NCBI GenBank assembly: GCA_012026835.1
Contig: VEPN01000002.1
Coordinates: forward strand, 62,001 to 126,000
Reading direction: 5' to 3'
From: Candidatus Methanoperedens sp.
Lineage (GTDB): Archaea > Halobacteriota > Methanosarcinia > Methanosarcinales > Methanoperedenaceae
Length of the DNA: 64,000 bases
The notes under the pieces were generated by a model. The model searched no databases and was not told where the DNA came from. It saw only the letters and a list, made by a program, of their open reading frames with translations. The translations under genes were made by a program, and so were the position numbers. The first letter of the stretch is position 1. Each line of letters opens with the position of its first letter. Shown piece by piece: positions 1-64,000 of the stretch.

Positions 1-1
1 G

Positions 2-616
2 TGCGCCTCAAATGACGCCGGGGAATTAATCAATAGCGAAAAGCGGGTAGAACTGCTTGCACGCCACAACCTGTACGTTACCTTTGCCGAGATGAGGGAA
101 GTAAAACAGGCAATAAAAGAAGGAAGCCTCTGGGAACTCGTTGAGCAAAGATGCAGGGCACATCCCCGGCTCCTTGATGGCCTAAAACGCATGCTTTCAC
201 ATTCAGACTGGCTTGAACGGTTCCAGCCCGTACCCGTCTCCACGTTCTTTTACAGCGGCCCTGAATCATCGCATCGCCCGGAGGTAGCAAGGTACAGGAA
301 AAAGCTTAAGAATTTTGATTTAAAGGGCAAGGTATTGATAAGGACACACAGGCTTGCGGGTGAAGGTGATTTTGACCGCGTGCTTGATTTTAAACCGCCT
401 TTTGGGGCGTATCCCCCGGAACTTAAGGAAACCTATCCCTTTAATGCAGAAGTGACAGATGAGCCGGATTACGAATCATTGACTGTTGCGCTTCAAAATA
501 CCCTGGAGTTGATAGAGTTGAATCCTGATGCCGAGTTCACTTTCGCGTGCGGGAGAGAACATCCGCTGATGGCCAGGATTGCACAAAAAGCAAGACTGGT
601 GGATGTCCAAGAATGA
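2..616 (+). CDS. tgtA: archaeal tRNA-guanine transglycosylase (archaeosine pathway), 3' part
   Basis: The frame is already open at the first bases of the window, so the 5' end lies outside; about 204 codons are visible. In archaea this enzyme swaps guanine-15 of tRNA for preQ0, the first step towards archaeosine. The family is recognised from the C-terminal half: HNLYVTFAEMREVKQAI is followed by LWELVEQR and AHPRLLDGL, the segment that follows the catalytic barrel. The PC-X3-KPY motif of the paralogue ArcS is absent, which favours TgtA itself. No operon partner is visible on its right, because the next genes run the other way. The family call is fairly firm; the split between TgtA and ArcS is less so, because the catalytic domain is not in view. 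Confidence 0.72.
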   Translation, partial: CASNDAGELINSEKRVELLARHNLYVTFAEMREVKQAIKEGSLWELVEQRCRAHPRLLDGLKRMLSHSDWLERFQPVPVSTFFYSGPESSHRPEVARYRKKLKNFDLKGKVLIRTHRLAGEGDFDRVLDFKPPFGAYPPELKETYPFNAEVTDEPDYESLTVALQNTLELIELNPDAEFTFACGREHPLMARIAQKARLVDVQE

Positions 617-654
617 TACCGCAGGTTTTGCCGGGGATTGTTACTTCAATAAAC

Positions 655-1152
655 CTATTTTTTGAAAATTTCTTTTTGGCTTAAGATTTCATTTAGATGA
701 ATTGTATCGATCCCAATCTGTTTGCATTTACCGTATAATGGAAAATCATCCGTAATAACTAATGCATTATTTTTCCTTGCAGTTAAAACAATTGAAATAT
801 CCGTAAATCCGAATTTGATGATTTCAATATCCGAGAGTATATTTGTTTTTGAGACATATTCTTCATCAATTCTCTCAAGTATTGGTCTATTTGCATCAAT
901 GAATTCAGAGAATTTATTTTCTTTTAATTTTGTTGCAAAATTTGATACTTCGGTTAAAATATGAGGTGTTACTAAAATCTTTTTCTTTCTGATGAATTGC
1001 AAGAGTAATTCGTAATCCTCTATTTCATAATTTTTATTTGAAAGTCTTTTAAAATTAGCTATGCACTCTTTGTCATACAAACCCATTAGAATCAACAATA
1101 AAGGGCTAGTATCAGGTATTACGGTTTTGCTTTTAATATATAAATTTAGCAT
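655..1152 (-). CDS. PIN-domain protein, possible VapC-type ribonuclease toxin
   Basis: A 165-residue protein with PIN-domain landmarks in order: an N-terminal acidic motif (PDTSP, about residues 13-17), an internal glutamate (TPHILTEVSN), and the C-terminal acidic pairs GFTDISIV and VITDDFPLY. PIN domains of this size are metal-dependent RNases, often toxins of VapBC pairs. A small gene lies 11 bases upstream in the same direction and could be co-transcribed, but it does not look like a typical DNA-binding VapB antitoxin. The start chosen is the ATG at 1152; it has no strong Shine-Dalgarno sequence. The region is A+T-rich compared with tgtA. Toxin function is inferred; PIN proteins also act in rRNA and tRNA processing. 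Confidence 0.65.
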   Translation of the reverse strand: MLNLYIKSKTVIPDTSPLLLILMGLYDKECIANFKRLSNKNYEIEDYELLLQFIRKKKILVTPHILTEVSNFATKLKENKFSEFIDANRPILERIDEEYVSKTNILSDIEIIKFGFTDISIVLTARKNNALVITDDFPLYGKCKQIGIDTIHLNEILSQKEIFKK

Positions 1153-1163
1153 AAATTTGCTTT

Positions 1164-1409
1164 TTAGAGACTATTAGCTGACAAATCATGCGTTATTTCT
1201 TTTACATAAAGAATATCTCCCGTCCTATTATCCACGCCTACTTTGAATGAGTGAGGTATCTCTTCAAAAACATTTTGAATCATACATATAACTGTCCATT
1301 TTTGTTTTATATTATCAAGTTCAACATTTTTTACTTCAAAGAAAAATTTTATTTTTTTAATGCTTTCAAAATAATCTCTTACAGCCATTGTAGCTTGTTT
1401 TGCGTCCAT
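1164..1409 (-). CDS. small protein resembling GvpO-type domains
   Basis: The ATG at 1409 is preferred over a TTG at 1430 because GGTGAT lies a few bases upstream of it. This gives 81 residues. The pattern (helix AVRDYFESI, then a beta-rich stretch with WTVICMIQN and a closing VDNRTGDILYVKEI) resembles the fold of gas-vesicle GvpO proteins, several of which occur in archaea without gas vesicles. No gas vesicle genes are seen nearby. It lies 11 bases before the PIN-domain gene on the same strand, so a role as partner or regulator of that protein is possible but not shown by any motif. Confidence 0.45.
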   Translation of the reverse strand: MDAKQATMAVRDYFESIKKIKFFFEVKNVELDNIKQKWTVICMIQNVFEEIPHSFKVGVDNRTGDILYVKEITHDLSANSL

Positions 1410-1510
1410 TATTATCACCACTTTCTGCAATTGAAATTATTAATTGTTTTTGGATATGTTCTTGCTGAATAATACTGCTTCTCATGTTCTGAGACCATGA
1501 AGGTTGCTAT

Positions 1511-2404
1511 TTATTCATTTTTTAATTTACTTTGATGCTCTTTTAAATATCTTTTAAAAAACCATTTTAGAAATATGGCTTCATATTTTTGTATCTGAGA
1601 CCGCTCCAAAGAACTATAATATCCCGCTCTTTTCTCATAAGGTATGTTAAGCATAGGGAATCCATGCTTATTTAAAACAAAGTTCATCATCAGCCTGCCA
1701 ATCCTTCCATTCCCATCAGCAAAGGGATGGATGGTCACAAGTTTCAGGTGGACAAGTGCCGCAAGTTCCACAGGGTGCATCTTGTCTTTATTTTTGCGGT
1801 CCCATCTGAAAAAATCCATTAGCAGAGGATATACTTCCGCAGGAAAAGGCGGGGCAAATTTACTTCCTGCAATCGTCACCTGATGCTGCCTGATCTTCCC
1901 TGCTATGTCCTTTTTCGTGTCATCAAATAATTTTTTGTGGAAGTACAGTATAAGATTAAGCGATAAGTCTTTTTTATAATCAAGTGCCTCATAAAATAAA
2001 TTTTTATGTGCTTCTGCCTCTTTTACATCACGCAGAGACTTTTCATTCGGAGTTATGCCTTTTTCAAGCAGCAAAGAAGTTTCCCTGAATGTCAGGGTTG
2101 AACCTTCTATCCTGTTCGTATCATAAGTGAATTTTATGGCAAAGTTCTCCAATTCTTTTTCCCGTGCCGAGAGTGGAATTGTTTTTTCCTGTGCCGTATA
2201 TTTTTCTTTTATTCTGTCGAAAAGACCAAACCATTTCTCCCTGTAGATTTCGGAAATAAACTGCTGTTTCAATTCTTCGATGTTTTTCGGCAGGGATTTC
2301 CCAAGGTATTTTTCCTTCTTTTCCACTCTGCCTTTTTCCCTGAAGCTGTGCTCAAGATAATAATATGTCTGTTTGCCAGTGGTTTTTTTTCGGATTGCTA
2401 CCAT
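1511..2404 (-). CDS. Fic family AMPylase-type protein
   Basis: A 297-residue Fic protein. The catalytic motif HPFADGNGRIGR is complete at about residues 226-237, with the histidine that activates the target hydroxyl and the arginines that hold the nucleotide phosphates. A class II inhibitory motif TNRIEG (pattern S/T-x3-E-G/N) is at about residues 96-101, N-terminal to the Fic core, so the protein should be autoinhibited until the glutamate is displaced. The N-terminal 60 residues look like a short DNA-binding or adaptor segment. It lies downstream of the YgiT-type zinc finger gene and the hsdS fragment on the same strand; Fic genes are often embedded in type I restriction loci. The protein target is unknown. 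Confidence 0.88.
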   Translation of the reverse strand: MVAIRKKTTGKQTYYYLEHSFREKGRVEKKEKYLGKSLPKNIEELKQQFISEIYREKWFGLFDRIKEKYTAQEKTIPLSAREKELENFAIKFTYDTNRIEGSTLTFRETSLLLEKGITPNEKSLRDVKEAEAHKNLFYEALDYKKDLSLNLILYFHKKLFDDTKKDIAGKIRQHQVTIAGSKFAPPFPAEVYPLLMDFFRWDRKNKDKMHPVELAALVHLKLVTIHPFADGNGRIGRLMMNFVLNKHGFPMLNIPYEKRAGYYSSLERSQIQKYEAIFLKWFFKRYLKEHQSKLKNE

Positions 2405-2440
2405 AAGATCATACTATTACCCCTACAAGATTATAAAGTT

Positions 2441-2722
2441 TTATATTTTTGATGAATTGTAGGGGTAAGGACAGGATAACAGAATCAAAAGAACGCAAAA
2501 AATTAATGATATTACAGTGGGCTTTCGGAATTTCTTTATTACCTCTTCTACCTTCTCAGCAGATTCAGCATCGGCATATTCCTCGCCGCATGTGGGACAG
2601 CGAGTGCCCGTCAGCCCTGTGACTACTACCTCTCTCCCTTCTACTGCCGTGATAAGGGTGATGTCAGTTGCTTTTTTTACCTGGCTCCCGCACTGTACAC
2701 ACTTAATTTCTCTTTTGCTCAT
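2441..2722 (-). CDS. YgiT/MqsA-type zinc finger protein
   Basis: A 93-residue protein with two CxxC pairs (CVQCG near residue 9 and CPTCGEE near residue 43) separated by a beta-rich linker, as in the zinc-binding half of YgiT/MqsA antitoxins. No HTH domain follows, unlike full-length MqsA. The last 25 residues are strongly hydrophobic and low in complexity (SLIFCVLLILLSC), which is odd for this family and may be a tail gained when the locus was rearranged. It sits between the hsdS fragment and fic, all on the minus strand. No MqsR-like toxin gene is beside it. Confidence 0.55.
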   Translation of the reverse strand: MSKREIKCVQCGSQVKKATDITLITAVEGREVVVTGLTGTRCPTCGEEYADAESAEKVEEVIKKFRKPTVISLIFCVLLILLSCPYPYNSSKI

Positions 2723-2728
2723 ATTATT

Positions 2729-3145
2729 TCACCTCTTAGTCTCAAGTTCCCCCCTGAACGCCCTCTGCATCAGGGCGCTGAACAAATCCTCTATCTGCTG
2801 CTTTGATTGGCTCTGGGATTGGCGCATGGATTCGACTTTCTCGACGACACGGGCGAATTTTTGCTGGAGGGGGAGGGGAGGGAGAGGAACTGGAAAATTT
2901 TTAAGTTGTGTGGAATTTATTGTAGCTATCCCCGTTGTTTGTTTTGCTGATTTTAAAAAATACATCTTTCCATATGCGCTTCCTACAAGCATACTTAAGA
3001 ATTCAGGAGCAATGGATTCTTTTTCAACTCTTACTCTAAATATATGATTCTGATGAATACAATTTGAAATTTGATTATGCCATACCGCGCCGCGTCCTAA
3101 CTTATCGGGGTCTCCGCCTTCAGTCAATAGAATATCACCTTCTAA
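2729..3145 (-). pseudogene. hsdS: type I restriction specificity subunit (HsdS), C-terminal fragment
   Basis: About 139 codons of an HsdS protein remain: the end of the second target recognition domain and the conserved tail with NFPVPLPPLPLQQKF followed by a coiled coil (VVEKVESMRQSQSQSKQQIEDLFSALMQRAF). A whole HsdS has about 400 residues with two recognition domains. The 5' part is cut off exactly at the end of the IS630 element, and the missing half is not on the other side of the insertion sequence. No hsdM or hsdR is present in the window, so this is a relic and not a working restriction system. Confidence 0.85.
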
Positions 3146-3165
3146 TATAGTCAATCATGCTATTT

Positions 3166-3639
3166 TCACCCGAATAAAATTGGGAAATATTTTGACAAAA
3201 GACCTTTTGATGCAGTCGATATAGCGGCTATTCCGTTCACCACAGCAGAAATTAATTCTTCTTTAATCAGGATAATTTCGTTATGAATATCCCTCTTAAA
3301 AGGTCTCCATTCTTCTTCAATTGGATTTAAATTCGAGCAGTATCTCGGAAAATGTATCAATTTGATGTTCTTTCCTTGCATACGAAGCCTGTAAATATGC
3401 TCTCTGACCATATCTCCGTCGTGATATGTGGAATTATCGATCAGGATCATAAATACTCGATATTCTGGATAATTTTCAACAATTTTATCCAGGTGCCGAC
3501 AAAACGTTTCTCTGTTAGCAGTATCTTCCTGAGTAAATGTCCATTTTCCTTCATTGTCAATGCAGCCATGTATGGATGTCTTTAGATTCTTATCCCAATT
3601 TGCCTTGATCTTTGGTTTTTCATCTTTGGGGCAAACCAC
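3166..3639 (-). CDS. IS630 transposase, catalytic (DDE) part
   Basis: This is the downstream part of the IS630 transposase. The same frame stays open further upstream, to about 3730, and there encodes the first catalytic aspartate (LAQDESHVRV, before the listed start). Within the listed part are the second aspartate (LIDNSTYHDG) and the glutamate (NPIEEEW). The listed start at 3639 is only an internal methionine (GTG codon); true expression would need fusion with the upstream HTH part. The two frames meet at a run of eight A residues (minus strand). Removing one A would join them into a protein of about 360 residues, a normal size for the family. Confidence 0.8.
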   Translation of the reverse strand: MVCPKDEKPKIKANWDKNLKTSIHGCIDNEGKWTFTQEDTANRETFCRHLDKIVENYPEYRVFMILIDNSTYHDGDMVREHIYRLRMQGKNIKLIHFPRYCSNLNPIEEEWRPFKRDIHNEIILIKEELISAVVNGIAAISTASKGLLSKYFPILFG

Positions 3640-3712
3640 ACGAATATTAGGGTACTCTACTCGAACATGTGATTCGTCCTGAGCGAGAACAATAACCTTC
3701 AGTCCCCTATTT

Positions 3713-4255
3713 TCAAATTTTTGCTTTTTTTTGAAGTGCTGGTAAAACCTGTGAGTAGAATTTCTCTACTTCCTTTTCATTCTGCTTTATATGAATCGGA
3801 TAAGGCTTTGCTATTTTGAACCCGATTCTTCTCAAAAGTGAATAAATATACCTTTGATGATATTTTATTCCAAAAATATCCTGAATTAGATGCCAAACCA
3901 GCTTTACAGTCCATGCGAAAACATGGTATCCAAATAAGCTGGGTGGATTTCTTAATATTTCTTTTAGATATTCTATTTCTTCGGCTGTTAGTTTACCAGT
4001 GTGTTTTGTAGTTTTCCTGCGCAATAAACCTTGAAAACCTTCTGAGTTGAATCGGTTGATCCAATCCCTTATGTTCTTTTCATTAACACCTGTGATTTCC
4101 TGGATTTCCAGATTGTTATATCCTTCAGATGCTAAGCGGATTATCTCTGCTCTTTTCCACGTCCAATGATCTGGTGCATTTTTCTGTAACTCACGAAGGT
4201 CTTTTGGAGAGACCTCACGTTTGAGAGTTTTATTTCTTTTACTCTTTGATAACAT
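3713..4255 (-). CDS. IS630 transposase, N-terminal DNA-binding part
   Basis: A 180-residue open frame with two HTH segments: the first around residues 45-70 (EGYNNLEIQEITGVNEKNIR), the second in the winged-helix region that follows (LTAEEIEYLKEIL and beyond). This is the usual N-terminal architecture of IS630 transposases. The frame closes at TGA just after the homopolymer run of eight A, where the protein reads PALQKKAKI. The DDE catalytic part continues in the +1 frame. The start at 4255 lies about 60 bases inside the right terminal repeat. Confidence 0.82.
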   Translation of the reverse strand: MLSKSKRNKTLKREVSPKDLRELQKNAPDHWTWKRAEIIRLASEGYNNLEIQEITGVNEKNIRDWINRFNSEGFQGLLRRKTTKHTGKLTAEEIEYLKEILRNPPSLFGYHVFAWTVKLVWHLIQDIFGIKYHQRYIYSLLRRIGFKIAKPYPIHIKQNEKEVEKFYSQVLPALQKKAKI

Positions 4256-4303
4256 TTAAAAGTACATTGTTCGTATGTATACTAATAATTTCGGGTATAT
4301 AGG

Positions 4304-5740
4304 CTATGATCGACTATATGTGCAGAAGGGAATAATCCTGTTATCGGGAGTTGCATAATGAACGCCGCACCGTTCTATTCTCTCAATATCCATATTATAC
4401 AAATCCATAAAATGCATTGCACCTATCAAAAGCGTATGGCGATGGAACTCTTTAATAGCGTCCCCTGTTCCATCCCTCAAAACATTAATTAAAAGTTGTT
4501 TCACATCTACGGACTTTGGTCTTTTTGCCAGATCGATATACTTGGGCAGCGCAGAAATAAGACTGCCCAGTCTTTTTATCTTACCAAGGGACTTGCCGAT
4601 CCCTCTGTCACTGCTTGATGCCAGTTCATCTATGTACTCAAGAAGTCCTTCCACATCGATAAACCGGGTTATAGGTATAATTTTTCCATTTTCAACATAG
4701 ATATAAGTGCCAGTGCCGCAGTGCGGGTGAACCGTGAATTCGACATCAGGGATGCCCTCCTCTGCTGTCGTAAAATGGGAAATAGGCACGACAAAAGGTA
4801 CAGGATAGAAGTCTTCTGCTGTAATAGCTCCGTTGGTCTGTTCTTCTACCAAATCAAATAAATCCGGGATGGTTATCCTTTTTACCATCCTTTCTTCCCT
4901 ATTTATCCTTCCTGTAAAAGAAACGGGCTGAAAATTAACGCCCTTCACGGTATCCATGTTATTAACCGCAAACCTGATTATATCCCCTACCTGCATATCG
5001 TTCACGCCTTTTGCAAGTGTGGGTACAAGAGAAATGCTCGTTAATCCCGCAGCTCTACAATTTTCAATAGCTTTGAGTTTAAGCGGGAGAGCGTTATACC
5101 CCCTGTTTATCACATACGGTTTTTCTGTTACCCCGTCAAACTGCAAATATACTGTGCCAAGACCCGACGCATAAAGTTTCTTGCAGAGTTCAGGGTCTTC
5201 TGCCAGTTTAACGCCATTTGTTGCCATCTGTACCTGGATAAATTTAAATTCATGAGCCATCCTGACAATCTGGACAATATCATTGCGCATGGTAGGTTCG
5301 CCGCCTGAAAACTGGACGGCGGGGCAGGGCACAGGCTTTTCATTTCTGAGCATCTGCATCATCACCCTTATCTGCTCGAGCGACGGTTCGTAAAGGTAGC
5401 CAGCGGATGAGGCATTTGCGAAGCATACTGGACATTTCTGGTTGCACCTGTTGGTAACATCGATGTTCGCAAGAATAGTAGTTGTTTTATGAGACAGGCA
5501 TAATCCGCATGCAAATGGACAAACTCCACTTAACACATTCGGGTTTTTTACTCCAGCTCCATCATGCCAGTACCTTTCAAAACGCTTAAACTGTTTTGCG
5601 CTTGACCAGTAGATATCCTCGAAATACCCGTGCCTTCTGCATGTTTTTCCGATCATTACCTTTCCGTTTTCTTCGAACAAGAAAGCATCAATTACAGCAA
5701 GACATTCAGGGCATAACGATTTTGTTGATTTCATAAACAT
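4304..5740 (-). CDS. tes: radical SAM protein of the tetraether lipid synthase (Tes/MJ0619) type, 3' end replaced by IS
   Basis: A 478-residue radical SAM enzyme. The cluster motif CNQKCPVC lies near residue 98, preceded by an N-terminal region with several CxxC and CxxxC pairs (CPEC, CPFACGLCLSH), the layout of tetraether lipid synthase. That enzyme joins the phytanyl chains of archaeal membrane lipids. Other features of the family are the SGGEPTMR motif and a long C-terminal domain ending in CGVHYATPDNRIIPFCTY. The gene runs into the right terminal repeat of the IS630 element: the last four residues (YSRS) and the stop come from the insertion sequence. Family members usually continue for some tens of residues here, so the C terminus is truncated. 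Some relatives were described as methyltransferases of pterin biosynthesis, so the exact reaction is not certain. Confidence 0.7.
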   Translation of the reverse strand: MFMKSTKSLCPECLAVIDAFLFEENGKVMIGKTCRRHGYFEDIYWSSAKQFKRFERYWHDGAGVKNPNVLSGVCPFACGLCLSHKTTTILANIDVTNRCNQKCPVCFANASSAGYLYEPSLEQIRVMMQMLRNEKPVPCPAVQFSGGEPTMRNDIVQIVRMAHEFKFIQVQMATNGVKLAEDPELCKKLYASGLGTVYLQFDGVTEKPYVINRGYNALPLKLKAIENCRAAGLTSISLVPTLAKGVNDMQVGDIIRFAVNNMDTVKGVNFQPVSFTGRINREERMVKRITIPDLFDLVEEQTNGAITAEDFYPVPFVVPISHFTTAEEGIPDVEFTVHPHCGTGTYIYVENGKIIPITRFIDVEGLLEYIDELASSSDRGIGKSLGKIKRLGSLISALPKYIDLAKRPKSVDVKQLLINVLRDGTGDAIKEFHRHTLLIGAMHFMDLYNMDIERIERCGVHYATPDNRIIPFCTYSRS

Positions 5741-5785
5741 CCATTCCTGATTTCTTGTTTCAATAATTTTCCTTATCCCCCTCTA

Positions 5786-6442
5786 TCATACGAACTTCAC
5801 ACCGAGGTCGGAAAGACAGTTCCTGATCGCAAGATTGATCAGGAAGGGTGTCAGGGACTCAATCATGTAAGAAGATGCAAGCCTTCCGCCATCAAGGGGT
5901 CGCAGGTTACTGATCTCTCTTGTGAGTTCAATCACAGCTCTTTTCGCATCGTCGTTATCTCCGCAGACCACGACATCGTAGTCAAGAGCGATATCGAGAT
6001 TAGCCAGTTTCCTTGCCGGGACATTATGGTACGCTGAGACCACTTTCACGCTTTTCGGTAAGATATCCTGTATTTCAAGTGCTGCGCTTCCCTGTTTCGG
6101 GGGTGTATACTCAAACCACCTGTTCTTTTTCATGGGAACCACAAGCGAGATGACTATCTGGTCATTAAAATATGGCGTCAGGTTTTTCAGCAGTGGCACT
6201 ATGCCCTGATATGGAACTGAAAGTACCACAACATCCACATATTTGATCCCCATTTCGTTCATGGATCCGCTTATGCCGGTGCAGAATCGTCCTTTATCTG
6301 AAAGCAGGGTATAACATTCGTCTGCGGTTTTCATCGCTTTATCAAGCTCTCGGGAACAAACCACGACCTCATGCTTTCCAGACCACCGGAGCGCCAAGCC
6401 TTTACCGATGCTTCCTGTGCCTCCAAGTATTGCTATTTTCAT
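5786..6442 (-). CDS. fno: F420-dependent NADP oxidoreductase
   Basis: A 218-residue protein that moves hydride between coenzyme F420 and NADP(H). The N-terminal dinucleotide-binding motif is GGTGSIGKGLALRW, the signature form in this family, followed by CSRELDKA (NADP phosphate contact region) and the conserved HNVPARKL and DDAKRAV segments. The length fits the family (about 210-230). It lies 70 bases downstream of arsC on the same strand, which suggests it may supply NADPH for redox proteins of the arsenic operon; that link is inference. The start is the ATG at 6442. Confidence 0.9.
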   Translation of the reverse strand: MKIAILGGTGSIGKGLALRWSGKHEVVVCSRELDKAMKTADECYTLLSDKGRFCTGISGSMNEMGIKYVDVVVLSVPYQGIVPLLKNLTPYFNDQIVISLVVPMKKNRWFEYTPPKQGSAALEIQDILPKSVKVVSAYHNVPARKLANLDIALDYDVVVCGDNDDAKRAVIELTREISNLRPLDGGRLASSYMIESLTPFLINLAIRNCLSDLGVKFV

Positions 6443-6512
6443 GTTCCCTCTTTCTCTTTTATAATTCTAAGCATTATACTCTTATCCTCTACGTGCAGGA
6501 CACAATATCTGA

Positions 6513-6908
6513 TCATCCATCTATCTCAAGTTCTTTAATCAATCTCTTGACTTTGGTTTCGATAAGGTCTCTTACATCTCTGTATTTCTGGGTAGGAAGT
6601 CCTTTGGGACACTCAATATCCCATTTAATCGTCTTTTCTTTAGGTGTGATAGGGCATACGTCCCTGCAGCCCATCGTAATTATAAAATCGAAATTCTCAA
6701 TAGGCAGTGAATTAAAATTCGTTGTCTTTTTATTTGTCAGATCTATGCCTTTTTCTTTCATTAGTTCAACTGTTTTTGGGTCAATATTCTCAGCCGGAGC
6801 GCTTCCTGCGGAATAAGCTATGGTATTTTTTGCGTATTTATTAAAGAAAGCCTCAGCCATCTGGCTCCTGCACGCATTCTCAACGCATACGAACAGCACT
6901 TTCCTCAT
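6513..6908 (-). CDS. arsC: thioredoxin-coupled arsenate reductase (LMW phosphatase fold)
   Basis: A 131-residue enzyme that reduces arsenate to arsenite in the cytoplasm. The phosphatase loop C-X5-R is at residues 8-14 (CVENACR). A second cysteine pair (C81 and C85 in ITMGCRDVCP) matches the resolving cysteines of the thioredoxin-linked class. The WDIECPKG segment is the family's usual WDI-DPKG with a cysteine in place of the catalytic-acid aspartate, which is unusual. It follows arsD with one base between the genes. Small thioredoxin-like and ferredoxin genes in the same cluster could provide the electrons. Confidence 0.9.
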   Translation of the reverse strand: MRKVLFVCVENACRSQMAEAFFNKYAKNTIAYSAGSAPAENIDPKTVELMKEKGIDLTNKKTTNFNSLPIENFDFIITMGCRDVCPITPKEKTIKWDIECPKGLPTQKYRDVRDLIETKVKRLIKELEIDG

Positions 6909-6909
6909 T

Positions 6910-7236
6910 CTATCCCGCTCTGTTATTTTCGATTTCTTTTTTCAGTTCAGCGTATGTTAAATATTTTTGTTTGGCGATAATTTTGCCGTTTATTGTTGTA
7001 ATTGGGAGTATGCCCTGTCCATTTTCTTTGACCAGTTGGGAAATCTCCTCGTTTTCAAGGAACATATTTAGGTTAAAAGATAGGCTTGCCCTTATTGTCT
7101 TCAATTCTTTGAAATCCCTCCGTATTTTTTCTAGTGTCTCGTTAAACTCTATCAGTTCTTTATTTGGCTCCGGACCGCAAACGCCCGTAGAGCAGCACAT
7201 CGCACCTTCGTATATGATCAAATTTATTTTTGCCAT
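6910..7236 (-). CDS. arsD: arsenite metallochaperone
   Basis: A 108-residue ArsD. The N-terminal metal site MCCSTGVCG gives the three cysteines (C14, C15, C20) that bind arsenite in characterised ArsD proteins, and ILPITTINGKI and AELKKEI match the thioredoxin-like core. ArsD normally hands arsenite to the ATPase ArsA, but no arsA is found in this window and the pump is Acr3. Here it may buffer arsenite, act as a weak repressor, or use an ArsA encoded elsewhere. It is tightly linked to arsC. Confidence 0.9.
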   Translation of the reverse strand: MAKINLIIYEGAMCCSTGVCGPEPNKELIEFNETLEKIRRDFKELKTIRASLSFNLNMFLENEEISQLVKENGQGILPITTINGKIIAKQKYLTYAELKKEIENNRAG

Positions 7237-7263
7237 GCTAACACCTCAACACGTACTCATTTT

Positions 7264-7593
7264 CTATACCTGTCCTTTTCCTATCTGCAATTTCCCTTCT
7301 TCTGCCAGTTGATTTTTGACTTTTGTCCATATACCCTCCCTCCTGTATATCTCACGTACTTCTTTTATATCTGGAAATGTAATGGCATTTCCAAGACAGA
7401 GATTGGCGCAGGTCGTGCACCCAACAACGCATTGATAAGGTCGTGCAACTCTGGAACCATTTTCTGTCCAGTCGTATACATTTTTTCCGCAGTTAATACA
7501 CATTCCACATTTGGCGCATTTATCAGGGTCAATTGTTGGGAACCAATGAATCTTTTCTCTGGGATATCCGGTCAACCATGCCATCTTAATCAC
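7264..7593 (-). CDS. 4Fe-4S dicluster ferredoxin of the ars cluster
   Basis: A 109-residue protein with two cysteine groups, CAKCGMCINCGKNVYDW near residue 26 and CVVGCTTCANLCLGNAI near residue 55, each able to hold a [4Fe-4S] cluster. The spacing of the first group is not the standard ferredoxin repeat. The tail (IYRREGIWTKVKNQL) is basic. It is co-directional with arsD (27-base gap) and the AhpD-like gene (18-base gap), so an electron-transfer role in arsenic or oxidative stress metabolism is likely by context only. Confidence 0.75.
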   Translation of the reverse strand: MIKMAWLTGYPREKIHWFPTIDPDKCAKCGMCINCGKNVYDWTENGSRVARPYQCVVGCTTCANLCLGNAITFPDIKEVREIYRREGIWTKVKNQLAEEGKLQIGKGQV

Positions 7594-7611
7594 CCTCTTT
7601 CCTAAATCGAT

Positions 7612-7905
7612 CTACTCCTTTTTCTCCATGATTTTTTCATACACATCGCTCCAAGATAACTGGGAACCAGCAGCCACAAACATTGCACAGGCTATAGCTT
7701 CAGCTATCATTTCATCCGTAGCACCCTGTTTTTTCGCTCGGTCTGCATGTATCTCGGTGCAGCGCTCACATCTCATAAGCACTGAAGCGGCTATTGAGAT
7801 AAGTTCCTTTGTGCGAAGGTCAAGCGCGCCTTCTTTATAGACCGAATTTCTCAACTCAGAGAATGCTTTTGCAACATCCGGTGTTTTTTCATTGAACCAA
7901 GACAA
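7612..7905 (-). CDS. AhpD-like (carboxymuconolactone decarboxylase family) protein
   Basis: A 97-residue protein with the all-helical AhpD fold signature: LRTKELISIAASVLMRC followed by the redox motif CERC and a histidine three residues later (CERCTEIH). Such proteins act as small peroxidases or disulfide reductases. It is embedded in the arsenic cluster between a ferredoxin and a Usp gene, and arsenic-linked AhpD homologues are common in anaerobes. The start at 7905 is followed by a typical full domain. Its substrate cannot be read from sequence. Confidence 0.82.
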   Translation of the reverse strand: MSWFNEKTPDVAKAFSELRNSVYKEGALDLRTKELISIAASVLMRCERCTEIHADRAKKQGATDEMIAEAIACAMFVAAGSQLSWSDVYEKIMEKKE

Positions 7906-7958
7906 ATTTTATTCCTCCTTTTAATTTAAACTCATTAATATCCATAATGCAGTACCTT

Positions 7959-8882
7959 TCATGTTCTCAAAACCAGAACCGGTCTCTTTCCATATCTCAC
8001 TACATTTTCGGCTGTACTTCCCAGCCTTATCTCCTCTATCAGCCCCTTTCCCCGGGTGCCTATCGCTATCAGTGAGACCTCCTCCTCCTCAGCCACTTTG
8101 TTAATCTCATGAGCAGGGTTACCGATGTGGACATGATACTCAACATTAAGACCGGCATCTGTCAAATGCTTCTGTATACCCTTCAGTTTTTTCCCCGCTT
8201 CTTTAACAAATGTATCCAGTTCTTCTTTTGTCTCACCTTTATCAACTGCATGCATAAGGATTATCTTGTCCATATTTGGTATCTGATTTAGTATGGAGAT
8301 TGTTTGTTCAGCACTCTTTGAAAAATCGGTGGGGTATAGCACTTTCGAGAATATCCGGTCACAGTACTTTTCAAAAACCGCTCCTTTTAAATCCCTGGTG
8401 ATCAAATCGACTGGAGGTACTCCCAGACACATGCAATCATACTTTTCAAAAGCTTCTCTCACATACTGCTCGAAAACTTTGTGGCGCATTATTAAAAGGT
8501 TTGTTCTACCATAGCGCAGGACATCCGAGGAAACGCTCCCAATCAGGATATCCTTTATCAGCCCCATTCCCCTTGCACCCATTACAACAAGAGAAGGACT
8601 CTCCTCATCAGCCGTGCGGAGTATTTCTCTTGATGGAATTCCGACTTTTACTTCTGTTTTTACTGTTTTTCCAATGGATTCGAGGCGTTTTTTTTGCTCT
8701 TGAAGGACTAATTCTGCTTTTTTAATAAGTACACTTTCATTCTCTTCCCCATAGGCTATTCTCTTTGTATCGATCACGTGCAGAACAATTATCTCTTTAA
8801 TTCCCGGGATCTCACCCAGGCAATCCATTATTTTTTGCGCGTATTGCGAGAAATCTGTTGCATATAGAACTCTTTCAAACAT
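7959..8882 (-). CDS. tandem universal stress protein (UspA x2)
   Basis: A 307-residue protein made of two Usp domains. Each has the start FERVLYATDFS or FSKVLYPTDFS and an ATP-binding loop (VVMGARGMGLIKDILIGSVS; IAIGTRGKGLIEEIRLGSTA). Both loops match G-2x-G-9x-G-(S/T), so both domains probably bind ATP. The stop is only 3 bases from the start of the downstream-oriented acr3 gene upstream of it, which implies co-transcription with acr3. Usp proteins are stress-linked regulators; a specific role in arsenic stress is contextual. Confidence 0.88.
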   Translation of the reverse strand: MFERVLYATDFSQYAQKIMDCLGEIPGIKEIIVLHVIDTKRIAYGEENESVLIKKAELVLQEQKKRLESIGKTVKTEVKVGIPSREILRTADEESPSLVVMGARGMGLIKDILIGSVSSDVLRYGRTNLLIMRHKVFEQYVREAFEKYDCMCLGVPPVDLITRDLKGAVFEKYCDRIFSKVLYPTDFSKSAEQTISILNQIPNMDKIILMHAVDKGETKEELDTFVKEAGKKLKGIQKHLTDAGLNVEYHVHIGNPAHEINKVAEEEEVSLIAIGTRGKGLIEEIRLGSTAENVVRYGKRPVLVLRT

Positions 8883-8885
8883 ATT

Positions 8886-10025
8886 TTATTCCTCCTTATT
8901 ACCGGGATTCCCGGTAGCAGCAGCAGTAATTTTTCTGTTTATCGGAAGACCGTTTTGATCAAACCACATGACGCTTGCTCTCCGTGCAACGTGTACAAGT
9001 CCCAGCATAACAGGTACTTCAATGAGGGGACCCACCACGGCAGCAAAAGCCACGCCTGAACCTATCCCGAATACTGCAACCGCCACAGCGATTGCAAGCT
9101 CGAAATTGTTGCTTGCCGCGGTGAATGCCAGGGTTGTGGATTTATCATAAGAAAAACCCAGCCTGTGCGACATGAAAAATGAGATGCTAAACATCAGGAT
9201 AAAATAAATAAGCAGTGGAACTGCTATCCTGAATACATCCATAGGCAGTTTTACGATATATTCTCCCTTTAAGGAGAACATGACGATGATGGTAAAGAGC
9301 AGTCCGATCAAAGCGGTGGGACCAAGCTTTTTCATAAATACATTATCATACCAGTCCTTTCCTCTATTTTTTACAAGAACGGACCGTGTTATTATGCCTG
9401 CAATAAAGGGGATTCCCAGATAGATGAATACTGCTTTGGCGACTTCCCATATGGAAATGTCCACAACAGCGCCTGCACCCGCCCCACCTATCCATGCTGA
9501 CAATACTGTTATAAATACGTAGGCGAGAACCGAATAAAGCGCTACCTGAAAGATAGAGTTCACAGCGACAAGGACAGCGCATAATTCATTATCTCCACCA
9601 GCCAGCTGGTTCCAGACAAGAACCATGGCGATGCACCGGGCAAGACCGATTATGATCAAACCTATCCTGTACTCAGGAAGGTCAGGAAGAAATATCCATG
9701 CGAGGACGAACATTAGCACAGGTCCTATTATCCAGTTCTGGACAATGGATGCGCTCAGGGCTTTTCCCTGCTGCTTCATTTTATAGAGTTCCTCGTATTT
9801 CACACCTGCAAGGGGTGGGTACATCATCCAGATAAGACCTATCGCAATAGGCAGCGAGACCTGTTCGATACGGACCGCATCTAATATTTTTGACACCTGC
9901 GGATATGCAGCCCCAAGGATTATCCCGATTGCCATGGCGAGAAGAATCCATAAAGTCAGGTATTTACTTATTATGCTAAGACCGCCTTTACTCGTCCCTC
10001 CCATACAACCTGTTATTTCTTTCAT
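8886..10025 (-). CDS. acr3: Acr3-family arsenite efflux permease
   Basis: A 379-residue membrane protein with ten predicted membrane segments. The family signature is plain: [18 protein letters not shown] contains the cysteine essential for arsenite transport, and the later [16 protein letters not shown] and [13 protein letters not shown] segments are the conserved Acr3 half-helix regions. It exports As(III) using the membrane potential or proton gradient. It has its own likely promoter in the 123-base gap behind arsR and is followed at 3 bases by the Usp gene. The first 20 residues ([15 protein letters not shown]) are not conserved, so a downstream start is possible. Confidence 0.93.
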
Positions 10026-10087
10026 GCGATTGCCTCTTTTTTATTTGGTTTATTCATTCTATGACCTGCCACAGTTTGCTATTCTGG

Positions 10088-10097
10088 TATTTTATAC
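10088..10097 (-). promoter_or_regulatory. likely TATA box of the acr3 transcript
   Basis: On the minus strand this reads GTATAAAATA, close to the archaeal TATA-box consensus. It lies about 65 bases ahead of the acr3 start, leaving room for a short leader, and within the 123-base gap between arsR and acr3. An A/T-rich stretch precedes it. Confidence 0.5.
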
Positions 10098-10148
10098 GGA
10101 CATTCGATAAATAAAACCCTGATAAGAATTTCAAAAAAATTTGAACTA

Positions 10149-10520
10149 TCAGTCTCGAAAGAGGGAAAGCGTCTTTTCCCCTTCTTGAGAAAGTGAATAA
10201 AATGCAAAACGAGAGCGTTTTATTTTGCATATCATTCCATTTTTTTCTAACATCATCAGATGATAGGAAACAGCAGACTTTTGAGTTTTCAACTTTCTTG
10301 CCATCTCATCCATACAGTGTTCTCGCTGCTCAAGCATCAGGAGAATCTCAATTCGGTGGGAATTTGCGAGGAGCTTTAATTTCCTGACTATTTCTTTTGA
10401 GGTTTGCCTTAATGGGTCATGTTCTTTTTCCAGATCCAGGAGCCATTTTTTGCGAAGTTTTTCATCACTGGGGCAGCATATTTCTGCGGTTTTTGATGAG
10501 CACAGGCATTTATTATTCAT
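10149..10520 (-). CDS. arsR: ArsR-family repressor, likely arsenic-responsive
   Basis: A 123-residue winged-helix regulator. The ArsR core is present: KLKLLANSHRIEILLMLEQREHCMDEMARKL, then the recognition helix AVSYHLMMLEKNGMI and the wing. The N terminus carries two cysteine clusters (KCLCSSKTAEICCPSDEK), a plausible arsenite or thiol sensor site different from the alpha3 CVC site of plasmid ArsR proteins. Another cysteine lies at EHCMDE. It sits directly upstream of acr3 and so probably controls it. Confidence 0.87.
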   Translation of the reverse strand: MNNKCLCSSKTAEICCPSDEKLRKKWLLDLEKEHDPLRQTSKEIVRKLKLLANSHRIEILLMLEQREHCMDEMARKLKTQKSAVSYHLMMLEKNGMICKIKRSRFAFYSLSQEGEKTLSLFRD

Positions 10521-10538
10521 GATCCCTGCATTTTATGT

Positions 10539-10838
10539 CTACTCTTGTTGTTCTTTAAGCAGCTGTTTTTGCGCAACCATCGCAAGTATGGAATTGACAA
10601 GTTTCTTTCCCTCGTCGATGTCATTCACCTCTCTAATAGTAACCTTTCCGCTTGCGAAAAAATTAACCTCACGCCTTCCAAGACGCACTAATACCACGCC
10701 AAGGCTCTCGGAATAGCGTGCATTCAGAGTTTCTGCAAGCTCTTTGAGATCAGGCGGGCTATTGAGGTGCGCAATTATCCGTAATTTCCACGGGTCTGAG
10801 AGGCATGGAAAAACCTGTTCTATGCGTTCGACGAACAT
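10539..10838 (-). CDS. unrecognised 99-residue protein, TBP-like central segment
   Basis: I do not recognise this gene from its full sequence. The central part (LGVVLVRLGRREVNFFASGKVTIREVNDIDEG) has the layout of one half of a TATA-binding-protein repeat: a strand, then FASGKV, then an acidic linker and a helix. The N terminus (VFPCLSDPWKLRIIAHLNSPPDLKEL) is also compatible with half of a TBP-like saddle. It lies 18 bases upstream of arsR in the same direction. It could be a DNA-binding or ligand-binding accessory factor; the fold call is a guess from pattern only. Confidence 0.45.
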   Translation of the reverse strand: MFVERIEQVFPCLSDPWKLRIIAHLNSPPDLKELAETLNARYSESLGVVLVRLGRREVNFFASGKVTIREVNDIDEGKKLVNSILAMVAQKQLLKEQQE

Positions 10839-10881
10839 TTCATATGACCTTAATTGAATTTTTCTATTCTATACAGCGAGG

Positions 10882-11316
10882 TTATTTTTTTACTTCCTCT
10901 AAATATTTTATCCATCTTTTTCCATCCTTTATCCTGTTCTCCTCAAACTCTCGATGAATACCCTTTTTTCCCTTCATTCTTGCCAGATCTCTGAGAGTAT
11001 CTATTGCTCTGATAAGCCCTGCTATTTTATGGCAGATTATTTCTCCTTCTGAAGTTGTTAGCTCCAGAGTCTCAAGTTCCTTCTCTTTCCAGAGCCTCAT
11101 TTCTTGCAGGTTGTGCTTGAGAGACTCTATATCATTCAAATCCTTACTTGAAAGCCTCTTTTTCGCAAGAAGGTCGAATATGAAATTCCGGAGATTGACT
11201 CTTCCGCAGGACAGATGAAGGGCATCAGGATACTGGGCTCCGACCCATACGAGAACCCTGTGTAGCCAGATTCCGCATTTTCTTCTGTCCTCGGCCGTAA
11301 ATTCTTCTGCACACAT
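10882..11316 (-). CDS. conserved archaeal protein (DUF5788-like)
   Basis: A 144-residue, mostly helical protein. The opening stretch (RRKCGIWLHRVLVWVGAQYPD) and the long charged helix (MRLWKEKELETLEL) resemble uncharacterised methanogen proteins classed as DUF5788. No catalytic motif or membrane segment is visible. It is co-directional with the genes on both sides (43 and 39 bases away), so it belongs to the ars/redox transcript. The function is unknown. Confidence 0.55.
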   Translation of the reverse strand: MCAEEFTAEDRRKCGIWLHRVLVWVGAQYPDALHLSCGRVNLRNFIFDLLAKKRLSSKDLNDIESLKHNLQEMRLWKEKELETLELTTSEGEIICHKIAGLIRAIDTLRDLARMKGKKGIHREFEENRIKDGKRWIKYLEEVKK

Positions 11317-11355
11317 ATTTTAACACCATGACTCAATTATCTTGAACTATCCTCC

Positions 11356-11595
11356 TTACTTTTTCTCATTTATCCATTTCTTAATTTCATCTTTTGACGG
11401 GATCCTGCCAGCAGCTTTTATTTCTTCGTCAATGGCTATCGCAGGCGTTATCATAACGCCATAGTTCATGATATCGTCGATATTCTCAATTTTGACAACC
11501 TCCGCGGAAATACCGAGTTCTTTTACAGTCTCACGTGCAAGTTCTGTCAATTTCTTACATTTCGAACATCCAGTCCCTAAAATTTCAATTTTCAT
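11356..11595 (-). CDS. small thioredoxin-like redox protein (MTH895 type)
   Basis: A 79-residue glutaredoxin-size thioredoxin fold. The active site is CSKC (C10 and C13 in GTGCSKCKK), and the cis-proline segment MITPAIAIDEEI and the ending IPSKDEIKKWI match archaeal small redox-active disulfide proteins. It overlaps the preceding gene by 4 bases and is therefore translationally coupled. This type is often next to UPF0718/ArsP-like permeases, as here, and may reduce ArsC or the permease's cysteines. Confidence 0.88.
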   Translation of the reverse strand: MKIEILGTGCSKCKKLTELARETVKELGISAEVVKIENIDDIMNYGVMITPAIAIDEEIKAAGRIPSKDEIKKWINEKK

Positions 11596-11846
11596 TTTAC
11601 CTTCTCCCCGTAGTATTTTTTATATTCTTCCAATAACGCCTTTACATACTCATTCTGAGCCTCGGAAGGTATGTAGTTGTAAATCGAAAACTCATTAATC
11701 AATTCATCCCTGACATCCTCTGGTTTCTTCCCTGATTCATAGAGCTTTTTAAATATCTCCCCTACACCTATCAGACCTACTTTAATGCCCCCCACATTGA
11801 CCATTGTTACTTCAGGGGAACCTGATGGACAGCAAGTTTTTCCCAT
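11592..11846 (-). CDS. small CC-motif protein between permease and thioredoxin genes
   Basis: An 84-residue protein starting MGKTCCPSGSPEVTMVNVGG. The vicinal cysteines at residues 5-6 suggest metal or metalloid binding. The following GGIKVGLIGVGEIFKKLYESG and a helical tail are shared by unnamed archaeal and bacterial proteins found beside UPF0718 permeases and small thioredoxins. It overlaps the thioredoxin gene by 4 bases. I cannot assign a reaction; a metallochaperone or sensor role is inference from context. Confidence 0.65.
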   Translation of the reverse strand: MGKTCCPSGSPEVTMVNVGGIKVGLIGVGEIFKKLYESGKKPEDVRDELINEFSIYNYIPSEAQNEYVKALLEEYKKYYGEKVK

Positions 11847-11877
11847 GTGTATTACCTTAATATCTTATTTACAATAT

Positions 11878-12099
11878 CTAATGTTTCAACATCCACGGGT
11901 CTAGACCACTGTGGAAATACTCTTTCTTGTTAATCACTTTCATGAGAAGATCATCGAGTGCATCCTTCTCCACGTCTGGCATCGTGTTGAATGTTTCGGA
12001 TTCCATATACCCCTTGATTTCCTCTTCCAGCTTCAGGAGTTCATGCCTGTTGGTAATCTCTGAATATCTCTTTTTGAACTCTATCATTTTTCCCGTCAT
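11878..12099 (-). CDS. small helical protein, translationally coupled to the permease frame
   Basis: A 73-residue, charged and helical protein with no recognised motif. Its ATG overlaps the stop codon that the permease gene would have if its single-base frameshift were corrected (TAATG at 12097-12101). This indicates that the two genes evolved as a coupled pair. Function unknown. Confidence 0.6.
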   Translation of the reverse strand: MTGKMIEFKKRYSEITNRHELLKLEEEIKGYMESETFNTMPDVEKDALDDLLMKVINKKEYFHSGLDPWMLKH

Positions 12100-12114
12100 T
12101 ATCCCACCACCTTT

Positions 12115-13152
12115 CTATAGGCAAAACCCGCAAGTGTCGAAACTAATACAACCAGTGTGATAAAGGCAGTTGTCCTGATTGTGTCCATGATTCTTCGCAG
12201 AACAGGCATACTGGGGCAGACTTACTGCGGGTCCGGCTAAGAGCGGTGAAAGTGCAGGTCCGCTTCCAATGACCCCTGTCGAATATCCAAAAGTCGTGCC
12301 CGCAATCGGGATCTCAAGCATCGTCGGCATGTATAACAGCGCACCGATCACAGATGCAGTAAAGCACGATATCAGGGAATTCCCGCCTAAAAACGCCCTG
12401 AAGGTTTCAGGCAGAAGATAATAGGCTATGACCCCCGCGGCAAATGTTCCAATTATCAGTATCGGAAATATTTTCTTTGTTAAATCCCATGTTTCGTATC
12501 CCCAATCCCTGATCTCTTCGACAGTAAAATGGTATTTCAATAGAATTATCACTCCAAGTAGGAGCAGGGCGATCAAACCCAATCTTACTGTCAGACTTAA
12601 GTTCGCTGTGCCGATAACCAATATCAAGACCAGAAACACAAAAAAAAGCAATAAAATCCATTGTGGACGGCTGCTCTCTTCATCAAATTCAAATTGAGCA
12701 TTTGTTTTATTTTTTAAATCGTAATCCTTGAAGAGAAAGGCCATAACCAACCCAATGAGAATAGACATTGAGATTGCTATGACTGCCCTTGCCACGCCGA
12801 GATCAAATCCGAGTACTTTTGCTGTATATATAATTGCCAGTATATTAATAGCAGGCCCGGAATATAGAAACGTAGTCGCAGGCCCGATACCAGCTCCCCG
12901 CTTATAGATTCCGGCAAAAAGCGGCAGAATAGTGCATCTGCAGACCGCAAGCACGGTTCCGGAAATTGATGCTATACTGTATGAAACAATTTTTTTAGTC
13001 TTGATGCTGAAGTATCTGATCACCGATTGCTTGGAAACAAACATTGCAACTGCGCCTGCAATAAAAAAAGCGGGAACCAGACAGGCCAGTACATGCAAAG
13101 AAAGGTAATCATACACGCTTAAAAGCCCATTTATTATTGCATCATAAAGCAT
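12115..13152 (-). CDS. UPF0718/ArsP-type permease with a 3' frameshift
   Basis: A 345-codon frame for a membrane protein of the DUF318 (UPF0718) family, some of which export organoarsenicals or other thiol-reactive species. The conserved ends of the two halves are present: CRCTILPLFAGIYKRGAGIG with its cysteine pair near residue 70, and the second half around PTMLEIPIAGTTFGYSTGVIG. After AGPAVSLP the frame turns into a cysteine-rich nonsense tail. One base removed from the four-G run at 12213-12216 restores the usual family ending (SMPVLRRIMDTIRTTAFIT and so on), finishing at 12099. The gene is thus either a recent pseudogene, a phase-variable allele or an assembly indel. Confidence 0.82.
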   Translation of the reverse strand: MLYDAIINGLLSVYDYLSLHVLACLVPAFFIAGAVAMFVSKQSVIRYFSIKTKKIVSYSIASISGTVLAVCRCTILPLFAGIYKRGAGIGPATTFLYSGPAINILAIIYTAKVLGFDLGVARAVIAISMSILIGLVMAFLFKDYDLKNKTNAQFEFDEESSRPQWILLLFFVFLVLILVIGTANLSLTVRLGLIALLLLGVIILLKYHFTVEEIRDWGYETWDLTKKIFPILIIGTFAAGVIAYYLLPETFRAFLGGNSLISCFTASVIGALLYMPTMLEIPIAGTTFGYSTGVIGSGPALSPLLAGPAVSLPQYACSAKNHGHNQDNCLYHTGCISFDTCGFCL

Positions 13153-13207
13153 ATTTCAATTATATTTGAAATACTTAAGCATAAAAGTATCTTCTTTTAG
13201 AATGGTG

Positions 13208-13250
13208 TCTACTTATGTATTTCTCTGTCAATCACTAAAAATTAGTGAGG
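13208..13250. repeat. 43-base partial copy of the arsR 3' end
   Basis: TCTACTTATGTATTTC and the following CTAAAAA(G)TTAGTGA also occur at 14360-14402, where they encode the last codons and stop of the second arsR gene. About 36 of 43 bases agree. This copy is not in a gene. It lies between the divergent permease and ZIP genes, as if the ZIP segment had been inserted beside arsR with a short duplication, or an arsR paralogue had decayed here. Confidence 0.6.
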
Positions 13251-13332
13251 TTTTCTGGGAACAATAGATTGAATAGAAAGCGGAATAAATGTTAAATGAG
13301 AAAAAGGAAGTGAAATAATATGTTGGGAAATC

Positions 13333-14088
13333 ATGAATGTTTGGATATATACTATAATTAGCGTCATCCTGGTAAGCTCAGTATCTTTAATTGGAATCTT
13401 TACTCTTCTGTTGAACAAGGATATACCGAAAAAGACACTACTCTTTCTTGTTAGCTTTGCAGTAGGTGGATTATTCGGTGATGCTTTCATTCATCTTTTA
13501 CCTGAATCATTTGAAAAGCTTGGTGCAAATCTGACTACCTCCCTCTATATCGTGCTAGGCATTCTTATTTTCTTCGCACTGGAAAAGTTTATACGCTGGA
13601 GACATTGTCACATCGCTTCCCCTGAAGGACATACGCACCCGGTAGCTGTCATGAATCTAATTGGCGACAGTATTCATAACCTGATTGACGGAATGCTTAT
13701 CGGAGCCAGTTATACAGTGAGTAATCCCATCGGGATTTCAACAACCTTGGCTATTATTTTGCACGAAATCCCGCAGGAGATGGGAGATTTTGGAGTGCTT
13801 CTTCAGTCAGGATTTTCAGTGAAAAAGGCTGTTGCGTTCAATTTCCTATCCGCTTTGACTGCCATTTTAGGGGCTATAATTTCCTTGTTCGCCGGATCAC
13901 ATATCGAGGGTTACTCATCAATCTTGCTGCCTATCACTGCTGGTGGTTTTATATATATAGCAGGGTCAGATCTGATACCTGAACTCCAACATGAATGTAA
14001 GTTATCACCTAAGTTCGCCACATGCGTCTATGCAATACGTATATTTATCTGTTTATACAATTTGTCTATTGGGCGATTAATCCGATAA
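13333..14088 (+). CDS. ZIP-family metal transporter, 3' end altered by a MITE-like insertion
   Basis: A ZIP-type metal permease with GDAFIHLLPESF in membrane helix 2, HNLIDGMLIGAS in helix 4 and HEIPQEMGDFGVLL in helix 5, the metal-binding signature. The histidine-containing loop (HCHIASPEGHTHP) is typical. The natural frame runs to codon 225 (KLS). A 231-base insertion with a 7-base target duplication then adds 26 foreign residues and a stop at 14088. The displaced true tail (ISVLQFISIILGVGIMALL) is intact at 14239-14310. The last membrane helix is therefore lost or replaced. Zinc and iron are usual substrates; specificity cannot be read here. A 13-codon open frame with a good Shine-Dalgarno sequence precedes the start. 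Confidence 0.85.
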   Translation: MNVWIYTIISVILVSSVSLIGIFTLLLNKDIPKKTLLFLVSFAVGGLFGDAFIHLLPESFEKLGANLTTSLYIVLGILIFFALEKFIRWRHCHIASPEGHTHPVAVMNLIGDSIHNLIDGMLIGASYTVSNPIGISTTLAIILHEIPQEMGDFGVLLQSGFSVKKAVAFNFLSALTAILGAIISLFAGSHIEGYSSILLPITAGGFIYIAGSDLIPELQHECKLSPKFATCVYAIRIFICLYNLSIGRLIR

Positions 14089-14231
14089 ATCACATATTTT
14101 AACAATATGGAATCGAGTTTGGGCGATATAATCGCTAGACACAGAATACTTATCGAAACCGGGATTTTTAAAAGTTTATCTGTCAAATTGTAAAAGGGAA
14201 CAAGTCTTGCTTTTGGAAGTGGCGAGATCAG
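14008..14231. mobile_element. 224-base MITE-like insertion in the ZIP gene
   Basis: It is flanked by a perfect 7-base direct repeat, GTTATCA, at 14001-14007 and 14232-14238. Removing the insertion and one copy of the repeat restores the ZIP reading frame exactly. The ends form imperfect inverted repeats: left CTAAGTTCGCCACATGC, right complement CTGATCTCGCCACTTCC, sharing TCGCCAC. It is A+T-rich and encodes nothing. No full-length partner element with these ends is in the window. Confidence 0.8.
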
Positions 14232-14360
14232 GTTATCAATTTCTGTACTGCAATTTATCTCGATAATACTCGGAGTTGGAATTATGGCTTTGTTGATCTT
14301 GTTGGAATAGAGATAAAATATGACAGATAAGAACTACGCTTATCGCAAGATATAGGGTTT

Positions 14361-14747
14361 CTACTTATGTATTTCCCTGGCGGTCTCTAAAAAGTTAGTG
14401 ATCATATTTAATGTGACTCCGCCGCGCTCTGTCAAGCTGTACAGCAAGAAGTTACCTTCACGCCTTGAATCAACAAGTTCCATTTCCTTCAATAATTTAA
14501 GATGATATGATAGCGCTGAGTATTTATAATCCGTGATTTCCACAAGCACACAGACACATAGTTCCTGTACTGCCAGAGCGAGCAGGATGTGAAGACGAAC
14601 CGGATCTGAAAGTATACCAAGCATTCTTGAAATGGGCGTCACATCCCTTCCAAAAGCGGCGCGCACCTGCCTCTGCTTTTGTGGAGGTAAATTTGTGTCC
14701 TTATAACAAATAGAACTTTCAAGACTCTTGCTCTTTGCCCTCTTCAT
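14361..14747 (-). CDS. ArsR/SmtB-family regulator
   Basis: A 128-residue winged-helix protein. The core is LGILSDPVRLHILLALAVQELCVCVLVEI, where ELCVCVLVEI is the alpha3 metal-binding motif of classical arsenic sensors (CVC). It is followed by the recognition helix YSALSYHLKLLKEMELV and the wing. It is separated from the permease-redox operon by the ZIP gene, but a 43-base remnant of its 3' end lies directly upstream of the permease gene. This suggests it once headed that operon. Its present target is uncertain. Confidence 0.85.
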   Translation of the reverse strand: MKRAKSKSLESSICYKDTNLPPQKQRQVRAAFGRDVTPISRMLGILSDPVRLHILLALAVQELCVCVLVEITDYKYSALSYHLKLLKEMELVDSRREGNFLLYSLTERGGVTLNMITNFLETAREIHK

Positions 14748-14820
14748 AATTCACTTTAATGATTTCGGGTAATTTAAAGTATTCTTGAAACTCCATGCCC
14801 CACAATATTGAAAAGATATT

Positions 14821-15756
14821 TCATTTCAATATACCTTTAACGATCACATCTACAGCTTCTTCAGGTGTAAGTCCATGTGCCATGAGTGTCTCAAGCTGCC
14901 TTTTATCCACGCTTCCGATTGCGGCTTCATGGGTTACTTTCGCGAGGGGATGTGTAACATTTACAATAGGAATGGCTTTAGCAACAGCACTGTCCTTTAC
15001 GATCTCCATACAGTCCACATGACCTCTTGCACCCGCAGCGTTACCTTGGGTGATCCCGGTTACCTCGGCTTCTGCCTTATCCTCAAGAGCGACCCTTGTT
15101 TTTATGAGACCCCTTGAGTTTTCACCATCGAGTGCGACCTTTTCTTTTATGCTTATCCTATCATCTCCATGACCGAACACCCTTGCAATCAACTCAATTA
15201 TTGCATTTTCTCCAGCTTCGACAGCATAATCTATTCCAAGTTTTCCAACCCTTCCTGTAATCAATGAAAAATCCGAAAAGTACCTCCCATTTTTGCCAAC
15301 CTTTACAACTGCTTTCGGGATTACTTCTATTCCCCCGTAAGGTCCATGATAATGAACTTCCGAATATCTCATCTCGGCATCTTCACCTATCTCAACAACC
15401 GCGTCCATAATATGCCTCACCTTCTCTGCCTTCGGGAATATGCAATGTGCAATAAAACGCACAGAGGCCCCCCTCTCAATTTGTATATTCATCCTGATCT
15501 CCTGTATTCCTTTTTTGTGAAGTATACCAAAGCAAAGATGTACTGGATTCTTTATGACTATCCCTTCCAGAACCCTCACCCTGGCAGCAATCCCTGTGTC
15601 TGTTTCTTCTGCCTGGATCTTTAATCCTTCAGTAGCTCTCGTACTCAATATCTTATGACCGCTTGCAACGAAGTGTGCAATATCTTCTCTTGCAAGAATA
15701 CTATTATCTCCCCCTGATTCACCAAATACCTTCATTAATTCTTTGAGTTCAGACAT
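14821..15756 (-). CDS. sufB: SUF scaffold protein SmsB/SufB (short archaeal form)
   Basis: About 311 residues of a SufB/D-type beta-helix protein, the scaffold of the minimal two-gene SUF (SmsCB) iron-sulfur assembly system. Recognisable segments are ILAREDIAHFVASGHKIL at the start, SEVHYHGPYGGIEVIPKA, RGHVDCMEIV, and KVTHEAAIGSVDKRQLETLMAHGL near the end, the most conserved SufB/D signature. The ATG at 15756 is chosen because GGAG lies 9 bases upstream; an upstream TTG at 15774 has no such site. The start overlaps the end of sufC by 8 bases. Confidence 0.92.
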   Translation of the reverse strand: MSELKELMKVFGESGGDNSILAREDIAHFVASGHKILSTRATEGLKIQAEETDTGIAARVRVLEGIVIKNPVHLCFGILHKKGIQEIRMNIQIERGASVRFIAHCIFPKAEKVRHIMDAVVEIGEDAEMRYSEVHYHGPYGGIEVIPKAVVKVGKNGRYFSDFSLITGRVGKLGIDYAVEAGENAIIELIARVFGHGDDRISIKEKVALDGENSRGLIKTRVALEDKAEAEVTGITQGNAAGARGHVDCMEIVKDSAVAKAIPIVNVTHPLAKVTHEAAIGSVDKRQLETLMAHGLTPEEAVDVIVKGILK

Positions 15757-16465
15757 ATGCACACACTCCAGCAATACAAACCTCGCATTTCCTTGATTTA
15801 TAATATTGCGCGACCATCTGTGGATCCCCCGAGCAAATTATTTTACCGTTGCATATCTGGGATGCTCTATCCGCGATCTTCGCAATTTCCTCCCTGTGAG
15901 TAATTAAAAGAACTGCAGCCCCATTTTTCTTTAATACATTTATTACATTTATGATATCCTGTATCGAAAGCATATCTATGCCTGAGTCGGGTTCATCAAG
16001 GACAGCCAGTTTCGGCTCCAGTGCGACAATGGATGCAAGTTCTATCCGTTTTCGTTCACCGCCGCTTAGTGATTTATCCATTATCCTGTTAAGGTAAAGT
16101 TCTGGAGAAAGTCCCACCATTTCAAGATAAATAGAAGGATTTCTTTCTTTCTTCTTCAGTGTCAGATAATCCCTTACAGAAATACCTTCAAGCCTCACCG
16201 GCTCCTGCCATGCCAGAGTGATCCCAAGTTGCGCTCGTTCGTGTATTTTAAGATCATTGATGATCTTCCCTTCAAATAATATCACTCCCGAAGTTGGAAT
16301 GTAACTCTCACATCCCATAACCAGATAGGCAAGAGTACTTTTCCCGGTCCCATTTTTTCCGAGAATTGCATGGACTTCTTCCGGTTCGATTGCGAGAGAA
16401 AGCCCGGAAAATATCTCCTTTTCTTTTACTCGATATGTTATATCTTTAATGTCAAGCAAGTACAT
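15749..16465 (-). CDS. sufC: SUF ATPase SmsC/SufC
   Basis: A 238-residue ABC ATPase. Walker A is GKNGTGKST (about residue 37), the ABC signature is SLSGGERKRIELAS, Walker B is LAVLDEPDSGIDML, and the switch histidine lies in LLITHREEI. DEPDSGID is typical of SufC and not of transporter ATPases. The C terminus carries CEVCIAGVC, three cysteines that could bind metal and are not universal in SufC. It drives conformational change of the SmsB scaffold during Fe-S cluster assembly. It starts the smsCB unit with no other suf genes around. Confidence 0.93.
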   Translation of the reverse strand: MYLLDIKDITYRVKEKEIFSGLSLAIEPEEVHAILGKNGTGKSTLAYLVMGCESYIPTSGVILFEGKIINDLKIHERAQLGITLAWQEPVRLEGISVRDYLTLKKKERNPSIYLEMVGLSPELYLNRIMDKSLSGGERKRIELASIVALEPKLAVLDEPDSGIDMLSIQDIINVINVLKKNGAAVLLITHREEIAKIADRASQICNGKIICSGDPQMVAQYYKSRKCEVCIAGVCAYV

Positions 16466-16646
16466 GCTGCTATGATACCCCTAAAAGCATAATTATTCCA
16501 TCTATTCGTTACTATATTTTATGGATGCGCCTGTATTTAAAATTCTCTTTAAATGTCCATGAAACGGCGGAGCCGTATTCTATCGTACAAACGTGAAAAC
16601 TGGAAAAGGTTTGAAGAAGCAAATGAGTCAGGAAAAATTACTGGAT

Positions 16647-17219
16647 TCACAATAATTTATAGTAGGCAGTGCCTCTGCAAGCCTTACAGTAAACTTCTTT
16701 TCCCATCCTCTCTGACAGGCTTTCAGGTATAAACTCGCCGCATTCCCTGCATGTTACTATTCCTGATTTTTCGAAATTTTGATCCCTGTTTATCTCAACA
16801 TCCTGGACTAAGAAAAAATTCTCATCAATTTCAAGTAATTGCATACCAAGTTCTTTTTCCTCCTCATGGGAGAGTTTCCCAAGCCGCATCATCCATTTAT
16901 TCATAAGAGAGGAGTGGTTATTCGCATCTTCCTTGAGGGCAACACGCACACCTTTTTTTGTCCTTACATCTCCTATGATAAGGGCAAGTTTCCCATAGTC
17001 TTCAACACAGGCATTTCCATGTCCGAGAGTGCAGCCAGTTGCAGCCTGCATTGCATCTGCAAGGCATCGTGCTGTTTCGGATATCCCGATAAGATGCTTA
17101 TCTCCCTTTTTGGTGTTCATTCTTGAAAGTGCAACCTCACTCATTCTTAATCCAAGAGCTATGCCCGGCGCCAGATGGCCATGAAGGTCTATTGCAAGAC
17201 TTACGATTTTTTTATCCAT
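16647..17219 (-). CDS. fmdE: FmdE-family protein with C-terminal zinc finger
   Basis: The ATG at 17219 is selected: AGGAG lies just upstream, inside the last codons of moeA. This gives 190 residues. The N-terminal FmdE domain shows LHGHLAPGIALGLRMSEVAL, a cysteine in TARCLADAMQ, and GCTLGHGNACVEDYGKLALI, where the Cys/His residues bind a metal. A C-terminal zinc finger follows (CRECGEFIPES and CKACRGT). FmdE copurifies with molybdenum formylmethanofuran dehydrogenase in methanogens, but the family has many orphan members near molybdenum genes. Its position directly after moeA supports a role in molybdenum or metal handling. Confidence 0.85.
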   Translation of the reverse strand: MDKKIVSLAIDLHGHLAPGIALGLRMSEVALSRMNTKKGDKHLIGISETARCLADAMQAATGCTLGHGNACVEDYGKLALIIGDVRTKKGVRVALKEDANNHSSLMNKWMMRLGKLSHEEEKELGMQLLEIDENFFLVQDVEINRDQNFEKSGIVTCRECGEFIPESLSERMGKEVYCKACRGTAYYKLL

Positions 17220-17226
17220 GTATCTC

Positions 17227-18408
17227 CTAACTGAATAGATGTACTTCGACGAAGTCACCTTTTTTCATATTCCTATCTGTTACCACATATCCATCTACGA
17301 TGGCAGATCGGGGGGATGCCGAGATAATCGCTGTCTCGTATTCCTTCTCAAACAGATTCATACCTGAATTCTTATACCCCATGGTGTTTGCCATGTCCTG
17401 TGCTATTTTCACGAACAGTATGTAACTAAAACCTTCTTCCTGGAGGAATGTGTCCTCATTTATCGTTAGTTTGCATGTTGCTCTGGGTATTTTTGTGAAA
17501 TAACTTCTTACCAACATTTCAAGAGCTGCAAAAGCGCCTGTGGGCTTACCTGGAAGGCTGAATACAGGAGTGTCGTTGATTGTTCCTACAGCGATTGGCT
17601 TACCTGGGCGGATGGCGACCCTGTGGAATATAATATCACCCGTTTCGGCAATGATATCTGCAACATAATCGCGCTCACCCACTGATACTCCTCCAGTTGT
17701 AAATACAACATCATATTTTTCGCAGGCTTGCGCCAGCATTTTCTTTGTTTTATCGTAGTCGTCGGGAACTGTACCTATAAATTCAGATGCACAGCCCAGT
17801 TCCTTCATGAAACCCTGTATTAACACCGCATTGGTATTTTTTATCATTCCGTTATGAATCTCCGTTCCTGTGGAGATGATACCTGTTCTAATCTTACTGA
17901 ATACCGGGACTTTTTCAATACCAAGGCTATATAGAAGCGCGGCGCTCTGGGGCATTATTCGGTGATTTTTCTCAAATATGTTATCCCCTTTCCTATAATC
18001 TGAGCCAGCGCGGAATACATTTTCCCATTTTTTTAAACTTTTTCCGAAAAGATGATCTTTTTTAACCTCTGCATCCTCCATCTTTAGGATAGCATCCGCG
18101 CCCTGCGGGAGTAAGGCACCTGTCGCTATTGCCATCGCTTCCCCACCATTAAATTTTGCCATGCAATCGCCCGCATATACACTGCCTGATATTACTAGAG
18201 GATACTCATCTTCGCTACGAATCGCAAAGCCATCCATTGCGGCTATATCGAATTCTGGCGACATTGAGTCTGCAAAAATAGTTTCACTGAGTTCTCTGCC
18301 TATGGAGTCATTAAGATCGACCTGTTCAGATTCACGCCGAAAATAATATTCATTCTTTAACTCTTTTATTTTTTCAAGCGCTTCTTTAAGCGATATTGGT
18401 GATTTCAT
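17227..18408 (-). CDS. moeA: molybdopterin molybdenumtransferase MoeA
   Basis: A 393-residue MoeA. Domain signatures are PEFDIAAMDGFAIRSED in the N-terminal part, TGALLPQGADAILKMED, the MoCF domain motifs FTTGGVSVGERDYVADI and FHRVAIRPGKPIAVG, and SLPGKPTGAFAALEML. It inserts molybdate into adenylylated molybdopterin to form Moco. The gene overlaps the end of moaA by 23 bases and is followed by fmdE, so moaA-moeA-fmdE form one operon. The cofactor would serve the large molybdoenzyme encoded divergently from about 25.2 kb. Confidence 0.93.
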   Translation of the reverse strand: MKSPISLKEALEKIKELKNEYYFRRESEQVDLNDSIGRELSETIFADSMSPEFDIAAMDGFAIRSEDEYPLVISGSVYAGDCMAKFNGGEAMAIATGALLPQGADAILKMEDAEVKKDHLFGKSLKKWENVFRAGSDYRKGDNIFEKNHRIMPQSAALLYSLGIEKVPVFSKIRTGIISTGTEIHNGMIKNTNAVLIQGFMKELGCASEFIGTVPDDYDKTKKMLAQACEKYDVVFTTGGVSVGERDYVADIIAETGDIIFHRVAIRPGKPIAVGTINDTPVFSLPGKPTGAFAALEMLVRSYFTKIPRATCKLTINEDTFLQEEGFSYILFVKIAQDMANTMGYKNSGMNLFEKEYETAIISASPRSAIVDGYVVTDRNMKKGDFVEVHLFS

Positions 18409-19333
18409 GTTTTGCCCATAATCTGTTTGGGTTATTTTTATAATATGGCTCTCTTATTTTCGCTGCCTTTATGATCATTTCTCTTATTTCATCTGCAGTG
18501 GCTTCCTCCTTAATATCTATCAAGTTATCATTTCTCATAAGGCAGGATTTCAACTTCCCACTAGAAGTTATACGCAGTCTATTGCAGTTTGCGCAAAAAC
18601 TGGAATTGTCTATTGGTCTGACCAGTTCGACTTCAACTCCATCTATGAAATATTTTTTCCTTCGATGCATCTTGCGCTCCTCAATGTATGCTGCTCTTGA
18701 TTCAAGCATTTTTTCCACATTATTAATATCAACCATATACTGGCTCACGTTTTTAAAATTCATGAGTTCGATCAGTTGTAATATAACATTTCCATTATAA
18801 TTATCTACAAAATGAATGGCATCGTTGATCTCGAACTCGTTGATACCTTTCAAAAGCACCATATTAAGTTTAATTGGAGTCAATCCAGCATCTATTGCCG
18901 CATCAATCCCATCAAGCACTCTAGAAAGTGAATGTGGAGATCCTGTTATTTTTCCATAATTTTCTTCATTCATAGAAGGAAGGCTTATATTCACACGATA
19001 AAGACCACTTTCTGCAAGCGATGCGGCACGCTTTGAAAGTAACACACCGTTTGTGGTTGCTGATATATCTTTTAAATCAGGTAAAGCCGTTATTATATCC
19101 TCAAAATCACTTCTCATCAATGGCTCTCCCCCTGAGAATTTTACTTTTTTTATTCCAAATTCAGTTGCAGAAGTGGCTATTTTGACAATGGTATCAAGGG
19201 ATATTTCTCTCCTAGGTTTTCCGTTTTTCCCTTCCTGGTGGCAATAAATGCAGTTTAAATTGCATTTTTGCGTTATCGAAATGCGAAGGCTGGTAATAAC
19301 CCGGCCATAGGGGTCAGTAAGCTCATTATTCAT
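18386..19333 (-). CDS. moaA: GTP 3',8-cyclase MoaA
   Basis: A 315-residue radical SAM enzyme that starts Moco synthesis. The N-terminal SAM cluster motif is CNLNCIYCHQEG (C-x3-C-x2-C), followed by KVKFSGGEPLMR. The C-terminal cluster is in FCANCNRLRITSSGKLKSCL, which supplies the second [4Fe-4S] site that binds GTP. The normal C-terminal GG tail is absent, as in many archaeal MoaA proteins. It is divergent from the PhnD-type sensor gene and likely shares the 181-base promoter region with it (TATA-like CTTATATAAA near 19387). Confidence 0.93.
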   Translation of the reverse strand: MNNELTDPYGRVITSLRISITQKCNLNCIYCHQEGKNGKPRREISLDTIVKIATSATEFGIKKVKFSGGEPLMRSDFEDIITALPDLKDISATTNGVLLSKRAASLAESGLYRVNISLPSMNEENYGKITGSPHSLSRVLDGIDAAIDAGLTPIKLNMVLLKGINEFEINDAIHFVDNYNGNVILQLIELMNFKNVSQYMVDINNVEKMLESRAAYIEERKMHRRKKYFIDGVEVELVRPIDNSSFCANCNRLRITSSGKLKSCLMRNDNLIDIKEEATADEIREMIIKAAKIREPYYKNNPNRLWAKHEITNIA

Positions 19334-19514
19334 GAATATAAGTATTCCATGTTTAATGCAGTCTTAACTTTTTCTTGTTAAAATACTTATATAAACAGAC
19401 TATTATTCGAATAAAAATTCCATTACCTATTAGACTCTTTCTTGGACTTTTTCTCCAATACCTTTTAATTATAAGGATAGATACAAGTAATATGGAAATC
19501 CAAAATGAGTTTAT

Positions 19515-20444
19515 ATGCATCCTGAAAAAAGCGTAATTCTGCTGGCGATACTCTTATTTGTAATTGCTGGCGGATGTTTGGACACTGAAAAAGCGACAAA
19601 AGTAAATCTCTCAAACAGGAGCCACGACGTTGGTGACAATTCAGATTCACAGAGTCTCAGGATCGCAGTATCTGCTATCATTTCACCCGATGAGACTATG
19701 GTCTATTATCAGGATATGTTCGATTATCTTTCTTTGAAAATGAATGTTCCGGTCAAGCTCGTCCAGCGTAAGACATATCAGGAAGTGAACGATCTTGTGC
19801 GGAAAAACAGGGTGGATGCAGCTTTTGTATGCAGTCTCGCATATATAGAGGGAAAAGACCAGTTCGGCATGGAACTCCTTGCAGTGCCCGAAGTTCGAGG
19901 AGAACCTCGCTATTATTCATATATCATAGTGCCGGAGGACAGCAGTATCAATTCGCTCAAAGAACTGAAAGGTAAAACCTTTGCCTACACAGACCCGCTC
20001 TCCAATTCAGGGAAGCTATCACCTGAGTATATGATAGCGCAGATGGGTGAGAATCCGGAGACGTTTTTCAAGCTGACGTTTTTCACCTACAGTCACGACA
20101 AATCTATCCAGGCGGTAGCTGAAAAGATGGTTGACGGTGCCGCTGTGGATAGTCTGGTATGGGATTTCAAAAATGCAACAGATCCGAGATTTACTTCAAG
20201 AACCAAAATAATAAGTAAGTCTCCCCCATACGGCATTCCTCCCATAGTTATCTCAAAGGACATTGACCCTGCTCTGAAAGAGAAGTTGCGCAAAATTCTT
20301 CTTCAAATGCATGAGGACAAAAAAGGAAAAGAGATACTTGATCGAATTATGATAGACAGATTCTCAGAAGCTAATGATAGTCTCTATGATTCTGTAAGAG
20401 AGATGAAAAAGGTAGTCAGCGATGCCAGGAAAAAAAATAAATAA
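19515..20444 (+). CDS. PhnD-type substrate-binding lipoprotein, likely oxyanion sensor
   Basis: A 309-residue exported protein. The N terminus is a lipoprotein signal (SVILLAILLFVIAGGC, lipobox cysteine at about residue 22). The rest is a PhnD-type binding domain (SLRIAVSAIISPDETMVYYQ, VDAAFVCSLAYIEG, KGKTFAYTDPLSNSGKL, SPPYGIPPIVISKD). No ABC permease or ATPase gene is adjacent; instead a histidine kinase gene overlaps its end by 23 bases. This arrangement matches AioX/ArrX-type sensors of arsenic, and the PhnD-like sensor domain of tetrathionate kinase TtrS encoded as a separate protein. It probably presents the respiratory oxyanion to the kinase. The ligand is not determined. Confidence 0.85.
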   Translation: MHPEKSVILLAILLFVIAGGCLDTEKATKVNLSNRSHDVGDNSDSQSLRIAVSAIISPDETMVYYQDMFDYLSLKMNVPVKLVQRKTYQEVNDLVRKNRVDAAFVCSLAYIEGKDQFGMELLAVPEVRGEPRYYSYIIVPEDSSINSLKELKGKTFAYTDPLSNSGKLSPEYMIAQMGENPETFFKLTFFTYSHDKSIQAVAEKMVDGAAVDSLVWDFKNATDPRFTSRTKIISKSPPYGIPPIVISKDIDPALKEKLRKILLQMHEDKKGKEILDRIMIDRFSEANDSLYDSVREMKKVVSDARKKNK

Positions 20445-22176
20445 ATTAAATAATTTCATAGGCGGGGGATTGGTACGGAATTTTGTTGTCTGGATAGTCG
20501 TTATCATAATGCTCCTGGGAGTCCTGACCACTATTTTTGTGCAGGTAAGCCTCACAAAGACGTTGTCAGAAGAGCTTCGGGAGAGGGGACAGGTCATATC
20601 AAGGAATCTGGCAACAAGCATTGTAGAATCCATACTCATCGAGGATACGGTCTATGTCCACCGTCTCGTTGAGAATGCGAAAAAGACAGAAAAAGATGTT
20701 AAATATATTTATATAACCGATGCGAGGGGTAAAGTCCTGGCACATACATTTGAAGGCGGTTTTCCCGGCGAACTTCTCACTTCCCAGATAGATAGGGGAA
20801 ATAGTTCCCATCTTCTCGATACAGGTGATGGCATTGTCATTGATTTTACTGCACCAATTCTGGACGGCAGGGCAGGTTTTGTCCATATCGGAATGGATGA
20901 AACGTCTATTCACGATAAGATAAACCAGACAAGCCGTGCAATAATCACACTCACTCTTCTTGTAGGGGCTCTGGGTGTTTTAATGGCGTATATAGCGGGA
21001 AATTATTTGACAAGACCAATACGTTCCCTGGTAAAAGGAACTGAAGAAATAGGCAGGGGGAATCTTGGATACCAAATAAAAACTGACTCAACAGATGAAA
21101 TAAATATTCTTTCAAAAGCATTCAACGAGATGTCATATAATCTAAATAACAGCATAAACGAATTGCGTGAATCAGAAGAGAGATATAAAAAACTCGTTGA
21201 CAGTATAAGTGATGCTGTCATATTGATAGATTCACAAAAAAAAATCCTTTCCTGGAATAGTGGGGCTCAAAAGATATTTGGCTATAGTTTAGAGGAAGTT
21301 GCTGACGGTAATGTCAATTTGCTGAATCATTCTTCGGCAAGCGAGGCCGATAATCTGGAAATACAGGATGGTGAGAACGTTTTCAAGAGAAAAGATGGTT
21401 CGACTTTTCCTGGTCTTATAAGTAATAAACCATTGCAGGATAGTATGAATGCTGGCAATGTACTGGTTATCAAAGATATTACAGACCAGAAAGAAAAGGC
21501 AAATCTTGAAAAACTGCTTATGCAATCAGAAAAGCTTTTTACTTTGGGTAAATTGGCTGCGGGGGTAGCTCATGAGATAAACAATCCCCTGACAACTATA
21601 TCCCTTCACACCCAGATAATGTTGAAGAAAAAGTGGGATGATAGAACTGACGGCAGACTCAAAATTATCAATAAAGAAACCAATAGAGCAGCACGTATTG
21701 TGAAAAGACTGCTTGAATTCGCGCACCAGCCAGAGCCTAAAATAAGTTCGGTAGACATAAATAGGGAGATAGATAATGTGCTGAATGTCCTCGAACCTCA
21801 GTTAACTCATACGAAGATTACTGTCAATCTTACGCCTCTTCCACTTATCATGGCTGATAGCGAACAGATCCAACAGGTACTCATGAATATGCTGACAAAT
21901 TCAATACAATCCATAACGATGGACGGAGAAATAATTATTAAAACTGCAACAAAAAATGATCATATAGAGATTAGTATAATCGATAATGGTTGCGGCATTC
22001 CGCAGGATAACATTGGCAAAATATTTGATCCATTTTTTACCACCAAAATGCCAGGTGAAGGTACCGGACTTGGTCTCTCGATTTGCTATGGGATTATTAA
22101 AAAACACAATGGTTCAATTGATGTAAAAAGTGAAGTTGGAACTGGAACAACGTTTACAATAAGATTACCAATTTGA
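20422..22176 (+). CDS. sensor histidine kinase (dCache-like/HAMP/PAS/HisKA/HATPase)
   Basis: A 584-residue membrane kinase. It has transmembrane helices at about 18-42 and 174-194, an extracytoplasmic sensor between them, HAMP at about 192-245, PAS at about 250-360, the phospho-acceptor H384 in [10 protein letters not shown], and an ATPase domain with NMLTNSIQ (N box), DNGCGIP (G1), FDPFFTT (F box) and GTGLGLSI (G2). All catalytic boxes are intact. It overlaps the PhnD-type gene and is 4 bases from the response regulator, a tight three-gene sensory unit. It probably signals to the regulator that controls the following molybdoenzyme operon. Confidence 0.93.
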
Positions 22177-22180
22177 TGTT

Positions 22181-22813
22181 ATGAAGAATATCCTGATAAT
22201 TGAGGATGAAAAGGAAATTCGGGATGGATTGGCAGAAGTACTGGGTGATGCGGGATTTTCGGTGGATTCTGCTGATAATGGCCTGCAGGGACTTGAAAAG
22301 ATAAAGAAAAAAGATTTTGATATCGTTGTGACCGATCTCATTATGCCTGTTGTTGGGGGAATGGAAGTGTTACGGGAAACAAAACGTATAAAACCACAGA
22401 CTCGTGTGATCATGATCACCGCTTTTGCAACTGTTGATAATGCAGTTGAAGCCATGAAGGCAGGGGCATCAGATTACATCACAAAACCATTCAGGATAGA
22501 TGAAGTCCAGACAAAAATACGAAAGGTTCTTGCAGAGGCAGAATTTGACAAGCCCCAAATCTTTGATTCTGATCTGATCAAGGCAATCTCAAATCAGACA
22601 AGAAAAGATGCGGTAAAACTTCTCTATAAGGCAGGTAAACTCAAATTCACAGAGATCCAGCGCGGGCTTGGTATTGAAGATCCCACCAGGTTGAACTTCC
22701 ATATGAGAGTGATGAAGGAACATAAAATCATAGAGCAGGACGGAGAGAAGTTTTATATGCTGAGCTCTACTGGAAAGAAGTTGTTTGAAGCTTTAAGAAG
22801 CGCTGAGCTTTGA
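22181..22813 (+). CDS. response regulator with C-terminal winged-helix domain
   Basis: A 210-residue regulator. The REC domain occupies residues 1-120 with the acidic pocket IIEDEKE, phospho-acceptor D52 (VVTDLIMP) and the conserved lysine in SDYITKPF. The C-terminal part (DLIKAISNQTRKDAVKLLYKAGKLKFTEI and onward) is an ArsR-like winged helix with the recognition stretch DPTRLNFHMRVMKEHKII. Many archaeal response regulators lack a DNA-binding output, so this REC-wHTH is informative: it should regulate transcription directly, most likely of the tatA-BCA-torD unit immediately downstream. Confidence 0.92.
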   Translation: MKNILIIEDEKEIRDGLAEVLGDAGFSVDSADNGLQGLEKIKKKDFDIVVTDLIMPVVGGMEVLRETKRIKPQTRVIMITAFATVDNAVEAMKAGASDYITKPFRIDEVQTKIRKVLAEAEFDKPQIFDSDLIKAISNQTRKDAVKLLYKAGKLKFTEIQRGLGIEDPTRLNFHMRVMKEHKIIEQDGEKFYMLSSTGKKLFEALRSAEL

Positions 22814-22833
22814 ATTTTCTCCAGGCAAAATTC
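22812..22833 (+). terminator. possible terminator after the sensory operon
   Basis: GAATTTT and AAAATTC form a 7-bp stem with an 8-base loop, starting inside the regulator's stop codon. They are followed by T-rich sequence (GGAATTTTTCTTCTTTT). Archaeal termination relies mostly on T tracts, which are present here; the hairpin may be incidental. Confidence 0.4.
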
Positions 22834-22892
22834 ATTGATTGGAATTTTTCTTCTTTTAATATCAATTAATTAGAATTTTTTTTCTAAAAATC

Positions 22893-22903
22893 TTTTATAT
22901 ATA
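22893..22903 (+). promoter_or_regulatory. likely TATA box of the tatA-molybdoenzyme operon
   Basis: TTTTATATATA preceded by A-rich sequence (CTAAAAATC, a possible BRE). It is about 60 bases upstream of the tatA GTG start, so transcription would begin near 22928. It is the best core-promoter match in the 141-base gap after the response regulator gene. Confidence 0.6.
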
Positions 22904-22954
22904 TGCGTTGCTTTATGTTAATAATAATCCGCTATGGATTGGATGTGAGAAATT

Positions 22955-23125
22955 GTGATAGGAACCCAGGAAATGATAATTATATTTGTTGTTATTCTGT
23001 TACTTTTCGGGGCAAGCAAGTTACCTGAGCTGGCACGCTCTATGGGAAAAGCAACAGGTGAATTCAAGAAAGCCAGAATGGAATCTGAAAAAGAAATAAA
23101 GGAACTTGAGAAATCGGTAAAATAA
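22955..23125 (+). CDS. tatA: twin-arginine translocase subunit TatA/E
   Basis: A 56-residue protein starting at GTG: VIGTQEMIIIFVVILLLFG, then ASKLPELARSMGKATGEF and an acidic-basic amphipathic tail. This is the standard TatA layout of a short membrane helix, an FG hinge and an amphipathic helix. The GTG at 22955 is chosen because it gives the conserved IGTQE start and a purine-rich GGATGTGAG lies upstream. TatA forms the pore for folded, cofactor-loaded proteins. Its location ahead of the Tat-signal-bearing molybdoenzyme suggests a dedicated translocase component. No tatC is seen in the window. Confidence 0.9.
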   Translation: MIGTQEMIIIFVVILLLFGASKLPELARSMGKATGEFKKARMESEKEIKELEKSVK

Positions 23126-23200
23126 TTATATATAAATTAAAGATAAATAAGAAAGAACAGAGTGTTAATGGTGGAAATATGCGGGTAAGGAGGATTTAAA

Positions 23201-24070
23201 ATGGTCGAGCAAACATCGAGCGCAGGATTTTATGAATATAACAAGAAATATAAAAAATATTATGATTCTTTCCCAGAACGCGATGAGATGGAAAAAAGAT
23301 ATGCTGCGGTCTTTGACCTCCGAAAATGCGTGGGCTGCCATGCATGCGCTGTAGCCTGCAAGAGCGAGAACACTGTGCCCCTTGGCGTTTTCAGGGCATG
23401 GGTGCGTGTGGTTGAAAAAGGAGTGTATCCGAATGTCCAGAAGAAATTCAATCCCAGGATATGCAATCACTGCGACAACCCTCCCTGCGTTCCGGTATGT
23501 CCCGTAAAAGCTACATACAAAAGAGAAGACGGGGTTGTGCTAATCGATTACGACAAATGTATAGGCTGCGGCTACTGCATCCAGGCATGCCCCTACGATG
23601 CGCGGTTCTTTAACCCGATAAGAAATACAGCAGATAAATGCACCTTCTGCGATCACAGGATTGAAAAAGGACTTGAACCTGCATGCATGTCCACATGCAT
23701 CGGACATGCCAGGTATTTTGGCGATCTTAACGATCCTACGAGTGAAGTCTCAAAGCTGGTGGGAACCGAAGACATAGAGGTAATAAAATCCGAGTTCGGG
23801 ACAGAACCCATGCTTTTCTATATCGGTTTAGATAAAGATACGGTAGGGCATTTGAAAGCAAGAAGCGCGCTTGAACTCTGGGAGAACGTGAGAAAGCTTG
23901 AGTCAAGGAGAAGCCCGGCAGAGCTGGCTGAGGCGCGTGCATTTACTGAGAAAACCCATAAAGAGAGGCTGAAAAATATAGCCGAAGGGCATCCTGTTGC
24001 AGAGCAGGCAATCAAGATCGAACAGGTCATTACTGAAGGCACGACAGAATCCCTCTCAGGGGGCGATTAA
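23201..24070 (+). CDS. four-cluster ferredoxin subunit of a DMSO-reductase-type complex (TtrB/SrdB/PsrB-like)
   Basis: A 289-residue electron-transfer subunit. Four cysteine groups are visible in the usual order: CVGCHACAVAC, CNHCDNPPCVPVCP, CIGCGYCIQACP and CTFCDHRI with CMSTC. It should carry four [4Fe-4S] clusters between the membrane subunit and the catalytic subunit. No Tat signal is present, so it is probably exported in complex with the catalytic subunit. AAGGAGGAT precedes the ATG. The C-terminal 60 residues are charged and helical, a small extension beyond the core. The gene directly abuts the NrfD gene. Confidence 0.9.
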   Translation: MVEQTSSAGFYEYNKKYKKYYDSFPERDEMEKRYAAVFDLRKCVGCHACAVACKSENTVPLGVFRAWVRVVEKGVYPNVQKKFNPRICNHCDNPPCVPVCPVKATYKREDGVVLIDYDKCIGCGYCIQACPYDARFFNPIRNTADKCTFCDHRIEKGLEPACMSTCIGHARYFGDLNDPTSEVSKLVGTEDIEVIKSEFGTEPMLFYIGLDKDTVGHLKARSALELWENVRKLESRRSPAELAEARAFTEKTHKERLKNIAEGHPVAEQAIKIEQVITEGTTESLSGGD

Positions 24071-25222
24071 ATGGTCGTGGAACTTTTCAACGTAAACTGG
24101 AAAGTGGCATGGGGGATGCTCATCGCCAACTATTTCTTCCTTACCGGCTTGAGCGCAGGTTCATTCCTTCTCGGCGCCCTCTCAGAGGTCTTCGGGCAGG
24201 AAAAATACCGGTCAGTCAGCAAAATGGCAATCATTCTTGCAACAATCCTGCTTATCATAGCGCCACTGAATCTGATCGCAGAACTTGGACAAACCGGTCG
24301 TTTCTGGACGCTATTGACAGGTTTTCATCCAACTTCTCCTATGGCGTGGGGCTCTTTCCTGCTCATAGCCTATCCACTCCTTTGCGTTGCTGAAGGGTAT
24401 TTTCTCTTCAGGAGAGATAACGCAAAGAGAGCTGTAAGCGGCTCAATGGCATTTCTTTACAGGGCACTGGTGCTCTGGAGAACTGACCTGACAGAAGCCA
24501 CAATCGCTTTTGACAAGAAAATGGTAAAAACACTAGCGATCATCGGTATCCCGCTGGCATTCGCTGTGCATGGATATACAGGATACATCCTGGGCGTCGT
24601 CGTTGCGAGGAATCTATGGAGCACGCCGCAAATGCCCGTACTTTTCCTGCTCTCAGCCATGGTATCCGGAACTGCGCTAATGATCCTTATCGTATATATT
24701 ATGCAGAAGTTCTTCTCATCAAAAAAATATGCAGATTCAACACTTATTGTCAACCTCGGGACTCTTCTTATGGTCTTCCTGCTTGTTGATATGCTTTATA
24801 TATTCTTTGAACTCACAATGCGGTGGTACTCCTACGAGCTCTCAAAAGACAGCGTAAGAGAACTGCTCTTTGGAAAGGTAAGCTTTTATTTTGTCTGGAT
24901 TGAGATGATACTGGGAGCTATCATTCCCTTCCTGCTGGTAACCATTCCAAAAATACGTAAGAATGTTGGAGCAGTACTCCTTGCATCTGCACTATCCCTG
25001 ATGGGGGTCTTTGCGATGCGTATGGATTTCGTAGTTGGCGGGCAGTTCTATTCAAGGAATGGGGTAATCGATAACTTATATACTTCTTTCCCACTGTATC
25101 TTCCTCCCTTGACTGAAGTCATGCCATTTGCCGCTATCTGGGCTCTGGGATTTTTTATGTTTGCACTGGCAGTATGGACTCTACCATGGGAATATAAAGA
25201 AGGAGCAGCGGGAGGCGATTAA
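24071..25222 (+). CDS. NrfD/PsrC-family membrane subunit
   Basis: A 383-residue polytopic protein with about nine membrane helices. NrfD-type proteins exchange electrons between the quinone pool and the Fe-S subunit. Family landmarks are the N-terminal YFFLTGLSAGSFLLGAL, the GRFWTLLTGFHPTSPMAWGSF loop and the closing LYLPPLTEVMPFAAIWALG. Start and stop are contiguous with the Fe-S gene before it and the catalytic gene after it (one base apart). In a Methanoperedens-like cell the quinone would be menaquinone. Confidence 0.9.
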   Translation: MVVELFNVNWKVAWGMLIANYFFLTGLSAGSFLLGALSEVFGQEKYRSVSKMAIILATILLIIAPLNLIAELGQTGRFWTLLTGFHPTSPMAWGSFLLIAYPLLCVAEGYFLFRRDNAKRAVSGSMAFLYRALVLWRTDLTEATIAFDKKMVKTLAIIGIPLAFAVHGYTGYILGVVVARNLWSTPQMPVLFLLSAMVSGTALMILIVYIMQKFFSSKKYADSTLIVNLGTLLMVFLLVDMLYIFFELTMRWYSYELSKDSVRELLFGKVSFYFVWIEMILGAIIPFLLVTIPKIRKNVGAVLLASALSLMGVFAMRMDFVVGGQFYSRNGVIDNLYTSFPLYLPPLTEVMPFAAIWALGFFMFALAVWTLPWEYKEGAAGGD

Positions 25223-25223
25223 A

Positions 25224-28200
25224 ATGCAAATTACAAGAAGAGAATTTATAAAAGCAGGTGTTGGTGTGGGCTCGCTGGCAATATTCGGGCTCGGATACTC
25301 ACCCGTACTGAAACAGATGTTGAGCTATACTGTTGGAGAACCTGATAATCCAGACCCAGTTGAGACTGCTGAGAACATCATATCCACAACCTGCCTGCAA
25401 TGCCACACAGGATGCAATCTCAAGGCAAAAATTGTTGATGGGAAGCTCGTGAAGATCGACGGCAATCCCTATGGTCCGCAGAACATGTTCCCCCATATAG
25501 CTTATGAAACACCATTTGTTGCATCCTTTGGAGTACGTGGCAGGATCTGTCCCAAAGGGCAGGCCGGGATTCAAACCGCATATGACCCATACCGTGTTAG
25601 AACAGTCCTGAAGCGGGTTGGAGCCCGCGGTGAAGGAAAATGGAAAGTGATGGAATGGAATGATTTCACGAATGAAGTGGTAGACGGAGGCAACCTCTTC
25701 GGAGAAGGACAGGTATCGGGACTTAAGGACATTTTCAAGAACTTCCCCAATGATATGGCAGATGATATTAAGAAACTTGGGAAAGACCTGACGGTGGAGC
25801 AGTTCAAGGAGAAATGGAAGGACAATCTGGACGTGTTGATCGATCCTGAACACCCTGACCTTGGACCAAAGAATAACCAGTTCGTCTTTATGGCCGGCAG
25901 GATCAATGCTGGAAGAGCTGATTTCTCAAAGAGGTTCGTGAACGGCGCTTTCGGCTCAGTTAACTGGTTTGAGCATACCAGTATCTGCGAACAGAGCCAC
26001 CATATCGGATGGCTTGAGACTACCGTGGATGAGACGGGAGCAGGAAAGACCCAGCTTAAGACAGATATCATCAATTCCGAGTTCATAATATGGTGGGGCT
26101 CATCTCCATGCGATGCGAATTTCGGTCCGCCGCACATGGCTCATAAGATATCGGATGCCAGAGTTCACCGCAGGATGAAAATGGCAAGCATAGACCCGAG
26201 GCTTTCCAATACAGGCGCAAAGTCCGATATCTGGGTTCCTGTTAAACCAGGGGGAGATGCGGCTCTGGCAATGGGCATGATCCGCTGGATAATCGAGAAC
26301 AAGAGATATGACGAAAAATACCTTACGCTCACAAGCAAAGAGGCTGCCAAAAAGATAGGTGAACCTACCTGGACTAATGCAGCTTACCTTGTCAAGATAG
26401 AGGATGGAAGACCCGCGGGGCTTCTCAGGGCGGATGAGGTCGGAATTGGCAAAAAAGAACAGTTCGTGGTAATAAAAGACGGCAAGCCTGCAACGCACGA
26501 CAGCGTAGATAGTGCAGACCTTGAAGTGGAGACAACGATCAACGATGTGACGAAAAAGTCAACGAAGGTCTACGATGTTAAAACTCCTTTCCTGCTGATG
26601 AAAGAGAAGGTAATGGGAAAAAGCATGCAGGAATGGGCAGATCTTTGTGGTTTGAATGTCGAAACGATCGTGAACCTATCGCGTGAGTTCGTAAGCCATG
26701 GCAAAAAAGCAACCGCAGATTCTTACAGGGGTGCATGCCAGCATACCAGCGGCTATTATATGACCCGTGCGATTGTGCTCCTGAACGTCTTTATAGGTAA
26801 CTTTGATTGGAAAGGCGGCATGGCAGCTGGAGGAGGTAAATGGACCGATATGGGAGGCAAAGAGGGGAGCGTGTTTGACCTCGGCGCGCATCCCGGGAAA
26901 AAGAAAGGTTTCGGAATACCTCTTAACCGACAGGGAAATAAGTTTGAGAAAACAACGCTATTTGACCAGTTCCCTGCAAAGCGCCCGTGGTTCCCTCTCT
27001 CAAGCCAGGTATGGCAGGAGATAATACCGAGCGCAGCAGATGGCTACCCATATCCCATAAAAGCACTCATGCTGCACAAAGGAACACCGGCTTATTCTGT
27101 TCCGGGCGGGATAAGCCTGATAGATATCATTAAAGATACGAAGAAAATACCCCTTCTGATAGCCAGTGATATCATTATAGGCGAGACCACTATGTATGCC
27201 GACTACGTGATACCTGACGACACATATCTTGAAGAATGGAGCATGCCGGGCGCAGGAAGCCCTGATGTGCTCGTGAAGGGAAGCAAGCTTAGACAACCGA
27301 CTGTGAGGGCTCTGCCGGTGAAAGAGATGAAAAAGCTTGAACACTTCTTCATTGATGTTTCAAAGAAGATGGAGCTTCCAGGCTTCGGAGATAATGGTTT
27401 CGGAGATGCAAAGCCACTGAACTATCCAGAGGAATTCTACTTAAGAGAGGTCGCCAATTTAGCCTATGGCGACAAAAAAGGAGAAGTTGTACCTGATGCA
27501 AGCGATGAAGAACTGCAAATATTTGAGAGGGCAAGAGCTCACCTGCCTTCAGATGTTTACGACCTTGCGCGGTGGAAAAGCATAGTTGGTGAGGATAAAT
27601 GGCGAAAGGTCGTGTTCGTACTCAACCGCGGAGGAAGATTCGAGAATGCTGGCAACGAGTATGCCGGTAATCAACTTAAATACGCGTTTGGCAAGATGGT
27701 AGACTTCTATGCAGAAAGAGTTGCGCTCACGAAGGACAGCATGACTGGTAAATTCTATGACGGGCTTATAAAATACGAGCCCGTCCAGGACATTATGGGC
27801 AATGAGATTAAGGATGTGGGTTATCCCTTCCAGCTCATAACTTTTAAGGAGATACTGCATACTCAATCAAGGACGATCTCCAATATATGGCTCAATGAGA
27901 TACTGCCTGAGAACTATATCTGGATGAACAGGATAGATGCGATCAACCTTGGGGTGGAGTTCGGGGACATGATAAAAATAACTTCCCCATCCAATGCTGA
28001 AGGTGTCAAAGGCAAGGTCGTTGTAATGGAAGGAGTAAGACCCGGTGTGATTGCAGTGTCGCACCATTACGGTCACTGGGCATACGGCGGCAAAGATGTG
28101 GAGATAGACGGGAATGTGCTAAAAGGTGATAAACGCCGGAATACCGGGATCACAGTAAATCCGGTAATGAGGCTTGACCCCTCCTTAAAGGGAAAAAGTC

Positions 28201-28274
28201 CCGTGTGCCTTCAGGATCCTATAGGTGGAAGTGCGTCCTTTTATGATACGAAAGTAAAGGTGGAGAAAGCATAA
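25224..28274 (+). CDS. exported molybdopterin oxidoreductase, TtrA/SrdA/ArrA group
   Basis: A 1016-residue catalytic subunit. The ATG at 25224 is chosen: GGGAGGCGAT precedes it and it gives a Tat signal (ITRREFIKAGVGVGSL). A [4Fe-4S] motif C57-x2-C60-x3-C64-x44-C109 follows, then DPYRVRTVLKRVGARGEG. C255 in HTSICEQSHH is the likely molybdenum ligand. The LKRVG-RGEG-W, EVV-GG-LFGEG and DPEHPDLGPKNNQ blocks resemble tetrathionate reductase TtrA and the SrdA selenate reductase. The order of genes (Fe-S, NrfD, catalytic, TorD) matches srdBCA. Arsenate is also possible given the flanking ars genes, but the CTSWC-type cluster motif of typical ArrA is absent. The substrate remains open. Confidence 0.88.
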   Translation: MQITRREFIKAGVGVGSLAIFGLGYSPVLKQMLSYTVGEPDNPDPVETAENIISTTCLQCHTGCNLKAKIVDGKLVKIDGNPYGPQNMFPHIAYETPFVASFGVRGRICPKGQAGIQTAYDPYRVRTVLKRVGARGEGKWKVMEWNDFTNEVVDGGNLFGEGQVSGLKDIFKNFPNDMADDIKKLGKDLTVEQFKEKWKDNLDVLIDPEHPDLGPKNNQFVFMAGRINAGRADFSKRFVNGAFGSVNWFEHTSICEQSHHIGWLETTVDETGAGKTQLKTDIINSEFIIWWGSSPCDANFGPPHMAHKISDARVHRRMKMASIDPRLSNTGAKSDIWVPVKPGGDAALAMGMIRWIIENKRYDEKYLTLTSKEAAKKIGEPTWTNAAYLVKIEDGRPAGLLRADEVGIGKKEQFVVIKDGKPATHDSVDSADLEVETTINDVTKKSTKVYDVKTPFLLMKEKVMGKSMQEWADLCGLNVETIVNLSREFVSHGKKATADSYRGACQHTSGYYMTRAIVLLNVFIGNFDWKGGMAAGGGKWTDMGGKEGSVFDLGAHPGKKKGFGIPLNRQGNKFEKTTLFDQFPAKRPWFPLSSQVWQEIIPSAADGYPYPIKALMLHKGTPAYSVPGGISLIDIIKDTKKIPLLIASDIIIGETTMYADYVIPDDTYLEEWSMPGAGSPDVLVKGSKLRQPTVRALPVKEMKKLEHFFIDVSKKMELPGFGDNGFGDAKPLNYPEEFYLREVANLAYGDKKGEVVPDASDEELQIFERARAHLPSDVYDLARWKSIVGEDKWRKVVFVLNRGGRFENAGNEYAGNQLKYAFGKMVDFYAERVALTKDSMTGKFYDGLIKYEPVQDIMGNEIKDVGYPFQLITFKEILHTQSRTISNIWLNEILPENYIWMNRIDAINLGVEFGDMIKITSPSNAEGVKGKVVVMEGVRPGVIAVSHHYGHWAYGGKDVEIDGNVLKGDKRRNTGITVNPVMRLDPSLKGKSPVCLQDPIGGSASFYDTKVKVEKA

Positions 28275-28877
28275 ATGAATAAGAAAACGCCAGGAAAAAG
28301 AGGGGATATATTCCGATTCCTGGCAGCCCTTTTCCTCCGTCCTCCGGATGAGACCCTATCGGATTTTAATGAGTCGCATTTGCAGGAACTCAGGGCAGTT
28401 TTTAAAAATAACCCTGGCATGAAGTACCTTGAGGAATTTCTAGCAGAAAAAAGTGATTTTAAGCAAGAAAGAGAAGACTATGAGAATCTCTTCCTTATCC
28501 CAGCCTCACGATATGTGCACCCCTATGAATCCGTGTATCTGGAAAAAAATGGTTTATTATGGGGAGAAACGACATTGCAAGTTAAAAATCTCTATGAAAG
28601 AGTGGGTTTCCTTCATGAGGAATACGAGGTACCAGACCACATTGGCGTCGAACTTCTGTTCATGTCATCACTCTGCGATGAGGAGGATAAACTGTCCGAA
28701 ACAGATCCCGTTGGAGCAAGAAAAGCCCATGAGCTTCAGCTTGAGTTTTTAAAGAAGCACTTATCGATATGGGTGGATAAGTTGGCGGATAATATTATTA
28801 AAAAATCTGCAACACCTCTGTACCGTGGAGTGGCAGAGATGACAAAAAAATGCATAAAACAAAATGAAATAGAATGA
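28275..28877 (+). CDS. TorD/DmsD-family molybdoenzyme chaperone
   Basis: A 200-residue, all-helical chaperone. The hallmark is YENLFLIPASRYVHPYESVYL, followed by PDHIGVELLFMSSLC. Such proteins hold the apo catalytic subunit until Moco is inserted and then release it to Tat. It starts one base after the catalytic gene's stop and is therefore co-translated with its client. No oddities are seen. Confidence 0.9.
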   Translation: MNKKTPGKRGDIFRFLAALFLRPPDETLSDFNESHLQELRAVFKNNPGMKYLEEFLAEKSDFKQEREDYENLFLIPASRYVHPYESVYLEKNGLLWGETTLQVKNLYERVGFLHEEYEVPDHIGVELLFMSSLCDEEDKLSETDPVGARKAHELQLEFLKKHLSIWVDKLADNIIKKSATPLYRGVAEMTKKCIKQNEIE

Positions 28878-28956
28878 TTGATTGAAATACAGGAAATTGT
28901 ATGATTTTTGCTGTGTCCCTTCTTCTTATCAGTTATTATGAATATAGATGATGTAA

Positions 28957-30583
28957 CTCACTTTCCGCACATTTCCATCATTCAGCATCCACTTTTAAGA
29001 TATTCAGTGAATCCGATATAGACCTCGTTAAGTAACGGTAGAATATTTGTTATATTTCTTCTGTGATTCAGAAAATATTTTTACCAGACTTGTAGAACTC
29101 ATAGTATAGACGCCTCGCGGGTTCTATTCAGTTCATAATATAATTTACACACAGTATATTCTTTCATATCTGTTTCCAAAAAGTGCGAGTATTTTGCGAT
29201 GTATATCATTCAAGTTCATGATCATCACCCTTGTCTCTTTTTCATAAAGAACCGTGATTCCTTCAAATACCTGGAAAACACGTCTCATAGTTGGTTTTTT
29301 GGTAGGCTTCCCTGTTTGATCCGGTATTGCTTGATTCTCTCTGAGAAGTGCCTCCCTCAACTTCCTCTGAGCTATACTATATATCATGAGAGCAAGTCCC
29401 ATAATCATTACAAGTGCTATTATCCTGCTCTCGTTTTTCAGGAATATGCTATGAGCAAAAAATAACGGGTCTTTTAAAAATCTAAAACCTCTTTCAACGG
29501 ATTGCTGATCTTTGTATGTTTTTAATACCTCTTCATCACTCATTTTATCGTCATTGGTTGCCAGGATGAACTTCCCTTTCCTGAAAAACACTTTTTTGAT
29601 CTTTTCATCATCTTCTTCAAAACTCGATGTCACACTACACATTATCTGCAGGTTTTCATTCTTTTTTGGTCTTCCAACATTACCTTCTTTCTTTTTTCTG
29701 CTCTCTTCGATGGCAACATTCTTTACTTTGTGATATTTCCATTCCCGAGCCATCTCTTCCAGAGCAGCCAGAGCGTCTTCTTTACAATAAAAATCATCAT
29801 TGGAAAAATGCCATAACAGCCTTTCTACCGCTTCCCTTTCTTTAGTTATACTCTTTTTAAGGGTTTTACTTTCTCTCTCATACGCTTTCTGGGAGAATAC
29901 CACTATCCATCTCTGCTTTACTCCATATACAATTTCCGTGCTTAACAAACTATAACCATCTAACGACGTCTGCTTCATGTCTTTCAAATCAGAGATTTTA
30001 AGCAATTCTTTGGACATGATCAGAGATGTAACGAACTGTTTTAGATCCGGTCTATTATCTTTTGAATGGCCATAGGTGACCTCGATAGGAACTGCATCCA
30101 GATCACCTTCTGCATGTTCGTATTCTCCGTGGACACTGAACGTGGTAGTATCGTGATGGAGAAATCTACCCCGGAATCCATACTTTTTGTAAGCATTGAT
30201 CGCTATCTGTAGAAAGGTCTCTTCTGTTCCTGTTTCATACAGTCTGTCCAGACTTCTTCCAAGCGTATCGTCATTGAAGTCTTTCCATGAAAGATGATTA
30301 CCTATCAATAGTTCCACCGGTTTTGTTTTCATGAACTCAGGAAATAGATACAATGGCTTGCTTACAAATCCTAAAGCATTCAGGATCATTGCTTCTACGG
30401 ATTCCCCGGTGGTTACCTTTTGCCTTTTATCTATTCCCACTATTCTGTCTATCTCTGCTGCAAGTTCAATTTCTTTGCAAACTCCTGCTACTATGCCAAG
30501 ATGATCCAGGCTTTTACTGCTGTATTCCATTACTCTAATTCCTGATTTTAGCAGGAGGTTATATTAAAATGTGCGGAAAATGG
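28957..30583 (-). mobile_element. IS1634-type insertion sequence inside the TauE gene
   Basis: A 1.63-kb element. The 13-base inverted repeat TTTCCGCACATTT (28962-28974) and its complement (30567-30579) mark the ends, extended by CTCAC and CCAT. A perfect 7-base target duplication GATGTAA flanks it at 28950-28956 and 30584-30590. Removing the element and one repeat gives ATG AAT ATA GAT GAT GTA ATC CTC, the natural start of the TauE gene, so the insertion point is certain. It encodes one complete-looking transposase on the minus strand. Confidence 0.9.
29145..30530 (-). CDS. IS1634-family transposase (DUF4277 N-terminal domain)
   Basis: A 461-residue transposase. The N-terminal DUF4277-like region (LDHLGIVAGVCKEIELAAEI) is followed by HHDTTTFSVHGEYE with the first catalytic aspartate. 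The C-terminal part holds RGFRFLKDPLFFAHSIFLKN with a conserved arginine-rich YREK-like segment and a hydrophobic helix. No frameshift or internal stop is present and both terminal repeats are intact, so the element may still be mobile. Confidence 0.85.
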   Translation of the reverse strand: MEYSSKSLDHLGIVAGVCKEIELAAEIDRIVGIDKRQKVTTGESVEAMILNALGFVSKPLYLFPEFMKTKPVELLIGNHLSWKDFNDDTLGRSLDRLYETGTEETFLQIAINAYKKYGFRGRFLHHDTTTFSVHGEYEHAEGDLDAVPIEVTYGHSKDNRPDLKQFVTSLIMSKELLKISDLKDMKQTSLDGYSLLSTEIVYGVKQRWIVVFSQKAYERESKTLKKSITKEREAVERLLWHFSNDDFYCKEDALAALEEMAREWKYHKVKNVAIEESRKKKEGNVGRPKKNENLQIMCSVTSSFEEDDEKIKKVFFRKGKFILATNDDKMSDEEVLKTYKDQQSVERGFRFLKDPLFFAHSIFLKNESRIIALVMIMGLALMIYSIAQRKLREALLRENQAIPDQTGKPTKKPTMRRVFQVFEGITVLYEKETRVMIMNLNDIHRKILALFGNRYERIYCV

Positions 30584-31312
30584 GATGTAATCCTCCTCGC
30601 GTTCCTTATTTTAGCAGCAGGTTTGCTCTACTCCTCAGTAGGTCATGGCGGAGCTTCAGGGTATCTGGCTGCAATGGCATTGTTCGGTCTTTCTCCTGAT
30701 GTAATGAAGCCAACAGCACTATTATTGAACATTCTTGTTGCATCCGTAGCCACTGCGCAATTCCTACGGACAGGCTACTTCTCGTGGAAGATTTTTTGGC
30801 CATTTGCCATAACTTCGATCCCATTTGCTTTTCTTGGTGGTACCATTTCTCTTCCAACTTCTACATATAAACAAGCCGTTGGTCTCATTTTATTGTTCGC
30901 AGCTATTCGACTTTTTCGATCTGAACATCCTGAGATAAGAACTACCGATAAGCAAATATCGATTCCTGTAGCTATTCTCTTGGGGGCTATTATAGGTTTA
31001 TTATCTGGATCAATAGGTATTGGAGGAGGTATCTTTTTGAGTCCTTTCATCTTGTTAATAGGCTGGGCTGAACCTCGACAAACTGCTGGTGTTTCTGCTG
31101 CATTTATTCTTGTGAACTCTGTAGCAGGATTAACAGGGCATTTAGCAAGCATTAGATTTATACCAGGAGATATTAGCTACTGGGGATTTGCCGCAGTTTT
31201 TGGAGGTTTAATTGGCTCACATCTTGGTACCAGAAAGTTTGCAACTCTGACACTTTATCGTTTGCTGGCGATGGTTCTTATTATTGCAGGCTTTAAGCTA
31301 TTACTTTTTTAA
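30569..31312 (+). CDS. TauE/SafE-family permease, start codon supplied by the IS
   Basis: A 247-residue membrane protein with about eight helices. The two TauE repeats show LLYSSVGHGGASGYLAAMALFG and LLSGSIGIGGGIFLSPFILL. The family exports sulfite, sulfoacetate or related anions. The first five residues (MCGKW) come from the right end of the IS1634-type element; the natural start (MNIDDVILL) is at 28938, 60 bases after torD. The IS end also provides AGGAGGT nine bases before the new ATG, so the gene is probably still translatable. Its original position suggests a link to the sulfur-oxyanion or oxyanion reductase operon. Confidence 0.85.
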   Translation: MCGKWDVILLAFLILAAGLLYSSVGHGGASGYLAAMALFGLSPDVMKPTALLLNILVASVATAQFLRTGYFSWKIFWPFAITSIPFAFLGGTISLPTSTYKQAVGLILLFAAIRLFRSEHPEIRTTDKQISIPVAILLGAIIGLLSGSIGIGGGIFLSPFILLIGWAEPRQTAGVSAAFILVNSVAGLTGHLASIRFIPGDISYWGFAAVFGGLIGSHLGTRKFATLTLYRLLAMVLIIAGFKLLLF

Positions 31313-31438
31313 AGTAAAAATCGCTTTCGAGCACGGCTTTAATCAAGACTGCAAAATCTTGCCACTATATTGGCAAGTCCCAGTATGTCTTCCCTTCCAA
31401 CAATTTTATCGATAACTGCCACAACTTAGGACCTACGT

Positions 31439-31813
31439 TCAAAAAATCTCAATATCTTCAACTCCATCCAAGACTATTATTCTTGGCTTGTCGGAAAGCG
31501 TAAATCCATCGGCAAGCACGATATTACAATCTGCGAAGTGTTTCTTAATGAGGTCATCGATCTCTGGTTCGCCACTTGCTTTTTTTATGACTGCAAATTT
31601 CACCGATGATGTAATAGCCACTGCATCCGCTCCTGCTTTTGCATACTTCCATGTATCTTTGCCTTCTATATCAATCTCAAAATCCCCGTGTTTATGGTAT
31701 TTCAGTGCACCAACCTTAAGTCCACGAGCTTTTAACTTCAAAATCAATTCTTGCATGATCGTTAATTTCATGCTCTTATTTTTTCCCACTATGCAGATCA
31801 CAGGAGTTTTCAT
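31439..31813 (-). CDS. mobB: MobB-like protein with degenerate P-loop
   Basis: A 124-residue protein with the MobB layout: ICIVGKNKSMKLTIMQELILKL, LKVGALKYHKHGDFEIDIEGKD, WKYAKAGADAVAITSS, and a final DKPRIIVLD. MobB binds GTP and assists formation of molybdopterin guanine dinucleotide, the cofactor form used by the exported molybdoenzyme in this window. The P-loop is altered: the usual G-x4-GK(S/T) is GKNKSMKL, with Met and Leu at conserved Gly and Ser/Thr positions, and the C terminus is short. GTP hydrolysis may be lost. Confidence 0.72.
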   Translation of the reverse strand: MKTPVICIVGKNKSMKLTIMQELILKLKARGLKVGALKYHKHGDFEIDIEGKDTWKYAKAGADAVAITSSVKFAVIKKASGEPEIDDLIKKHFADCNIVLADGFTLSDKPRIIVLDGVEDIEIF

Positions 31814-32031
31814 TAATCTACTATTTCTATATCTTAGCGGGTATTGATATTCATAAATGTTGTTAAATCAGGATCTATTTTACGTATCTCTTCAACAGGT
31901 ACACCCTGCTTCCCTATGCATTCGTACAGGACTACACTGAGGCGGGCTATAACCAGAATGTGATGACTGGAGCACCGAGGTTTGCACGGTGAAGGATCGC
32001 TTGAACCTCAACCGGAGGCTAATTTGGAGTC

Positions 32032-32787
32032 TCAAATCAGCAACGCAGCCCCTAAAGCACCAGTTATTTGTGGCTCTTCTGGCAATTGCATCTCCGTATC
32101 TAATGCTTTTTCAAAAGCTTTTACTACTCCAGGGTTTTTCGCCACTCCGCCCACAAAAGCAACCTCGGGTTTTATCCTCAGCTTTTTAACCATGGCAGTG
32201 GTCCGCAAGATAATACTTTCAATGAGACCTGCTGCTATATCTTCTTTTTTAGTCTTTTGGGCTCTTAAGCTGATAACTTCCGATTCCGCGAATACGGTGC
32301 ACATGCTGCTGATCTTTGCTGGATTCTTTGAGACCTGAGCAAGCATTCCCAATTCATCCAGTGATATCTCAAGAGCTTTTGCGGTATATTCCAGGAACTT
32401 ACCGGTCCCTGCCGCACATCTATCATTCATCAGAAAGTCCACAACTTTACCATTCTCCGTGATGATCACTTTGCTATCCTGGCCGCCAATGTCGATTATC
32501 GTGTGGGCTGCCGGGATAAGATAGCCAACACCTCTGGCATGGGCTGTGATTTCGCTGATAGTTTTATCTGCAAATCCAATAATACTTCTACCGTATCCTG
32601 TTGCCAGAATTTTTCCAACCTTGGTCTCATCCATACCGCTCTTTGAGAGTACTTCCCTATATGCTGCCTCCCCCGCTTTTCTAAAATCAAAACCTGTAGG
32701 TATAATGGCGTATCCTGCGATTTCATTTTCATGAAGCACAACGGCCTTAGTGGTGGCAGCCCCTGCATCAATTCCAATAGAGATCAT
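32032..32787 (-). CDS. ATP-dependent activator of a 2-hydroxyacyl-CoA dehydratase-type reductase
   Basis: A 251-residue ASKHA-fold ATPase of the BadF/BadG/HgdC family. ATP-binding motifs are IGIDAGAATTKAV and IIDIGGQDSKVI, and the [4Fe-4S] cysteines lie in DRCAAGTGKF and ISSMCTVFAESEV. The dimer holds one cluster between subunits and fires low-potential electrons into its partner by ATP hydrolysis. It overlaps the partner gene by 4 bases (ATGA), which fixes the pair as a functional unit. Confidence 0.93.
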   Translation of the reverse strand: MISIGIDAGAATTKAVVLHENEIAGYAIIPTGFDFRKAGEAAYREVLSKSGMDETKVGKILATGYGRSIIGFADKTISEITAHARGVGYLIPAAHTIIDIGGQDSKVIITENGKVVDFLMNDRCAAGTGKFLEYTAKALEISLDELGMLAQVSKNPAKISSMCTVFAESEVISLRAQKTKKEDIAAGLIESIILRTTAMVKKLRIKPEVAFVGGVAKNPGVVKAFEKALDTEMQLPEEPQITGALGAALLI

Positions 32788-33950
32788 TCCAGCATCTCCA
32801 GAAAGGCATCCACTCGTGTCTTTATCTGCTCATTGTCAGCCCCGCTGTAGTCTGTTTCTATAGAGAGGAGAGGAATACCTGACTTTTTCAAGGCTTCTGC
32901 AACCCTGTATTTCTCGACATTGTATCCATGGCAGAACTGAAGTGTATAATAAACAACCCCATCAACATTGAAATCCCTGGCAAGTTCGATAATTTGATCG
33001 ATTCTTCTGTCGTTCGGATACATACAGGCACAGGGGATTTTCAGATACCTCTCAGCTATGGCCCTCATTGGCTCCTTATTCTCATCAACTAAATCCCAGA
33101 AGGCTCTCGTGCCGGTACAGCTTTCCTCTACCACGATCAACCCGCCCTGATTCTCTATAATCTCCGGGACCTTCGTGTTTCCTGATGCCATCGGGCAGCC
33201 GGATATCATAATCCTCGGCCCGGAATTCTCCCTTTTCTTTACTTTTAGCTCATCGAGCAGTAAAACAAGATTCTTTCTGAACTTGTCAGGTGACAGAAAA
33301 TGCATCTGCTGAAGTACTTTTAACATTTCTGTTCCCCTGATCGGCGGCGAGTCTCTTTTCCTTAACTCATAGAGTGCGCGGAGCAGTTTTCTTGTTTCAT
33401 TTGCAGACTTTATTTCATTCCTGAGTTTAACGTCAGTAATTTTATTGCCTGTCAACTTCTCCAGAACGTCGTTTAAGCTTTCCAGTTCTTTAATATAGTA
33501 TTCCAGTGCATTTTGATTTTCAGGCTTCTGCGGAAGATCCATGACATGGGTTGGGATGTACTGGTTCAGGAGTTCATACATCTTCTTTTTTCCATCACAT
33601 GTAGCCTCAGCAATAATCAGGTCAACCAGGCCAAAATGAGGGCAAGATTTAGTCTTACTGCATTTCTGGTCAATTACTGAACCGAAGGAGGATTTTATCA
33701 GAGGACAGATATTTCTTGGCAAATATTCCTCGGCTGCGGGTATGGGAGCGCTTTTTCCGCCGCATAGTATCACCCGGTCTGCCCCGGAAGCATAAATGAT
33801 TTCATCCGGAACATAAAGACAGAGCGTTCCTATTATTTTCTTTCCCTCTTCTTTACTCTTTAGTATTTGATTTATCCTTCCGGGAAAAGCTTCTTTGAAA
33901 AGGTCCAAACTCCTCAGAAAAATGTCATTTTCCATAATTTTATCGTTCAT
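32784..33950 (-). CDS. double-cubane-cluster-type reductase component (HgdB/BcrC-related)
   Basis: A 388-residue member of the 2-hydroxyacyl-CoA dehydratase D-component family. Cysteine sites that could bind the clusters are in LPRNICPLIKS, EATCDGKKK, EESCTGTR, CACMYPNDRR and LQFCHGYNVEK. The ending IETDYSGADNEQIKTRV is typical. It stands alone with its activator and lacks the second dehydratase subunit, as in double-cubane cluster proteins that reduce small molecules such as acetylene or hydrazine in vitro. It is followed by OsmC and DsrE family genes, which hints at a sulfur or thiol substrate. The physiological substrate is unknown. Confidence 0.85.
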   Translation of the reverse strand: MNDKIMENDIFLRSLDLFKEAFPGRINQILKSKEEGKKIIGTLCLYVPDEIIYASGADRVILCGGKSAPIPAAEEYLPRNICPLIKSSFGSVIDQKCSKTKSCPHFGLVDLIIAEATCDGKKKMYELLNQYIPTHVMDLPQKPENQNALEYYIKELESLNDVLEKLTGNKITDVKLRNEIKSANETRKLLRALYELRKRDSPPIRGTEMLKVLQQMHFLSPDKFRKNLVLLLDELKVKKRENSGPRIMISGCPMASGNTKVPEIIENQGGLIVVEESCTGTRAFWDLVDENKEPMRAIAERYLKIPCACMYPNDRRIDQIIELARDFNVDGVVYYTLQFCHGYNVEKYRVAEALKKSGIPLLSIETDYSGADNEQIKTRVDAFLEMLE

Positions 33951-33953
33951 CTG

Positions 33954-34481
33954 TCATTGCTTTATAATCTTGATTTCAGGGAAAATCTCATGCGTTACGC
34001 AGTAGTAGCCAGGGCATCTCTCCCTTGCGATTTCATTCAATCTATCCAGCTTTTCCATGCTTGCATCACTATCGACTATCATTTCCCATTTGAGATGCTC
34101 TAATATGGGGTTGCGCGTAACCCCAAAAGCCCCTGTCAGATCCATGTTCGCAGCAGCTTTTATCTTAAAGCTTTTAAGTACTATTCCCTCAATTGCAGCC
34201 CATTTGGCAAAAGTAGCAGCGTAGCAGGCAATTAATCCATATATGCAGTACTGCACCGGGTTAGGGGCAGTGCCGCCGCCGCCCAGGATAAGCGTTTCAT
34301 CCGATAGAAGGGTTATCTCTCCTCCTTTTTCTGTTTTTATTCGGGATTCGAACTGCGGACCTGTTTTATTCAACCTCCACTCACCTTCTACTTCCATGGT
34401 TTTCTTACCTGTGGAAGGGTCTTTTCTCGCTTTTTCAACTGTTTCCTTGAATTTGTCCACATCAACTCTGTTTACTATCAT
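33954..34481 (-). CDS. OsmC-family protein
   Basis: A 175-residue OsmC/Ohr-type protein. The family's two cysteines appear as YCIYGLIACYAATFAKWAA and CPGYYCVTHEI, and LGGGGTAPNPVQY is the conserved loop before the first one. Such proteins reduce organic hydroperoxides or handle reactive sulfur. It lies 3 bases upstream of the double-cubane-type gene and is therefore co-transcribed with it. Confidence 0.85.
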   Translation of the reverse strand: MIVNRVDVDKFKETVEKARKDPSTGKKTMEVEGEWRLNKTGPQFESRIKTEKGGEITLLSDETLILGGGGTAPNPVQYCIYGLIACYAATFAKWAAIEGIVLKSFKIKAAANMDLTGAFGVTRNPILEHLKWEMIVDSDASMEKLDRLNEIARERCPGYYCVTHEIFPEIKIIKQ

Positions 34482-34501
34482 TTTTTCACCTTTTTCACTT
34501 A

Positions 34502-34825
34502 TTAACCAAATACCAGAACTTTGTCAGATTCTTCAACTATATGAAGCATATCATGCATAGTAGAGATCGGGCAAACCTCGCTTCCTTTCATCTGTCTCAG
34601 TTTCAGGCAAGTTCCGCATGCAAAGATATGACCTTTATGCACAACAAATAGCCCGATCTGTTCCTGAACTTTGAATTTTTCATCCTGAATATTTTCACTC
34701 TCAACACCTTTACCCAGGAGAAACACTTTTACCTCGTGCTCCATGAGTAAAGATGTTACACCAAATCTAAAGGCGTTCCACACCGTTTCCGGATCATTTG
34801 TGTTTAATATTATTCCTATTTTCAT
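34502..34825 (-). CDS. DsrE-family sulfur-transfer-like protein
   Basis: A 107-residue protein of the DsrE/F/H fold. FACGTCLKLRQM supplies the cysteine expected to carry persulfide, and IGIILNTNDPETVWNAFRF is the typical start. It overlaps the ArsR gene by 4 bases and is 20 bases from osmC. DsrE-like proteins carry sulfur in many pathways and sense redox state in others. Together with OsmC and the reductase pair it suggests a reactive-sulfur response. Confidence 0.82.
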   Translation of the reverse strand: MKIGIILNTNDPETVWNAFRFGVTSLLMEHEVKVFLLGKGVESENIQDEKFKVQEQIGLFVVHKGHIFACGTCLKLRQMKGSEVCPISTMHDMLHIVEESDKVLVFG

Positions 34826-35142
34826 GACATCCTCATTGCTAACTCTTCATTCTCTGCCAGTTTCTCCAATAGTACTTCCCTCATCAGATCGCAAGCCTGC
34901 AGGATTTTCGGGTTAGCGATTTTGTAGTAAACATTTGCTCCATCCCTTCGTGTGGTAACAACGTTATTCTGCCTCAGGACCGTGAGGTGCTGCGAGATGT
35001 TTGCCTGGAGCAAACAAGCCTGTTCTGCCAGTTCATTAACGGTTTTTTCTCCATCCCTTAGAAGGTTTATTATCTCCAGTCGTTTTGGGCTTGTGAAAAC
35101 TTTACATATCTCAGCGTGCATTTCATAAATTTTCTTATTCAT
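34822..35142 (-). CDS. ArsR-family regulator of the reductase locus
   Basis: The ATG at 35142 is chosen because GAGGTAC lies just upstream. This gives 106 residues. The wHTH core is FTSPKRLEIINLLRDGEKTVNELAEQACLL, the recognition helix ANISQHLTVLRQNNVV and the wing RRDGANVYYKI. Two cysteines (in AEICKVF and EQACLLQ) could sense thiols or metals. It sits inside the operon between DUF5714 and DsrE, so autoregulation of this locus is likely. Confidence 0.85.
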   Translation of the reverse strand: MNKKIYEMHAEICKVFTSPKRLEIINLLRDGEKTVNELAEQACLLQANISQHLTVLRQNNVVTTRRDGANVYYKIANPKILQACDLMREVLLEKLAENEELAMRMS

Positions 35143-35159
35143 TGTACCTCGGTTCAATT

Positions 35160-35876
35160 TTAAATCACCTTTCCCGCATAAAACCTGCAATCAGCCATAG
35201 AGCACTGCTTATTCCTGGGGCTATGCTCGCATTTGAGTTTTGAAACCGGAATATGTTCAAGTTCCACGCCAAGCACTTCCTTGAAATATTGATTTGCAGA
35301 CTCTATAGCAGTAAAGGTGCTCCGTTTACAGCATCTGGCTCCCCTGTTACTTGCTATTGCTGCGAGTGCCCTTGAAGTCATCATATTTGCAGTTCGCCTC
35401 TCATGGTCTGTCAATGGCGTAGCTTTCAGTATGGTGCTCATGGCAATGCCTGTGGCAATAGCAGCCGCATCAGTGCCATATAAACCGCAGTAGCCGCCTG
35501 GCACGGTAGCGCCGCGCCGTATAGCCTCTTTGATATCTTCATCCGTCGCTTTTCCTGTAAGATTTTTGTAGGCAGTAACCAGCACTGTTGCGATCATGGC
35601 ATGATGCTCAGGCCCATGCATGGGCATGGTAGGATGCTTCATAATTGTCTTTGCCATTTCCATGGGATTTTTTGAACTTGAAGACAGACAGAACTGGGTG
35701 ATTATCTTTATTGAATCGCTTGCGTGGCACTCATTGCATACATAATGACCAGACTGGCAATGGATATTGGCAGATTCTGCTTTCCCGCAATAGGTGCACG
35801 TTACAGGAATAGCTGTAGTTAAATACGCAAGTGCTTCGCCGCATATCATACAGTTCTCAGTTTTTTTATATTCCAT
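35160..35876 (-). CDS. DUF5714 protein (cysteine-rich)
   Basis: The ATG at 35876 follows TAAGGAGGAAAAA, a strong ribosome binding site. This gives 238 residues. An N-terminal pair of zinc knuckles (CMICGEAL, CTYCGKAES, then CQSGHYVCNECHAS) precedes a domain with PTMPMHGPEHHAMIATVLVTA, VPGGYCGLYGTDAAA and GARCCKRSTFTA, the pattern of DUF5714. In methanogens this domain is often found beside or fused to SAM methyltransferases. A methyltransferase-like membrane protein is immediately upstream here. Function is not known. Confidence 0.8.
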   Translation of the reverse strand: MEYKKTENCMICGEALAYLTTAIPVTCTYCGKAESANIHCQSGHYVCNECHASDSIKIITQFCLSSSSKNPMEMAKTIMKHPTMPMHGPEHHAMIATVLVTAYKNLTGKATDEDIKEAIRRGATVPGGYCGLYGTDAAAIATGIAMSTILKATPLTDHERRTANMMTSRALAAIASNRGARCCKRSTFTAIESANQYFKEVLGVELEHIPVSKLKCEHSPRNKQCSMADCRFYAGKVI

Positions 35877-35886
35877 TTTTTCCTCC

Positions 35887-36498
35887 TTAACAAGAGATCG
35901 TAAATAACATTGCTGTTTTGTTTTTATATTCCCTGAACTCCTCCCCAAACTTCTCTTCCATCTCTTTTTCTTCTTTCTTAGCAAGTCGAATGTACATAAC
36001 CACCAGAATGGGCCACATTATTACGGTAAGTATAGTGGGCCACTGGATAATGAATGCAGAAGTAATGAGCAAAATACCCAGATACTGCGGATGGCGGGAG
36101 TACCTGTAGATTCCGTCTTTCACAAGCCCTGCTGCTTTATGTATCTTTTTCCAGCCAAGAATGATCAGGGCAAGCCCTGTAAGAATCATGATAGAACTTA
36201 CCGCCATCACAAGGAATACCCCCTTCTCCAGTCCCACTATTCCCATTCGATCGAGTGCGACTGCTATCAGATGGCCGGTTTCGCCTGTGGGTTCTATAGT
36301 GATCCCCAGAATCGAGGATAAAAGGAAAATAGTAAGGGGAAAGCCGAACATCTCTGTAAACAGGGCGACCATGAAAGCCTCATATATTCCAAGCGTCTTC
36401 CAGTCGCGTTTTTTCGGAGCATAAGCAAACCCCACTGCAAAAAGCGTGAAGAATAAAATGCTCGCAATCACGGCTGCCCAGTTCCCGTACCAGACCAT
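35887..36498 (-). CDS. isoprenylcysteine carboxyl methyltransferase-like membrane protein
   Basis: A 203-residue membrane protein with five or six helices. The C-terminal signature GIYRYSRHPQYLGILL and EEKFGEEFREYKNKT marks the ICMT/PEMT/NnrU type methylase fold, which binds SAM at the membrane surface. It precedes DUF5714 by 10 bases. Substrates in archaea are unknown; small lipids or thiols are possible. The annotation as methyltransferase rests on these short motifs. Confidence 0.82.
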   Translation of the reverse strand: MVWYGNWAAVIASILFFTLFAVGFAYAPKKRDWKTLGIYEAFMVALFTEMFGFPLTIFLLSSILGITIEPTGETGHLIAVALDRMGIVGLEKGVFLVMAVSSIMILTGLALIILGWKKIHKAAGLVKDGIYRYSRHPQYLGILLITSAFIIQWPTILTVIMWPILVVMYIRLAKKEEKEMEEKFGEEFREYKNKTAMLFTISC

Positions 36499-36501
36499 TA
36501 T

Positions 36502-36798
36502 CTACCTCGCCAGTTCCTTTTCCATCTCAAGGTACTGCTCTCTTGTTATTTCGCTCCTGGCATATCTCTTTTTCAGGATAGTAAGTGCGGATTCAGGAGT
36601 TTCTTCTGACTTTTTAGTGATGGCATTTACCAGTGAAATAACCAGCCAGATTATTGCACCCCAGAATAACAGCATTATGATGGCTCCAAAGCCCATACCA
36701 AAACCCATGCCGAAACCCATCATTCCGCCTCCTGACAACAGAACTAATGCCACAAGTAGCGCGATGAGTATCCACAAAGTTGAATCTTTATTGTTCAT
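36502..36798 (-). CDS. SHOCT-domain membrane protein
   Basis: A 98-residue protein with two membrane helices, a glycine/methionine-rich hinge (GGGMMGFGMGFGMGFG) and a C-terminal SHOCT motif (ALTILKKRYARSEITREQYLEMEKEL). SHOCT domains mediate oligomerisation. A paralogue with an almost identical SHOCT tail is at 46532-46774. It is 3 bases upstream of the ICMT-like gene and likely heads the operon. Confidence 0.82.
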   Translation of the reverse strand: MNNKDSTLWILIALLVALVLLSGGGMMGFGMGFGMGFGAIIMLLFWGAIIWLVISLVNAITKKSEETPESALTILKKRYARSEITREQYLEMEKELAR

Positions 36799-36875
36799 TT
36801 TTTATCCATCTCTTCAATTTTAGATTCTTAAATCGTATTCTAAGATATGAATATTCATATATATGAATCTTATCT

Positions 36876-37502
36876 TCAATCTTTCACACCTGCAATTACA
36901 ACGAATCCACCTCTATCCGCTCCTTTTTTTGGCTCTTCCTCCATTTCGAGAGATTCCGTGAGAGTTTGATACGATTCTACGTATCTTATTCCCGCTTTGT
37001 TAAACATTTCAATAATTTCGTTACCCGAATAAAAAGCAGCCAATTTGTAAAATTCACTCTTCTCTCTTTTAGCCTCATATAGCTGCCCTAACTGGCTTTC
37101 TCTATTGATCTCTCCAACAATCAGTCTACCTTCCATTTTTAAAACTCTACTTGCTTCATTCAGGATATTTTCTGGATTATCCACAAAACAAAGAGTAACA
37201 ACAATGAGAACAAAATCAAATGTAAAATCCTTGAAAGGCAGGTTTTCACCTTCTCCTAAAATTACTTTTATACCTCGTTTTTTTGCAAGCTTTAGCATAT
37301 TTCTTGAGGGATCAATACCTATTTTGGCTCCAAGAGGTTGAGCGAATCTCCCGCTCCCCACGCCAACCTCCAGACCGAAGCCCTCTGGAATTACTTTTTT
37401 CAATGCTTTAAGCTCTGAGGAATAGGTATTTTTATTTTTTTCAAACCAATCATCATATCTTTCCCAGTTTTTATCAAATAAATTAACACTATTTATGGCC
37501 AT
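36876..37502 (-). CDS. class I SAM-dependent methyltransferase
   Basis: A 208-residue methyltransferase. The SAM-binding motif is FGLEVGVGSGRFAQPL, followed by GIDPSRNMLKLAKKRG, the acidic motif VILGEGENLPFKDFTFD, and LNEASRVLKMEGRLIVGEI. It is of the type 11 (UbiE-like) class. It is separated from the SHOCT gene by 77 bases and may have its own promoter. The substrate cannot be inferred; arsenite methylases carry extra cysteines that are absent here, so ArsM is unlikely. Confidence 0.85.
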   Translation of the reverse strand: MAINSVNLFDKNWERYDDWFEKNKNTYSSELKALKKVIPEGFGLEVGVGSGRFAQPLGAKIGIDPSRNMLKLAKKRGIKVILGEGENLPFKDFTFDFVLIVVTLCFVDNPENILNEASRVLKMEGRLIVGEINRESQLGQLYEAKREKSEFYKLAAFYSGNEIIEMFNKAGIRYVESYQTLTESLEMEEEPKKGADRGGFVVIAGVKD

Positions 37503-37567
37503 TCAATTCACCAGCTAAACTGGATAAATTACCAATAGACGATGAGTTCCATGACAGGGAGGAATCT

Positions 37568-39709
37568 TCATTTAAACACCGAAAGCCGCATCGCATTGAT
37601 TATCACAAGCAGAGAAAGACCCATATCACCAAACGCCACAGCCATCCAGAGCGTCACGATACCTGGAAAAGCAAGAACAGCAAAGCTTCCTTTTACTGCA
37701 ATTGAAGTAAAGATATTCTCTTTCACTATCCCAACTGTCTTTTTGCTCATTTCAAATAAATAAGGCAATTTTGATATATCATCATGCATCAACGCTATAT
37801 CTGCCGTTTCTAGTGCAACATCGCTGCCGATTGCTCCCATTGCTATACCAACATTCGCCTTTGCCAGCGCAGGAGCATCGTTCACACCATCCCCTACCAT
37901 GACCACCTTACCGTATTTCTGGATTAGCTCCTCTATCATCCTGACCTTATCTTCAGGAAGAAGACCTGCATGGTATTCATCGATCCCAAGTTTATTTGCT
38001 ATCGCCTTTGCAATTCTTTCATTATCGCCTGTCAGCATCTCCACACGCATTCCCTTTTTCTTTAGCAAGCGTATGGTCTCAGGTGCAGCATCCCTGATTT
38101 TATCCATTATTGCAATAATTCCCATGCATTCCTGGTTACCTACCAATATCGCTGTCTTCCCCTCCTCCTCGAGTTCCTTGACTTTTGCTTGCTGGAATGG
38201 GATTGATAACTCGGAGAACATTGCTGGACTGCCGATATAATAGGTCTTACTATCTATGTTTGCTCTTACACCCTTTCCTGGAACTGCCCTAAATTCGCTG
38301 ACAGATTTTAAACTCACACCCCCGGACTCTGCCTCAGCAACCACTGCTCTTGCAAGCGGATGCTCGGATAATGATTCTATGGATGCAGCTATTTCCAGAA
38401 TTTCCTTAGCTGGATAATTATTAACCTCTAATGTATCTGTTACCACCGGTCTTCCTTCAGTAAGGGTTCCAGTCTTGTCAAAAACAAAAACCTTTGCCTT
38501 TGCCATCTCCTCTATATAATTTCCACCTTTTATCAAGACCCCGTTCCTTGCAGCGCCTGTTATTCCTGAAACCATTGATACTGGCGTTGATATTGCAAGG
38601 GCACAGGGGCAGGAGATAACCAGAAGGACAAGGGCTTTGTAAAGCCATTCATCAAAAGGCTTACCGAAAACAAGGCTTGGAACCGTAGCCACAACCAACG
38701 CCAGGAGAATCACCGAAGGGGTATAATATCTGGCAAATTTATCCACAAATTTCTCTGTCGGGGATTTTTTCCGCTCAGCATCTTCGACAAGCCGGACTAT
38801 CTTTGAGAGCACGGTTTCTTCAGACCGTCTGGAAACTTTTAATTCAAAGTAGCCGTGTTCGTTAAGAGTCCCGGCATAGACCGCGTCTCCTGTCTTTTTA
38901 TGGACTGGCATTGATTCTCCGGTGATAGCGGCCTGATTTACGCTTGATTCTCCATTATTAACAATACCGTCAAGAGGTATCTTCTCTCCCGGTCTGACAA
39001 CCGCAATATCATTTACATTCACTTCATGAACATGTACGTTTACCTCTTTCCCATCCCTCTTTACAACAGCAGTCTCAGGAGCAAGCTTAATCAAAGCCCC
39101 GATGGATTTCCTAGCCCTTTCACCAGCATAATCCTCTAAAAACTCGGCAATAAAGAACAGATAAAGCACAGATGCACCCTCTTCCCCGTAACCGATGGAG
39201 AATGCACCAACGGCAGCAATTGTCATCAGGAAATTCATATCAAGGCGTTTTTTCAGGAGAGAAGATATGCCCTTTTTAACTATGCTGTATCCTGAAATTA
39301 CTCCTACGAAAAGGAAGAGAATGTGAGATAAAGCTGTAGATTCCGTTACGTATTCTATTAAAAGCCCAACAGCCAGTAACACAGATGAAAGCGCTATAAT
39401 ACGTATATTCCGTTGTTTCCATAGAGGGAGTTTTTCCTCAAAAATATCGGTTGAACATGAGGAACAGCTTACTTCGTGATCATCCTTCCCATCTACAAGA
39501 GCGGTATATCCGGCTTTTTCGATCGCCTCTCTGATTTCTGATGTGCTGGTGTAGGATGGGTCATACTTTATCGCTGCTTTACCGATAATGAAATCCACGT
39601 TTATCTCAGCGATACCGTTCAGTTTCCTGACCGCATTTTCCACGTTCATGGCACATGTTGGACAGTCCATGCCTTTGATTTTTAATTTAACGTCCTTTAG
39701 CTCAACCAT
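37568..39709 (-). CDS. P1B-type heavy-metal ATPase (Zn/Cd/Pb class)
   Basis: A 713-residue metal pump. The N-terminal HMA domain has MDCPTCAMNVENAV (C16 and C19), and a second site is CSSCSTD in the linker. The membrane part holds the metal gate CPC in VISCPCALAIS. The phosphorylation site is FVFDKTGTLTEG, with HPLARAVV and MVGDGVNDAPALAKA further on. The ending FGDMGLSLLVIINAMRL (with the D-x-G type residues of the last helices) places it with Zn(II)/Cd(II) pumps and not Cu(I). Its neighbours (NikR, mer genes) fit a metal-efflux region. Confidence 0.92.
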   Translation of the reverse strand: MVELKDVKLKIKGMDCPTCAMNVENAVRKLNGIAEINVDFIIGKAAIKYDPSYTSTSEIREAIEKAGYTALVDGKDDHEVSCSSCSTDIFEEKLPLWKQRNIRIIALSSVLLAVGLLIEYVTESTALSHILFLFVGVISGYSIVKKGISSLLKKRLDMNFLMTIAAVGAFSIGYGEEGASVLYLFFIAEFLEDYAGERARKSIGALIKLAPETAVVKRDGKEVNVHVHEVNVNDIAVVRPGEKIPLDGIVNNGESSVNQAAITGESMPVHKKTGDAVYAGTLNEHGYFELKVSRRSEETVLSKIVRLVEDAERKKSPTEKFVDKFARYYTPSVILLALVVATVPSLVFGKPFDEWLYKALVLLVISCPCALAISTPVSMVSGITGAARNGVLIKGGNYIEEMAKAKVFVFDKTGTLTEGRPVVTDTLEVNNYPAKEILEIAASIESLSEHPLARAVVAEAESGGVSLKSVSEFRAVPGKGVRANIDSKTYYIGSPAMFSELSIPFQQAKVKELEEEGKTAILVGNQECMGIIAIMDKIRDAAPETIRLLKKKGMRVEMLTGDNERIAKAIANKLGIDEYHAGLLPEDKVRMIEELIQKYGKVVMVGDGVNDAPALAKANVGIAMGAIGSDVALETADIALMHDDISKLPYLFEMSKKTVGIVKENIFTSIAVKGSFAVLAFPGIVTLWMAVAFGDMGLSLLVIINAMRLSVFK

Positions 39710-39775
39710 GCAGACCTGTATTACACGCTTTTAAAAGTAGGTTGTGCTAAGAAACTGGCTGAAAGTTAATAAAGG

Positions 39776-40153
39776 TTAGACGGAACAACGGCAGACCATA
39801 ACATCTTTTATTGCAGATAAGCTCTCAACAAACTGTTTGATGATCTCACCATCTCCCTGAAGAATCACCCACTCGGCGCACCTGTCGCCAAAATGCGTAT
39901 GGGTGGAAGACTTTACTATATTCTTAAAATCGTGGATTACGTTGTGCACCGGCTGTTCTCTTTTATCGTCATAAACAATAGTAGCTATGAATGGAGAACT
40001 ATTATCAAGATGTTCGATCCATTTATTTTGGGCAACGAATCTATGCAGAGCTTCACGTACTGCATCTGAACGGCTTGAGAAACCCAGTTTATTCGTGATA
40101 TTATCAAATTCCTTTAGTTCCGTGCCTGAAAGTGAAATGCTTATAACTACCAT
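39776..40153 (-). CDS. nikR: NikR-family metal-responsive regulator
   Basis: A 125-residue regulator with an N-terminal ribbon-helix-helix (ISISLSGTELKEFDNITNKLGFSSRSDAVREAL) and a C-terminal ACT-like domain. The nickel site appears as THTHFGDRCAEW, the H-x-H-x5-C pattern of NikR. It lies 66 bases upstream of the ATPase gene on the same strand, so it may control the pump. Nickel is the family ligand; Ni is needed in large amounts by methyl-CoM reductase. Confidence 0.88.
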   Translation of the reverse strand: MVVISISLSGTELKEFDNITNKLGFSSRSDAVREALHRFVAQNKWIEHLDNSSPFIATIVYDDKREQPVHNVIHDFKNIVKSSTHTHFGDRCAEWVILQGDGEIIKQFVESLSAIKDVMVCRCSV

Positions 40154-40284
40154 AGAATACTCTATGATGCTTGATTACCTGAAATAGTTATTTTTCAGTG
40201 GATATTATTTTCTGAATTCTGCATATGGCTCTCAATGCAGGCTTTCGAATGATACAGTTTCAAAACTTACCTCAATCGCCTGTT

Positions 40285-40491
40285 TTAACTTCTTGCTGTT
40301 TCAATGTATCCTATATCGCTTACAGCCTTTGCAATGTCTGATGCTGCCACTATTGCCGGATCATACTCTACGCTTGCCATTCTTTCGTTCAAAGAGACTT
40401 TCGCACTTTTAATTCCTTTCTTTTTTGCAAGCATGAGTTCTATGCCCACTGCACACGCTCCGCAGCGCATTCCAGCGATATCAAGAATCAC
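40285..40491 (-). CDS. free-standing HMA domain, possible detached NmerA/MerP
   Basis: A 68-residue heavy-metal-associated domain with the metal motif MRCGACAVGIEL and the closing KAVSDIGY. The MerA protein encoded 48 bases upstream lacks the N-terminal HMA domain found in many mercuric reductases, so this gene could supply that function in trans. It could equally be a copper chaperone (CopZ) for an ATPase. No signal peptide is present. Confidence 0.82.
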   Translation of the reverse strand: MILDIAGMRCGACAVGIELMLAKKKGIKSAKVSLNERMASVEYDPAIVAASDIAKAVSDIGYIETARS

Positions 40492-40539
40492 TTTTTCCGT
40501 ATTGCACCTCGTTTTTTATTTAATTATGTTTTTTCTATT

Positions 40540-41931
40540 CTATTCTGCACAGCAGCTTATCTTGCTGATATCCTTTCTAAAGGATTGCGCAGCCAGCTTT
40601 ACTGCCTCTGTCATTGTCGGGAAAACATGAACAGTATCTATAATATCGTCAATAGTCATGCCATATTTTACTGCGAGCACTCCTTCATGTATCATATCTG
40701 CTGCAAGTGAAGCCAATATGTGCACTCCAAGGATACGCTCAGTTTTTGTATCGATCACCATTTTTACAAGTCCTCTTGTATCCTTTGCCAACACTGCTCT
40801 TGGCACAAGTTCCATTGGGATAGTGCTGCATCTGCAAGTTATACCTGTTTCTTCTGCCTTCTTTTCTGTCAGACCGACACTCGCCACTTGCGGTATAGTG
40901 AATACGGCATGGGGCACTGCCGAAAAATCCATCTTTTTCCCTTTATTTGTTAAGGCATTTTCAGCCGCAATTGAGCCTTCTTTGCCTGTCACAGTTTCAA
41001 GCATGGGTTCACCGATAACATCGCCTGCTGCCCAGATATCTGGTGATGTTGTTCTCAATTCCTCATCAACGATTACTGCACCATTTTCATCGATATTAAC
41101 ACCTGCTTTTTCCAGACCCAGATTCCTTGTATTTGACTTCCTGCCTGTTGCTATCAGTAGTTTTTCAGCCCCAAATTCTCTCTTTTCTTCTCCAAAAAGC
41201 GCAGTTACTACGATGTTACCGTTCTCTTTCCTGACACTTCTTACGCCAGCTCCAGTCTGAATATTTATGCCTTCTTCTTCAAGATAGGCTTTGAGATAAT
41301 CCGAGATTATGCTTTCCTCTTCAGGTATTATCCTGGGACTTCTCTGGAGTACGGTTACTTTTGTTCCAAAATGAGCAAACATCTGCGCAAATTCCAGACC
41401 AAGAGCTCTTCCACCCAGAACTACCATCGATTTGGGGAGTTCAGATAACTCCATTGCCTCTACGTTGGTCAGGTAATCTATACTGTCTATACCTCCTATT
41501 GGAAGGATATGTGAGGAGGAACCAGTGGCTATAATGAACTTATCCGCATGCAGAGTCCTGCCGTTCACCTTTACTTCGTTTTTGGAAACAAAAACAACCT
41601 GCCCTCTTACCAGAGTTATCCCTAAAGCATCGATCACATCGATGTACCTGCCCTTCCTCAATCCTTCAACAATCTCTCTTTTCTCGTTTATTGTGCCAGC
41701 GAAGTCAAGGGAAGAGGTAACATCCAGTCCAGTGTGACCATGATTCTTGTAATAGTTAATTTCTCCGACCCTGAGCAGGTGCTTGCTTGGCACACAACCA
41801 ACATTAACGCAAGTTCCACCGATTGTACCTTTCTCTATCATCCCCACCTTTGCTCCCAATTCCACTGCTTTTATCGCAGCCCCAAAAGCAGCAGAGCCGC
41901 TGCCAAGGATTAATAAGTCAAATTTTTCCAT
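40540..41931 (-). CDS. merA: mercuric reductase
   Basis: A 463-residue flavoprotein disulfide reductase. FAD motif: LLILGSGSAAFGAAIKA. Redox cysteines C41 and C46 are in GGTCVNVGCVPSK. The NADPH-binding GGRALGLEFAQMFAHFG and the second FAD motif DIWAAGDV follow. The decisive feature is the C-terminal vicinal cysteine pair (ISCCAE), which delivers Hg(II) to the active site in MerA and is not found in lipoamide dehydrogenase. The N-terminal HMA domain is missing. It reduces Hg(II) to volatile Hg(0). It follows merB by 21 bases. Confidence 0.92.
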   Translation of the reverse strand: MEKFDLLILGSGSAAFGAAIKAVELGAKVGMIEKGTIGGTCVNVGCVPSKHLLRVGEINYYKNHGHTGLDVTSSLDFAGTINEKREIVEGLRKGRYIDVIDALGITLVRGQVVFVSKNEVKVNGRTLHADKFIIATGSSSHILPIGGIDSIDYLTNVEAMELSELPKSMVVLGGRALGLEFAQMFAHFGTKVTVLQRSPRIIPEEESIISDYLKAYLEEEGINIQTGAGVRSVRKENGNIVVTALFGEEKREFGAEKLLIATGRKSNTRNLGLEKAGVNIDENGAVIVDEELRTTSPDIWAAGDVIGEPMLETVTGKEGSIAAENALTNKGKKMDFSAVPHAVFTIPQVASVGLTEKKAEETGITCRCSTIPMELVPRAVLAKDTRGLVKMVIDTKTERILGVHILASLAADMIHEGVLAVKYGMTIDDIIDTVHVFPTMTEAVKLAAQSFRKDISKISCCAE

Positions 41932-41952
41932 AATTTCACCCCATTTCCTATA

Positions 41953-42609
41953 TTATTTTAAGAAATCTCCAAATATAGTTTTGCCATGTTCTAAAGCATC
42001 ATCGAGTGAGTAAATTTCGCCATATCTGAATTCAGGATTTTTCTCTCTCCATTTTTCCAGGTCTTTCTTGGAGCAAAAGAAGTTGATAAAAGGACAGAGA
42101 GTCTGTGCTGTACATTCGCCTCTTTCTCTATTGCTCACAAATTCAATGATTCCTCCAGGATTACAGGAATCGATTTTGCCATCTTTAACCACGACCATTA
42201 TTTCTTTTTCACATTCCGGGCATCTGGACAGGATTGTTGTATTCTGATTCAGCATAAAATAGATGCCCAGAGCATCTGTTGCACAGAGAGCATAAACTTC
42301 ATGTCCATCTTCAAAAATCACTCTATGGCGAGTCTTGGCGGCAGAAAAAGGGTAAGCAGAGATTATTTTGTCTTTCTCTTTCGTTATAATATCGAACTTT
42401 TGAAGTTTTTCAATTGTTTGATTCACTAAATCTACAGAAGATAGTCCCAACTCCTTCATAATCTCTTTAGGAGAGGGTGGTCTGCCATTTCTTGCAAACT
42501 CTCTCAGTATATATTTTCGTATTTCATCCTCCAAAGGACTTAGCTCTGCCTCTGCTATCCGTCCCTTCACAGTGTCTCCAATTCGATCCATTAGTCTTTT
42601 CATGACCAT
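41953..42609 (-). CDS. merB: alkylmercury lyase (organomercurial lyase)
   Basis: A 218-residue MerB. An N-terminal winged-helix-like region (about 1-90) precedes the catalytic domain. C109 and D112 in YALCATDALG correspond to the catalytic C96/D99 pair of the plasmid R831b enzyme, and C172 in TLCPFINFFCS corresponds to C159. The tail DLEKWREKNPEFRYGEIYSLDDA is also typical. Two additional CxxC-type cysteines (SRCPECEKE) are present. It splits C-Hg bonds; MerA then reduces the released Hg(II). An ATG at 42603 with a better spaced AAGG is an alternative start. Confidence 0.9.
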   Translation of the reverse strand: MVMKRLMDRIGDTVKGRIAEAELSPLEDEIRKYILREFARNGRPPSPKEIMKELGLSSVDLVNQTIEKLQKFDIITKEKDKIISAYPFSAAKTRHRVIFEDGHEVYALCATDALGIYFMLNQNTTILSRCPECEKEIMVVVKDGKIDSCNPGGIIEFVSNRERGECTAQTLCPFINFFCSKKDLEKWREKNPEFRYGEIYSLDDALEHGKTIFGDFLK

Positions 42610-42662
42610 CCTTGATAGGTTTACAAATCAGCAGCCTTAACGCCAATGCTGCTGCTTTTACG

Positions 42663-42947
42663 TTATTGTATTCTCCTTGGTACACACACCATAGCATTCG
42701 GTTTGCAAACCATGTGGCAGCTTCCATCTCCTACGCAATTTCCGGCGTTTACAACGACTGAGATTTTTCTGCCATTTAATTCCTGAATCTCGTAAACACC
42801 TCTCGAACAGACTTTAATACACATCCCGCAGCCGTTGCATTTCTCTTTATCAATATATTCGATAAAGGCTGGAGTCCATTTCTCGCCTGACTTTGTTTCT
42901 CCCTGATAATATGCAACATCATCAAGTTCACAGCAACAACTCTTCAT
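42663..42947 (-). CDS. 4Fe-4S ferredoxin of the mer operon
   Basis: A 94-residue protein with one regular ferredoxin motif (CNGCGMCIKVCSRG) and a second, altered group (CVGDGSCHMVCKPNAMVC). A cysteine-rich N terminus (KSCCCELDD) could bind mercury or transfer it. It overlaps the small zinc-ribbon gene by 4 bases and lies between the ABC ATPase and merB. An electron carrier inside a mer operon is unusual, because MerA draws electrons from NADPH. Confidence 0.8.
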   Translation of the reverse strand: MKSCCCELDDVAYYQGETKSGEKWTPAFIEYIDKEKCNGCGMCIKVCSRGVYEIQELNGRKISVVVNAGNCVGDGSCHMVCKPNAMVCVPRRIQ

Positions 42948-43111
42948 TTCTCTGCACTCACCATTTCAATGTTGCTGGATTTACAGGCAGGACATATAAC
43001 GCTTTTTCCAATTCCCTTAAATTTGTTTTCGCAATCCAAGCATATGTATTCTTTTAAGTCCATTTCTATTTTTTCTATGTTGAATTCGGGTACATCTCCA
43101 ACCATGCACAT
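42944..43111 (-). CDS. small rubredoxin-like zinc ribbon
   Basis: The ATG at 43111 follows GAGGTGA, which overlaps the stop codon of the ABC gene, so a 55-residue protein is the best reading. It has two knuckles (YICLDCENKF and VICPACKSSN), the pattern of a rubredoxin-like zinc or iron site. An N-terminal CMVGDVPEFNIEKIEM segment recurs in archaeal proteins of this type. It is coupled to the ferredoxin gene. It may carry electrons or bind metal in the mercury response. Confidence 0.72.
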   Translation of the reverse strand: MCMVGDVPEFNIEKIEMDLKEYICLDCENKFKGIGKSVICPACKSSNIEMVSAEK

Positions 43112-43116
43112 AATTT

Positions 43117-45231
43117 TCACCTCAATTTCATATGTATATCTGTCAGCGTCCATCTTTCATACCATGGTATTGATCTTAATATCTCCTCTATGTTTTTTCC
43201 AAGCATTGCGGAATAATTGCCCGCTCTATGAATGTATTGATATGACATGCCAAGGAAACCTTTAGCTTCATGCTTCTCAGCTTCCTGGAGAGCCTCTTCA
43301 AGACCTTTCTCGTATGCAGGCATAAATTTCGGAAGCTCACCTGAAATATCGATATCTGCTTTATCTGCGTAATTTATTGCATTTTCTATATACACATGCA
43401 TTCCATAGATTTGTCCTTCTGAAGCATATCTATCCGCCTCTGTAAGCATTTCAGAGATTCCTTTTTCATATGCCGACTTCCGCCTTTCAAGCTCGCCGCT
43501 GATATCCTTATTGAGTTTTGCGGCAGTCTCTTTTGCTTTTGATATATAAAAGTCAATGTCGTACAGATTCCCATGCTCCGAACACTGCTGCGCTCTATCA
43601 AGATACCTTGCCAGGTCGTTATTTCTGTCTTCTGGTGTCTTTTCTCTATCTGGTTTTTCTTCACTTTTAATTTCTACAATTACTGAACCAGCATCGCCCA
43701 TTGCTGTGATTTTCCCAAGCTTCATATGTACAGCACGGTCGGATACCTTGCTGACAAAGTCCATGTCATGAGAAACTATCACAAATGTCGTACCTGTTTC
43801 TTTTCTTGCTGTTAGAATTGAATTTGCAACTTCGTTCTTTGTTATTAAGTCCATCGTTCCAGTGGGTTCATCAAAAATAATAATCCTCGGCTCTTTGATC
43901 AGAACCTGTGCCATTGTCACGCGCTGGCGTTCTCCCACACTGAGCTCATACGATGTCTTCTCCAGAATCTCACGTGCTGCATTTTCATCAAAGCCCACTG
44001 CCTTCAATGCTGCTATCACTTTTGTTCTTGCAAGTTCAGGCTCAAGTTTCAGACCTATCGAATCGGTCAGGTTAGATAATACATTCCTGTGAGGATAAAG
44101 GGAATATTCCTGATGCAGGTAACCGATATGCGGTTTTGCACGTCCCCTGAAATCCGTTCCTTTCTCGGTCATATCAACCCACATATCGCCGATTCTCACA
44201 TCCACTTTTCCACTGTCTTTTTCCATAATGCCTGCTATGATTTTAGAGAGAGATGTTTTACCTGCTCCGCTTATGCCTATTATTCCGAAAATCTCACCTT
44301 CATTTACCTCGAAGCTCACTCCATTCACAGCAGGGATCATTCCCTTAGAATAGGAGTAATATTTCTTCTTCACATCCCTGAGAATAATAATCGGCTCTCC
44401 AACCTCTACATTTCCCTCGCATACGGCTCCTGTCATTGCACAAAACTTTTTAATAATCTCATCCGGTTTTCCTGTCTCAATGATTTCTCCTTTATCTAAA
44501 AGAATCGCCCTGTTTGTCAGATCATGTAGAACACCTGGAAGATGTGAGGTGACCAGCATAGTCATGTTATGTTCCTGCTTTGCTTGCAATATGTTTTCAT
44601 GCACCAGCTTTGCAGTTCTTGGATCAAGGGTTCCGGTCGGTTCATCTGCAAGTAAAAGCATTGGGTATTTTGCAAGCTGGCATGCAAGAACAACTCTCTG
44701 CTTCTCTCCACCGCTTAGCTCTTTTCCTGTGTACATCATTCTATGGCTGAGCTTCACTTTTTCTATCAGTTCTGCTGCAATATAAGGTCGTTTTTCCTTA
44801 GGGATATCGGAATATTCAAAGCTTCGAATAATATTTTCAAGAACCGTCTCATCACCATATAAACCGAAAGTCCGCTGCATCATGATAGCAGTCCTATCCA
44901 TTATTTTCTTGTGCATACCATTTAAGCTGAGATAATTGATTCTTTGAAGTTCGGTCTTTATGTCGCATTTTGTGCAGATGCTACCTGCGCTGCTTGGAGG
45001 ATTTACTCTACCGCATCCGGGACAGGAGGAAACGTTGAAGATGACCTCGCCTTTAATATCTTTGAATTCCTCAAAGCCGCGGAGCAAATGCAAAAGTGTG
45101 CTTTTTCCTGCGCCGCTCTTACCGATTATACCGATGCTGTCACCTTCGTTTATGTCCAGATTTATATTCTTGAGAATTTGTTTGCCATTAGCGCTTATGC
45201 TCAAATCCCTTATTTCTATTAAAGCAGTCAT
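43117..45231 (-). CDS. double ABC ATPase of the methyl-CoM reductase component A2 (AtwA) type with helical-repeat tail
   Basis: The ATG at 45231 is chosen (AGGAGG upstream), giving 704 residues. Two full ABC domains are present: Walker A GKSGAGKST and GISGAGKTS, signatures ELSGGEKQRV and ELSVGERQRV, Walker B LLADEPTGTLD and IIFDEPTGTMD. The first domain carries the zinc-knuckle insertion CPGCGRVNPPSSAG with CTKC, a hallmark of A2 proteins, which assist ATP-dependent activation of methyl-CoM reductase. After about residue 540 come three helical repeats of about 45 residues (shared DISGEL ends), an addition not typical of A2. It lies between an ArsR gene and merB. No transmembrane partner is encoded, so it is not a transporter. 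Confidence 0.8.
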   Translation of the reverse strand: MTALIEIRDLSISANGKQILKNINLDINEGDSIGIIGKSGAGKSTLLHLLRGFEEFKDIKGEVIFNVSSCPGCGRVNPPSSAGSICTKCDIKTELQRINYLSLNGMHKKIMDRTAIMMQRTFGLYGDETVLENIIRSFEYSDIPKEKRPYIAAELIEKVKLSHRMMYTGKELSGGEKQRVVLACQLAKYPMLLLADEPTGTLDPRTAKLVHENILQAKQEHNMTMLVTSHLPGVLHDLTNRAILLDKGEIIETGKPDEIIKKFCAMTGAVCEGNVEVGEPIIILRDVKKKYYSYSKGMIPAVNGVSFEVNEGEIFGIIGISGAGKTSLSKIIAGIMEKDSGKVDVRIGDMWVDMTEKGTDFRGRAKPHIGYLHQEYSLYPHRNVLSNLTDSIGLKLEPELARTKVIAALKAVGFDENAAREILEKTSYELSVGERQRVTMAQVLIKEPRIIIFDEPTGTMDLITKNEVANSILTARKETGTTFVIVSHDMDFVSKVSDRAVHMKLGKITAMGDAGSVIVEIKSEEKPDREKTPEDRNNDLARYLDRAQQCSEHGNLYDIDFYISKAKETAAKLNKDISGELERRKSAYEKGISEMLTEADRYASEGQIYGMHVYIENAINYADKADIDISGELPKFMPAYEKGLEEALQEAEKHEAKGFLGMSYQYIHRAGNYSAMLGKNIEEILRSIPWYERWTLTDIHMKLR

Positions 45232-45232
45232 T

Positions 45233-45571
45233 TCAAGTCCTCCTATTGTTTTTAACAACTTCGCAAGAAAGTATTCCTTCAAACATCTCCTTGACATGCG
45301 TATCAGAGAGGTCAAGTATCTTCGAGATTAGCTCGTTTTTTATCGAGTAGACCACAAATTTTCCATTTTTCTCGGTGTTGACAAGCCCACAGTTTCGCAG
45401 ACATGCCATATGGTGCGAGATCAGGCTCTGGTCTTTTCCTGTTGCCTTGCAGATATCATTCACACACATACCGCCATTTTCTTTTAATGCGTTTAGTATT
45501 GAAAGTCTGGTTTCATCGCTCAATGCGCTGAAGAAATACTTTTTTGCTGTAGTTATATCTCCATTTAACAT
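45233..45571 (-). CDS. ArsR-family repressor heading the mer operon
   Basis: A 112-residue winged-helix regulator. Core: FFSALSDETRLSILNALKENGGMCVNDICKATG, recognition helix QSLISHHMACLRNCGLV, then the wing. Cysteines at GGMCVNDIC and HMACLRNC could bind Hg(II), and one more lies in the tail (ILSCEVV). Its stop lies one base before the ATG of the ABC gene. It therefore probably plays the role that MerR plays in bacterial mer operons. Mercury as ligand is inferred from the operon. Confidence 0.85.
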   Translation of the reverse strand: MLNGDITTAKKYFFSALSDETRLSILNALKENGGMCVNDICKATGKDQSLISHHMACLRNCGLVNTEKNGKFVVYSIKNELISKILDLSDTHVKEMFEGILSCEVVKNNRRT

Positions 45572-45596
45572 ATGTATATATGTTCATACGTTCTAT

Positions 45597-45606
45597 TATA
45601 AATAAA
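45597..45606 (-). promoter_or_regulatory. likely mer operon promoter and operator region
   Basis: On the minus strand TTTATTTATAATAG provides a TATA-like element about 30 bases ahead of the arsR-type start codon, so the leader would be very short. Between it and the ATG lies an imperfect palindrome (ATGAACATATATACAT), a plausible operator for the encoded repressor. Confidence 0.45.
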
Positions 45607-45796
45607 TTTTGGTTTAAAGTCTGCACTGTCTGCACTCTGTATGTTTTGTTATCTGTGGAAATACAGAGTTGGAACTATGTTTATTTTCTGGATAACCATG
45701 GAGGTGATGGTTAATGCCATGCTGGATTATTTTAGACCAGACGTTAGGATTTCAGAAAAAGCAGTTTAAAAATGCGCCTTCTAATTGTTACTATTT

Positions 45797-46492
45797 CTAC
45801 ACCTCCCGAATAAAATTTCCATGCCATGTATGATACCATACCTGTCCTGAGTAGCCATTCACATCCAGCATGCCATACATTTTGTTATCTTTCTTTACAT
45901 CAAAATGGTAATAACCATAAAACAGTCCACTATCTTCCGCCTTTGTTCCTGGGAGTCGAGAATCCAGAAACTGCTGGGCAGATGCCATTGCCTGCTCTTT
46001 TGTCAGGGTCATAGCGCCACTTGCTTGTGTGCCCATCATACCATATTTTGTGTTCCACATCATATTGGGACCCATCTCAGGAGAAACAATACCACTGTAC
46101 TTATCTATTAGCATCTGGAATGCTTTGGTTCCTGTGCTTTTCTCTTTATAGTCAGCGTAGAAGTTGAACTCCCATTCTTCCACATCCACGAGTTCAAAAT
46201 CGGGATTATTCTGGGAAGCCAGATATCTATTCGCAATATCCCTGGCTTGTTCCAGTCTGACCAGGCTACCGTTTGAATTATACGGGATGCCCCCGCTCAC
46301 AAGCATATTCCCGCCCATCATTTGCATCATAGATCCCATCATACCGCCTGAGCCACCCATCATACCTCCTCCCATCATTCCACCGCCCATCATACCATAG
46401 GTGAAACGAGAGTAACCGGAGCTGAGAACCAGTCCTAGGATGCCTACAACAATCAAAATAACGCCTAATAAAGCTAGAGTTTTCTTATCCAT
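45797..46492 (-). CDS. membrane-anchored Met-rich protein, possible metal scavenger
   Basis: A 231-residue protein. An N-terminal membrane helix (TLALLGVILIVVGILGLVL) is followed by a striking Met/Gly tract, about residues 34-63, made of GMMGGGMMGG-type units, and then by a soluble domain with two PepSY-like halves (LEQARDIANRYLAS and KEQAMASAQQFLDS). Met-rich tracts bind soft metals such as Cu(I), Ag(I) or Hg(II). It lies in the mer/metal region beside a SHOCT protein. The function is inferred from composition. Confidence 0.7.
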   Translation of the reverse strand: MDKKTLALLGVILIVVGILGLVLSSGYSRFTYGMMGGGMMGGGMMGGSGGMMGSMMQMMGGNMLVSGGIPYNSNGSLVRLEQARDIANRYLASQNNPDFELVDVEEWEFNFYADYKEKSTGTKAFQMLIDKYSGIVSPEMGPNMMWNTKYGMMGTQASGAMTLTKEQAMASAQQFLDSRLPGTKAEDSGLFYGYYHFDVKKDNKMYGMLDVNGYSGQVWYHTWHGNFIREV

Positions 46493-46531
46493 ATCTTACC
46501 TTCCGGTTCATTTCAAAACGCTTCCTTTTTT

Positions 46532-46774
46532 TTATATATCTTTCTTTTTCTCTTCGAATTCTTCTTTGCTTATCTCTCCTCTGGCGTATCTTTTCTTCAG
46601 GATCTCAAGTGCTGATTCCTGTTCCCTTTTAGCTCCACTGCTTTCCCATAGATACTTGATAAGCAGAACTAAACCTATGATTACAAGTATCGAGAATATC
46701 AGTCCGAGAATCCCCCATACTCCGTAACTCATACCATAACCGTCCATCATTCCATAAGGCATTCCAAATTGCAT
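46532..46774 (-). CDS. SHOCT-domain membrane protein (second copy)
   Basis: An 80-residue protein with a Met/Gly/Tyr-rich N terminus (GMPYGMMDGYGMSYG), one or two membrane helices and a C-terminal SHOCT motif (ALEILKKRYARGEISKEEFEEKK). It resembles the protein encoded at 36502-36798. It lies 39 bases upstream of the Met-rich protein gene and both probably form one transcript. Confidence 0.8.
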   Translation of the reverse strand: MQFGMPYGMMDGYGMSYGVWGILGLIFSILVIIGLVLLIKYLWESSGAKREQESALEILKKRYARGEISKEEFEEKKKDI

Positions 46775-47088
46775 ATTTGACCTCCACTAATAACAATTGA
46801 TTTGGCACTATAAAAAATGTTGTCTAGCAGTAACTTTTGTTTTCGAGTGCAGAGATAGAACTGAAGAAAGAGAGATCAGAATCAGCCAGGAGAAGCTTGG
46901 AACTTGTATGATCTCGAAGTCACTGGGATACGTCAAAAAAATCCCAAGTTTATTCGATTTTTAAATGCCTTTCAGCTGATGCCAGATTTTCCCCTTCGCT
47001 ATCGCTCAGGGTCGCTTCCGCTAAAATCTGGCTTTTCCAGTTTCTGAACCCTCCTCTGTAAAAATTTCCAATACAAGGAGGTAATCGA
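46775..47088. other. intergenic region at the boundary to the plus-strand element
   Basis: No gene is seen in these 314 bases. The region contains a small stem (TGGGAT...ATCCCA near 46925-46955) and the first copy of the Y-hairpin repeat family (46981-47032). It ends with a perfect ribosome binding site (AAGGAGGTAATCGA) for radC. Coding direction switches here: genes to the left are on the minus strand and all genes to the right on the plus strand. I see no tRNA or obvious attachment-site repeat that would prove an integration end. Confidence 0.6.
46981..47032 (+). repeat. hairpin repeat family, copy 1
   Basis: GCCAGATTTT (46981-46990) and AAAATCTGGC (47023-47032) form a perfect 10-bp stem identical to copy 2. 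The 32-base interior differs from copies 2 and 3. The 3' flank (CTGTAAAAATTTCCAATA) is shared with copy 2 (GTATAAAAATTCTCCAATA), so the repeat unit extends beyond the hairpin. It lies about 56 bases upstream of radC. Confidence 0.8.
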
Positions 47089-47775
47089 ATGGAAAATTGT
47101 AACATCAGAATATGCGATATGCGTAAAGACGAAAGACCCAGGAACAGATTGATCGATAAAGGCGCCAGTTCATTGAGCGACTCGGAGCTCCTGTCAATAA
47201 TCCTGAGAACGGGATCAAAGAAAGAAAACGCTATAAATCTGGCTCAACGGATTCTTTCACAATACAGCCCCAAAGAGTTGTCCCGGATAGACGTATACCA
47301 GCTAATGAAAATCAACGGGATTAAGCAGAGCAAAGCCTGCCAGATTGCGGCTGTCTTTGAAATCGCCCGCAGGCTTGAAGCCTTCACTGAGGATGCAAAG
47401 GCGAAGATAAACTCTCCGGAAGATGTTTACAGGCGATTGTATCCATATATGAGGGAGGCGAAAAGGGAGACATTCATTGAATTGAGCCTGGATACAAAGA
47501 ATCAGATTATCCGGGAAGATACAATATCGATAGGGTCACTGAACGCCAATATAGTTCATCCCAGAGAGGTTTTTAAAGTAGCGTTGATGCAGTCAGCAGC
47601 GCATATCATAGTTGCACATAACCATCCTTCTGGGGATCCTGTGCCGAGTAGAGAGGATATAGAAATAACAAAGAAACTGGTCGAGACTGGAAAGATAATT
47701 GGCATAGATGTACTCGACCATGTGATCATTGGTGATGGCCGTCATTTCAGCATGAAGGAAGCCGGGCATATTTAG
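47089..47775 (+). CDS. radC: RadC-type JAB-domain protein
   Basis: A 228-residue protein. A helix-hairpin-helix segment (LMKINGIKQSKACQIAAVFEIARRL) precedes the JAB/MPN domain with the metal motif AHNHPSGDPVPSREDIE. RadC proteins are common on plasmids and integrative elements; no repair role has been firmly shown. JAB metalloproteases elsewhere remove ubiquitin-like tags, which matters here because a ThiF-type E1 gene is on the same element (62860-63447). The start has an excellent ribosome binding site (AAGGAGGT). Confidence 0.92.
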   Translation: MENCNIRICDMRKDERPRNRLIDKGASSLSDSELLSIILRTGSKKENAINLAQRILSQYSPKELSRIDVYQLMKINGIKQSKACQIAAVFEIARRLEAFTEDAKAKINSPEDVYRRLYPYMREAKRETFIELSLDTKNQIIREDTISIGSLNANIVHPREVFKVALMQSAAHIIVAHNHPSGDPVPSREDIEITKKLVETGKIIGIDVLDHVIIGDGRHFSMKEAGHI

Positions 47776-47783
47776 GAGGAGAC

Positions 47784-48182
47784 ATGACAAAAAGAACAAA
47801 AAATATACCTCATATCCTGAAGATTCCATGGATTTCTCTTGAGAGTGCTGAAGCAGAAGTACGTCATATAATTGTAAACAAACAGGAGTTCTATGCGATA
47901 TCCTATGCAGGAAACCTTCTCTTCACGCCAGAAGATATCCATGCAGCACAGCTTCGTTTTAATAGCTACCCGAACATCGAAAAGACCTGGCCTGTATGGA
48001 TATTATCAGAGTCAGATATTAAAGGTGTAGCCAAACAGTTCGGATTGGATATAGAAGGGTTAGACCCGGGCCTTATAGTTCATCATTTCAAGAAGGGGTT
48101 CATGCCATTGATAGATTCCTGGGATGAAGTTGTCAAGGGAGCTATCGAACAGGCCAAGATAGAGCAGCTAATCCACGAATAA
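47784..48182 (+). CDS. unrecognised 132-residue protein
   Basis: I do not recognise this gene. It starts 8 bases after radC behind AGGAGGAG. The sequence is a mix of beta-like (HIIVNKQEFYAISYAGNLLFT) and helical (EDIHAAQLRFNSYP, WDEVVKGAIEQAKIEQL) segments without cysteine clusters or membrane helices. It is sandwiched between radC and the methylase-helicase gene and so is probably co-expressed with them. Confidence 0.7.
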   Translation: MTKRTKNIPHILKIPWISLESAEAEVRHIIVNKQEFYAISYAGNLLFTPEDIHAAQLRFNSYPNIEKTWPVWILSESDIKGVAKQFGLDIEGLDPGLIVHHFKKGFMPLIDSWDEVVKGAIEQAKIEQLIHE

Positions 48183-48194
48183 GCAGAGGGGACT

Positions 48195-51100
48195 ATGGCG
48201 ACACAACTTACTCTTGCGTTATTTGAGAATATCGACTCGGTACGACAAGAGACAATCGATGCCACGGATGTGGTTAAGCCGGTGCATGAATTATCGAAAA
48301 CTTCTGGTATACCCAAAGAGAATTTCATTGAACTTCCAGGATTATTCCCCGCGGATTTCAATTCCCGGATAGTAGACGACCCGATGCTCGAAATTGATGA
48401 TTTCGATCCGAGACAAATCCCATTCGACATTCAGGGAGATCCAAATGAAGAGTTCTGGCGAGCAGTCAAAGAAGGGATGATAGATCGCGAGAAGATATTC
48501 TATGAATACAAGTCCCTGGGGCAGACCGTAACGATAGAAGGGAATAGGGGAATTCCAGACCTAGCGAAAAAGAGGGCACTCAATTTCCAGCAGCATTTCA
48601 CACCGCCAATAATAGCGAGATTCCTGGCCCAGGCATTGAGGCTTGATGTACCGGGAACGCCGGCATCAGTTGTTGATAACAGCTGCGGAATAGGCAGAAT
48701 GTTCCAGTTCCTGAACCCATCCTGCGACCTGGTGGGAATTGAAGTGGAAGAGAAAGCATATCACATGGCAAGGACCCTTTTCCCGAAGGCTAACATCATC
48801 AATGACGACCTGATAAATCACCCAAGAATAATGGCAGACTGCTTCATCATCAACCCTCCTTTCTCAATACAGTTAGAAAAGAAGAACTGTGGGTTCACAA
48901 ACGCAGGATGGGGCGACCTTGGACCCGGGACGAGCATAAAGTCGCACATAGCTGCTATGGAAACTGCCATTGAAAGTGCCAGATACTTTGTGGCAGCTAT
49001 GCTCCCTGCAGGCTACTTTGTTAATGAAGAAACGCTCACCTTTGAGAGATGGGTGAATCAGAGAGCCAAGCTTGCGTACAGACTGGATATAGATCAAAAA
49101 GCGTTCACCAAGCACGGATTTACCTGGCCATGCTCTCTAGTGATCTACAGTAAAGAACGTCTTGATGGCCTCTGCTTGATTCATCATCAAACAGAGACTC
49201 TTGATGAAGCCTTCCTGGCCCATGAGCTTGAAATATTGCGGGAATCGGAGGCAGGAAAAGCAATAGAGAAAGCTGCTGAGCATATAAGAAAAAGAGGACC
49301 TACACATTTCTTTATACCGAAAAAATGCAAGCCTGAACAAGTATGTGAACCATGCATAACATTACCATTATCAGGCACGAATCGGGTGAAGATATGCCTA
49401 TCTCCTGATGCAAGCTGCCTCAATTTAAAGGTAGATAATGTTCTCGCTGCCCTGAAAGTACATGAGTTCAGGAAATCTCTGGGCCATGAATGGAATGATG
49501 GATTGAAAGAATATATAGAACTTGCTGACGTAATGCTCAGAAGGAGAAACCTGCTTGAAGATCCTCACACCCTTCCAGGGATGTGGGAAAGCCTTCGCCG
49601 CGCTAATTTAATGCCTGTGATTGATCCCCAGTTTGCGAACTGGGTCGTAAAGAAGAAGAAATGGCTGGAAAGACAGCAGGCACCTTTTGAGCAGTTCATC
49701 AAAGGGAAAGACGGGCAGTGGATATGCCTTCACAAAGATGACGGCATCAAGTCTCTTTATCCAGAACTATATCAAGAAAGATTGAAGAGATTAGAAATAT
49801 TAAGCATCGACTGGCTATGGCCGTTCCAGAAAGAGGATGTTGCCAGGATGAGCTTGAAAAACACGACTCTGCTTGCCGATCAAATGGGACTGGGGAAGTG
49901 CCTTCTACCGGATACCATGGTTTATATCGATGGTATATTGATGGCAATAGGAGAGGTTTGGGATAGATATCATACGGAGATACATTTTGATGGAGTGGGC
50001 TACTGGAGCATCCCCAGCAAGAGGTTATATACGAATTCTATCGACCCTAACGGCAGGATAGTGAGATCACAAATAGAGATGTTGTATAAACAGGAGATCG
50101 ATGAAAAGATAAGAACGGTTGTTCTTGCAGATGGTTCAGAGGTTTCATCGACGCTCTCTCATAAATTCTTATGCCCGGATGGATGGAGTAACGAAATCGG
50201 TAAATATGTATGTGTCCCTGCCAGGCTACTGCAACATGGCTATAAATCAATGAATAAAGACATAGTTTCATTCATCGCATGGCAAATAGCAGAGGGGTAT
50301 GAGCGCAATAGAGAGAGTCCAAATAATAAATACAGACACGAGGTAGATATCACCCAGAAAGATGTCAGCGTGCTTCTAACACTGAAGGAGAAGTTCAAGG
50401 CATTTGGTCTCGATTTCGCACCAAAGATAACAATACCAAAGGATGGGCACGCTCCACATTTGATGGTTATTCGTAGAGAGTATAGAGATTATGTCGAAAG
50501 GCTTGGATATGTTTGGGGGTTGCCATCGAGTAAGAAGACAATACCCAAGTTCATACAAGAATTAAATAATGATTGCATAGCAGTCTTTCTTCAGAGTTAC
50601 TTCGATGCAGAAAGTTGCCCGGTACTTTCGATGCGCTCCATTGAAATAACAACCGCATCTGAAGAATTGATCAATCAATTGTCTATGCTACTCAGAAGGT
50701 TCGGAATATGGCTACGAATCAAAAGGAAGATGAAGTGCGCGACTAATGGGCATAGAATAAAGAGACCATATTGGATAGGAGTCATTGGTGGCAACGGATT
50801 ACGCTTATTTAAGAAGCATATAGGCTATTCGATAAAGAAGAAACAAGAAATACTAGAAATAATCTGCGAAAAAAAGTCTAACACCAACATAGAAGGTATT
50901 CCGGCATCTAGTATCGTAAGAGATGTTTATGAGAAGACTGGATTATCACTCGAATCATTGGGTATGGCTTCAGATGTATATGTGAATGGTACCCAAGAGT
51001 TCTCAAGAGAGAGTCTCCAGAAAGTGATAGATAACTTAGACAGAATTCTTAGCGCAGAAGAAATCGAAATAGTTATGCAGAACCCTAGGGCTTCGCGAAG

Positions 51101-52772
51101 ACGCAAAGAAGTATTTGAGAAAATCGATATGAACTATGTGGAATCTGTGAGGAATAGGCTTGCGGAGTTGATGAAGAGGGAGGTCTTTTATGCAAGAGTG
51201 AAGTCAGTGGAGCTAAAGGATTACTCGGGACCAGTTTATGATCTCACAGTTAAAGAGCATCATAATTTCGTGGCCAATGGCTGTATATGTCACAACACAA
51301 GACAAATAATCGCGCTGGGCTTGCTCTATGGTTGCAGGCACAATCTGATAATCGTAGAGCCGAAATTAAAGGACGAGTTCGTTAAAGAGTTTAAAACCAT
51401 CGGAATAACAGACTATCAAATAATAACCGATGAAAAGCATCTCAAGAGCCTGAAAAAGTTCAATCTTATAGCTTATAACTTGCTATGGCGCCCTCTAAAT
51501 GGATTGACAAAGAAAACCTTCGCAAAGGCAATGAGAAGGAGATTCCAGTTCATAGCCATCGATGAGGCTCACAAGATCAAGGCGAAAGACAGCGAGCAGG
51601 CAAAAGCTGTTAGAATTTTGAAGGCCAGATATAAGTTACTATCAACAGGTACGCCGATAGCCAACTATCCCAGGAATATATTCAGCCTCCTGGTTTTTGG
51701 ATGGGGAGATGCCACCGAACGCAACCATTACGGCTACTATGGCCCAATAGAGAAAGTGGATGAACGCGGTCATCAGAGAGGCTACACTACAGGCACGCGC
51801 CAGTTCAAAGAAGATTTTGTTAGCATTGAGTGGGTGACGCCACAATTCGCACAAACTCTAGACACTGGGGCCAAATCGCGGGAAATTCCAAAGATCAAAG
51901 ACCCTGAAAAATGGTGGGCTATGATGTGCAGCAAGATTGTTAGACGCCAGAGGGATGAACCTGAGGTAAAAGCGCACATAACCTTCCCCAAACCTGAGAT
52001 CAGAACAGAACTTATCAAAATGTCGCCTGAGCATATCAGGCATTATAAGCACTGGCTTGACAACTTTGCAGGATGGTTCAAAGAACAGTTAAGGATGGAG
52101 AAGGAGGAAGGCCACAAGATCGATCAGATGATGGTCCTTGCACACCTCACTCAACTTCAATTCGCTTCAACTATCCCGCAATCGCCAAAGACCAATACGA
52201 AAGACGCACCGTGGTCGTTTGGCCCGACAACTAAACAGCAGAGGACAGTAGAGCTCATAAAGGAAGCAATAGCCAGAGAAGAAAAGATAATTGTCTTCTC
52301 TGAAAGACCTGAGTTCCAGAGATTCGTCCGGGAGATCCTTCATACTAAGCATGGCGTAAAGTCTCATCTGTTCATCGGACAGCAGGGAATTAAAGAGCGC
52401 AATATTCTTCTGAATGATTTCAGGAATAACGGGACAAACGTGCTCCTCGCAACAACATCGTGCGGTGAGGTTGGCCTGAACATTCCGGAAGCAAACGTGG
52501 TTGTTCTCGCTGACACTTCATGGACTCCGAGCAAACAGATCCAGGCGTATAGTAGGATACTCAGACCACAGCAGAAGAAAAAGCCCAAGATTTTCCTATT
52601 GAGAGCAGTCGGGACCATAGATGAATACATGTCTCAGCTTATGGCAGCCAAAAGCGAAGCCATTGATGAAGGTATTGATTACCAGGAGGCAGCCGCGTTC
52701 GATGCGAGCAAATGGCTGAGCTACAAGGATTTCACTATCAAGATGTTGAGAAGCGAGGGGTATGCTCTATGA
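48195..52772 (+). CDS. N6-adenine DNA methylase-SNF2 helicase fusion, interrupted by an intein
   Basis: A 1525-residue precursor. Residues 130-330 are a methyltransferase domain with FTPPII, SAM motif DNSCGIGR (161-168) and catalytic NPPF (220-223). From about 540 a SNF2-like helicase begins; its Walker A (DQMGLGK, then TRQII) is split by a 466-residue intein. Beyond the intein come DEAHKIKAKD (motif II), LLSTGTPIAN (III), and the second RecA domain with LLATTSCGEVGLN (V) and QAYSRILRPQQ (VI). The mature protein would have about 1059 residues. Methylase-helicase fusions of this kind are typical of plasmids and ICEs. It may protect, remodel or restrict DNA; no nuclease domain is visible. Confidence 0.9.
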   Translation: MATQLTLALFENIDSVRQETIDATDVVKPVHELSKTSGIPKENFIELPGLFPADFNSRIVDDPMLEIDDFDPRQIPFDIQGDPNEEFWRAVKEGMIDREKIFYEYKSLGQTVTIEGNRGIPDLAKKRALNFQQHFTPPIIARFLAQALRLDVPGTPASVVDNSCGIGRMFQFLNPSCDLVGIEVEEKAYHMARTLFPKANIINDDLINHPRIMADCFIINPPFSIQLEKKNCGFTNAGWGDLGPGTSIKSHIAAMETAIESARYFVAAMLPAGYFVNEETLTFERWVNQRAKLAYRLDIDQKAFTKHGFTWPCSLVIYSKERLDGLCLIHHQTETLDEAFLAHELEILRESEAGKAIEKAAEHIRKRGPTHFFIPKKCKPEQVCEPCITLPLSGTNRVKICLSPDASCLNLKVDNVLAALKVHEFRKSLGHEWNDGLKEYIELADVMLRRRNLLEDPHTLPGMWESLRRANLMPVIDPQFANWVVKKKKWLERQQAPFEQFIKGKDGQWICLHKDDGIKSLYPELYQERLKRLEILSIDWLWPFQKEDVARMSLKNTTLLADQMGLGKCLLPDTMVYIDGILMAIGEVWDRYHTEIHFDGVGYWSIPSKRLYTNSIDPNGRIVRSQIEMLYKQEIDEKIRTVVLADGSEVSSTLSHKFLCPDGWSNEIGKYVCVPARLLQHGYKSMNKDIVSFIAWQIAEGYERNRESPNNKYRHEVDITQKDVSVLLTLKEKFKAFGLDFAPKITIPKDGHAPHLMVIRREYRDYVERLGYVWGLPSSKKTIPKFIQELNNDCIAVFLQSYFDAESCPVLSMRSIEITTASEELINQLSMLLRRFGIWLRIKRKMKCATNGHRIKRPYWIGVIGGNGLRLFKKHIGYSIKKKQEILEIICEKKSNTNIEGIPASSIVRDVYEKTGLSLESLGMASDVYVNGTQEFSRESLQKVIDNLDRILSAEEIEIVMQNPRASRRRKEVFEKIDMNYVESVRNRLAELMKREVFYARVKSVELKDYSGPVYDLTVKEHHNFVANGCICHNTRQIIALGLLYGCRHNLIIVEPKLKDEFVKEFKTIGITDYQIITDEKHLKSLKKFNLIAYNLLWRPLNGLTKKTFAKAMRRRFQFIAIDEAHKIKAKDSEQAKAVRILKARYKLLSTGTPIANYPRNIFSLLVFGWGDATERNHYGYYGPIEKVDERGHQRGYTTGTRQFKEDFVSIEWVTPQFAQTLDTGAKSREIPKIKDPEKWWAMMCSKIVRRQRDEPEVKAHITFPKPEIRTELIKMSPEHIRHYKHWLDNFAGWFKEQLRMEKEEGHKIDQMMVLAHLTQLQFASTIPQSPKTNTKDAPWSFGPTTKQQRTVELIKEAIAREEKIIVFSERPEFQRFVREILHTKHGVKSHLFIGQQGIKERNILLNDFRNNGTNVLLATTSCGEVGLNIPEANVVVLADTSWTPSKQIQAYSRILRPQQKKKPKIFLLRAVGTIDEYMSQLMAAKSEAIDEGIDYQEAAAFDASKWLSYKDFTIKMLRSEGYAL
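49899..51296 (+). other. intein with LAGLIDADG endonuclease inside the helicase Walker A
   Basis: It begins at Cys (CLLPDTMVYIDG, block A) directly after GLGK, has the block B motif TLSHKFLC, and ends with HHNFVANGCICHN (blocks F/G, terminal His-Asn) before the Thr of the extein. This gives 466 residues and an intact set of splicing residues. The endonuclease part shows two DOD-like motifs, FIAWQIAEGYE and FLQSYFDAES; the first has Glu in place of the catalytic Asp, so cutting activity may be altered. Splicing restores the ATP-binding loop exactly. Confidence 0.92.
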
Positions 52773-52915
52773 ATCACAATATAATCATCCCGCCGGTCAG
52801 AGTATTATACACAGATGCCTATAATATTGCGTTTTTCAAGAAAAAGAAAGATGCCAAAAGGTTCGCAAGGACGAAGAGACTGTCAAAGATAGAGATAGAG
52901 GGAGAAGATATATGA
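52769..52915 (+). CDS. 48-residue basic protein
   Basis: The ATG overlaps the stop of the helicase gene (ATGA) and the end overlaps the next gene in the same way, a tightly coupled arrangement. The protein is short and rich in lysine and arginine (FFKKKKDAKRFARTKRL) with no known motif. It may bind nucleic acid or the helicase. An in-frame earlier start at 52712 would lie deep in the helicase gene and is less likely. Confidence 0.6.
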   Translation: MNHNIIIPPVRVLYTDAYNIAFFKKKKDAKRFARTKRLSKIEIEGEDI

Positions 52916-53472
52916 TAGAAATAAAGAACGGAAGGATATATTTCTACAACACGCTAAAGCCTGATCTCATGGTCTTGGACTTCAAATGCCTGTCGGCATA
53001 TGTGTGCCCGGCATGCAAGAATGTCCTTCGCGCGTACTTTGTGGGATCTATAATACCGGAATCGTTAAAAGAATACATGGAAAAAGACACCATGAAGTAC
53101 GCCTACGAGATGGGGAATACCCAGGGAGCACAGTGGTTAGCTCTGCGTGACCATTCCCATAAGGAATGCTGCAGATGGGAGGTAGTTGGTGCTATGTCAA
53201 AAGGGATAGAGAACTCGGTAAAGTCCTTTATCGAGATACATAACATCAAGATAAAGGATACACAAGCGCTGATGACCGCCATAGGAACAGACAAAATGCC
53301 CGGGTTCAAGCGAGTGTTTGACGAGACCGGGGCAGACTTACCCATGTTGCTTTTCAAAGAGAGCGATCTTCTCAATACGGCAGGCATGACGTTCGAGAAG
53401 AAGTGGGAATTGTTAAGAGACCTCAGCAAAACTATAGATTCAGTATTGAGAAGCATAGGCATGCATAATTAA
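52912..53472 (+). CDS. unrecognised 186-residue protein with cysteine pairs
   Basis: I do not recognise this gene. It has one zinc-knuckle-like CPACKNV near residue 33 and a HKECCRW further on, both in the N-terminal half. The C-terminal half is helical. It overlaps the 48-residue gene by 4 bases. Shortly after its stop lies copy 2 of the hairpin repeat, which may end this transcript. Confidence 0.65.
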   Translation: MIEIKNGRIYFYNTLKPDLMVLDFKCLSAYVCPACKNVLRAYFVGSIIPESLKEYMEKDTMKYAYEMGNTQGAQWLALRDHSHKECCRWEVVGAMSKGIENSVKSFIEIHNIKIKDTQALMTAIGTDKMPGFKRVFDETGADLPMLLFKESDLLNTAGMTFEKKWELLRDLSKTIDSVLRSIGMHN

Positions 53473-53482
53473 CACCGTTGGT

Positions 53483-53532
53483 GCCAGATTTTTCCTCGCT
53501 TCGCGAGGTCGGGCACAGCCCTAAAATCTGGC
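53483..53532 (+). repeat. Y-shaped hairpin repeat, copy 2
   Basis: Fifty bases fold completely: outer stem GCCAGATTTT/AAAATCTGGC, arm 1 CCTCGC-TTC-GCGAGG, arm 2 GGGC-ACA-GCCC, joined by single bases T, TC and T. Copy 3 at 54476 has the same length and arms, and a paired double change in the outer stem. A 9-base direct repeat CGTTGGTGC lies at 53476-53484 and 53562-53570. It sits between the 186-residue gene and the DUF1848 gene. Confidence 0.88.
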
Positions 53533-53605
53533 GTTGCCAGTATAAAAATTCTCCAATAGAGCGTTGGTGCTCTGTATAAAGAATTGTTCAACTCGGAGAA
53601 ATACC

Positions 53606-54466
53606 ATGACATATAAAAGACAGACCAAAATAATATCAGTATCGCGCAGAACGGATATACCAGCCTTCCACGGAGAGAGGTTCATGCAAGACCTGCACTC
53701 AGGATACGCTAAATACACGCAGTATTTTGGCAATGAGAGCAAAGTATCTCTCAAAAAGGAAGATGTTGCCTGTTTTGTTTTCTGGTCAAAGGATTATACA
53801 CAGTTCCTGGGAAGCCTTCATGAGATGCTTGAGTCCGGATATCGCTCATACTTTAATTACACGCTGACAAACCTACCATCTGCTTTTGAGACGAACGTGG
53901 ATCATGATAGAGCATTAAAAGCTCTGAGGGTGATGAGCAGGATGTACTCGCCAGCCCACATTAACTGGCGCTACGACCCTATTGTTCTTTCAAGCATTAC
54001 TGATTATGACTGGCAGATAAACAACTTCAAAGACCTATGTTCTAAACTCAAGGGCTATGTCAATCGTTGTTACTTCAACTTCCCGGTTTACTATGGTAAG
54101 GTGCAGGTAAATCTCAACATCTTCACTAAAAAGACCGGAATAAAAGTAATTAATCCAGACAATGAGACAAAGACCAAGCTAATTACAGCCTTCGTTGATA
54201 TCGCAAAGGAAAACGGCATACAGTTATTCTCCTGCGCAGAGTCACATGGATACAGCCCGGACGTCCGGCCCACTCATTGCATTGATGCTGCGATAATCAA
54301 CCAGCTTTATCACATCAATGATCTCCCAGGGTATAAAGCGTCAAGACAGGGATGCGGGTGCACGCAAAGCACGGATATTGGCTCATACAATACGTGCAAC
54401 CACGGATGCATCTATTGTTACGCCAATACAAGTTCAACCACAATTAAACAACAGGCTCTAAAGTAA
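53606..54466 (+). CDS. DUF1848 family protein
   Basis: The ATG at 53606 follows CGGAGAAATACC, giving 286 residues. The start KIISVSRRTDIPAFHGERF is the signature of DUF1848, a family related to radical SAM photoproduct-lyase-like barrels. The C terminus carries clustered cysteines (GCGCTQSTDIGSYNTCNHG followed by CIYCYAN), likely an Fe-S or metal site. Its biochemical role is unknown. The gene stands alone between two near-identical Y-hairpin repeats (copies 2 and 3), unlike its operon-organised neighbours, and may be a separately acquired cassette. Confidence 0.82.
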   Translation: MTYKRQTKIISVSRRTDIPAFHGERFMQDLHSGYAKYTQYFGNESKVSLKKEDVACFVFWSKDYTQFLGSLHEMLESGYRSYFNYTLTNLPSAFETNVDHDRALKALRVMSRMYSPAHINWRYDPIVLSSITDYDWQINNFKDLCSKLKGYVNRCYFNFPVYYGKVQVNLNIFTKKTGIKVINPDNETKTKLITAFVDIAKENGIQLFSCAESHGYSPDVRPTHCIDAAIINQLYHINDLPGYKASRQGCGCTQSTDIGSYNTCNHGCIYCYANTSSTTIKQQALK

Positions 54467-54475
54467 TGCCGCTGT

Positions 54476-54525
54476 GCCGAATTTTCCCTCGCTACGCGAG
54501 GTCGGGCACAGCCCTAAAATTCGGC
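54476..54525 (+). repeat. Y-shaped hairpin repeat, copy 3
   Basis: Same 50-base plan as copy 2: outer stem GCCGAATTTT/AAAATTCGGC, arm 1 CCTCGC-TAC-GCGAGG, arm 2 GGGC-ACA-GCCC. Relative to copy 2, AG became GA on one side of the stem and CT became TC on the other, so pairing is preserved. It begins 9 bases after the DUF1848 stop, and the 3' flank (TTTTTCAGTTTCAAAAATTC) resembles that of copies 1 and 2. Confidence 0.88.
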
Positions 54526-54576
54526 TTTTTCAGTTTCAAAAATTCATGATTGAGCATAAGCTCTCAAATATAGAAG

Positions 54577-55437
54577 GTGATTTATACGGAACAACAGATA
54601 GAAGAGAAACCATCGAGAGCAGAAATGATAGCTTTTTTGCGTGGTCATTTCCGCTACTACACAATGAACTCGTGGAACCGGGCAAAGAGTTATGCAAGGA
54701 ATGTGAAAATCCATAACCTCAACCTGACAAGAGAGCAGCGGTCAAGGGCATATAACATAGTTTATGCCGAGGATGCCTACACCGAAATAAATGAACGGAT
54801 AAGGATGTTTGATGAAGAGCACGATTACAGGTATCAGGCATCGTTCAACGGCAGAAGCAACGGGTACATTGTATTGCTACAGGGTGGCAAGCAGGAAAGC
54901 GGATACCAGTCATTCTGTACCAGATGCGGCCAGATGAACTATAAGAAAGTCGCACCAGTAGCAGCAACACCAGAAGATCACGTCAGGAATTTCATCAGAA
55001 ATAAGAACTGGTGGATACCAGAGGTTTACCCGGATATAGAAGAAATAAAGGTTCACGGCCTGCCAGTTGAACGGGTCATAGAAATCGTCAAAGAAGTCAA
55101 GGCAGAGAAGACAGAGTACACACTGGACGATATATGCGGAAGATGCGATAAGCACGGACGGGTGAACTTCGATAAACCGCATATGAGAATATACACCCAG
55201 GGAACAGGCATGGATATGGACGCGGACTTCGAGAATGATGATGAGTGGTCGTGGTCTGATCTAAAAAACAGGTATGATCTCGTCAAGTCGTTTGATAAGA
55301 TGGTAGATGACTGCATTGAGATCTTCAAAGCTCTCTGTGACAGCTTCGAGGCTATTGAAGAGGAAGTGCCCTGCGTTCGCAAAGCCGTAGTTCTGAGACC
55401 GATAGAGAAAAAGGAAGATGTAGAGGCTACGGGATGA
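54577..55437 (+). CDS. unrecognised 286-residue protein with two zinc-knuckle pairs
   Basis: I do not recognise this gene. CTRCGQ (about residue 114) and CGRCDKHG (about residue 190) could together bind zinc; between them is a charged helical region with EEIKVHGLPVERVIEIVKEVK. The start is uncertain: GTG at 54577 is the only codon upstream of an internal ATG at 54625, and GGTGATTTA, used as ribosome binding site elsewhere in this element, overlaps it. The stop overlaps the next gene (ATGA). It heads a run of seven tightly packed orphan genes. Confidence 0.62.
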   Translation: MIYTEQQIEEKPSRAEMIAFLRGHFRYYTMNSWNRAKSYARNVKIHNLNLTREQRSRAYNIVYAEDAYTEINERIRMFDEEHDYRYQASFNGRSNGYIVLLQGGKQESGYQSFCTRCGQMNYKKVAPVAATPEDHVRNFIRNKNWWIPEVYPDIEEIKVHGLPVERVIEIVKEVKAEKTEYTLDDICGRCDKHGRVNFDKPHMRIYTQGTGMDMDADFENDDEWSWSDLKNRYDLVKSFDKMVDDCIEIFKALCDSFEAIEEEVPCVRKAVVLRPIEKKEDVEATG

Positions 55438-55970
55438 CAAAAAGACAGTTTGCATCAGGAGCAAAGGTGATGGTCAAAGGTACAAAAGAGACCGGCACTA
55501 TCCTGGGGGTTGACAGGGAAACGAACCGCGGATATATCGAGTATTCAGTGAGGCTCGATAATCCTGAAAGATTCCAAGTGATACCTGAGAAACAGATGTT
55601 CGAGGTAAAGGAAATCGGGGACAGAATAGTGACGTATCCAATGCCCGGAGATCTCGTCATGATAGAAAACAGTCATGACACCCTGATAGCCAACTTCTCA
55701 TACGGGATCATCGAAGGAATAATCGGTGAACCGCAAGATGAGTACCTTGTATGCTTCAATGCTTATTCAACATTCAGGGATACCAGCGTCAGCGCGTCAG
55801 GTGGCCCTGCTTACATGATCCATGCAAAGAACCTGGTTGATGCAAAAATAGCAAGGGATTGGTTCTTCTGGAAGTGGAAAGACATGCCGAGAGCAGGCGG
55901 CGGCGTGCCGTTCAAAGAGACATGCAGGATATGGTTCTTCGATGCGAGCAAGAGAGGGGGAGCGCAGTAA
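55434..55970 (+). CDS. unrecognised 178-residue beta-rich protein
   Basis: I do not recognise this gene. It is coupled to the gene before it by an ATGA overlap. The N-terminal part (GAKVMVKGTKETGTILGVDRETN and IVTYPMPGDLVMIEN) suggests small beta-barrel, KOW/SH3-like strands; the C-terminal part is rich in tryptophan and phenylalanine (DWFFWKWKDMP). No cysteine cluster or membrane segment is present. Confidence 0.62.
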   Translation: MTKRQFASGAKVMVKGTKETGTILGVDRETNRGYIEYSVRLDNPERFQVIPEKQMFEVKEIGDRIVTYPMPGDLVMIENSHDTLIANFSYGIIEGIIGEPQDEYLVCFNAYSTFRDTSVSASGGPAYMIHAKNLVDAKIARDWFFWKWKDMPRAGGGVPFKETCRIWFFDASKRGGAQ

Positions 55971-56313
55971 GATAATCACAAAGAAGGAACTAAAGAAAAG
56001 AACAGTGACATGCCCCGGATGCGGTAACGTCATCGAAGTGCCAGATCCATGGATGAAATATGACATCGGGTGCAGGGAATGTGGAGAAGAGGCGAGAGTT
56101 CCGGATCTTCCTCTGACAGAATTGTTCGATGTAGATATCTGGGCAGAGAGAGACAGGCTGAGAATATGGGTAACGGATAGGCAGAAAGATAAAGTTGTCT
56201 TCGAGGTCTGGGATGACGATGCAAGGCAGCTTTTCGATGATGGATTCCTGAGACCAGGTGATGAGTTGAAGGAATCTGTATTGGAGTATTTAAAAGAAAC
56301 AAAGGTGATTTAA
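55942..56313 (+). CDS. zinc-ribbon protein, 123 residues
   Basis: The protein has a zinc ribbon (TCPGCGNVIEVP near residue 22 and IGCRECGEEARVP near residue 42) and a basic N terminus (KIITKKELKKRTV). It overlaps the previous gene by 29 bases if the ATG at 55942 is used. A strong GGGGGAG lies later, at about 55957, so the start is uncertain. It is followed directly by the next gene. Zinc ribbons of this type bind nucleic acid or protein partners; no specific role is evident. Confidence 0.6.
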   Translation: MRAREGERSKIITKKELKKRTVTCPGCGNVIEVPDPWMKYDIGCRECGEEARVPDLPLTELFDVDIWAERDRLRIWVTDRQKDKVVFEVWDDDARQLFDDGFLRPGDELKESVLEYLKETKVI

Positions 56314-56886
56314 ATGGTAGGTGAAGACTCAAATATACAGAAAACGCGAACCACGGCGTTAAAAGTAATTGTGGATGAGCAGCTGGTAAATGATGTGAAC
56401 AAAACCCGAGAGTTCATGTCCAAATTGTTTGACATGCCTAAGCTCATGGAGAAGAAGGAGGTCATAAAGAGAACGTGCCTTGTCAAGAATGGAGAAAGGC
56501 AGTTCGAGGTAGCGATCGATTCTGCATTTGCAGAGACAATGATCGCAGCCGGTCTTGACCTGTCAAAAATTCCGGGCTTCAAGGAAGTGCCAGACACGAG
56601 GTATGTTCATGAATTGTACACATCAGGATACCACATACAGAAGCTCATTGGAATAACCGATGGAACGGATATAAATTATGAATTCACAAGCAGCATGGTC
56701 AAGAACGATGTAAAGATATTCTACATACTGTTCAGCCTGAAAACAAGTGGCAGGACGAAGACAGAGATCAAGGGGAAGCATAAAGAGAATGTTTCAAAAC
56801 TCTTGCATTTCCTGAGAATGAATGCCATACCCGTGATATACGATTGTGAATGGAAGTTCACGGGGAACCGGGCATGTCAGCTGTAA
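56314..56886 (+). CDS. unrecognised 190-residue protein
   Basis: I do not recognise this gene. GGTGATTTAA precedes the ATG and the gene abuts its predecessor. A predicted helical N-terminal half (VDEQLVNDVNKTREFMSKLFDMPKLM) is followed by a beta-rich domain (TRYVHELYTSGYHIQKLI and VKIFYILFSLKTSG). It contains only three cysteines, none clustered. The end overlaps the next gene by 13 bases. Confidence 0.62.
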   Translation: MVGEDSNIQKTRTTALKVIVDEQLVNDVNKTREFMSKLFDMPKLMEKKEVIKRTCLVKNGERQFEVAIDSAFAETMIAAGLDLSKIPGFKEVPDTRYVHELYTSGYHIQKLIGITDGTDINYEFTSSMVKNDVKIFYILFSLKTSGRTKTEIKGKHKENVSKLLHFLRMNAIPVIYDCEWKFTGNRACQL

Positions 56887-57128
56887 AATGGAAGGTTCTT
56901 ATGGCATCACCTGAACCAGAGGTCGTAATAGTGGTTGAAGGCGGCGTTGTGACAGCAGTGGCAACCAGGGGCCCAGGATTTCCGTATAGGATAATAGACA
57001 TCGATGCAATCAAATGCGGAGACCGGAGTTCCGGAGAGGATTGCGAGCCAGACGCCACGGGAATAGACGTTGAAGAATATTCAAAGGACATCATAGAAGA
57101 TGTAAAGAATGATACGGAGGGCAAGTAA
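56874..57128 (+). CDS. 84-residue plasmid-type small protein with EGGVV motif
   Basis: The ATG at 56874 lies shortly after CGGGGAACC and gives 84 residues. The central strand-turn EVVIVVEGGVVTAVAT followed by YRIIDIDAI is a pattern seen in small unnamed proteins of bacterial plasmids and ICEs, where this little beta domain recurs near helicase and methylase genes. The tail is acidic. I recall no assigned function. It overlaps the previous gene and ends two bases before the next. Confidence 0.62.
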   Translation: MSAVKWKVLMASPEPEVVIVVEGGVVTAVATRGPGFPYRIIDIDAIKCGDRSSGEDCEPDATGIDVEEYSKDIIEDVKNDTEGK

Positions 57129-57130
57129 TC

Positions 57131-57571
57131 ATGGATCTCTTCATATGCAGTCATTGTGGAGCCAACCTGATCGAATGTGGAATAACAGAAGTAACAGTCG
57201 GCGGCGTCGGAAAGATGGACATCAGTTTCGCGAAGAATGGTTCCGAGAAGGAAATCAAATTTGGGGACATTGATGTACATGATTTCGATGACCAGTGGGT
57301 AGTATGTGCCTTATGCGGAGCAGAGTTACACGACAGAACGGCGATAGAGATAATCGAGGCTTTCAGGGATGGCCTTCCTCATATCAGAAATGAATGCAGC
57401 GAGTGTGGAAAAACATTCGGAGAAAACATATGTGATGGATGCGGGATGAGAGCAGGCCAGTGTACAGGAGTCCGCGTGGATAATGACCTGTGCCAAGAAT
57501 GTTGCATGGAAGAGTTCAAGTGCACAACACTGATAAATCCAGTGGCCTTCGTAGCATCGGAGTCATCATGA
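57131..57571 (+). CDS. cysteine-rich zinc-ribbon protein, 146 residues
   Basis: At least four CxxC-type knuckles are present: ICSHCGANL, VCALCGAEL, CSECGKTFG with CDGCGM, and CQECCMEEFKC. It could hold two or three zinc ions. The middle region is beta-rich (VGGVGKMDISFAKNG). It is coupled to the following gene by an ATGA overlap at 57568. The role is unknown; it is the most cysteine-dense of the small proteins in this run. Confidence 0.65.
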   Translation: MDLFICSHCGANLIECGITEVTVGGVGKMDISFAKNGSEKEIKFGDIDVHDFDDQWVVCALCGAELHDRTAIEIIEAFRDGLPHIRNECSECGKTFGENICDGCGMRAGQCTGVRVDNDLCQECCMEEFKCTTLINPVAFVASESS

Positions 57572-57939
57572 GCAGAAAGGCTTTAATTGCGGTCGATGTC
57601 GGTGATGGGTGGGACCCTTTAATTGATGGAGATATTCTCCAAATGCTCAAAGAGAATGAAGAAGGCAATGGCATCAAAGTAACCAGTTTATCCATGTTGA
57701 ATGAAGCGTGTATAATGGATATACTTATGAGACATGGAGAATTGCTGACCTGTTTTAACTGTGGGAAGAGACTCACTGAAACAGAAGGCAGCAGGATACA
57801 CAAACATGGGAAGGACAGGCTCATAGCAAAACTAATCCTTGAACCGGGTGAAGTGAACTATCCACGAGAGCCAGATATACCGGCGAGCCTTTACTTTGTG
57901 TGTGCCGAATGCTCAGGGGAGAACACACAGACCGAATAG
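57568..57939 (+). CDS. unrecognised 123-residue protein with two CxxC sites
   Basis: The ATG overlaps the previous stop (ATGA). Cysteine pairs are CFNCGKRL near residue 63 and CAECSGEN near the C terminus. No family is recognised. It ends the run of co-directional orphan genes; after it comes a 104-base gap with strongly self-complementary sequence before the Ku gene. Confidence 0.62.
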   Translation: MSRKALIAVDVGDGWDPLIDGDILQMLKENEEGNGIKVTSLSMLNEACIMDILMRHGELLTCFNCGKRLTETEGSRIHKHGKDRLIAKLILEPGEVNYPREPDIPASLYFVCAECSGENTQTE

Positions 57940-57954
57940 GTATTTTAGAGTAAT

Positions 57955-58013
57955 TCGATAGCTGTTGTTAGATTGTTAAATTGATTGAGCTTCAGCTATC
58001 GACAATCAAACAA
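57955..58013 (+). promoter_or_regulatory. two mutually exclusive hairpins upstream of the Ku-ligase genes
   Basis: Stem A pairs TCGATAGCTG (57955-57964) with CAGCTATCGA (57993-58002), ten perfect pairs. Stem B pairs TTGTTAGATTGT (57965-57976) with ACAATCAAACAA (58002-58013), eleven of twelve. The order A-B-A'-B' with no spacer between A and B means both stems are unlikely to form together. The Ku gene starts 31 bases downstream behind ATCGGAGG. This could be a switch, attenuator or protein-binding site. Confidence 0.6.
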
Positions 58014-58043
58014 AGTTAGAATAAAATCGGAGGAATACAAGAT

Positions 58044-58844
58044 ATGACAAGAGCAGTGCTATCAGCCAACATACGGTTTGGCTTAATAAATGTAGCTGTG
58101 AAGCTGCATAAAGCGAATAAAGATGGCGATGTTCATTTTAAGAATGTCCATGCCGTATGCCACAGCCCAATTAATCAGAAGAAATGGTGCAACAAGTGCA
58201 ATAAAGAAGTGTTAGCGACAGAACTCGATAAGGGATTTGTCCTGGCAAAAGACAAGATAATCGAGTTCTCGGATATAGAGCTTGAAGCCATTGCAACCGC
58301 AGAAAGCAAGCACGTAATCATAGAGAAAGCGATTGATATTGCAGAAATCCCATTAACAGCATTTGACTCGTTTTACTTCCTGCAGCCAGACAAGTACGCT
58401 GAACATGCATACTCACTCATGGCAAAGGTTCTCGCAGTAAAGAACCAGGTCTTGGTAGGGAGAATAATAATGAGAAGCAAAGAACATCTCGCAGCAATCC
58501 AGTCCTTTAACGGCGGGCTGCTTCTCTCGACTCTCCACTGGCATGATGAATTATACAGCGTGGCGCCTCTCCTGGAAGCGCTTGAAACAATCCCGGATGA
58601 AGAGTTGATACTCGCCAGTATGCTGCTTGACAGGATGCATGCTCCTTTCAACCATGAATTGTTCAAAGATACATACAGGGACAAAGTGCTTGAAGTGGTT
58701 GAGAAGAAAGCAAAAGGTGAGCTGATAACCATCACTGAGATAAAGACAGAGATCCCGAAGCAAACTGACATGATGGCAGAGCTGAGGCGCAGTCTTGAGA
58801 TCCCCTGTGCGATTCAGACGGGACAGACGGCAACGAAGGCGTAA
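58044..58844 (+). CDS. ku: Ku protein (NHEJ DNA-end-binding)
   Basis: A 266-residue bacterial-type Ku. The start SANIRFGLINVAVKLHKA and FKNVHAVCHSPINQKKWC match the family's beta-barrel, DKGFVLAKDKIIEFSDIELE is the central signature, and DSFYFLQPDKYAEHAYSLM the next. It forms a homodimeric ring on double-strand breaks and recruits the ligase. The C-terminal extension is short and not strongly basic. The ligase gene follows 21 bases later. Archaeal NHEJ of this type is known from Methanocella; here it is on a plasmid-like segment. Confidence 0.92.
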   Translation: MTRAVLSANIRFGLINVAVKLHKANKDGDVHFKNVHAVCHSPINQKKWCNKCNKEVLATELDKGFVLAKDKIIEFSDIELEAIATAESKHVIIEKAIDIAEIPLTAFDSFYFLQPDKYAEHAYSLMAKVLAVKNQVLVGRIIMRSKEHLAAIQSFNGGLLLSTLHWHDELYSVAPLLEALETIPDEELILASMLLDRMHAPFNHELFKDTYRDKVLEVVEKKAKGELITITEIKTEIPKQTDMMAELRRSLEIPCAIQTGQTATKA

Positions 58845-58865
58845 GAAGGCAGGGAGGATTCAAAT

Positions 58866-59840
58866 ATGCAACAGTGCTGTCTTCCACTCGAGAAAAAGCC
58901 AAGAGAATACAACTTTGTTGAGGTTCTGCCTACAACAGAGTCGATCCTGAATAAACCAGGACTGATATTTCAGAGAAAGTTTGATGGAGTTAGCGCGGAG
59001 GTAATCGCTGAAGGTGATTTAAGGATAGTCGGCAAGGGCATTACCAGGGGAAGGCTGAGTGATTATACCTTGAAGTTCCCTGAGCTTATGGAGGATTTAA
59101 AGAAGCTCAACCTCCCGGATGGCACTGATTTCCTTCCTGAAATAGTGGTAATCGACAATGAAACCGGAATGGAGAACCTTTCATTAGTTCAGGCCCGGAC
59201 AGGCAGAGAGAGTAATGTAAGTCTCTACTCAAAGCTGTATCCTGCGGTAATGATAATACATGACGTAGTTTCCGTTGGCCGCAGGGACGTTACAGGTGAG
59301 AATTATTTAGCAAGGGCAGACGCTCTCAAACCATTGGTGGCCGGGAAAAGCAACAAGATATTCTTTATCGGCAGCAGCACGGATGGGAGAGCAGAATGGG
59401 AACGGGTTCAGAGATTAAAGTTTGAAGGGATCATAGCCCGTGACCCGAAAGCTGCTTTAGGTCGTGGCGTCTGGAAACTCAAGAGGGAACTGAGTGAAGA
59501 TGTGTTTTGTATCGGTGAATTTACTCCCTCAATATCGGATACCCTTTCGATCTTTGAATATGAGGTCGGCGGCCATAAGAAGACTGGACTCTTCGCTAAC
59601 CTGGTATGTTATCAGCTGACTTCCACAGGCAGCATATTCCATGTTTGTGATGTTGGTGGCGGCTTTTCAATGCAGGACAGGGTAGCTATCCAGAAGATGC
59701 TTGACCTCGGCCAGATATCGAAGGATAAGCCACTGGTACTCGAAGTGAAAGCAAACGCCAGGTTCGAAGATGGCAAGAGCTCAGGCATAATACATTCTTG
59801 CGTATCCGGAATGATAAAACATGGAACCAGTGCATTGTAA
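58866..59840 (+). CDS. ATP-dependent DNA ligase (LigD ligase-domain type)
   Basis: A 324-residue ligase. The adenylation site is QRKFDGVSAEV (motif I, catalytic lysine), with LPEIVVID (III), FEGIIARDP (IV) and WKLKR (V) in order, and a C-terminal OB-fold. It lacks the N-terminal DNA-binding domain of replicative ligases and the polymerase and phosphoesterase domains of full LigD, so it is the stand-alone NHEJ form. It pairs with the Ku gene directly upstream. No separate LigD polymerase is visible in the window. GGAGG precedes the start. Confidence 0.88.
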   Translation: MQQCCLPLEKKPREYNFVEVLPTTESILNKPGLIFQRKFDGVSAEVIAEGDLRIVGKGITRGRLSDYTLKFPELMEDLKKLNLPDGTDFLPEIVVIDNETGMENLSLVQARTGRESNVSLYSKLYPAVMIIHDVVSVGRRDVTGENYLARADALKPLVAGKSNKIFFIGSSTDGRAEWERVQRLKFEGIIARDPKAALGRGVWKLKRELSEDVFCIGEFTPSISDTLSIFEYEVGGHKKTGLFANLVCYQLTSTGSIFHVCDVGGGFSMQDRVAIQKMLDLGQISKDKPLVLEVKANARFEDGKSSGIIHSCVSGMIKHGTSAL

Positions 59841-59855
59841 AAGAGGTGATTTAGG

Positions 59856-62012
59856 ATGGATATCAATGCTCTGAGAGTATTTGATGCGCTGCATAGCCTC
59901 GGTATAACCGAGGCTGAGTTCGCTGACCTGGAGAATGAACAGAAAGCCACGGATAAGACGGGCCTGTATATCCGGTGCATAAGATCTGGCTATTTCATAG
60001 GCGTCAGCCATGACGAGAATCATAAGATATTGATAAAGGACTGCAAGAAAGAGTTTCCCACACCAGGCAGGGTTCTTTTCAAGACCCTGATAACCTTTGA
60101 TGAGTTGCCAGAGGAAATATACACCCTCCATGCAATAGCTCAGTATAAGTCCCTGGATACTGATATGAAGGCCAGAGCCGATAACCTTGAAGAACTTAAA
60201 GACAGGATATGTGACAGGTTCGTTAATAACTTCCCCAGGGAACTTGGGCGCTTCTATGACGATGTTCATTATCAGGAATTACACTCTTATGATGAACAGA
60301 AGAGAGCTTCATGGGGAGAGCTGAAGACAAAGCTCATTGACAGGCAGCTACGGGCTCTTTTCTGGCTTTTCGGTGATGATTACGATAAGTTTGAAAGAGA
60401 GGTAAAGCCGGCGCGAAAGAACATCCCCAGGATCATAAAAGTCTTCGAGAGGAATAATAGAAGGATGGCTGTTATCCAGCGCTTTGATGATTATGATAAG
60501 CGCAGAGGTGGGATGATGTATAATCCTGCCTGGTATGAGAAAGTACAGGGCAATGCATTGATGATCGCCTGCTTCAAGCCAGGCAATCCTCAATACAACT
60601 ACGTGGACCTCAATAGAGAAATGTATCTACCCAACGGCACTGACGAAACGGCTGAAATATGGCTGGGTAATGATCTCTATGAGAAGACAGAGTTTCCGGA
60701 ACTGAAAGTATTGTCCAGGAGACTCTTTGCAGACAAGGAAAATAATGACGGTGCTCGTAATCGGTGGGTGCTTCTTACAGCTGATGTGTTCAACAGGAAA
60801 CAAACGCTCCTAAGAATCGAAGTGATGAGCGCAAAAAGACAGCATGAGGAAGAGGAGACAAGAAAAAAGCTGGCAAAGTCGGTAGATGACCAATTCAAAA
60901 AGGGAAAGGTTGTCAGGCAGGGCATTACATTCACGAAGAACAGCATAGAATGTGAAGGCATCCTGGTCAAAAACGATAAGTTAGGCGGTTTCGTGATGCG
61001 TAACCAGATTCATCTCCAGATGGAACCGGAGTTCTCAAAGATCGTTAAGGACTTCATAATCTACGCATTGAATATTCAGGCAGTCTGGAGCAACTATTCT
61101 TCAGATGTGAATTATGTATGCAATTTCACCGGTGATGAGAAAATACAGATCGGAAAAGTGAGCCTGCATATAGAGAGCAGGAAGCATAATATTTTTGTGA
61201 ACGACCGCAGGATAGCGAAAAATGACCTTGTGGATGTCATCTTCACCGCTATGTTTCACAGGAATCAGAAAGACTTCGATCAGTATCTCGCATACAGTTC
61301 AAGGGTTAATCTGGCTCTGCAAAAGGCTCTTTCAGACGGTGGAATATCATTTGAATTGAAGATAGACAAGACAAATGATAACTCACTCCCCATAAATGAA
61401 GAGAGAATGGTCCTGTCGCTCCCGTTGTTCAGGGAGAAGAACAAGAACTTCACTACAATAAACGGAGTGAATTATCAGATACAGGACTTGAACGCGTTCT
61501 TTGATATTGGAAAGGATATCAACAGCGCAAGAATAGGGTATGGAGGTGGCGGTTATCTTCAGAGGACAATCAAGCTGCTATACAGATCCATCAAGGGAAT
61601 CACGCCAAAAGAGATAGGCGAGATAATAAAGAACGGCGAGCAGGAATATACAAAGCTCCAGGAAAAGATACGCAAGGAGAACGCTGCTAGGTTAAAGAAG
61701 GCAAACGGGTTCCTGGCTGAAGCAGTGAGGCTCAGCAAGGCCAAGAAGATCAAGAATGGTTTCACAATAATCGGCAAAAGCGGGAAACCATACACCATCA
61801 ACTCAGAAACCCTCGCTGTTTATGATGTAGCGAAAGGCAGCCCGGGAAGATATGTTTGCATAGTGGATATGGGAACATCTCTTGATACGGATTGGGGCAG
61901 GAAGGATGCACTTGCGAAGCGGCTCCTGATGTTAGCACATGACCTGAAGGTAGCAGATGAGGTCCATACACTTGAATTAAGGGAGGCATTAGATTCAGGA
62001 ATGGTGATATAA
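59856..62012 (+). CDS. large orphan protein, 718 residues
   Basis: I do not recognise this protein. GAGGTGATTTAGG precedes the ATG. There are no membrane helices or cysteine clusters. A basic coiled coil lies near residues 590-640 (YTKLQEKIRKENAARLKKA). The C-terminal domain (GFTIIGKSGKPYTINSETLAVYDV, then GRYVCIVDMGTSLDTDW and DALAKRLLMLAHDLKVADEVHTL) looks like a discrete fold. The N-terminal half has LYIRCIRSGYFIGVSHDENHK and many charged helices. It is between the NHEJ ligase and a ThiF-type gene, which hints at DNA maintenance or a protein-modification system, but nothing in the sequence proves it. Confidence 0.75.
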   Translation: MDINALRVFDALHSLGITEAEFADLENEQKATDKTGLYIRCIRSGYFIGVSHDENHKILIKDCKKEFPTPGRVLFKTLITFDELPEEIYTLHAIAQYKSLDTDMKARADNLEELKDRICDRFVNNFPRELGRFYDDVHYQELHSYDEQKRASWGELKTKLIDRQLRALFWLFGDDYDKFEREVKPARKNIPRIIKVFERNNRRMAVIQRFDDYDKRRGGMMYNPAWYEKVQGNALMIACFKPGNPQYNYVDLNREMYLPNGTDETAEIWLGNDLYEKTEFPELKVLSRRLFADKENNDGARNRWVLLTADVFNRKQTLLRIEVMSAKRQHEEEETRKKLAKSVDDQFKKGKVVRQGITFTKNSIECEGILVKNDKLGGFVMRNQIHLQMEPEFSKIVKDFIIYALNIQAVWSNYSSDVNYVCNFTGDEKIQIGKVSLHIESRKHNIFVNDRRIAKNDLVDVIFTAMFHRNQKDFDQYLAYSSRVNLALQKALSDGGISFELKIDKTNDNSLPINEERMVLSLPLFREKNKNFTTINGVNYQIQDLNAFFDIGKDINSARIGYGGGGYLQRTIKLLYRSIKGITPKEIGEIIKNGEQEYTKLQEKIRKENAARLKKANGFLAEAVRLSKAKKIKNGFTIIGKSGKPYTINSETLAVYDVAKGSPGRYVCIVDMGTSLDTDWGRKDALAKRLLMLAHDLKVADEVHTLELREALDSGMVI

Positions 62013-62863
62013 TGAAGCGTAGACATCACTCAAAAGAAGATTATGAGCAGGCGCTATTGCTCAGACAGCAAGGACTAAAACATATAGAGATTTCAAATAA
62101 GCTCGATATCAATATTCACACAATACAGAGTTGGTTTTACTTATCTAATAAGCCGCGTTGTATTTCAGAGGCGTGGAAAAAGACATGCAAAGAAAGAGCA
62201 AGAAACTTGGGAGAACACGCCAAAAGGAGTCAGATATATTTAAAAGAGTTAACAAAACCTGAGCAAGCATATCTTTTGGGCACGTATATGGGTGATGGGA
62301 ATAGCTACAGAGGCTTTGAGTTACAGGTAAAGGACATCAACTTTGCTACGTACATTGCAGAGTTAATAAGTAAGGTATCTAAAACACAAACTAAAGCAGA
62401 AAAGTACGAAAGAAAACGAGAATGGGGCATAGAACGCGGTTTTAGAGTCAGACTATCTCGATATGACCTTAAGGATTGGTTAGAGAAAGCCACTGAAAAT
62501 AAAGAGAAAATACCAGCATTGAAGACAAAACGAGAAATCTGGTGGTTTTTATCAGGATTTATAGATAGCGAGGGAAGCATAAAGAGGAATGGTAACAACA
62601 AGTTAAATACCAACGTCAGGATCGAAGTTTCGCAAAAAGGCGATCAAATATTAAAACAAATAAAGAAGGTGATTGAAAGGATTGACATACATTCGAGAGT
62701 ATCAAGAGACCGAAGTGATTACTATAAATTATATATTTATAGCAAAATAAACTTTAAAAGGCTTTTAAGAAGAGGAAACATCAGAGTTCTTTATAAAAAA
62801 GACAAGCTGGCGTTTGCAGTAAATAATGGTAACAGGGGATTCATACGGAGGACGAGATCATGA
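62012..62863 (+). CDS. free-standing LAGLIDADG endonuclease with N-terminal HTH
   Basis: A 283-residue homing endonuclease. The N-terminal HTH (DYEQALLLRQQGLKHIEISNKL) is followed by two LAGLIDADG motifs, YLLGTYMGDGN and FLSGFIDSEGS, each with the acidic residue. It begins on the last base of the previous gene's stop (TAATG) and overlaps the ThiF gene by 4 bases. It is A+T-richer than its neighbours, as expected for an invader. No intron or intein ends are seen around it, so it is an intergenic homing gene. Confidence 0.88.
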   Translation: MKRRHHSKEDYEQALLLRQQGLKHIEISNKLDINIHTIQSWFYLSNKPRCISEAWKKTCKERARNLGEHAKRSQIYLKELTKPEQAYLLGTYMGDGNSYRGFELQVKDINFATYIAELISKVSKTQTKAEKYERKREWGIERGFRVRLSRYDLKDWLEKATENKEKIPALKTKREIWWFLSGFIDSEGSIKRNGNNKLNTNVRIEVSQKGDQILKQIKKVIERIDIHSRVSRDRSDYYKLYIYSKINFKRLLRRGNIRVLYKKDKLAFAVNNGNRGFIRRTRS

Positions 62864-63447
62864 AGTGTCTCATTCTGGGTGCCGGCGGGATAGGTTCGTT
62901 TCTGGTTGCAGAGGTCTGCAGGCTGATTGAGATAGAGCAGATTGACCCGAATACAGAATTGTTCGTTGCAGACAATGACATGGTAGAAATGGCACAGGTA
63001 AAGTATCAGAACTTCACTTTTGAGGATGCAGGCTTGAATAAGGCGCAGGCACTGGCAAAGAGGTTCAAGCTGGTGAGCATCACCGCGATAAAAGACAGGA
63101 TAAAGTCGGAGAAGCAGCTGAAGGGCTACGACCTCATAGTTCTCTGTGTGGACAATGATCCTACAAGGGAACTTGTCATAAAATACTGCTTCTCTAAGAA
63201 CGTAGACTTCCTGGATCTTCGCTCTTCCGGAAGGATAGTATCTGCATTTCCTAAACTGGAAAAAGCCAGTGATAACCTGAAGTTTATTGACAGTGACGAT
63301 GCGGTCTGTTATTCCTGTCAGGACCGCAATAACCTGCTTGTGGGCAGGATTGATGAAGGGAATAAGATAGTTGCTCTTATCGGAGTTCAAATGCTGCTAA
63401 ATAAGCTCCGTGGGCTGAATAACAAGGTGATCAACCTTGCGATATGA
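62860..63447 (+). CDS. ThiF/MoeB/HesA-type E1-like adenylating protein
   Basis: A 195-residue Rossmann protein with LILGAGGIGSFLVAEV, the acidic strand FVADNDMVEMAQ, NKAQALAKRF, and IVLCVDNDPTRELVI, the layout of the ThiF family. These proteins adenylate the C-terminal glycine of ubiquitin-like or sulfur-carrier proteins. A CYSCQDRN segment near residue 157 provides cysteines but not the standard catalytic loop of larger E1 enzymes. Short ThiF proteins with JAB partners occur in plasmid-borne PRTRC-type systems; a JAB protein (RadC) is on this element. No ubiquitin-like partner with a GG tail is visible. Confidence 0.82.
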   Translation: MKCLILGAGGIGSFLVAEVCRLIEIEQIDPNTELFVADNDMVEMAQVKYQNFTFEDAGLNKAQALAKRFKLVSITAIKDRIKSEKQLKGYDLIVLCVDNDPTRELVIKYCFSKNVDFLDLRSSGRIVSAFPKLEKASDNLKFIDSDDAVCYSCQDRNNLLVGRIDEGNKIVALIGVQMLLNKLRGLNNKVINLAI

Positions 63448-63499
63448 GGCGCAATTCGTCAAGGCGCGAGAGAGCAGGTTCAAACCCTGCCATGCGCTT
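63447..63499 (+). other. tRNA-like element with T-arm and acceptor stem only
   Basis: GCAGG-TTCAAAC-CCTGC (63474-63490) is a perfect canonical T-arm with a conserved T-loop. AGGCGCA (63447-63453) can pair with TGCGCTT (63493-63499) as a 7-bp acceptor-like stem. Only 20 bases separate the 5' strand from the T-arm, too few for D and anticodon arms. It starts in the ThiF stop codon and is followed by a weak CCCTC...GAGGGG stem. It may be a tRNA-derived attachment or regulatory remnant, or a processed tRNA-like leader. I do not claim a working tRNA. Confidence 0.5.
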
Positions 63500-63535
63500 T
63501 TCCCTCAGTAGAGGGGAACATAAGGAGAAATCTAA

Positions 63536-64000
63536 ATGAAGAATGAACCAAACGACAGAATCCCCTTCAGGATAGAAAGTCAGCGAGGGGATGATACACT
63601 TGGAACGAATACGAAAACGGGCACGTTAATAACAGATTTCGAGGCAAAAGAGAAGGACGTGCCCTTCACATCCGGTGTACCAAGAGACAAGATACAGGAA
63701 GCAATAGAAGCTGCATTGAAACAGGAGAAATGGGTCTGCGTGGAAAAGAACGATGGATCCACCGAACTCCTCACGCAAAAGGACATCCCGAAGGCCCAGG
63801 ATGTGAATGCAATTACCCCGGCTGCTGAGGTCAAGGATGGGGAATTGGTCGAGACCATACAGCCGCCAAAAGAGGAATGGAAAGGAGATTTAAAGCCTAA
63901 ACAGGTTCCTGCGAAGAAGCAGGACAATACAGTTAAACCAACAGAGAAAGGCACATTGAAGCCAAAGGAAGAATGGGTCAGCAAGTTCGCAAATATAAAA
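63536..64000 (+). CDS. unrecognised protein, continues past the window edge
   Basis: The frame is open from the ATG at 63536 to the last base, 155 codons with no stop. ATAAGGAGAAATCTAA provides a good ribosome binding site. After a polar N-terminal part (DKIQEAIEAALKQEKWVCVEKND) the chain is rich in Lys, Pro and Glu with repeated KEEW units (PPKEEWKGDLKPK and TLKPKEEWVSKF), suggesting a disordered linker before another domain. It follows the ThiF gene by 88 bases that include the tRNA-like element. No function can be assigned. Confidence 0.7.
   Translation, partial: MKNEPNDRIPFRIESQRGDDTLGTNTKTGTLITDFEAKEKDVPFTSGVPRDKIQEAIEAALKQEKWVCVEKNDGSTELLTQKDIPKAQDVNAITPAAEVKDGELVETIQPPKEEWKGDLKPKQVPAKKQDNTVKPTEKGTLKPKEEWVSKFANIK

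Follow-up and report, generated by a model that had tools for sequence, protein, structure and literature searches.

Genes and repeat copies at the locus

The window, a stretch of 64,000 nucleotides, belongs to a 3.3 Mb genome of the genus Methanoperedens and lies on a contig (C31) with genes of chromosomal type, as judged by its list of open reading frames. An island at about 109.0-127.4 kb of this contig encodes RadC, a SNF2-type helicase interrupted by an intein, DUF1848, Ku, an ATP-dependent ligase and a tyrosine integrase. All window features located in the following lie on the plus strand. The radC gene, a mobile-element paralogue (47089-47775; Pfam RadC 2.3e-45, NCBIfam RadC 1e-75), is followed by the helicase gene (48195-52772), assigned to the HMp-plasmid backbone based on Pfam domains and comparison with HMp; its presumed N-terminal methylase is taken from the published HMp ORF5. 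The helicase intein has a LAGLIDADG domain, and the corresponding aligned stretch is absent in genomes G003 and G017. Further along come the DUF1848 gene (53606-54466; Pfam DUF1848 1e-75), a 286-aa gene with an uncertain start codon and no Pfam match (54577-55437), an NHEJ-like pair (58044-59840) in which Ku protein is joined by an ATP-dependent DNA ligase and which belongs to the same mobile element, and a 718-aa backbone gene (59856-62012).

As far as the part of the published HMp plasmid description considered here goes, the HMp region of Methanoperedens comprises RepA/RPA, a helicase with N6 methylase, ThiF and RadC, the backbone genes being the same as in the window island (PMC9674854). 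Because the gene neighbourhood of the island matches that of these plasmids, the island probably represents an integrated HMp-like element. Directly behind its tyrosine integrase lies a CRISPR array with the repeat CTTTCAATCCTCATTTTATAAGGATACATTCTGAAAT (G000:C31:127440-129600; about 1440-3620 of locus L007), and putative cas-like ORFs are found further past the array.

Three copies of a Y-shaped element stand among these genes. Copies c2 (53477-53544; 53483-53532 in narrower limits) and c3 (54471-54537; narrower 54476-54525) are direct repeats with 84% identity over 68 nt, and the chance expectation for their common 33-nt core in the window is 0. The Y, a 10-bp stem with two arms, is complete in both, with folding energies of -25.4 kcal/mol for c2 and -24.8 kcal/mol for c3 (z -4.8 and -5.0). 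Their outer stems read GCCAGATTTT/AAAATCTGGC versus GCCGAATTTT/AAAATTCGGC, two pairs differing on both sides. Two statements of the earlier note, that both copies fold completely into a three-way junction and that their outer stems changed in a compensatory manner, are thus borne out, with z about -4.9 for the fold. A third copy, c1 (46975-47044, core 46981-47032), forms the same Y with other arms (z -3.1) and has orthologues in G003, G017, G023, G011 and G012. The junction linkers N / TC / T are identical in all three copies.

Each copy is followed by the remainder of a gene leader. In the radC leader behind c1 (47045-47088), a CCTCCTCTGTA/TACAAGGAGG hairpin is predicted over the SD (P paired 0.99; equalled by 1.5% of shuffles). 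Leader folding gives a second hairpin, AGAGC..GCTCT, ahead of DUF1848 (53545-53605), and the sequence of the leader of ORF 54577 (54538-54576) contains a GAGC..GCTC hairpin. A gap of 5 nt separates c2 from the stop codon of the gene ahead of it, and about 40 nt lie between c3 and the start of the following gene, so DUF1848 sits within a co-directional gene run and is not the isolated gene described previously.

A family of structured elements in Methanoperedens

Two covariance models were built, R1 from 11 type-A copies and R2 from eight type-B copies (types as defined below). The window copies are type A and score 88.2 (c1), 57.7 (c2) and 56.1 bits (c3) with R1; c3 is also matched by the independent type-B model R2 (E 0.002). 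Across 31 genomes of the genus, covariance-model searches recovered about 45 copies in roughly half of the genomes, counted by hand with chance-judged matches excluded. Such a covariance-model search of Methanoperedens genomes had been proposed beforehand, on the view that a lack of further covarying copies would count against the note's idea of a cassette; many more covarying copies were found.

The copies fall into three subtypes, A and B with two arms each and a third with a single arm, and share a general shape: the stem folds back, has a 1x1 mismatch 5-6 bp below its top and bears one or two arms. Type A has the stem GCCAGATTTT/AAAATCYGGC and two arms, and type B has arms of the same pattern on the stem TGATAA.A.GGCTT/AAGCC.A.TTATCA, with the variants TGATGA.A.GGTTT/AAACC.A.TCATCA in G016 and GACTT/AAGTC in G017. 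The one-arm type reads AGATTTC-GCAC-TGCG-GTGC-T-GAAATCT, and many of its loops are C(UGCG)G, of UNCG type; in one-arm copies ahead of RPA genes of three genomes, the one-arm top rests on a base of entirely different sequence, GGGGGGTGA/TCAACCCCCC. In most copies, the outer stem extends past the internal loop to GYTG/CAGT. Although trained on type B alone, R2 recovers the leaders of RPA genes in addition to c3.

In type B, 20/20 pairs are kept with 100% of cells paired, and seven pairs show two-sided changes (0/500 shuffles as high). The one-arm type has three two-sided pairs (0/500 shuffles). For type A, the covariation score was reached in 0/500 shuffles and the number of two-sided pairs was equalled in 45/500, which makes this type alone the weaker case; its outer-stem pairs are nearly invariant, and sequence constraint therefore contributes there. 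Taken over the three types, this covariation means that selection on the folded structure, as claimed in the earlier note, is well supported by the sequences.

Outside the genus, the element was not encountered. In 186 genomes from 27 genera of the order, R2 matches were confined to Methanoperedens, and R1 gave a single match in the other genera, which reads as T-rich chance and not as a convincing copy. For lineages beyond the order, one exact DNA pattern searched in genome contigs returned two matches, both from Methanoperedens. Rfam (E<=1; window 30000-64000 and 15 loci) gave nothing at the Y elements, a viral contig collection contained no match to the DUF1848 protein or to four DNA patterns, and BLAST against plasmids and phages yielded nothing relevant (four Rhizobium matches of 27-29 nt were judged chance). 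The Y family is a real structured element, previously undescribed as far as Rfam and the searched papers show. On inspection, the weak matches G000_C97, G002_C44, G006, G014, G016_C22, G013_C218 and G173 were judged to be coding or chance, and G016:C6:4509 is doubtful.

Placement ahead of genes of mobile elements

A co-oriented, SD-led start lies within 150 nt of 38/44 copies (median 44.5), whereas five have such a start in the opposite direction; the elements are sense-oriented and mostly 30-110 nt ahead of the start codon. The same genes recur behind different subtypes. In front of radC stands type A in six genomes (G000, G003, G017, G011, G012, G023), the one-arm type in four (G013, G041, G043, G012) and type B in G016; RPA genes follow either type B or a one-arm variant. 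Homologues of the 718-aa gene stand directly behind a Y element in G017 and G041. Elements also stand ahead of DUF1848, a 445-aa gene (G003:C22), members of the helicase operon, a small ORF that itself precedes a DUF932-like gene, and genes of unknown identity. Gene linkage and structure thus persist while the sequence is replaced.

As a paralogue control, R1 and R2 were run on 30 radC and 30 RPA loci, using the one locus returned for each genome. An element was found at 4/30 radC loci (G000, G003, G017, G012) and 5/30 RPA loci (the same four genomes and G016), all on contigs of mobile-element type. The other loci carried 0 elements; most of them are presumably chromosomal paralogues, with identities of about 75% (radC) and about 48% (RPA). 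Judged by these predicted neighbours, the element marks genes, not cassette ends.

A proposed structured leader RNA

With moderate confidence, we propose that the Y element acts as a cis-acting structured 5'-leader or intercistronic RNA of HMp-like mobile elements, free or integrated, which would coordinate establishment and repair genes. It has the features expected of a cis-regulatory leader RNA, namely a covarying fold, a fixed orientation and related genes downstream. Among the possibilities listed in the earlier note, a structured RNA fares best. Short gaps between co-directional genes hold c2, c3 and other copies, which have no TATA box of their own; read-through RNA should therefore contain them. 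On the sense strand, the extension stem makes use of G-U pairs; overall, 23 G-U and 11 A-C cells were counted, an imbalance due mostly to two pairs, and the stem pair at columns 10:60 leans the opposite way. UNCG-type loops can be read as a sign of RNA because UUCG loops pointed to RNA in the reasoning on STAXI (PMC2864571). The TATA-less spacing, the G-U of the extension stem and the UNCG loops may each be taken as signs of RNA, weak when considered alone.

Mechanistically, the element would work within the mRNA, either at its 5' terminus or in an intercistronic stretch, by offering a common factor a site for binding or processing. This factor could be encoded by the mobile element itself, one candidate being RPA, which would then regulate itself as well as its partners, so that replication, repair and establishment genes would rise and fall together with the state of the element. 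Translation, mRNA stability and transcription are candidates for the affected step. Among specific mechanisms, general SD masking was rejected, as mean SD pairing was 0.63 in 31 leaders versus 0.63 in shuffles; masking is present in some radC and DUF932 leaders only. A core promoter at a fixed TATA distance was likewise discarded, none being common among the copies.

Relation to known systems

The radC RNA motif (RF01754) is presumably a leader RNA associated with radC genes. It is listed for Proteobacteria, and the Y element gave no match to its model at E<=1 in window 30000-64000 and 15 loci. The STAXI element is a structured element located close to genes that encode ssDNA-binding, antirestriction and other DNA-handling proteins, for which RNA and ssDNA have both been discussed (Weinberg et al. 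2010, PMC2864571). Similarly, Y elements stand by RPA, with its OB fold, and RadC, and a tyrosine integrase lies at the island end. However, STAXI consists of pseudoknots in tandem two or three times, whereas Y copies are single nested fold-backs found in Methanoperedens only, and we do not count them as STAXI. Frpo/ssi are fold-back DNA elements upstream of SSB and anti-defence genes in the leading regions of conjugative plasmids, Frpo directly upstream of SSB (PMC11541004). The Y element also folds as a single strand ahead of early or SSB-type genes. Frpo/ssi mimics a bacterial -10/-35 promoter; inspection of the Y stems showed no evident TATA/BRE, and upstream of the elements there is no conserved TATA at a fixed distance. 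In gene company, the Y family resembles both STAXI and Frpo. The part of the HMp plasmid description considered here mentions repeats only around Orc1, and not the Y element (PMC9674854).

The family would provide a genus-wide regulatory signature for the little understood plasmids and integrated elements of methane-oxidising archaea, and it tells mobile radC and RPA copies from chromosomal ones. With it, a STAXI-like pattern, in which folded elements stand by ssDNA-binding and antirestriction-type genes, would reach into archaea, and it makes the question of RNA versus ssDNA testable.

Alternative explanations

An ssDNA signal is an unlikely alternative to a leader RNA, and yet the foremost one: the strand would fold during transfer or replication and serve as a promoter (Frpo/ssi-like), a priming site or a protein-loading site for early genes, among them that of the ssDNA-binding protein of the element itself. 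The company of SSB-like RPA, RadC and methylase/helicase resembles bacterial leading regions, most copies are without a TATA box at a fixed distance, and the window copies fold slightly better as minus strand. Copies also share one orientation within each contig, but this is not independent evidence because the surrounding genes are mostly co-directional anyway. Against such a signal, no relaxase or transfer gene is among the genes identified beside the window elements, inspection of the stem gave no evident TATA/BRE box, and no ssDNA promoter in archaea was found described in the literature searched. The A-C mismatch of the type-A stem, considered as a minus-strand sign, was dropped, as A-A, A-G and T-C also occur at that position. 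That the elements are the first archaeal ssDNA control signals, which would fold upon transfer or unwinding and switch on RPA, RadC and other establishment genes ahead of second-strand synthesis, is a bolder version to which we assign a distinctly low probability.

A transcription terminator or RNA-processing hairpin of the upstream gene, one of the options raised earlier, is improbable. Several copies start 2-37 nt past the upstream stop codon and a T run such as GGCTTTTTCAG follows the stem, but this run is short, and c1 and several others have no close same-strand upstream gene. Terminators are disfavoured above all because the constant partner across genomes and subtypes is the downstream gene.

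A mobile-cassette boundary or attC-like recombination site with DUF1848 as the cassette, an idea raised in the earlier note, is a remote alternative. The part that stood comes from one comparison, with and without DUF1848, in G017 (BLZ2). There, a single element lies between homologues of genes 52912 and 59856, as opposed to element-DUF1848-element in the window, and DUF1848 was not found anywhere in the genome. The locus also lacks the 5.25-kb Ku/ligase stretch, the leader being joined directly to the homologue of gene 59856. This leader resembles that of c3 (77%) more than that of c2 (61%), the left flank is that of c2, and the element is about equally close to both. Recombination of a c2-like with a c3-like leader and gain of a leader-plus-gene unit both fit this state, and ordinary homologous recombination between two similar leaders accounts for it. 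The remainder of the cassette idea did not hold. About 40 other copies, nearly all of the remainder, are single and precede unrelated genes of the backbone, and the ends of the 5.25-kb stretch missing in G017 fall outside the element. Integron attC sites carry the boxes RYYYAAC/GTTRRRY, with one site per gene cassette beside an integron integrase; these boxes were not seen in the outer stems GCCAGATTTT/AAAATCTGGC and TGATAA/TTATCA. Four further Methanoperedens genomes have DUF1848 homologues (49-51% identity) and no element, and DUF1848 is therefore one cargo gene among many, which came or went with one copy. As copies are mostly single and DUF1848 occurs element-free, the element is better regarded as a leader or regulatory part travelling with genes.

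Equally remote is a double-stranded operator, an inverted repeat for a DNA-binding regulator: the half-sites GATGCCAGATTT / AAATCYGGC are conserved in type A and the one-arm type, but the distance between them ranges from about 12 to 37 nt and shows no helical phasing, arm pairing is kept by compensatory change, and the half-sites are wholly replaced in type B and the one-arm RPA copies with pairing kept.

Further observations at loci with elements

At G023:C117 (L058/L039), the radC gene behind the element contains in-frame stop codons while the element is intact, and this radC may be decaying. Contig G000:C86 has two Y elements and a primase-polymerase gene, and its positions 46317-62603 form a single ORF of 5428 aa. 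On the same contig, a HEARO RNA (RF02033, 112 bits; 327-550 of locus L079) has an IscB-like ORF as its neighbour and is located behind a type-A element, where it seems to be an insertion into the downstream gene of that element.
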